In this document: positions 1-21,099 of the stretch, in pieces
Position numbering within the stretch: position 1 is the first letter of the stretch
How the letters are laid out: every line of letters begins with the position of its first letter
IMG/VR virus record: IMGVR_UViG_3300026484_000603
Location: 1 to 21,099 of that record
Reading direction: 5' to 3' (one strand)
Source: a virus
DNA length: 21,099 bases
Program-made: the position numbers and the translations under genes
Notes under the pieces: generated by a model
What the model was told of the DNA's origin: nothing
Seen by the model: the letters and a program-made list of their open reading frames with translations, nothing else
Database searches by the model: none

Positions 1-507
1 TATTATGCAAAAGGTTATGTAGGGTTTAGTGGTAATTTTGGTGCATATTTAATGCAATTTGGTAAAGCAAAAGATAAATTTATTCCGAAAGAAATAAAAG
101 AATTAGATACTAAATATTTATGGAAATTTTTAGAGGCTTTTGTTAGTTGCGACGGATATATAAGACCTCAAAAAGATTTTAAGGGATATAAAAACAAACC
201 TGAATATCTTTTTTACACTTCAAGCAAGAGGTTAGCGGATGATTTAGGAGAACTTATTTTAAAATGCGGTTATCAGCCAAGTTTTTACTTACAAAAAGTG
301 AAAGGTAAAGAAATTGAATTTAGAAATGGAAAATATACAATAAATGAAGATATTTGGGTAATAAGACTTAAAAGAAGCAAAAATGCAAATGTGAGTAATT
401 TAGAAATTAAAGAGGTTAAGTATAATGATTTGGTTTATTGTGTAGAACTTGAAGAATATAATATTTTATGGGTTAGAAGAAACGGAAAAACTTGTTTTAG
501 TGGTAAT
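1..507 (+). other. Intein, C-terminal part (second LAGLIDADG motif and C-terminal splicing motif)
   Basis: Residues 23-54 read as the linker and second LAGLIDADG helix of a homing endonuclease: KFIPKEI, then FLEAFVSCDGYI with the acidic residue at D51. Residues 137-170 match intein motifs F and G: VYCVELEEYNILWVRRNG, then FSGN followed by Cys. Splicing would cut after Asn169, with Cys170 as the +1 nucleophile. The penultimate residue is Gly instead of the common His, as in several phage inteins carrying the VRRNGK-x-GN ending. The His often seen in motif F is Asn here. The N-terminal splicing half and first LAGLIDADG motif lie upstream of the window. Function follows from the family: self-excision from the precursor protein, and possibly homing into intein-free alleles. 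Confidence 0.87.
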
Positions 508-1173
508 TGTTACTGCATTTATACGCCTTATTACAGAAAAGTAAAAGGCAAACGCAAAAAATGGAAAACGGCAGTTAAAGAGACGATGAGTAAATTTAAC
601 GAGAAAAAACAGATTGAGATACTCGGAAGCCGTGAGAAGCTTATGAGGTTTAAAAACGGGGAGGATATTGAAAAGATTTTTAACGCTATAAGACCGAAAT
701 ATCCGATTAAAAAGTATGTGGATGTGTTTGGATATAATTTTAAAATGGATAGTTACAAAAAAGACTTAATAAAATTTATTGAGGAAATTAAAAGCAAAAA
801 TATAAAAAGAAACGAAGTTGTTATTGGGGAATTTGAAAAGGAAATTATAGAATTTTTACAAAAAAAAGGAATAGAAAACAATCAAGAAATATTTTTAAGT
901 GTGAGAAGATATTTTCACATAGTAAGAGATTTCAAAAAATCAAAAAACAAAGCAATCCCTGAAAATATCATTGAAAAATTTCCTATTTATTTAGCAAATC
1001 CGTTAAAAGTATATTTTGATAATCATAAGAAACATAAAAATTTAATTTTCATTTTTGGATATGAAAAAAAATTATTCAAAATAGCAGTAAATCCATCAGG
1101 TGAAATAGTTACAGCTGGTAATGTTAATATAGGAAATTTTAAAGAAGATATTTTTGAAGAAATTGGGCGGTAA
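1..1173 (+). CDS. Minor head protein (Mu F / SPP1 gp7 type) interrupted by a LAGLIDADG intein; 5' end outside window
   Basis: The reading frame is open from base 1, so the gene starts upstream and the Met codon at 52 is internal. Counting from base 1, residues 1-169 are the end of an intein and 170-390 are the C-extein. The C-extein opens with Cys170-Tyr-Cys172 followed by IYTPYY, which fits the Cys-x-Cys motif ending the Mu F head-morphogenesis domain; in that family this minor capsid protein lies near the portal inside the head. After a basic stretch, the last 70 or so residues (from about 318, with IPENIIEKFPIYLANP) look like the small nuclease-like domains (PBECR group) often fused to Mu F proteins. 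The region from about 720 onward is visibly more AT-rich than 508-700, as if the C-terminal domain had been added. The portal gene faces it on the other strand. The head assignment is inferred because the Mu F core lies outside the window. Confidence 0.72.
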   Translation, partial: YYAKGYVGFSGNFGAYLMQFGKAKDKFIPKEIKELDTKYLWKFLEAFVSCDGYIRPQKDFKGYKNKPEYLFYTSSKRLADDLGELILKCGYQPSFYLQKVKGKEIEFRNGKYTINEDIWVIRLKRSKNANVSNLEIKEVKYNDLVYCVELEEYNILWVRRNGKTCFSGNCYCIYTPYYRKVKGKRKKWKTAVKETMSKFNEKKQIEILGSREKLMRFKNGEDIEKIFNAIRPKYPIKKYVDVFGYNFKMDSYKKDLIKFIEEIKSKNIKRNEVVIGEFEKEIIEFLQKKGIENNQEIFLSVRRYFHIVRDFKKSKNKAIPENIIEKFPIYLANPLKVYFDNHKKHKNLIFIFGYEKKLFKIAVNPSGEIVTAGNVNIGNFKEDIFEEIGR

Positions 1174-1238
1174 AGGTGGGAGTCGAACCCACTCTAACAG
1201 GCAAATAGCCTACCATCCCGATGTGGCCTCATTACCGC
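1164..1238 (-). tRNA. tRNA-like gene, isotype undetermined, with abnormal acceptor and anticodon arms
   Basis: Read leftward, the element has a canonical T arm (1192-1176: stem GTGGG/CCCAC, loop TTCGACT). It also has a four-pair D stem (GCCA/TGGT, one G-T pair) with an 8-base loop CATCGGGA at 1227-1212. The ends pair over 8-9 bases (GCGGTAATG with CTTTACCGC, one T-T mismatch), followed by an encoded CCA at 1166-1164. A standard tRNA has seven acceptor pairs. The anticodon arm best folds as TAGGC/GCCTG around only five bases (TATTT). Forcing a seven-base loop leaves a four-pair stem and anticodon ATT, an unlikely decoder. Length is about that of a tRNA. A strong promoter sits just upstream, and the 3' end overlaps the stop codon of the facing head gene. 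It may be a divergent phage tRNA, a decaying one, or a tRNA mimic. Confidence 0.5.
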
Positions 1239-1247
1239 TCTAATGCT

Positions 1248-1276
1248 ATTATATATTAATTTTTAGTTTTTTTCAA
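1248..1276 (-). promoter_or_regulatory. Sigma70-type promoter for the tRNA-like gene
   Basis: On the minus strand TTGAAA (1276-1271) is followed after exactly 17 bases by TATAAT (1253-1248). Transcription should start about seven bases later, near 1241, almost at the 5' end of the tRNA-like element. The -35 box overlaps the portal stop codon. A dedicated promoter suggests the RNA is made independently of the portal operon. Confidence 0.7.
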
Positions 1277-2568
1277 GATTCCTTAAAACTATCCTCAATC
1301 TCCTGTGAAATCTCATCAAAATTATCCACGTCAATCGTATTAAGATCGTTACTGATAATTTGAAGGGCTTTTAGTTTAAAGTATGTAGGGGAATTTACAA
1401 GCTGTTTCATTTCGCTTAATATGCCGATTTCTTTTTCGATGTCGATGATGTTGAAGTTTTTAGGGTAAAGTATATCGACGTCGTTTTTAATATTAAGATA
1501 CCTGCATACAACTTCAAACGCTCTTAATTCTAAATCTTCAAGCCTGAGTGAGAAATTTGAAAGCGAGGCGTTAAGCCCCTGAAATTTAATATCAAGCGCA
1601 ATGCCGCTTTCCTGTTTTTCGTTTGTAGATATATCAAAGGCGATTTTATCGATTTGTGTTTCGATGTCTTTTATTTTTTGTTGATAAATTTCCGCAGGTG
1701 CGGCAGGCGGGGCTATGTATTCGGGTTTATTAAATTCCTTGCCGTAAATTATTGCGTTGTCGGTAGAGAGTTTTACTTCAACATCGCTTGCGGTGTCGGC
1801 GTTGAGTGTTAGGATAGAAAAAGTCTGTCCCCTTAGTATTTCGTCAAGTTCGCTTTGTAGGTTGTAATGCCTCTTTGCAAGCGCGGCGATTTGCGTAAAT
1901 TCTCCTGTTGCGGGGAATTCACCTGTTTCGGAGAAGATTAACACAGGGCAAACTCCGAGGTTATGATCCCCGCTTTCGATTACCTTATCGGTGTCTTCGG
2001 CGTCTAATATTTTCCAGCTTTGCTTATCGTAGTATCTTATAACTTCTTTTATATCCTGCTTTTGCATTGTGGAGTTATCTATAACATCAGAAAAAGCTAC
2101 ATATTCAAACTTGCCTGTGTTGTCGAGTTTAAAAGCTACAAGCCTCTCAGGCGCTATTTCGGTAAAGTAAGGCAGTGAGCGGGTCTGTATCTGTTCGGCA
2201 AGGGTTGCGGGTATGTTTTTAGGCATATCGACTAAAAGCAAATTAACGCCTCGAACTTTTGCGTGTTTTGCAAAATTAGACATAAAAACGTCTATACTGT
2301 CGCCTTTATTATTTACGTCGTCAAAAATCATTCTTATCAGGTTATTGGCGCTGTTTCGGGTAGGAGTTTGTTTAAAAAGATAACCTGTGTATCTGTTTAT
2401 TTTGCTTGAAAAGATGTTTGTGTAATAGGCTATTTTTTGCCTCTCTTTATACTTTTCATCGTTTTCACGGGGGTATTTGTCTATATATTCGCCTGTTAAA
2501 AATCCTCCGCTTCCCTCATACGATTCGTTTGCAAATTCCCATATTTTTGTTGCAGTTGATAAGTCCAT
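1273..2568 (-). CDS. Portal protein (DUF4055 type)
   Basis: This 431-residue protein would form the ring at the head vertex through which DNA enters and to which the tail attaches. The N-terminal pattern (residues 1-70: an aromatic-rich start, GGFLTGEYIDKYPREND, then ERQKIAYYTNIFSSKINRYTG) is typical of DUF4055 portal proteins, as is the later LLLVDMP. The length fits the family. The start ATG overlaps the upstream stop by one base (TAATG) and follows an AAGGAG ribosome site. It is the last gene of a leftward four-gene unit with the head-tail joining genes. Portals usually lie upstream of, and parallel to, the minor head and scaffold genes, so the opposite orientation is unusual. The fold is inferred from pattern recognition and not from an alignment. 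Confidence 0.75.
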   Translation of the reverse strand: MDLSTATKIWEFANESYEGSGGFLTGEYIDKYPRENDEKYKERQKIAYYTNIFSSKINRYTGYLFKQTPTRNSANNLIRMIFDDVNNKGDSIDVFMSNFAKHAKVRGVNLLLVDMPKNIPATLAEQIQTRSLPYFTEIAPERLVAFKLDNTGKFEYVAFSDVIDNSTMQKQDIKEVIRYYDKQSWKILDAEDTDKVIESGDHNLGVCPVLIFSETGEFPATGEFTQIAALAKRHYNLQSELDEILRGQTFSILTLNADTASDVEVKLSTDNAIIYGKEFNKPEYIAPPAAPAEIYQQKIKDIETQIDKIAFDISTNEKQESGIALDIKFQGLNASLSNFSLRLEDLELRAFEVVCRYLNIKNDVDILYPKNFNIIDIEKEIGILSEMKQLVNSPTYFKLKALQIISNDLNTIDVDNFDEISQEIEDSFKES

Positions 2569-3014
2569 TAACTCTCCTTAAATATTTTGTCTATTTTTGC
2601 AAATGTTTTTTTTGCTGCTTTATGTAAAAAGTCGTCTCCTTCATAGCCCGGATGGTGAACACATTTGTTATCAAATCTGAATCTGTCGAGTTTAGAAAAA
2701 ATCCTTAAATATTTTCTGTTTTTAGGACAGATTAAATGCGGTCTTGTCCCAAACAGCACGAAAGTCGCATAATTTATCCTTTTGCCTCTCCAGCTAACAA
2801 GCATATCGTCGTTTGCTATCCAAACAATGCCCGCACCGCCTTTTGTTTTCATTAAGATATTTCGGTGCAGCGTTCCTTTAATAAAATGTTTTTTAGCTTT
2901 GTTTTTTGCTTCTTTATGCACGGCTTTTGTTATGTCTTTTATCATTTGTGAAGTTTCGGTCATTTTATCCAATGTTTCGAATATTTTTTTGGTGTCGTCT
3001 ATTTTAATTCGCAT
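2568..3014 (-). CDS. HK97 gp10-like head-tail joining / minor tail protein
   Basis: The protein has 148 residues. An N-terminal helical, lysine-rich part precedes the family signature: YATFVLFGTRPHLICPKN near the middle, then HHPGYEGDDFLHKAAKKTF close to the C-terminus. That arrangement (YA..V..GT.PH.I.PK, then HPG....FL..A) is characteristic of HK97 gp10-like proteins, which act at the head-tail interface or tail completion step. It starts 11 bases inside the upstream tail-terminator candidate and its stop overlaps the portal start, so the genes are probably translationally coupled. Its company with other connector genes agrees with the assignment. Confidence 0.72.
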   Translation of the reverse strand: MRIKIDDTKKIFETLDKMTETSQMIKDITKAVHKEAKNKAKKHFIKGTLHRNILMKTKGGAGIVWIANDDMLVSWRGKRINYATFVLFGTRPHLICPKNRKYLRIFSKLDRFRFDNKCVHHPGYEGDDFLHKAAKKTFAKIDKIFKES

Positions 3015-3387
3015 TGCAAAGCCCTATTATCTTAAATTTAATAATTCCGGCTTTAAGATTAACAAGCCTGTCCTCGTCTGTAATAGACGTAATAAGCTCT
3101 ATTTTATAAGGTAGCTTAAAAAGCGACATTTTAGTAGTGTATTCGGCTGCAAAAAATTCCTCATACAGTTTTTCATAATCGTTTTTTGTGTTAAAAGCGA
3201 TAACGATGCTTAAATGCAAATCAATCAAAGCCCCCCTGTGCTCAATCTCATCTACGATAATCCGTGCAAAAGGGCAGTTAATCGCTTTATCCGCTCCCTT
3301 TTCAAGACCGAGTTTGACTGATTTGTAGATGCTAAGGCTTTGTATAAGCTCTTTTACGTTGTGTAAGACAGGCACGATGTCAATCAT
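3004..3387 (-). CDS. Probable tail-terminator / neck protein
   Basis: A 127-residue protein without a decisive motif. It has an N-terminal helix (about residues 1-25), then alternating beta-rich segments such as LHLSIVIAF and YKIELITSI, and ends with FKIIGLC. This size and alpha-then-beta pattern fits tail-terminator proteins that cap the tail tube and bind the neck. Its position between an adaptor candidate and the gp10-like gene, as in many siphovirus connector clusters, supports that reading. The start lies directly after the stop of the 99-residue gene (TAAAATG). Assignment rests mainly on context. Confidence 0.5.
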   Translation of the reverse strand: MIDIVPVLHNVKELIQSLSIYKSVKLGLEKGADKAINCPFARIIVDEIEHRGALIDLHLSIVIAFNTKNDYEKLYEEFFAAEYTTKMSLFKLPYKIELITSITDEDRLVNLKAGIIKFKIIGLCNAN

Positions 3388-3388
3388 T

Positions 3389-3688
3389 TTAACCTCTTTG
3401 TATAGTGATGTTTTTAATGTTTATAATCGAGTTGTTGTTTTTCGCGAGATTGTAGTAGTGTTCGTATTCAGAGCGGTAAATATCGTATTTTGCTTTCATT
3501 CCGTCCGCTTCGAGACTTCTTTTTGCAAGTTGCATATAAACCCTGCATTTTGTAAGCTTTTCTTTGTAATAATCATCCGCAATGTTTAGTTTATTTAATA
3601 CGAAACCGTATTCTTCCGCCTCAATATTTTCAAGCTCGCTTTCGTCTATATAAGATGTTAAAAATTCGTCTTCATACGAATAAATCAT
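3389..3688 (-). CDS. Probable head-tail adaptor protein
   Basis: The first gene of the leftward unit encodes 99 residues, strongly acidic at the N-terminus (YEDEFLTSYIDESELENIEAEE cut into short runs by aromatic residues) and helical throughout. Small helical proteins of this size at this place in the gene order (adaptor, terminator, gp10-like) are commonly the adaptors that bind beneath the portal. A ribosome site (AGGCGG) lies just before the ATG. Upstream is the divergent promoter region shared with the scaffold gene. No family motif is certain, so the function is inferred from context. Confidence 0.45.
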   Translation of the reverse strand: MIYSYEDEFLTSYIDESELENIEAEEYGFVLNKLNIADDYYKEKLTKCRVYMQLAKRSLEADGMKAKYDIYRSEYEHYYNLAKNNNSIINIKNITIQRG

Positions 3689-3707
3689 TTTCCGCCTTTT
3701 TTAGTTT

Positions 3708-3744
3708 ATTTTACTTCTTATCTATTGCGGTTTTTTCCAAAAAA
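3708..3744 (-). promoter_or_regulatory. Candidate late promoter for the leftward head-tail unit
   Basis: On the minus strand a T-tract, GG (3738-3737) and an A-tract are followed 25 bases on by TAAAAT (3713-3708), then AAACTAAAAAAGGC and the start codon. About 80 percent of the bases from GG to ATG match the region before 11560. The tract overlaps the rightward copy of the motif, so one element may serve both directions. Confidence 0.5.
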
Positions 3745-3766
3745 CAGACTTTAAAGATTTTACAAT
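3731..3766 (+). promoter_or_regulatory. Candidate late promoter for the scaffold-capsid-tail unit
   Basis: TTTTTTCCAAAAAACA (3731-3746) is followed by TACAAT (3761-3766), the hexamer starting 24 bases after the first C. No TTGACA-like -35 box is present at the usual spacing. The same layout, with the -10-like hexamer at the same offset, recurs at 15296. The GGGAGG ribosome site before 3789 lies downstream. Confidence 0.5.
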
Positions 3767-3788
3767 TAGCAAAACACGGGAGGTGTAA

Positions 3789-4397
3789 ATGTTAAAAATT
3801 TTAAAAAAACTGCTTGAGGCAGGAAAAATCAGTGAAGAAGCGGCAAAAGAAATAGATGCGGATTTGAGTGTAGAACTTAAAAAGTTAAGAGACGAAGCAG
3901 CGGAGTGGAGAGTAAAGTATAAAGAGCTTAACGAAACATACGAAGAGGTTGCAAGCTCTAAAAATTCGCTTGAAGAGCAGTTAAAAAGCCTTGATGAGAG
4001 AATTGCAAAGGCAAAAGAAGAAGGAAAAGCCGAACTTGTTGCACAGCTTGAGGCTCAGAAAAAAGAAAAAGAGGAACTGACAAACAAATTGCAACAGTTG
4101 GAGTTGTCAAGTAAAACTTTACGACTTGAAAATGCCTTAAATAAAGCGTTGAGCGCTTATGAAGCAATTGACCCTGAGGTTGTAGCGGAGGTTATTAAAC
4201 AAAGAGTAGATGTGATAGACGGTGAAGTTAAGTTTAAAGACGGAAGAAGCCTTGATGACGGAATTAAGGAATTTTTTGAAAGCAAGCCGCACCTTTTGAA
4301 AGCAAAAGGAAACGAAGGAAGCGGTGCTGGAAGCAACAGCGGGACAGGATTTAAGGAAGATACCTTAACAGCGCAGTTATTAAAAAAATTACAATAA
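3789..4397 (+). CDS. Capsid scaffolding protein (phage GP20 / DUF4355-like)
   Basis: A 202-residue, highly charged protein. Residues 1-110 are heptad-like coiled coil rich in Glu and Lys. Next comes ALSAYEAIDPEVVAEVIK (about 120-137), then DGRSLDDGIKEFFESKPHLL, a glycine/serine linker and a short helical tail ending in TAQLLKKLQ. This order is typical of GP20-type scaffolds: the coiled coil organises the procapsid, and the C-terminal helix binds the coat protein. The gene lies directly upstream of the major capsid gene, as expected. It opens the rightward unit, with a clear GGGAGG ribosome site. Confidence 0.85.
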   Translation: MLKILKKLLEAGKISEEAAKEIDADLSVELKKLRDEAAEWRVKYKELNETYEEVASSKNSLEEQLKSLDERIAKAKEEGKAELVAQLEAQKKEKEELTNKLQQLELSSKTLRLENALNKALSAYEAIDPEVVAEVIKQRVDVIDGEVKFKDGRSLDDGIKEFFESKPHLLKAKGNEGSGAGSNSGTGFKEDTLTAQLLKKLQ

Positions 4398-4407
4398 GGA
4401 GCAATAA

Positions 4408-5382
4408 ATGGCTAAAATACAATTACAAGATTTGTTTCAGGCAACTTTATGGACGAATGATGTTTTAAACGAAGCGCCTGAGCTTAAAAATATACTAAAT
4501 TCGCCTTTAATTATTACAAGCCCTGATTTACAAAGCGTAGTAAACGCTGCAAATGCGGGCAGCAGGTTTGAAATGCCTTATATAGACGAGCCTGATTACA
4601 CAGAGCCTGAGGCGATGGACGACAGCGATGACGAAATTACTACAAATAAACTCATTTGGGCTAATATGTTTGCGGTGCTTGGGCTTTATTCAAAAGGATA
4701 CAAATATTCACATTTAGCGGCGCTTTTAACAAGAGATAGCGACCCGGCAAAAGTAATTAGAGATGTTATCGGTAATTACTGGGGTAGAGATTTACAAAGA
4801 AGAATGATTAACATTTTAGTAGGTATTTCCAAAAAAGCGGGAACTGATTTAACGCTTAATGTTAATGATACTATCGGTGCAAGTGTAATAATCGACGGTG
4901 CAAGTTTGCTTGGCGACCATCAGGACAAGTTTGAAGAGATGTTTGTGCATTCTAAAATTTATGCGGATTTGAAAAAACAAAACCTGATTGAAACATTGCC
5001 GCCAAGCGAAGAGGGAGCAAAACCTATTGAAATGTATGGAAAATATAAAGTAACGGTAAACGATTTAATGCCTGTTGAAGAAGACGCAGACGGAAACAAA
5101 CACTATACATCAATTATCGCACAAAGAGGTATTTTTGCATTCGCACAGAAAAAACTCGGCGGGGATATGCCTTTGATTGAGTTAGACAGAAATCCAAGAG
5201 CCGGTAAAGGAAGCGGGAATACAACCGTTATAAGCAGACAGGGGTTTGTATTGCATCCGGTAGGCTGGAGCTGGAAAAAATCAGGAATGAGCCCGACGCT
5301 TACAGATTTAGCAAAAGACACAAACTGGGAGAAAAAATTCCAGACAAAACAACAGAGATTTGTAAAAATCGTAACCAAATAA
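4408..5382 (+). CDS. Major capsid protein
   Basis: The 324-residue coat protein follows the scaffold by ten bases, with an AAGGAG ribosome site. The sequence shows an N-terminal segment starting MAKIQLQDLFQATLW, a central helix with DVIGNYWGRDLQRRMINIL (about residues 118-136) and a C-terminal half containing RQGFVLHPVGWSW. These resemble HK97-fold coat proteins of siphoviruses and podoviruses that use a separate scaffold. No protease gene is seen, which fits a coat assembled on a GP20-type scaffold. Position and size make the role nearly certain, although the exact family is not resolved here. Confidence 0.88.
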   Translation: MAKIQLQDLFQATLWTNDVLNEAPELKNILNSPLIITSPDLQSVVNAANAGSRFEMPYIDEPDYTEPEAMDDSDDEITTNKLIWANMFAVLGLYSKGYKYSHLAALLTRDSDPAKVIRDVIGNYWGRDLQRRMINILVGISKKAGTDLTLNVNDTIGASVIIDGASLLGDHQDKFEEMFVHSKIYADLKKQNLIETLPPSEEGAKPIEMYGKYKVTVNDLMPVEEDADGNKHYTSIIAQRGIFAFAQKKLGGDMPLIELDRNPRAGKGSGNTTVISRQGFVLHPVGWSWKKSGMSPTLTDLAKDTNWEKKFQTKQQRFVKIVTK

Positions 5383-5392
5383 GGAGTAAATA

Positions 5393-6157
5393 ATGGCGGT
5401 TAACAGAAATTTTGCGGATAACTATTATATCGGCGGCGGAGAGCTTTACATAAAAATAAAAGGTGAGGATAATTTTAGGTATTTCGGGCAGACGGAAAGC
5501 GCAAGCGTAAATTTTAACGTTGAAAAAGTTGAACATCAAAACAGCGAAGGTGCTATTCTTACAACTGACTTGGAAGTTACAAAGGCGGTAAGTGCGGAAA
5601 TAAGCATTCAGACAGCCGACCTTAACCCTACGGCACTTGCTCTTGCGTTCAGCGGAGAATATATCGAAACCACACAGGCAAGTGCTACGGGTGTTGAAGT
5701 TGATTTAACAAACGTTCAGGCCGGATTGGTTTATGAATTAGGCAAAAGAAAAGTTAAAAACGTTGTAGTTACATATAACGACGGAACGGAAGATGTTGCG
5801 GCGGTTGAAAACGTGGATTACAGTGTAGATTATGAATTCGGAACTATTGAAATTGCAAAAGACGGTGTGCTGGTAAACAAAGATATAAAAGTAACATTTG
5901 ACAACGATGCGGTTACTGTCGGACAGTTTACGACATTAAATAAAACAAGCCAGGAAGTTGCTTTAAGATTTATTTCAAAACCTTTACATGGGAAACCGAG
6001 CAAAACGGATATTTTCAGGGCAAATCTATCGCTTGACGGGGATTTTGCGCTTAAATCTGCGGAAGATATTCAGAAAATTACCCTTAAAGGAAAAGTGCTT
6101 AAAGACGAAACAAGACCGGAAGGACAGCAATTCTTAGTTAAAGAGGTAATCGCATAA
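5393..6157 (+). CDS. Major tail (tube) protein with an internal Ig-like insertion
   Basis: The 254-residue protein begins GGGELYIKIKGEDNFRYFG and continues with beta-rich TESASVNFNVEKVEHQNSEG, as in many siphovirus tail-tube proteins. The end returns to the tube pattern with FRANLSLDGDFALKSAED and ITLKGKVL. Residues from about 95 to 180 look like an inserted beta-sandwich (VYELGKRKVKNVVVTYNDG and later FGTIEIAKDG). Tube proteins stack as hexamers into the tail. It lies between capsid and tail-chaperone genes, its normal place, and its stop overlaps the chaperone start by one base (TAATG). No sheath gene accompanies it, so the tail is probably non-contractile. Confidence 0.8.
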   Translation: MAVNRNFADNYYIGGGELYIKIKGEDNFRYFGQTESASVNFNVEKVEHQNSEGAILTTDLEVTKAVSAEISIQTADLNPTALALAFSGEYIETTQASATGVEVDLTNVQAGLVYELGKRKVKNVVVTYNDGTEDVAAVENVDYSVDYEFGTIEIAKDGVLVNKDIKVTFDNDAVTVGQFTTLNKTSQEVALRFISKPLHGKPSKTDIFRANLSLDGDFALKSAEDIQKITLKGKVLKDETRPEGQQFLVKEVIA

Positions 6158-6426
6158 TGAAATTTTACAGAGAAAAAAAAGTCCTTAAATTTGACGATTT
6201 GGAAGTAGAGATTTACGAAATAAATGTAAAATCTCTTATTAAACTTGCAAACAAAGAGTATAAGAACAATTACGAGCTTATTGCAGACAATTCAAACCTC
6301 TCATTTGAGGATTTGGAAAATGCGACAATAGAGGCTGCAAAAACTATTGAAGAGGCTTTTTTTGAATTAAACGCTAAACATTTTGACGAGAAGGGAGAAA
6401 GCAAAACCGATAAAAAAAAATCCTAA
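6157..6426 (+). CDS. Tail assembly chaperone, short form (gpG-like)
   Basis: This 89-residue acidic, helical protein lies between the tail-tube gene and the tape measure gene. That is where phages encode the chaperone that coats the tape measure during tail assembly. It ends in a lysine-rich tail read from nine consecutive A's, then Ser and stop. A second open frame in the -1 register starts at that run and continues to 6653, so this is the unshifted product of a G/GT-style pair. No catalytic motif is expected. The start overlaps the tube gene's stop. Confidence 0.75.
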   Translation: MKFYREKKVLKFDDLEVEIYEINVKSLIKLANKEYKNNYELIADNSNLSFEDLENATIEAAKTIEEAFFELNAKHFDEKGESKTDKKKS

Positions 6427-6653
6427 AACTTCTCTCTCTTCTTATCTCACACAACCACACAAACCCCGAAGAATACGGTTTAAGTGCTTTTCTTTTAGCA
6501 ATAGAGCAGATATACGAAGAAAAAGAGGAAATGATTAAAAATATAGCTATTGCTAACAGAATTGCACGTTTTGCAAAAGACAGCGACTTTAAAGAGTTTG
6601 TAAAAGAAAAAGAGGCGGTAAATTTAGATGAAGTTGATAATTTTTCTATTTAG
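6157..6653 (+). CDS. Tail assembly chaperone, frameshifted long form (gpGT-like)
   Basis: A slip of -1 on the A run at 6412-6420 would join residues 1-88 of the short form to a further 77 residues, starting ILKLLSLLISHNHTNP and ending DEVDNFSI, for a product of about 165 residues. The downstream frame lacks a good start of its own: its only ATG, at 6531, has no clear ribosome site and would remove a third of the segment. It nevertheless has ordinary coding composition and ends exactly where the tape measure ribosome site begins. Known GT proteins carry a T domain that binds the tape measure or tube protein. The long form is expected to be the minor product. Confidence 0.75.
6412..6420 (+). 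promoter_or_regulatory. Slippery A9 run for -1 frameshifting
   Basis: Nine A's read as Lys-Lys-Lys in the zero frame give A AAA AAA, a classical -1 slippery heptamer. The zero-frame stop follows two codons later. A stop in the -1 frame at 6411-6413 lies immediately before the run, so the shift must happen within it. RNA polymerase slippage on the same run would be an alternative way to make the fusion. Confidence 0.72.
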
Positions 6654-6661
6654 GAGCGAAG

Positions 6662-9600
6662 ATGGATAAAAAATTACAAATACAGATTTTAGCAAACACA
6701 AAACAGGCAGTTGAAGATATTAAGAAGCTTGAAAATGAGATTAAAAAATTCAGTAACGGCGTAAATAAAAGTAATACAAATTTAAAAAAGCAGGAAACAC
6801 AGTTTAATAAAATAGCAAAAGGTATAAGAACTGTTGTAACGGCTTATGCCGGATTTCAAGTTGTTAAGAATATAGTCGGAACAGTTGCGGATTTCGAACA
6901 AAGCTTAGCAAGACTCAGTGCGGTATCTCAGGCAAGCGCAGGACAATTAGAAAGCTTAAAGAAAAAAGCTATGGATCTCGGCGGCTCAACCGAATACACA
7001 AGCTCGCAGGTAGTGCAGGGTATGAATTATTTGGCGATGGCGGGATTTAAAACAAACGACATCCTTAAATCCACGTCGGACGTTTTAAACCTTGCGACGA
7101 TAGGGCAGATGGATTTAGCAAGGGCGTCTGATATAGCGAGTAACGTTTTAAGCGGTTTCGGTATGAAAGCGGACGAGATGAATAAAGTTGTGGATGTTAT
7201 GTCCGTAACAATTACAAACGCAAACACAAATATAGAGCAGCTTGGGCAAGCGATGAAGTTCGCAGCGCCTACCGCACATTCGTTAGGTATAAGTATAGAA
7301 GAAACATCTGCGGCGTTGGGTGTTTTAGGTAATGCGGGATTGCAGGGAACTATTGCCGGGACCAACCTTGCAATGGTAATGACGAGATTAGCAGCGCCTG
7401 TGGGAAGAGCAAAGGAAGCTTTAAAAGAATTGGGTGTAAAAGCATACGACAGCCAAGGGAAATTTGTAGGGCTTAAAAACGTTTTAGAGCAGTTAAACGC
7501 TAAGATGAAAAATATGACGCAGCAGCAAAGAATGGCTTATCTTAAAGATATATTCGGGCAGGAGAGCTTAAAAGCCGTATTAATTTTATTAAGCGAGGTT
7601 GATAAAAGCTATTCAAAATTGCTTGAAAAAAATAAAAAAGCTGCCGGTGTAAGTGCCGAAATGGCTAAAAAAATGAGAGATACGCTTGAAGGTAATTTTA
7701 AAACATTAATGAGCGCATTAGAAAAACTTGCTTTAACGATAGGGCAGCAGTTGTTGCCTGCGTTAACTGAATTTCTAAAACTTTTAACGGCGGGGGTTAG
7801 TGATGTTACAGATTTTTACGAGGCGCATCAGCATTTAATAAATGCGATAATAGAGTTAACTGCGGCATTTTACAGTTTAGCAAAAGCCAAAGCCATTTTG
7901 GATGCGGTCGTGGGCGCGGAGGCAATAGCAAGATATGGAATGCTTAGTGCGGTTGTTTCCATGCTTGTAACAAAGATGAGAATGCTTAAAATCGCGATAA
8001 TGTCGCTGGCGGAGGCACACCCGGTGTTATTAGCGCTTACGGCGGCGATATTGGCTACAAATGCGGCATTTGATGAAATGAGTGACGAAATAAAAGAGCT
8101 TAACAAAGAGACCGATAAATTAATCGCAAATAATAAAGATTTTGAAAATATCATGAAAAAATTGCAAGATGCGATGGTGTTTAAAAACGGTAGAAAAGAA
8201 TTTCAGTTAACGGGCGATGAGATAGACAGATTAAAAAAGAAAACTGAAAAACTTACCGAAACTACAAAAGCGCAGATTAAAGAATTACAGAACAAAATTA
8301 AAGACGGTGATAATGTTTGGGATAAAATGCTCGGGCTTGACAAGACGGATGAATACAAAAGACAGTTAGCAACCCTGCAAGACAGATTAAAAGTTTTGCA
8401 AGCGACAGAAAACAAACTAAAAAACATAAAACCGTTTGAGGGGACGAAAGACAGTGCGGTAAAAGCAAAACAGGCAACAGAAAAACTCACAAAAGAGCAG
8501 AAAAAATATTTAAAAGAACTTGATAAAAAACTTGAAAAAGAGAAAAATACAACAAAAACAATATTAGAATTAAAAAACGAAGAAATAGAAAAAGCAAGGG
8601 CGCTTTTAGGTGAGACTAAATATTTTGAAGAGGCAAAAGCAAAAATAATTGAATATTATAATCTAAAAGAAATAAGACAGTTTAAAGACAAATACAGACA
8701 AAGAGTAGAACAGCATAAAGTAACAATAGAACAGTTAAAAAACAAAGAAAAAGACCTTGCGGATAAAATTGCGGATATACAGACACGCCTTAATGCGAGG
8801 CTTAAACAGCTTGAAACGGATAGATTGAATGCTATTGAGAATATAGAAGACAAAATACACAACCTTAAAATGTCTTCAGCTTCATCTTATACACAGTATA
8901 TAGACAAACAAAAACAGGCGGAAATAAAACTTGCAAAAGCGAAAGAAGCTATAAAAAACGGAGAACTGCAACAAGCTAAAAGATATATGTCGCAATACAA
9001 AAGCATTGTATCATCTATTGCAAATACGGAGATAAAAGAAAAGAAAAAAGTTAAAAAATTTAACTGGGATAAATTTAAATGGGAAGAAAAAGAAATTGAA
9101 ATTATTAGAGTTTCTAAAAAGAAAGCAAATGATGAAGCTATGCGAATGCTTAATAAGCTAAAAAGTGTAACAAACGATTATTATGCAAAAGCAAAGGCGC
9201 AGGAACAGGCAGCGGCACGGGCTAAGATGCAGAACTTAAAAGCCGAGCTTGAAGCGACAAAAGCGCAATTACAGCTTGAAGTGCAAAGACTGAATCTTGA
9301 AAAACAGTTAATCGAAGCATTAACCGGTAAAAAAGTAAATATAGACACAAGTGCAGCGTTACAGAGTATTAAAAATTTAGACACGCAGATTAAACAGTTA
9401 GACGAAAAGCTTAAACAGAAAAAAGACGTTAAAGTCGATACCAATAAAGCAAAAGCGGAACTTAAAAAAGTAGAAAATACAAAAGCAAAAGTTAAAGTAG
9501 AAGCAGACACAAAGCCGGCTCTTGCAGGAGTCCTTGAAATAAAAGACAAAATTACAAAAGAAAAACTCACTTTTAAGTTTTATGCAAACGATAAAGAAGC

Positions 9601-11128
9601 GAACGACAAAGTTAAAAAATTTAACTTAAAAGTAAAAAATCTTAAACCTGTTGTAAAAGTAAAAAGCGATGTTTCACAGGCTTTGCATAAACTTAGCCAA
9701 ATTCCTAAAACAATTACAACTATACATCACATTAAAACGGTTGAAACCCACGCTGCCGGAGGTATTGCGGGATTTAGAAAAGTGCAGGGTAGAATTCCGG
9801 GAGATGATCCGTTAAATTCTGATGACGTCCCGGCACTTTTAACAAGAGGGGAGTTTGTAGTAAAGAGAGATACCGTTAAACATTACGGAGAGGACTTTTT
9901 ATATAGACTTAACAATAAATTACTGCCTAAATTTGCAACAGGCGGACTTGTAGAGATAGGAAGACCGCAGCAGCTTATAACACAATTATCGAATTTGTCA
10001 GGCGGCAGCAGCGGTGGATACGGCGACGGCGATATTATAAGTAAATTAGACGATTATTTAAGCACATTAAAAGAGCTTTTGGAGCATTTTAGAGGCACAA
10101 ATAGACCGGAAAAAGCAGAGATTGAAAGCACAATACAAAAAGTAGAGGACACAAAAAGCAAATACGAAAACGACCAAAAAGCTATAACTGACTATAAAGC
10201 GAGCATAAAAGGCAAAACATTAGACGATGCGGGATATAAAGAATACGAAAGCAAATTAAAAACACTACAAAGCAAACTGAAAACGGATGAAGAAAGCGTT
10301 AAAAAATTAGACGAAACGGTAAATGCATTAGTGCAAAAGATTAACGACTATTTAGCGCAGGTTGATAAATACAAAGATTTAATAAGAAAAAAAATCTCAC
10401 AATCCGGTATAGATGAAAATAAAATACTACCGCCCGATTTTGATTATGTTATGGATTTAGACAGGCTTAAAAATTTTTATAGTAGATTAAATTCTTTAAA
10501 TATTCCCGATAAAGAAGCTATAAAAATAGATTTCCAGAGATTTGCAAAAAACAGCGCGAATAATACGCCGAGATATTTACAAGTCGGGTATTCTTTAATG
10601 AATAATCCGGCTTACCGACCGACTGATTACAACATAATGGCTACACAATTTTTAACTAAATATGGAGTAAACGACAGCTTATTACAATACAGATTTGCAA
10701 ATCTCCTTAAATACAATAAACAGGCAGCGACATTAAGCGATGATAACCTTAATATTTTAATGCAGGATATTTTAAAAGACAAACTACCTAAATTCGCAAC
10801 GGGCGGGCTTATTAAACTTGCGAACGGCGGTAAACTTCCGGGATACGGCGGGGGCGATAGGAATTTAGCACTTTTGGAAGACGGAGAATTTATTGTAAGA
10901 AAAGAAGCGGTTAGTATGTTCGGGACGGATTTGTTTGAAAAGTTAAACAGCTTTAAACTTCCTAAATTTGCTACGGGCGGATATGTAGGGGATTTGCCGA
11001 GTGCAAATAATACAAGCGGCGATACGGTAAATGTTAACTTTAAATTCCCTGACGGAGCGAATTTTGAAATGCAAAGCGATGAAATGACGGCTAAACAGCT
11101 TGCAAGTTATTTTAAAAGGATTATGTGA
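6662..11128 (+). CDS. Tape measure protein (TP901 type)
   Basis: The 1488-residue protein sets tail length and would be packed inside the tail tube. Residues about 70-330 match the TP901 core: FEQSLARLSAVSQASAGQL, STEYTSSQVVQGMNYLAMAG, then QAMKFAAPTAHSLGISIEET. Hydrophobic stretches follow at about 390-475 (including HPVLLALTAAILATNAAF), as expected for a part that can enter the host membrane during DNA delivery. Residues 500-1020 are long Lys/Glu-rich helices and coiled coil. The C-terminal third has Gly-rich repeats with EF(V/I)V(K/R) and three copies of LPKFATGG. It is the largest gene here and directly follows the chaperone pair, whose stop overlaps its GGAG ribosome site. No lytic-enzyme motif was recognised. 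Confidence 0.93.
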   Translation: MDKKLQIQILANTKQAVEDIKKLENEIKKFSNGVNKSNTNLKKQETQFNKIAKGIRTVVTAYAGFQVVKNIVGTVADFEQSLARLSAVSQASAGQLESLKKKAMDLGGSTEYTSSQVVQGMNYLAMAGFKTNDILKSTSDVLNLATIGQMDLARASDIASNVLSGFGMKADEMNKVVDVMSVTITNANTNIEQLGQAMKFAAPTAHSLGISIEETSAALGVLGNAGLQGTIAGTNLAMVMTRLAAPVGRAKEALKELGVKAYDSQGKFVGLKNVLEQLNAKMKNMTQQQRMAYLKDIFGQESLKAVLILLSEVDKSYSKLLEKNKKAAGVSAEMAKKMRDTLEGNFKTLMSALEKLALTIGQQLLPALTEFLKLLTAGVSDVTDFYEAHQHLINAIIELTAAFYSLAKAKAILDAVVGAEAIARYGMLSAVVSMLVTKMRMLKIAIMSLAEAHPVLLALTAAILATNAAFDEMSDEIKELNKETDKLIANNKDFENIMKKLQDAMVFKNGRKEFQLTGDEIDRLKKKTEKLTETTKAQIKELQNKIKDGDNVWDKMLGLDKTDEYKRQLATLQDRLKVLQATENKLKNIKPFEGTKDSAVKAKQATEKLTKEQKKYLKELDKKLEKEKNTTKTILELKNEEIEKARALLGETKYFEEAKAKIIEYYNLKEIRQFKDKYRQRVEQHKVTIEQLKNKEKDLADKIADIQTRLNARLKQLETDRLNAIENIEDKIHNLKMSSASSYTQYIDKQKQAEIKLAKAKEAIKNGELQQAKRYMSQYKSIVSSIANTEIKEKKKVKKFNWDKFKWEEKEIEIIRVSKKKANDEAMRMLNKLKSVTNDYYAKAKAQEQAAARAKMQNLKAELEATKAQLQLEVQRLNLEKQLIEALTGKKVNIDTSAALQSIKNLDTQIKQLDEKLKQKKDVKVDTNKAKAELKKVENTKAKVKVEADTKPALAGVLEIKDKITKEKLTFKFYANDKEANDKVKKFNLKVKNLKPVVKVKSDVSQALHKLSQIPKTITTIHHIKTVETHAAGGIAGFRKVQGRIPGDDPLNSDDVPALLTRGEFVVKRDTVKHYGEDFLYRLNNKLLPKFATGGLVEIGRPQQLITQLSNLSGGSSGGYGDGDIISKLDDYLSTLKELLEHFRGTNRPEKAEIESTIQKVEDTKSKYENDQKAITDYKASIKGKTLDDAGYKEYESKLKTLQSKLKTDEESVKKLDETVNALVQKINDYLAQVDKYKDLIRKKISQSGIDENKILPPDFDYVMDLDRLKNFYSRLNSLNIPDKEAIKIDFQRFAKNSANNTPRYLQVGYSLMNNPAYRPTDYNIMATQFLTKYGVNDSLLQYRFANLLKYNKQAATLSDDNLNILMQDILKDKLPKFATGGLIKLANGGKLPGYGGGDRNLALLEDGEFIVRKEAVSMFGTDLFEKLNSFKLPKFATGGYVGDLPSANNTSGDTVNVNFKFPDGANFEMQSDEMTAKQLASYFKRIM
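9923..10981 (+). repeat. Three LPKFATGG repeats in the tape measure C-terminal region
   Basis: LPKFATGG is encoded at 9923-9946, 10784-10807 and 10958-10981 (residues 1088, 1375 and 1433) with synonymous differences. The first and third copies are preceded by a longer shared pattern: a Gly-rich turn, a D-x-x-x-ALL segment, GEF(V/I)V(K/R), then a helix ending in L-x-x-L-N. Similar Gly-rich modules are common near the ends of tape measure proteins. Confidence 0.8.
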
Positions 11129-11505
11129 TGATTAGAATAAAAAAAATCGGCGGAATTGAGCTTAACAACCCCCTTTATGTGCTTGAAAGTTTTGAAATAA
11201 AAAACGTCAAGGCGGTCAGTTTCAATACGCTTGGCGGCTCCAAAATTGTATATGAAAGCATAAGACGGGATAATGCAAACAATATAACATTAGACAGTAT
11301 GGAAAACGGCTGGTTAAGGCTTGAGACTTTACAAAAAATAATAAATTTAGCAAATGAGTTGAGTTTAACGGTTGAATTGACGACAACGGATAACAGCACG
11401 GTTAAGGCGAGATTCAGACTTGAAGAAAAAGAGGTTGTAAAAGCCGAGATGTTGTATGAGGGAAGCGAGTGGTATAAAGTTACGATTAAAATGGCTTATG
11501 CTTAG
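11128..11505 (+). CDS. Putative tail-tip protein (distal-tail position)
   Basis: A 125-residue protein starting at the ATG that overlaps the tape measure stop (TGATG); a GTG one codon earlier is possible. The first half is beta-rich (KKIGGIELNNPLYVLESFEI). A helix follows (LRLETLQKIINLANELSLTV), then more strands ending YKVTIKMAYA. The gene immediately after the tape measure usually encodes the distal tail or baseplate-starting protein. Here the protein is shorter than most Dit proteins, so only a tail-tip role is inferred. A gap with a candidate late promoter follows. Confidence 0.45.
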   Translation: MIRIKKIGGIELNNPLYVLESFEIKNVKAVSFNTLGGSKIVYESIRRDNANNITLDSMENGWLRLETLQKIINLANELSLTVELTTTDNSTVKARFRLEEKEVVKAEMLYEGSEWYKVTIKMAYA

Positions 11506-11506
11506 A

Positions 11507-11541
11507 TTTTGGAAAAAAACGAAAAACAAAAAGAATAAAAT
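11507..11541 (+). promoter_or_regulatory. Candidate late promoter before the tail-tip genes
   Basis: TTTTGGAAAAAAACG (11507-11521) is followed by TAAAAT (11536-11541), which starts 24 bases after the first G of GG. The stretch down to AAAAAAGGC before the start codon is about 80 percent identical to the leftward promoter region at 3744-3689. Confidence 0.48.
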
Positions 11542-11559
11542 AAACAAAAAAGGCTGAAA

Positions 11560-12225
11560 ATGGCGGATTTAGAATTTTATAAGAGTTTAAAGATAGACGA
11601 ATTTGACCCTTCTAATAACGGTGATGACATTGACACAAACGCACTTATTGAGAGTGGAATTTTAAACAATTTGCTTTTGCCTGTAAGACCTTATACTGCC
11701 GAAGTTGGGGGTGAAAGGTATTTTAAGTTTTTTATAAAGGCAACGGTTGATGTTATAACATTAGGGCTTGATATTGCTTCGTTTACGACTTCGCCTACGG
11801 AAGAAGTATATCTTTTTGAAGCAGGAAGCAATACTGAACTTGAAAGTGATTTAGATAAAAACAATTTAAGGGTATATGGGGGGTTTTTAGTAACTAACTA
11901 TGACAAAGATAATAAAAAAGTTACGGCAGACAGAGATATAAGTGGTTTTGTAAAAGCCGGAGACACTGTTACTTTTTATAATGCGGATAATACAAAATTG
12001 GTAAGCTGGACAGTGGACACGGTTAGCGGTGCAGATATAACATTTACGGAAGTAAGCTCGGATGATGTTAGCAATTTAAAAGCAAGTTCCACTATTTACA
12101 TTGATGCTTTAAACGCAAATGAGTATAAAGGATTTTGGGTAAAAGAAGTGGTGTCGCCTTTTACAGAGGCAATGGAAGACCCTGCGAATGAATTTGTTTT
12201 AAACATTTGGTATGACTTAAAGTGA
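11560..12225 (+). CDS. Phage tail structural protein, beta-rich, function unassigned
   Basis: A 221-residue acidic protein with no signal peptide or membrane segment. Residues 20-65 (DIDTNALIESGILNNLLLPV and then ERYFKFFIKATVDV) and the beta-rich remainder, with AGDTVTFYNADNTKLVSWTV and a final EFVLNIWYDLK, resemble beta-sandwich proteins found among tail genes of many phages. Those proteins have no settled biochemical role. The gene begins a cluster of tail-tip genes after a candidate promoter. An AAAAAAGGC segment precedes the ATG and is the likely ribosome site. Confidence 0.45.
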   Translation: MADLEFYKSLKIDEFDPSNNGDDIDTNALIESGILNNLLLPVRPYTAEVGGERYFKFFIKATVDVITLGLDIASFTTSPTEEVYLFEAGSNTELESDLDKNNLRVYGGFLVTNYDKDNKKVTADRDISGFVKAGDTVTFYNADNTKLVSWTVDTVSGADITFTEVSSDDVSNLKASSTIYIDALNANEYKGFWVKEVVSPFTEAMEDPANEFVLNIWYDLK

Positions 12226-12229
12226 GACT

Positions 12230-12700
12230 ATGAGCAATAATATAAGTCTTTCTATACAGAATGAGATAAAAAATTATGATAATAAACCGTGTTGTGTAAA
12301 AAATAAAATAAGAAAAGAATACAATAATATAAATTCACCTATCGAATATCTTAACAACAGTGATTTTGCGTTAAATTCCGATATTAACGACGGATTTAAA
12401 TATACTACAAATGAGGGAAATGGAGAAATTGTTAAAATTATAAAAAATAACGTTTCTTTTATGAATGAAATATTAAAATATAAAAATATGAATAAAAATT
12501 TATATGAAGAGATAAAAAACTTTACAAAAAATATAAATTTGTTATCAAGGGGCATTATTGATGTCTATAATAATAAAAATACACAGTTTGATTTTAACAT
12601 AAACAAATATAAATACAACAATATTTACTATTTCGAAAGAATTGCTTACGATTTAAAAACCCCTCCTATTCGAGTGATATTTAAAAATTTTGAGGACTGA
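12230..12700 (+). CDS. Unknown protein, Asn/Lys-rich, in tail cluster
   Basis: I do not recognise this 156-residue protein. It is unusually rich in Asn, Lys, Ile and Tyr, with low-complexity runs such as KYKNMNKNLYEEIKNF, and its DNA is markedly more AT-rich than its neighbours. It starts four bases after the previous stop and its stop overlaps the next start (TGATG), so it belongs to the same transcript. The composition suggests recent acquisition or loose constraint. A tail accessory role is only a guess from position. Confidence 0.5.
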   Translation: MSNNISLSIQNEIKNYDNKPCCVKNKIRKEYNNINSPIEYLNNSDFALNSDINDGFKYTTNEGNGEIVKIIKNNVSFMNEILKYKNMNKNLYEEIKNFTKNINLLSRGIIDVYNNKNTQFDFNINKYKYNNIYYFERIAYDLKTPPIRVIFKNFED

Positions 12701-14127
12701 TGATGGAAGTATATTTAAGCGTATATTTTACAGACCATTTAGGGCAGAAAGAGAAAATAGACGATAAGATAGCGTCTGTTCAAGACGGGATATTTGATAT
12801 AAATATTCATAAAATTTATAATTCTTTAACTTTTGTAGTGCAAGATTTATATATAGCTCCCGAAATTATAGGAGATTTAATCGAGCGGGTAGAGATTAGA
12901 TATAAGGTTGATAACGGCGATGAAGTGATTGAAAAATTTGTAATTGACAGCGTTGATTATTTAAAAGACAATAATATAAAAGTTTACTGCAAAAGCAGGA
13001 CAATAAAATATACCTACAAATACATAGGCAATTTAAATAAAACGATACAGACAAACTCAATTAAGGGCTTGATTGCTACATTGCTGCCTGATGTAATAAT
13101 TAACAGTGAGAATTTAACCGACATTCCTTTATTGTTTGATTATGAAATAAAAAATAAAAGTATCGAAGAAGTTATTGAGGATATATGCAAAATTACGGGG
13201 TTTGATTATTATTTTTACAGGGGCGTTTTGTATTTTGGAGATAAAAAAAGGATAAATAAAGACGACACGGCGGTTAGGAAATTTAGTGAATTAACCGATA
13301 TTATCGATTTTAGCACATCTACAAACAAAGACGAAAAAAAGATTAACAAAATCTACATAAATAAAAAAGACGATAAAGTCTTTACGGCAAAACCCATTAT
13401 TGCACTTGAAATAAAAGACTCTCCGCAATGTTGTAGTCCCGATAATGTAATTATTTATACTGACGATGACGGAAATACCTACAAAATCAATCCCGTAAAT
13501 GCCTTTTTTATTATTTATTATTCGCCTACAATACAGGCGCCTAATTGTAATGTCGCTTATGAAACGGGGGAAAAGATTTTAATTGAAGATTACAAACTAA
13601 ACAACGACGAATATGTAGAACTCACGGGCGGTATTGAGGAAATTATAGCGATTGAGGGGGTGGAAAATTACAGCTTTGAGACGGGATATAATTTATTGGT
13701 ATTTGATAAGGTAGAAAAAGGAGAACTTAAAATCACCTACAAAACAAAAGTCTTGCACGGAACGATAGGGCATTCGAAATATCCTAAAAATGTAAATTTC
13801 TTAATAACTCACTTTAATCAAAAAATTGACTATACGCACAAAATAGAGCTTAACGGATACTATCCTGTGCCTTATAATTTTACGCTTAACCTAATGAGAG
13901 ACTGGGGGATTGATTACGGCGAGGCGATAAATAAAAGCATAACAATTTCGAGAAAAGATGGCGATGCTTTTGCGGTTATGGGGACTTACACAAGCAATGC
14001 ATTCGGGGAGCTGGAATTTAACATAAGCGAATATAATACCTATAAATTTGAAATGGAAGAGCAGGAGCCTTTATATTTAGACTGGTATGCAAACAAAAAG
14101 CAGATTTATATGAATGAGGTGCAATAA
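12700..14127 (+). CDS. Tail hub / tip protein (gp27-gpD-like)
   Basis: A 475-residue protein. The first 230 residues follow the tail-hub plan: an N-terminal beta region with VEIRYKVDNGDEVIEKFVID and then VDYLKDNNIKVYCKSRT. The helical motif SIEEVIEDICKITGFDYYFY follows at about 153-172, then a strand with VLYFGDK. This motif order is typical of gp27/gpD-like hub proteins that close the tail tube. The C-terminal 100 residues look like an Ig- or transthyretin-like sandwich (SITISRKDGDAF, GTYTSNAFGELEF). Translation may start at the first or second of two adjacent ATGs. A later 117-residue gene looks like a separate piece of the same hub system. Confidence 0.62.
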   Translation: MMEVYLSVYFTDHLGQKEKIDDKIASVQDGIFDINIHKIYNSLTFVVQDLYIAPEIIGDLIERVEIRYKVDNGDEVIEKFVIDSVDYLKDNNIKVYCKSRTIKYTYKYIGNLNKTIQTNSIKGLIATLLPDVIINSENLTDIPLLFDYEIKNKSIEEVIEDICKITGFDYYFYRGVLYFGDKKRINKDDTAVRKFSELTDIIDFSTSTNKDEKKINKIYINKKDDKVFTAKPIIALEIKDSPQCCSPDNVIIYTDDDGNTYKINPVNAFFIIYYSPTIQAPNCNVAYETGEKILIEDYKLNNDEYVELTGGIEEIIAIEGVENYSFETGYNLLVFDKVEKGELKITYKTKVLHGTIGHSKYPKNVNFLITHFNQKIDYTHKIELNGYYPVPYNFTLNLMRDWGIDYGEAINKSITISRKDGDAFAVMGTYTSNAFGELEFNISEYNTYKFEMEEQEPLYLDWYANKKQIYMNEVQ

Positions 14128-14816
14128 TGGGAAAAGTAACAGAAATCAAAAAAGCAAACGGCGAGATTATGAGGATAATTGACGGGGAGTATGTAATAGG
14201 AGCAAGCAGCGGGTGTTTTAGCTCACCAAAGCCTTGTAGGAAGATAATAAACGGGGAGTATGTAATAAATAAATGTTTTGACTGTATTACACTTGAAAGT
14301 TTAGATTGTTTTATAAACATAACTACAAGAGAACAGTTTAAAGAAGTTATTGATTTCGGATTATGGCCCCGCACACAGAATGAAGTTACACTTATAGAAA
14401 CTTTTGATTTTTTTGACAGAATAACATTGCACGAAAATAGAATCTTAGGCGCTAACAGTGTTTTATTTGCTAAACTAAATTGTTTTATAACGCTAAAAGA
14501 AAATAAAGAGGTAGATTTTTGTGATATTGATGAGCCCGGAATTACATATCCTTATCACAATTTAATAAAAAATAATACAGTTTTAACGTTTGGACGGTTT
14601 GATTGGTATGAACCTTTAAAAACAGACGGAAGTGCAATAATAAGTAATAATAGCACAATGCACGAAATAAAACCATCTAATTATCTTGCAATTTTTACAA
14701 CAAAGCCTATTTTACCGGGCGATTATTATATATATATAAATTACAATGGTGTTATAGACATTGCATTAAAAAACAGCACAAATGAAACACTTTATATTTT
14801 AGATTTAGGAAGTTAA
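14127..14816 (+). CDS. Unknown tail-cluster protein with a duplicated N-terminal module
   Basis: The 229-residue protein is not recognised. Its N-terminus repeats a short module 23 residues apart (RIIDGEYVI and KIINGEYVI), each followed by a Cys-containing segment. The first 55 residues contain four Cys. The rest is aromatic and beta-rich (FWITL-like strands, RFDWYEPL, GDYYIYINYNGVIDIALKN). It starts inside the hub gene's last codons and ends two bases before the next gene, so it is co-transcribed and probably co-translated. It lies between two hub-like genes, suggesting a tail-tip accessory or adhesin part, but the function is unknown. Confidence 0.5.
   Translation: MGKVTEIKKANGEIMRIIDGEYVIGASSGCFSSPKPCRKIINGEYVINKCFDCITLESLDCFINITTREQFKEVIDFGLWPRTQNEVTLIETFDFFDRITLHENRILGANSVLFAKLNCFITLKENKEVDFCDIDEPGITYPYHNLIKNNTVLTFGRFDWYEPLKTDGSAIISNNSTMHEIKPSNYLAIFTTKPILPGDYYIYINYNGVIDIALKNSTNETLYILDLGS
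14172..14267 (+). repeat. Duplicated 27-base segment, 69 bases apart
   Basis: Bases 14172-14198 and 14241-14267 agree at 24 of 27 positions, sharing an uninterrupted ACGGGGAGTATGTAATA. Both copies are in frame and encode nearly the same nine residues. The identity extends to silent positions, so the duplication is recent or maintained. Confidence 0.88.
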
Positions 14817-14817
14817 A

Positions 14818-15171
14818 ATGCTAATAAAATCAAATCAAATTCAGGAAAATAAAACCCCTCTATATACTGGTGTATTTGAAATTGGCCGAAAAGGTGAGAG
14901 CAAAGAGATAACGGATAATTTTATAACAAATGAAACTATTGCTGCATTAAGAGCGACATCCGAATTTTTAGAAAATGGATACAATAAACAGGAAGTGGAG
15001 TTTAGCACTTATTTTGCACCTTTAAAGATTAACAACATTATCGAAGTTTATGCCCCGACTTACAGAATACCGAAAGACCTTACAAAAACAAGGTTTATCG
15101 TTAAAAAGATAACGCATTATTTCAAAGACGGGGTTATTAAAACGAAAATAAAGGCGGTGCGATATGATTAA
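14818..15171 (+). CDS. Small tail hub-related protein (C-terminal hub-like domain)
   Basis: The 117-residue protein resembles the C-terminal part of larger tail hub proteins: LKINNIIEVYAPTYRIP, then FIVKKITHYFKDG and a closing IKAVRYD. In such proteins this domain is normally fused to the hub body. Here it follows the 475-residue hub gene but is separated from it by the 229-residue gene, so the hub seems to be built from separate chains. It starts two bases after the previous stop. The role is inferred from motif resemblance and position. Confidence 0.45.
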   Translation: MLIKSNQIQENKTPLYTGVFEIGRKGESKEITDNFITNETIAALRATSEFLENGYNKQEVEFSTYFAPLKINNIIEVYAPTYRIPKDLTKTRFIVKKITHYFKDGVIKTKIKAVRYD

Positions 15172-15295
15172 AGAGTTTAACAGACTGATTGAAAAACAGA
15201 TAAGAAAATCGCAGAAAACAAATGAATATAAAAAAATAGTTAAAATCAAAGAACAAAATATGCAAACAATTAAATTAAAAAGCCTCTCTTTCTAA
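15164..15295 (+). CDS. Small basic protein, 43 aa, unknown
   Basis: An ATG at 15164 overlaps the previous gene by eight bases and opens a 43-codon frame ending TAA at 15293-15295. The product is strongly basic and helical (MIKEFNRLIEKQIRKSQKTN at the start, KLKSLSF at the end). A GGCGG ribosome-like site lies 6-7 bases before the ATG, and the frame fills the space before the next promoter region. I cannot assign a function. Confidence 0.5.
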   Translation: MIKEFNRLIEKQIRKSQKTNEYKKIVKIKEQNMQTIKLKSLSF

Positions 15296-15331
15296 TTTTT
15301 CCCAAAAAACAATCTTTTAATCCTTTATTAT
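15296..15331 (+). promoter_or_regulatory. Candidate late promoter before the fibre genes
   Basis: TTTTTCCCAAAAAACA (15296-15311) is followed by TATTAT (15326-15331), 24 bases after the second C of CCC. Around 28 of the first 37 bases match the region starting at 3731, with the -10-like hexamer at the same offset of 30. The next start codon is the GTG at 15353, after AAAAAAAGGCTT. Confidence 0.5.
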
Positions 15332-15352
15332 TTAAATAAAAAAAGGCTTACT

Positions 15353-15595
15353 GTGGCGACAAGAAATATAAAAGTTACAAACACTTGGCAAAAAGTCGGA
15401 AACGGAGAAGTGGTTGTAATACAAAACAGAGGACTTGAATATGTAGAAGTGGCGATCGTGAAAAACGGGGAAACGCCGGAATCGGGGTTTATGTTGGGTA
15501 ATTATGAAGTTTTTAGTTATTCGGGTGGAGATGAAGTGTGGGTAAAGTGCGTAAGAGGAAGCACAAATATTATTATAGACAATGTGGGGGTTTAA
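15353..15595 (+). CDS. Small beta-rich tail-associated protein, GTG start
   Basis: This 80-residue protein is all-beta in appearance (VTNTWQKVGNGEVVVIQNRG, YVEVAIVKNGETP, a final NIIIDNVGV). It starts at GTG preceded by AAGGCTT. It resembles short structural proteins that precede fibre genes in several phages, though I know no exact function. It is the first gene after a candidate late promoter, and the following fibre gene starts one base after its stop. Confidence 0.45.
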   Translation: MATRNIKVTNTWQKVGNGEVVVIQNRGLEYVEVAIVKNGETPESGFMLGNYEVFSYSGGDEVWVKCVRGSTNIIIDNVGV

Positions 15596-15596
15596 A

Positions 15597-16049
15597 ATGG
15601 ATATTGTTTATCCTGTAAGCGGTAACGGGGCGGTGATTGATGATAATGCAATAGCTACAAATAAAACTTGGAGTTCAGATAAAATTAATTCAGAATTTGC
15701 AGAATTAAAAAGCGATGCTCCTATTTTGTCTTTACCTGCAAACGCAAACGAAAATACTAACGTAACGATAACAATAACAAATTATAAGGATAATACGGAT
15801 TACTATTTTAATACGGACGCAGGAGATATTAATTATAACGGGGGCAATACCGCTACATTAACTACAAAAGAAGTTGAAGAAGATACACAATTTGCAGTTA
15901 CTTGTTATGCGGTTGAGGCGGGTAAAACGAGAAGTGATACGACAACTAAAAATATAACTGTTTTAAACGTTCCTGTGGTAGTGGACGGAAGTATAAATAA
16001 TGCAGATTTTGACGCAAACGCTGACGCAAATGACGGATTTGAATATTAA
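15597..16049 (+). CDS. Tail fibre-type protein with Ig-like domain
   Basis: The chosen ATG at 15597 follows GGGGG at good spacing; an in-frame ATG five codons upstream would lie inside the previous gene. The product has about 150 residues. Residues 10-36 (AVIDDNAIATNKTWSSDKIN) match a short motif common at the N-termini of phage fibre proteins. The centre (NVTITITNYKDNTDYYFN to TQFAVTCYAVEAGKT) reads like an Ig or fibronectin-type beta-sandwich, a frequent decoration on phage tails. It is followed ten bases later by the LamG-domain gene, probably its functional partner in receptor binding. Confidence 0.55.
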   Translation: MDIVYPVSGNGAVIDDNAIATNKTWSSDKINSEFAELKSDAPILSLPANANENTNVTITITNYKDNTDYYFNTDAGDINYNGGNTATLTTKEVEEDTQFAVTCYAVEAGKTRSDTTTKNITVLNVPVVVDGSINNADFDANADANDGFEY

Positions 16050-16058
16050 GGAGAACAA

Positions 16059-17330
16059 ATGAAAGCAACAAAAGATAATGCAACATATTTGGAAAAGATT
16101 GTTACACAAGACGATGGTGATAGTGATTTTGAAAAAGTTACAGATACGACAGTAAACCATATTCCAAACGAAATATTTTTGCTTGACACTACAACCAATA
16201 CACAGTTGGAAAGTGAAGATGAGTTAATAGAAAATGAAGAAGTATTGTTGATTGACGCAGATAACAATATTACTGAAACACAGCTTGGTTCTGTAACAAC
16301 AGGAATAATAGACACAACACAAACACTTGATATTTTTAATGACAACTCTTGTGTGGCTTGTTATCCATTTGATAATGAAACTGCTAATGATTTAAGTGGA
16401 AATTATGACGGAACTATTAATAATGTATCATTTGATAATGGTAAATTTGGAAAAGCAGTTAAAAGGAGCACATCCGATAGAGAGAATCATATAATTTTCT
16501 CTGAATCTGGTATCGATTGTATAAGCAATAGTGACATTTTTACATTAAGTTTTTGGGCAAAAATACCATCGCTTTCTGATTATAGTTATAACAATAATTC
16601 TTCATTTATGATTTTTGGAGCCGGAACAGGATATGATCAAGGGAATTGTGGTAATAGATCAAGAAATATTGGTTTTTCTTATTTTGATGGAAATTTTTCT
16701 GATATTCAATATTTTGAACAACCAGATGATGGAACTCCTTGTGGAGGGGGCAACCAAAGACAATTAAGCTTTGGAATAAAGCCTGACTCTATTTTTCACC
16801 ATTTTGTTGTAATAAAAAATGGAGCTAATGTTAAACTATATTTAGATAATGTTTTAGTGAATGAAGCATCAAACACTTTTACAAATAAAACAGGTATGAA
16901 ATATGTTACAGCACTGAGTAAAGGATTTGCAATACATTCAAATAGTTTATCTTCTCCAGGACTCATAGACCAAGTTCGTATATTTAATCGCACACTTACC
17001 AATGATGAAGTAGATGCATTATATAATGAACAGATAACAAAATACATAGCAGACATATCATCTGCAAACCTGTCAGAAGCTCCTGCAAAAGCCTTTAAAA
17101 AACAAACACCTTCTGTAAGAATAGCAATAGAAGCTACCGAAGCAGATATAACAGATACAAGCTTCAATGATTTAACTCCTGAAACAACGACTTATGACGG
17201 GTCTAAATTCACAACCGTATATTCTGATTTAGCAAAAGAAGGTAGATATATTCAAAGAAAAATAGTGGCTCCTAATAAAGGAATACAGGTTATAGAACCT
17301 TTTATATCAAACTTATGGAAGAAAGGGTAA
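16059..17330 (+). CDS. Receptor-binding tail protein with LamG (concanavalin-like) domain
   Basis: A 423-residue protein. Residues 1-85 are acidic and probably an attachment stalk. Residues about 96-330 follow the LamG/concanavalin A-like pattern: CVACYPFDNETANDLSGNYD, FTLSFWAKIP, VKLYLDNVLVNEAS, then GLIDQVRIFNRTLTNDEVDA. These jelly-roll domains bind sugars or surface structures. Residues 340-423 form a C-terminal part with many Thr and Asp. The segment 16330-17050 uses fewer GCG, CGG and similar codons than its neighbours, which suggests exchange of the binding domain. An AGGAG site precedes the ATG. The adhesin role is a family-based inference. Confidence 0.68.
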   Translation: MKATKDNATYLEKIVTQDDGDSDFEKVTDTTVNHIPNEIFLLDTTTNTQLESEDELIENEEVLLIDADNNITETQLGSVTTGIIDTTQTLDIFNDNSCVACYPFDNETANDLSGNYDGTINNVSFDNGKFGKAVKRSTSDRENHIIFSESGIDCISNSDIFTLSFWAKIPSLSDYSYNNNSSFMIFGAGTGYDQGNCGNRSRNIGFSYFDGNFSDIQYFEQPDDGTPCGGGNQRQLSFGIKPDSIFHHFVVIKNGANVKLYLDNVLVNEASNTFTNKTGMKYVTALSKGFAIHSNSLSSPGLIDQVRIFNRTLTNDEVDALYNEQITKYIADISSANLSEAPAKAFKKQTPSVRIAIEATEADITDTSFNDLTPETTTYDGSKFTTVYSDLAKEGRYIQRKIVAPNKGIQVIEPFISNLWKKG

Positions 17331-17333
17331 CAA

Positions 17334-17738
17334 ATGAAATATGAGATAAAAGAAACGGTAACAACAAAAGACGGATTGTATTATAAAAAAGCGATACAGG
17401 AAATTCCCGTGGCTTCCGAAAGTGAAAACATCAAAAAAGGTTTAGCAAGAAAACGTATACAAGAAGAAGTGTTTGATTTGCCTGACAGTATCGCAGATAA
17501 CGCAAAGATGATTTCTCTTTTAATGTCTGTGGTTAAAAGAGTTTATGAGGCGTTACCCGCAACGACTAAAAACAAAATTAAAGACAAGGATATGATTGAA
17601 GGTGTGATTAAAGTTTTCGACAACATACAAACCTTAGCAGACGTTCAGTTTGCACAAGAGGGCGACGTAATGATACAAAAAATATTTAACAGACAGTCCG
17701 AAATAGGAAAAATTGTTAAGGATATTTACAATGCTTAA
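17334..17738 (+). CDS. Unknown protein after the receptor-binding gene
   Basis: The 134-residue protein is not recognised. It has a short beta-rich N-terminus (EIKETVTTKDGLYYKKAIQE) and then mostly helices (AKMISLLMSVVKRVYEALPA and on to IGKIVKDIYNA). It starts three bases after the LamG gene stop and overlaps the next gene by eight bases. Small proteins after receptor-binding genes are sometimes fibre-assembly chaperones, but nothing in the sequence confirms this. Confidence 0.45.
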   Translation: MKYEIKETVTTKDGLYYKKAIQEIPVASESENIKKGLARKRIQEEVFDLPDSIADNAKMISLLMSVVKRVYEALPATTKNKIKDKDMIEGVIKVFDNIQTLADVQFAQEGDVMIQKIFNRQSEIGKIVKDIYNA

Positions 17739-18063
17739 ATATTCTAATTTTAAATTACAACCTTTACGAAATCATAGGTTTAAACTTTTAGAAAAAGTTA
17801 AATATAAAGATTTAACAATTCCAAAAAATTTTAGGACAGACGGAGCGACAATTCCGAGATTGTTTTGGAGTATATATCCGCCGAACCGCACAGATTATTT
17901 GCCGTGCGCGATAATTCACGATTATTTGTGCGATAAAGGAGAATATAAAAAGGCGGATAAATACTTTAAAGAATGTTTAAAAGAGATAAACGTTTCAAAA
18001 TTTACGAGATGCGTTTTTTATTACGCAGTGAGAATATATCACAAAAGCAAATACAAGCAATAG
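17731..18063 (+). CDS. DUF1353-family phage protein
   Basis: From the ATG at 17731 (AAGGAT eight bases upstream) the protein has 110 residues; an upstream TTG would add six residues and is less likely. The DUF1353 signature is clear: TDGATIPRLFW at residues 36-46 and AIIHDYLCDKG at 60-70. The family is widespread in phages near lysis and tail genes. Its biochemical role is not established, and the conserved His-Asp suggests a possible enzymatic or metal-binding site. The next gene, the holin, has its ribosome site directly after this stop. Confidence 0.78.
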   Translation: MLKYSNFKLQPLRNHRFKLLEKVKYKDLTIPKNFRTDGATIPRLFWSIYPPNRTDYLPCAIIHDYLCDKGEYKKADKYFKECLKEINVSKFTRCVFYYAVRIYHKSKYKQ

Positions 18064-18071
18064 GGGGAAAG

Positions 18072-18434
18072 ATGCCGTTAAAAAATTTGAATGATTTAAA
18101 CGTTTTTACAACAATAGTTGTAGGACTTTTCGGGGTTTGGGGGGCGTTTCTTAATTATATACGAAGACACGAAACACAAAAAGACCTTACAAAAAATCAA
18201 AAAATAACTTATTTTTTTACAGATTTTGCAAGTTCAACCGGGCTTGCAATGCTTACGTATATTGCCTTGCAAGGCTGGGGTGTTAATGAGCTTCTAAGCG
18301 TTGCTTGTGCGGGTTTTGTGTCGCATCAGGGAACCCGTGCGATTTATGTCGCACAGATAGTTATAGCCGAAAAGTTAGGTCTTAACAGAACAATAGACAC
18401 AATCAAAGAAGAACACGAAAAGGAGAACAAATGA
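18072..18434 (+). CDS. Holin (phage holin superfamily III-like)
   Basis: The chosen ATG at 18072 follows GGGGGAAAG; a longer in-frame start would overlap the previous gene by 90 bases. The 120-residue product has hydrophobic segments at about 10-29 (VFTTIVVGLFGVWGAFLNYI), 50-70 and 74-98 (ELLSVACAGFVSHQGTRAIY), and a charged C-terminal tail. Three membrane spans with a central G-x-x-G/H-region before an Ala-rich helix resemble the HP1/LydA holin group. Holins open the inner membrane so that the lysozyme reaches the cell wall. The next genes are spanins and lysozyme. Its stop overlaps the spanin start (ATGA). Confidence 0.72.
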   Translation: MPLKNLNDLNVFTTIVVGLFGVWGAFLNYIRRHETQKDLTKNQKITYFFTDFASSTGLAMLTYIALQGWGVNELLSVACAGFVSHQGTRAIYVAQIVIAEKLGLNRTIDTIKEEHEKENK

Positions 18435-18703
18435 GCGGAATAGCTGAAATAATTGTAACTGTTTTAATAGCCGCATCAATTATGTTTTACATGTATATAC
18501 AAAATCTACAAGACACAAAAAAAGATTTAGAAAAACAGGTAAAACAAAAACAGTCTGAAATAGTTAGAGAAAAAACAAAAGGCAATATAAAAGCGTTTGA
18601 GGCGAGACAAAAAGCGAAAAAAGAAGTTTTGAAAAAGCAGAGAAAGGACAAAAATGAAAGCAAAATTGATACTTCTGTCGGCCCTCATACTCTTTATTTT
18701 TAG
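18431..18703 (+). CDS. Inner-membrane spanin (Rz-like)
   Basis: The 90-residue protein has one N-terminal membrane segment (residues about 5-22, IIVTVLIAASIMFYMYIQ) and then a Lys/Glu/Gln-rich periplasmic coiled coil to residue 78. This is the architecture of i-spanins, which span the periplasm with a lipoprotein partner to disrupt the outer membrane. The nested lipoprotein gene at 18654 in another frame supports the assignment. Start: an AAGGAG site and ATG overlapping the holin stop. No sequence family was recognised; the call rests on architecture and context. Confidence 0.7.
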   Translation: MSGIAEIIVTVLIAASIMFYMYIQNLQDTKKDLEKQVKQKQSEIVREKTKGNIKAFEARQKAKKEVLKKQRKDKNESKIDTSVGPHTLYF

Positions 18704-18854
18704 CGGTTGTGTAAAAAAAGAGTATGTGTATGTAAAAATACCTTGCCCGAAGTTACAGACTTATGAAGTAAATACGAGTAAAAATAAGCATTTTACGATA
18801 CATTATTTTATAAAGGATACAAATGCAAGCAAAAATAAAAACGCAGACAACTAA
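18654..18854 (+). CDS. Outer-membrane spanin lipoprotein (Rz1-like), overlapping the i-spanin gene
   Basis: The 66-residue protein has a signal peptide (MKAKLILLSALILFIFSG) ending in a lipobox whose Cys is residue 19, so a mature lipoprotein of 48 residues. The mature part starts with VKKEYVYVKIPCPKLQTY, a pattern seen in short Rz1-type proteins. The first 50 bases lie within the i-spanin gene in a different frame, the hallmark arrangement of Rz/Rz1 pairs. An AAAGGA ribosome site precedes the ATG. It would bind the i-spanin across the periplasm at the last step of lysis. Confidence 0.8.
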   Translation: MKAKLILLSALILFIFSGCVKKEYVYVKIPCPKLQTYEVNTSKNKHFTIHYFIKDTNASKNKNADN

Positions 18855-19011
18855 AACAATAGAAATGCCCCTGTGCGAATTTGAAGAGCTTATAAAAGAA
18901 TTGCAACAGTGCAAAAAAGAAAAAGCCGAACTTGAAAAAGCTAACAAATTCTTAAACGAACAAATAAAAGAATACAACGAAAAATTTGCAAAGGACACAA
19001 GTGAACATTAA
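18823..19011 (+). CDS. Small coiled-coil protein in lysis cassette
   Basis: A 62-residue protein. From residue 17 to 55 it is a heptad-like helix (ELIKELQQCKKEKAELEKAN), with no signal peptide or membrane segment. It overlaps the end of the o-spanin gene by 32 bases and the lysozyme start by 11 bases, with an AAAGGA ribosome site. Tight packing and a good ribosome site argue that it is real. The role is unknown; a regulator of lysozyme or a structural helper are both possible. Confidence 0.55.
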   Translation: MQAKIKTQTTKTIEMPLCEFEELIKELQQCKKEKAELEKANKFLNEQIKEYNEKFAKDTSEH

Positions 19012-19405
19012 AGATTTTATAATTAAACACGAGGGGCTTAAACTTAAACCGTATCTCTGTCCCGCAGGAAAACTCACAATCGGCGTAGGCAGAAATATAG
19101 AAGATAACGGCATTTCGGAAGATGAGGCGATGTATCTGCTTGAAAACGACATTAAAAGATGTGAATCTGAATTAAGAGAGATTTTTGAAGAGTTTAACCA
19201 TTTTCCCGACGCCGTCAAAATGGCTTTGATTGATATGATATTTAATCTCGGAAAAACAAGATTTTTAACCTTTAAAAAATTAATACAGGCGGTAAAAGAA
19301 GGTGATTTTAAACGAGCAGCGGAAGAGGCTAAAAATAGCAGGTGGTGCGGGCAGGTAGGCAACAGATGTGAGGATGTTTGCGAGATGTTAAATAACTTTA
19401 TATAA
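19001..19405 (+). CDS. T4-type lysozyme (endolysin, GH24)
   Basis: From the GTG at 19001 (AAAGGA six bases upstream) the protein has 134 residues, and its catalytic residues fall at the same numbers as in T4 lysozyme: Glu11, Cys20 (Asp in T4) and Thr26 in HEGLKLKPYLCPAGKLTIGV. The spacing Glu-8-Asp/Cys-5-Thr is that of GH24 muramidases, which cleave the glycan chains of peptidoglycan. Position 31, His in T4, is Arg. The C-terminus has RWCGQVGNRCEDVC, matching the family's W...NR region with extra Cys. There is no signal peptide or SAR segment, so export depends on the upstream holin. A TTG farther upstream is an unlikely start. Confidence 0.88.
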   Translation: MNIKDFIIKHEGLKLKPYLCPAGKLTIGVGRNIEDNGISEDEAMYLLENDIKRCESELREIFEEFNHFPDAVKMALIDMIFNLGKTRFLTFKKLIQAVKEGDFKRAAEEAKNSRWCGQVGNRCEDVCEMLNNFI

Positions 19406-19523
19406 ATAAACTTCGAAAGCTCTTTGTAGCTCCGGGTATTTTGTTTGGGAAACGAAGTTCTCCTTTCTCTTTATCTTCATAGTCAATTAGCAAATATTTC
19501 CCCTCTAATTTATTTAACTTCAT
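19398..19523 (-). CDS. Small protein, 41 aa, with hairpin-masked ribosome site
   Basis: A leftward ATG at 19523 opens a 41-codon frame to the TAA at 19400-19398, overlapping the lysozyme's last eight bases tail to tail. The product is charged and compact (MKLNKLEGKYLLIDYEDKEK to start, PGATKSFRSLFI to end). A strong GGAGGG site lies five bases before the ATG, buried in a hairpin at 19526-19546. The upstream 118-residue gene ends 30 bases away, so the two probably share a transcript. I know no family for it. Confidence 0.6.
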   Translation of the reverse strand: MKLNKLEGKYLLIDYEDKEKGELRFPNKIPGATKSFRSLFI

Positions 19524-19525
19524 TC

Positions 19526-19546
19526 AAACCCTCCGCAGAGGGCTTT
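19526..19546 (-). promoter_or_regulatory. Hairpin covering the ribosome site of the 41-aa gene; possible terminator
   Basis: On the minus strand AAA-G-CCCTC pairs with GAGGG-TTT around a TGCG loop (eight pairs, one bulged G), placing the GGAGGG ribosome site inside the stem. Read on the plus strand, the same hairpin follows the lysis genes and is trailed by a moderately T-rich CTTTGAGTTATTTAT, so it might also end that transcript. Confidence 0.55.
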
Positions 19547-19553
19547 GAGTTAT

Positions 19554-19910
19554 TTATATGGCCAAAAAAAATACTTTTCTTTTAGAATTAATATCGAATC
19601 TGCTATCTATCCATTTTTTAGCTTCACTTTCTTTTTCAAGTTTTACTATTTCTTCCTCAAGAGCTTTTTTGCCTTTTTCAAAAATTTCTTTATCATCCAT
19701 ATCTTCGTTTACAACTCCCTTAGAAATTAAATCCCTAAAAATTTTATCTGCTTCAAATACAAGTTCAGGCTCTTCTCTACTTAATTTGCTGTATTCTTCT
19801 TCGCTTATTCCCCAAACTTTATTCCAAAGTTTAAGCGCTTTTTTATTTTTTTCTATTGCTTGTTTTTGTAACTCTTCAGCCCATTTGATTTGTTTTTCTG
19901 TTCCTTTCAT
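19554..19910 (-). CDS. Unknown early protein with KGTEKQIKWAEE N-terminus
   Basis: A 118-residue, highly charged helical protein. The start MKGTEKQIKWAEELQKQAIE recurs in small phage and plasmid proteins of unknown function; the middle (WGISEEEYSKLS) and the end (KKWIDSRFDINSKRKVFFLA) add nothing diagnostic. It has an AAGGAG ribosome site and a perfect consensus promoter with an imperfect palindrome between its boxes, so it is probably strongly expressed and repressible. It diverges from the HTH-protein gene and precedes the 41-residue gene. Possible roles are control or early takeover. Confidence 0.6.
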   Translation of the reverse strand: MKGTEKQIKWAEELQKQAIEKNKKALKLWNKVWGISEEEYSKLSREEPELVFEADKIFRDLISKGVVNEDMDDKEIFEKGKKALEEEIVKLEKESEAKKWIDSRFDINSKRKVFFLAI

Positions 19911-19942
19911 TTTCAGCTCCTTTTTTGTTTTTCTATACTGCT

Positions 19943-19971
19943 ATTATACACCTATTTGGTATAAATGTCAA
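19943..19971 (-). promoter_or_regulatory. Consensus sigma70 promoter with palindromic operator-like site
   Basis: On the minus strand TTGACA (19971-19966) and TATAAT (19948-19943) are separated by exactly 17 bases, a perfect consensus promoter for the 118-residue gene. An imperfect inverted repeat (TATACACC, TATTT, GGTATA on the plus strand, 19945-19963) covers the spacer and -10, where a bound repressor would block transcription. Confidence 0.8.
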
Positions 19972-20031
19972 GAGTTTTTATATAAAATATGTATAAATTT
20001 GTAAAATTTTGTGAATTATATGTATTTATTA

Positions 20032-20063
20032 TGTTATAATTACACTAAATAAGTATAAGGAGG
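20032..20063 (+). promoter_or_regulatory. Extended -10 promoter and ribosome site for the HTH-protein gene
   Basis: TGTTATAAT (20032-20040) is an extended -10 element without a clear -35 box. AAGGAGG (20057-20063) is a strong ribosome site five bases before the ATG. Two near-identical ATATGTAT segments upstream (around 19988 and 20018) could be additional binding sites. Confidence 0.6.
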
Positions 20064-20068
20064 ATAAA

Positions 20069-20542
20069 ATGTTTAAAGTGCCTTTAAAAGAAATAGAAAG
20101 GAGATTTAATATCCCTTACCGCACTGTTCAAAATTTTAACGAAGCGGAAGGATACAGAAAAGAAGTCCTTAATATTTTTAGCGACCTTATCGTTTTAGAA
20201 GAGTTAGCTAAAAAAGATTTAGAAGAGCTTGGAGAGGTAAAACTCTCCTATATAAAAGAGGGGATAGATAATTATTTAACAGATATTCTACTGCATAAGC
20301 CCGAAAGTTTAAATCAGACGTTTGCAGAGCTTATAAGAGATAATAACAAAATAAAGGAGCTTACAGAAAATGCAATGCTACAGGACTTTTTAGAACCGGA
20401 GGAAATAAAAGCTACTTTATATAGAATAGATAAGCATTTAGACAAGTTGTCTCGCTATTTTCTCGTAAAAGAAAGATTCGAGGAAACTTACGATTACTTA
20501 AAAAGCGTAAAAAAAGAGGGTAAGCCTGTTTTAAAAGATTAG
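20069..20542 (+). CDS. HTH-domain protein, probable regulator
   Basis: A 157-residue protein starting with a helix-turn-helix-like segment (VPLKEIERRFNIPYRTVQNF, residues 4-23). The remainder is helical and acidic (LEELAKKDLEELGEVK, then ATLYRIDKHLDKLSRYFLVK). The N-terminal pattern suits a DNA-binding protein or a small-terminase-like HTH. The divergent strong promoter on its left, overlapped by a palindrome, makes a repressor or switch protein more likely. Its stop overlaps the stop of the facing zinc-knuckle gene. Confidence 0.5.
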   Translation: MFKVPLKEIERRFNIPYRTVQNFNEAEGYRKEVLNIFSDLIVLEELAKKDLEELGEVKLSYIKEGIDNYLTDILLHKPESLNQTFAELIRDNNKIKELTENAMLQDFLEPEEIKATLYRIDKHLDKLSRYFLVKERFEETYDYLKSVKKEGKPVLKD

Positions 20543-21099
20543 TTTTTCTTTTTTAGTTTTTTATACCTGCTCTGCACACTTCCTATAGTCCTGTTAAGTT
20601 TCAGGGCTATTTCTTTTTTTATCAGCTTATCCCAGTTCCGCAATAAAAATTCGTCTTCTTCTTTAGAATAAGGAGTTTTATAAGTGTTGTTTTGTAGGCT
20701 TATTTCTCTTGCAAGGTTGTTTTCTTCTATAAAATGCTGTAATTTCTGTAATTTTCTTTTTTCGTTGCAATAAACTTCTTTCTTCTTTTCGGGATTTCGT
20801 TCGTAATATCTTTTAACATATCCGCTCATTTTTCCCGGATGTGCCTCTTTAAATTTCTGTAATCTGTATTTATTTCTACAACTAACACTGCAATATTTCT
20901 GTTTAGAATTAGAAGTAACAAATTCCTTATTGCAGTAGGGGCAAATAAGATAATAGTAATCTTTCTTATCCTTTTTATATTTACGTTTTTTATACGCTAA
21001 ATCTCTACACTTTTTAGAACAGTAAATTTGATTTTTACGTTTAGGCTTAAATGCTTGTAAGCAGTGTGGGCAAATTTTAAAAAGATGATATTGAGCCAT
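20539..21099 (-). CDS. Protein with two zinc knuckles and a C-terminal Myb/SANT-like domain
   Basis: From the ATG at the very edge of the window the protein has 186 residues; a more upstream start cannot be excluded. Two tandem zinc-knuckle motifs share the plan C-x2-C-x13-C-x3-C: Cys10, 13, 27 and 31, and Cys53, 56, 70 and 74, each ending YCS..CR. A basic linker follows. Residues about 144-184 (YSKEEDEFLLRNWDKLIKKE then IGSVQSRYKKLKK) resemble a Myb/SANT DNA-binding helix bundle. Such combinations occur in phage DNA-binding proteins, some linked to HNH endonucleases, but no HNH motif is seen. DNA binding is likely. The ribosome site is outside the window. Confidence 0.62.
   Translation of the reverse strand: MAQYHLFKICPHCLQAFKPKRKNQIYCSKKCRDLAYKKRKYKKDKKDYYYLICPYCNKEFVTSNSKQKYCSVSCRNKYRLQKFKEAHPGKMSGYVKRYYERNPEKKKEVYCNEKRKLQKLQHFIEENNLAREISLQNNTYKTPYSKEEDEFLLRNWDKLIKKEIALKLNRTIGSVQSRYKKLKKKN

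What the first reader, a model, noticed from the sequence alone, without database searches (positions are those of the whole stretch)
1..510. Intein inserted at the Cys-x-Cys motif of a Mu F-type head protein
The intein ending (VRRNGK, then FSGN before Cys) and a LAGLIDADG motif are visible, and the C-extein starts with Cys-Tyr-Cys, probably the conserved end motif of the Mu F domain. Phage inteins are best known from terminases, replication proteins and nucleotide enzymes; a minor capsid protein is an uncommon home. Splicing could delay capsid assembly or make it conditional. The motif F His and the penultimate His are both replaced.
Basis: partly seen in the sequence, partly recalled or inferred. 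Interest (0 to 1): 0.72.

Follow-up and report, generated by a model that had tools for sequence, protein, structure and literature searches.

The report
Mobile intein in phage head protein
The start of this viral sequence is the back half of a self-splicing protein insert (an intein carrying a DNA-cutting domain) that sits inside a phage head-assembly protein, and related inserts turn up at exactly the same place in many other phages, so it is real and probably mobile, but an under-described example of a known thing rather than something new.

Summary
Confirmed. Window 1-507 is the C-terminal 169 residues of a class-1 intein with a LAGLIDADG endonuclease; 508-1173 is its C-extein. The window is a whole 21,099-base viral contig that starts inside the intein. 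A near-identical complete copy (L002) supplies the rest: MuF-type N-extein ending LPLHPH, a 341-residue intein starting CYDKDTEVYT, then CYCIYTPYY. Intein-free alleles show the exact empty site: L031 HPH|CYC; L003, Nitratiruptor phages NrS-1 and NrS-3 HPF|CRC. The AlphaFold model (pLDDT 94) matches intein-endonuclease crystal structures end to end (Z 21-26). It looks mobile: window and L002 differ at 1.4% of intein bases but 9% of adjacent extein bases (p = 4e-6).

"Uncommon home" is only partly right: of the 79 best relatives in viral contigs, 55 sit at the same His...|Cys junction and form one insertion-site lineage, also found in Aquificota, Acidobacteriota and Bacteroidota genome records. 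Inteins in Mu-like F/minor head proteins were reported in 2004 and 2020. Loss of the penultimate His is a family trait (58 of 59); loss of the block-F His too is rarer (10 of 59). Splicing is inferred, not shown; regulation of head assembly is speculation. New member of a known kind.

The parts
1..507 (+). C-terminal 169 residues of the intein (residues 173-341 of the 341-residue copy in L002): second half of the LAGLIDADG endonuclease and the C-terminal part of the splicing domain. The N-terminal 172 residues lie beyond the left end of the contig.
   Evidence: 98.6% DNA identity to L002:6246-6752; fold of the L002 copy; absent from empty alleles
121..162 (+). LAGLIDADG motif WKFLEAFVSCDGYI with its conserved Asp-Gly
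   Evidence: Pfam LAGLIDADG_3; Asp223 and Gly224 of the L002 numbering conserved across the family
433..507 (+). Splicing blocks F and G: VYCVELEEYNILWVRRNGKTCFSGN; Asn at the usual block-F His position, Gly at the usual penultimate His, terminal Asn at 505-507
   Evidence: Alignments of 9 and 19 relatives; residue counts over 59 distinct MuF-site inteins
508..516 (+). Splice junction and insertion site: +1 Cys and the CYC motif of the host protein
   Evidence: Empty alleles HPH|CYC in L031 and HPF|CRC in L003, NrS-1, NrS-3
508..735 (+). Conserved start of the C-extein of the MuF/head-morphogenesis protein (CYCIYTPYYRKVKGKRKKWK...IRPKYPIKKYVDV)
   Evidence: Alignment with L002, L003, NrS-1 and NrS-3; closest to intein-free L003, 94% DNA identity
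736..1173 (+). Variable C-terminal domain of the host protein, different from those of L002, L003 and NrS-1; weak resemblance to MuF_C (RNase-like) at about 934-1095
   Evidence: Pfam MuF_C E 0.012-0.021, below cut-off; no relatives found

Best explanation
A class-1 intein (Cys1 ... Asn, then Cys+1) with an apparently complete LAGLIDADG homing endonuclease is inserted in frame directly before the first Cys of the Cys-x-Cys motif of a phage MuF/SPP1-gp7-type head-morphogenesis protein. Inferred action: the precursor splices itself, joining ...LPLHPH to CYCIYTPYY..., and so restores a conserved Cys...His-Pro-x-Cys-x-Cys group (perhaps a metal site) that the insert splits; the endonuclease cuts intein-free alleles of co-infecting related phages and the intein is copied in by repair (homing). 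Shown: anatomy, precise empty sites, fold, one insertion-site lineage, and excess intein similarity between otherwise diverged genes. Inferred: splicing, endonuclease activity, the metal site, and the absence of a regulatory role.
For: Complete copy in L002 with N-extein, Cys1, block A (CYDKDTEVYT), block B (TNKH), two LAGLIDADG motifs, Asn341 and Cys+1. Exact empty sites in L031, L003, NrS-1, NrS-3. AlphaFold model pLDDT 94.4, aligned over 1-341 to TliVMA, PI-SceI and PI-PfuI inteins at Z 21-26. Host protein: PHROG head morphogenesis in the gene order of NrS-1. Mobility: intein 7/507 against extein 19/213 differences between window and L002, p 4e-6; L016 against L002 0/123 against 21/180, p 1e-5; L016's N-extein is closest to the empty allele L031. 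Constraint: 6 of 7 intein differences are synonymous. Same site in 55 of the 79 best viral relatives, 3 changes on the tree against 21 in shuffles.
Against: No splicing or cutting was observed. Both assisting histidines (block F and penultimate) are missing. The window holds only half the intein; blocks A, B and the first LAGLIDADG motif are read from L002 and in part L016. Pfam Phage_Mu_F does not match the host protein and TIGR01641 is below its cut-off.
Confidence: 0.93

Rival explanations
1. Regulatory intein: splicing responds to a condition (temperature, redox state, metal), so that head assembly, or use of the C-terminal domain, waits for it.
For: The insert splits an invariant Cys/His group, so the precursor should be inactive; the block-F and penultimate His are both missing, which could make splicing slow or conditional; the same idea was put forward for the Methylococcus Mu-like prophage (PMC517821).
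Against: Empty and occupied alleles coexist in closely related phages, so the intein is dispensable. Penultimate Gly or Ser is the family norm, and a phage intein with penultimate Gly splices faster than its His mutant (PMC5050341). Nothing ties splicing to a signal.
Confidence: 0.08
2. Autoprocessing HINT-like domain that cleaves rather than splices and releases the C-terminal, possibly toxic, domain from the head protein.
For: The host protein has a swappable C-terminal domain, and several relatives carry toxin-like domains (ADP-ribosyltransferase in 4 of 47, papain-fold toxin in 1).
Against: Terminal Asn and Cys+1 are both kept, the residues that ligation needs; empty alleles keep the same C-terminal domain classes without any processing domain (L002 resembles NrS-1, L003 resembles NrS-3); an intact homing endonuclease points to an intein.
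Confidence: 0.04
3. Dead or misassembled element: a decayed intein, or an assembly artefact at a contig end.
For: The contig begins inside the insert, and another contig (L016) ends inside it.
Against: Open frame, catalytic residues kept, mostly synonymous differences. L002 runs through the complete gene. The breaks fit collapse of a near-identical repeat: 126 and 125 bases shared with L002 at the two ends.
Confidence: 0.03

Closest known systems
Intein in F (Mu gp30) of the Mu-like prophage of Methylococcus capsulatus Bath (PMC517821, 2004)
   Same: Intein in the same kind of head protein of a Mu-like prophage; regulation of head morphogenesis was suggested there too
   Different: Described as lacking a recognisable endonuclease and most similar to archaeal IF-2 inteins; its insertion site was not compared here
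Intein in the minor head protein of the cryoconite Mu-like phage variant AB09 (PMC7468147, 2020)
   Same: Present in some variants and absent from others; a 0.8 kb insert with a homing endonuclease in a minor head protein
   Different: Sequence not held here; insertion site not compared
Mycobacteriophage inteins, in particular the RDF intein with penultimate Gly (PMC5050341, 2016)
   Same: Phage class-1 intein without the penultimate His; splices in the laboratory
   Different: Other host genes (terminase, RDF, RecB-like and others; no capsid protein mentioned); the window's intein also lacks the block-F His
Head morphogenesis proteins of Nitratiruptor phages NrS-1 and NrS-3
   Same: Homologous gene, same neighbours (terminase before it, reverse-strand structural genes after it), same Cys...His-Pro-x-Cys-x-Cys group
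   Different: No intein; junction reads HPF|CRC instead of HPH|CYC
MuF polymorphic toxins of temperate phages (PMC5576092, PMC5512222)
   Same: MuF-type N-terminal part with an exchangeable C-terminal domain; relatives carry ART and papain-fold toxin domains
   Different: Toxicity and an immunity gene are not shown here; those papers do not mention inteins in their main text

Membership tests
Intein, class 1 | Insert absent from homologous proteins at a precise position, in frame | tested here: met
   L031, L003, NrS-1, NrS-3 empty sites
Intein, class 1 | Cys/Ser at position 1, block B TxxH, terminal Asn, Cys/Ser/Thr at +1 | tested here: met
   Cys1, T66-x-x-H69, Asn341 and Cys+1 in the L002 copy; the window itself shows Asn and Cys+1
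Intein, class 1 | Block-F His and penultimate His (usual, not obligatory) | tested here: not met
   Asn and Gly instead; absence of the penultimate His is shared by 58 of 59 MuF-site inteins
Intein, class 1 | HINT splicing fold | tested here: met
   Model of the L002 copy: Z 21-26 to large inteins, 15-20 to mini-inteins
Intein, class 1 | Protein splicing in fact occurs | not testable with these tools
   Needs expression
LAGLIDADG homing endonuclease | Two LAGLIDADG motifs with acidic residues, and the fold | tested here: met
   FMGYWLSDG and FLEAFVSCDG in L002 (the second also in the window); Pfam LAGLIDADG_3 E 5e-8; fold
LAGLIDADG homing endonuclease | Cuts the intein-free allele | not testable with these tools
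   Only indirect: excess intein similarity between diverged genes
MuF / SPP1 gp7 head-morphogenesis protein | Match to Pfam PF04233 or NCBIfam TIGR01641 at the curated cut-off | tested here: not met
   No PF04233 hit; TIGR01641 E 0.013-0.046 only for NrS-3 and NrS-1
MuF / SPP1 gp7 head-morphogenesis protein | Similarity to phage head-morphogenesis families, position next to terminase, conserved Cys/His group | tested here: met
   PHROG 1657 and others, E to 4e-19; gene order; Cys233 and His259 invariant over 25 exteins; profile-profile probability 92%
MuF polymorphic toxin | Recognisable C-terminal toxin domain plus immunity gene | tested here: inconclusive
   Variable C-terminus; MuF_C-like match E 0.012, below cut-off; no relatives; no immunity gene identified

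The most novel reading that the evidence does not exclude
The intein controls a metal site: because it splits the conserved Cys/His group of MuF proteins and lacks both assisting histidines, splicing is gated by metal or redox state, and the gate decides when head assembly, or loading of the toxin-like C-terminal domain into the virion, can happen.
Probability: 0.06. Interest if true: 0.7.

Novelty: new member of a known kind. Interest (0 to 1): 0.36.

Why it matters
It shows that one intein lineage has made a head-assembly protein, not a replication enzyme, its main home in phages of distant bacteria. The MuF polymorphic-toxin papers read here do not mention inteins. Practical points: MuF genes with this insert will be mis-annotated or broken in metagenome assemblies, as here, and the paired empty and occupied alleles of these Nitratiruptor-phage relatives are a ready system for testing homing, and splicing without the usual histidines.

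Tried and rejected
AlphaFold of the MuF domain (L003, 300 aa) gave pLDDT 67 and no meaningful fold match, so the proposed metal site could not be checked in space. A PDB sequence search with the MuF profile found nothing. The window's variable C-terminal domain has no relative in phages or viral contigs. Kin of the genome could not be drawn because the window is a virus record. Aligning whole intein-plus proteins with intein-free ones puts the +1 Cys onto Cys1, and adding the full C-terminus misplaces the His, so exteins were aligned apart. The list of 58 His-junction loci includes two truncated loci and one without Cys+1 (L099); only the 55 complete junctions are counted, and a few of those are near-copies. 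Considered and dropped: a free-standing endonuclease fused to the gene (the splicing domain is present), and chance resemblance (fold and empty sites exclude it). A paper search for inteins with MuF gave nothing relevant. Whether the Methylococcus and cryoconite inteins share this insertion site was not tested.

Full report
The observation. The window is a complete viral record of 21,099 bases. Frame 1 is open from the first base to the stop at 1171-1173. Residues 1-169 carry a LAGLIDADG motif and the C-terminal blocks of an intein, ending VRRNGKTCFSGN; the next residue is the Cys of CYC. Because the contig begins inside the insert, the N-extein cannot be found in the window, and relatives were needed.

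The complete gene. A viral contig (L002, IMGVR_UViG_3300026484_000282) encodes an 832-residue protein: 261 residues of N-extein ending MRTLPLHPH, a 341-residue intein from CYDKDTEVYT to CFSGN, then CYCIYTPYYKKVKGKRK. Window 1-507 matches the last 169 residues of that intein with one amino-acid difference and 98.6% DNA identity.

Empty sites. L003 reads LPAHPF|CRCIYTPYY, L031 reads TPLHPH|CYCIYTPYY, and the annotated 'phage head morphogenesis protein' of Nitratiruptor phages NrS-1 and NrS-3 reads LPLHPF|CRCKY. The insert is therefore exactly one intein long and lies directly before the first Cys of the CxC motif.

Fold. An alignment of 19 related inteins gave a model of the L002 intein with mean pLDDT 94.4. 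The best solved structures are intein-endonucleases (TliVMA, PI-SceI, PI-PfuI), aligned over residues 1-341 with Z 21-26; mini-inteins and hedgehog HINT domains follow.

The host protein. Pfam Phage_Mu_F does not match it and TIGR01641 is below cut-off. PHROG head-morphogenesis families match at E 7e-13 to 4e-19, taking the best family of each protein. A profile comparison links it weakly (92%) to a set of exteins drawn from a collection in which 19 of 47 proteins match Phage_Mu_F. It lies after terminase, in the same order as in NrS-1. Across 25 exteins Cys233 and His259 are invariant; with Cys262 and Cys264 they look like a metal-binding group. The intein lies between His259 and Cys262, so splicing would complete the group. 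This is inference: the MuF model was too poor to test it.

Mobility. Window and L002 differ at 7 of 507 intein bases but at 19 of 213 adjacent extein bases (Fisher p 4e-6). L016, whose contig ends inside the intein, shares 123 of 123 intein bases with L002 but differs at 21 of the preceding 180 (p 1e-5). L016's N-extein is 94% identical to the empty allele L031 and 78% to L002. The window's codons at 508-516 (TGTTACTGC) match L002, while the C-extein that follows is closer to the intein-free L003 (94% over the stretch against 91%), as a short co-conversion tract would leave; this last point rests on few bases. Six of the seven intein differences are synonymous, which is unlikely without constraint (p 2e-4, or 0.008 if only transitions are allowed).

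Why the contig starts here. L016 ends after 126 bases shared with L002, and the window starts with 125. Window stretches 1273-6400 and 15000-21099 match L002's contig but not L016's. A simple reading is that one genome was broken at a segment nearly identical in two phages, and that L016's contig and the window are its two halves. This is not proven, and the N-extein of the window's own gene is therefore not known for certain.

How common. A profile scan found 223 related stretches in viral contigs; of the best 79, 55 have a complete junction of the type His...|Cys, 46 of them CxC. The genome scan found the same site in Aquificota, Acidobacteriota and Bacteroidota records; most are metagenome-assembled, so these names are of the bins. 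On a tree of 89 inteins the MuF site needs 3 changes against 21 in shuffles: a strongly clustered insertion-site lineage. The scan was seeded with MuF inteins, so the share of 55 in 79 describes the neighbourhood of this intein, not phage inteins at large. Other members sit in terminase, ThyX, a phage protease and other proteins, and two sit at another Cys site of MuF-like proteins (L029, L079).

The missing histidines. In 58 of 59 distinct MuF-site inteins the penultimate residue is not His; in 10 of 59, this one included, the block-F His is missing too. A mycobacteriophage intein with penultimate Gly splices, and slows when Gly is changed to His; the paper adds that a block-F His can take over the role (PMC5050341). 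The replacement is therefore no sign of death, but splicing without either residue deserves a test.

Function. The data are explained by a selfish homing element with a splicing domain that keeps its host protein working.

Known or new. Inteins in this kind of protein were reported in the Mu-like prophage of Methylococcus capsulatus in 2004 (PMC517821) and in the minor head protein of a cryoconite Mu-like phage in 2020 (PMC7468147). The case is a new member of a known kind. What seems undescribed in the open-licence literature searched is the breadth of the lineage at one site and its overlap with MuF toxin-type proteins; subscription papers were not searched.

Noticed in passing
window 1168-1236, - strand: tRNA-like sequence overlapping the 3' end of the host gene: Rfam tRNA 25.8 bits, below the gathering score of 29; ARAGORN finds no tRNA. 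Perhaps a tRNA remnant.
   Followed up: partly
window 20539-21099, - strand: Gene running off the right end, similar to HNH endonucleases (PHROG 1271, E 1e-11): possibly a second mobile element.
   Followed up: no
L016 (IMGVR_UViG_3300026484_000420), right end: This 21.6 kb contig ends 123 bases into the same intein and may be the other half of the window's genome; 393 intein bases lie between the two.
   Followed up: partly
L029 5001-7481; L079 4001-5257: Inteins at a different Cys site of MuF-like proteins (VT|CEDC in L029, KI|CMDF in L079); the one in L029 is a mini-intein without endonuclease.
   Followed up: no
L017 2504-2932: Mini-intein of about 130 residues without endonuclease at the same HPQ|CRC site.
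   Followed up: no
L023, L035, L046, L065: Members of the lineage that begin with Ser instead of Cys (HPN|SY...), with Cys at +1.
   Followed up: no
window 736-1173 against L002 and L003: The C-terminal domain of the host protein is swapped between close relatives: L002 resembles NrS-1, L003 resembles NrS-3, and the window has a third type without known relatives.
   Followed up: partly
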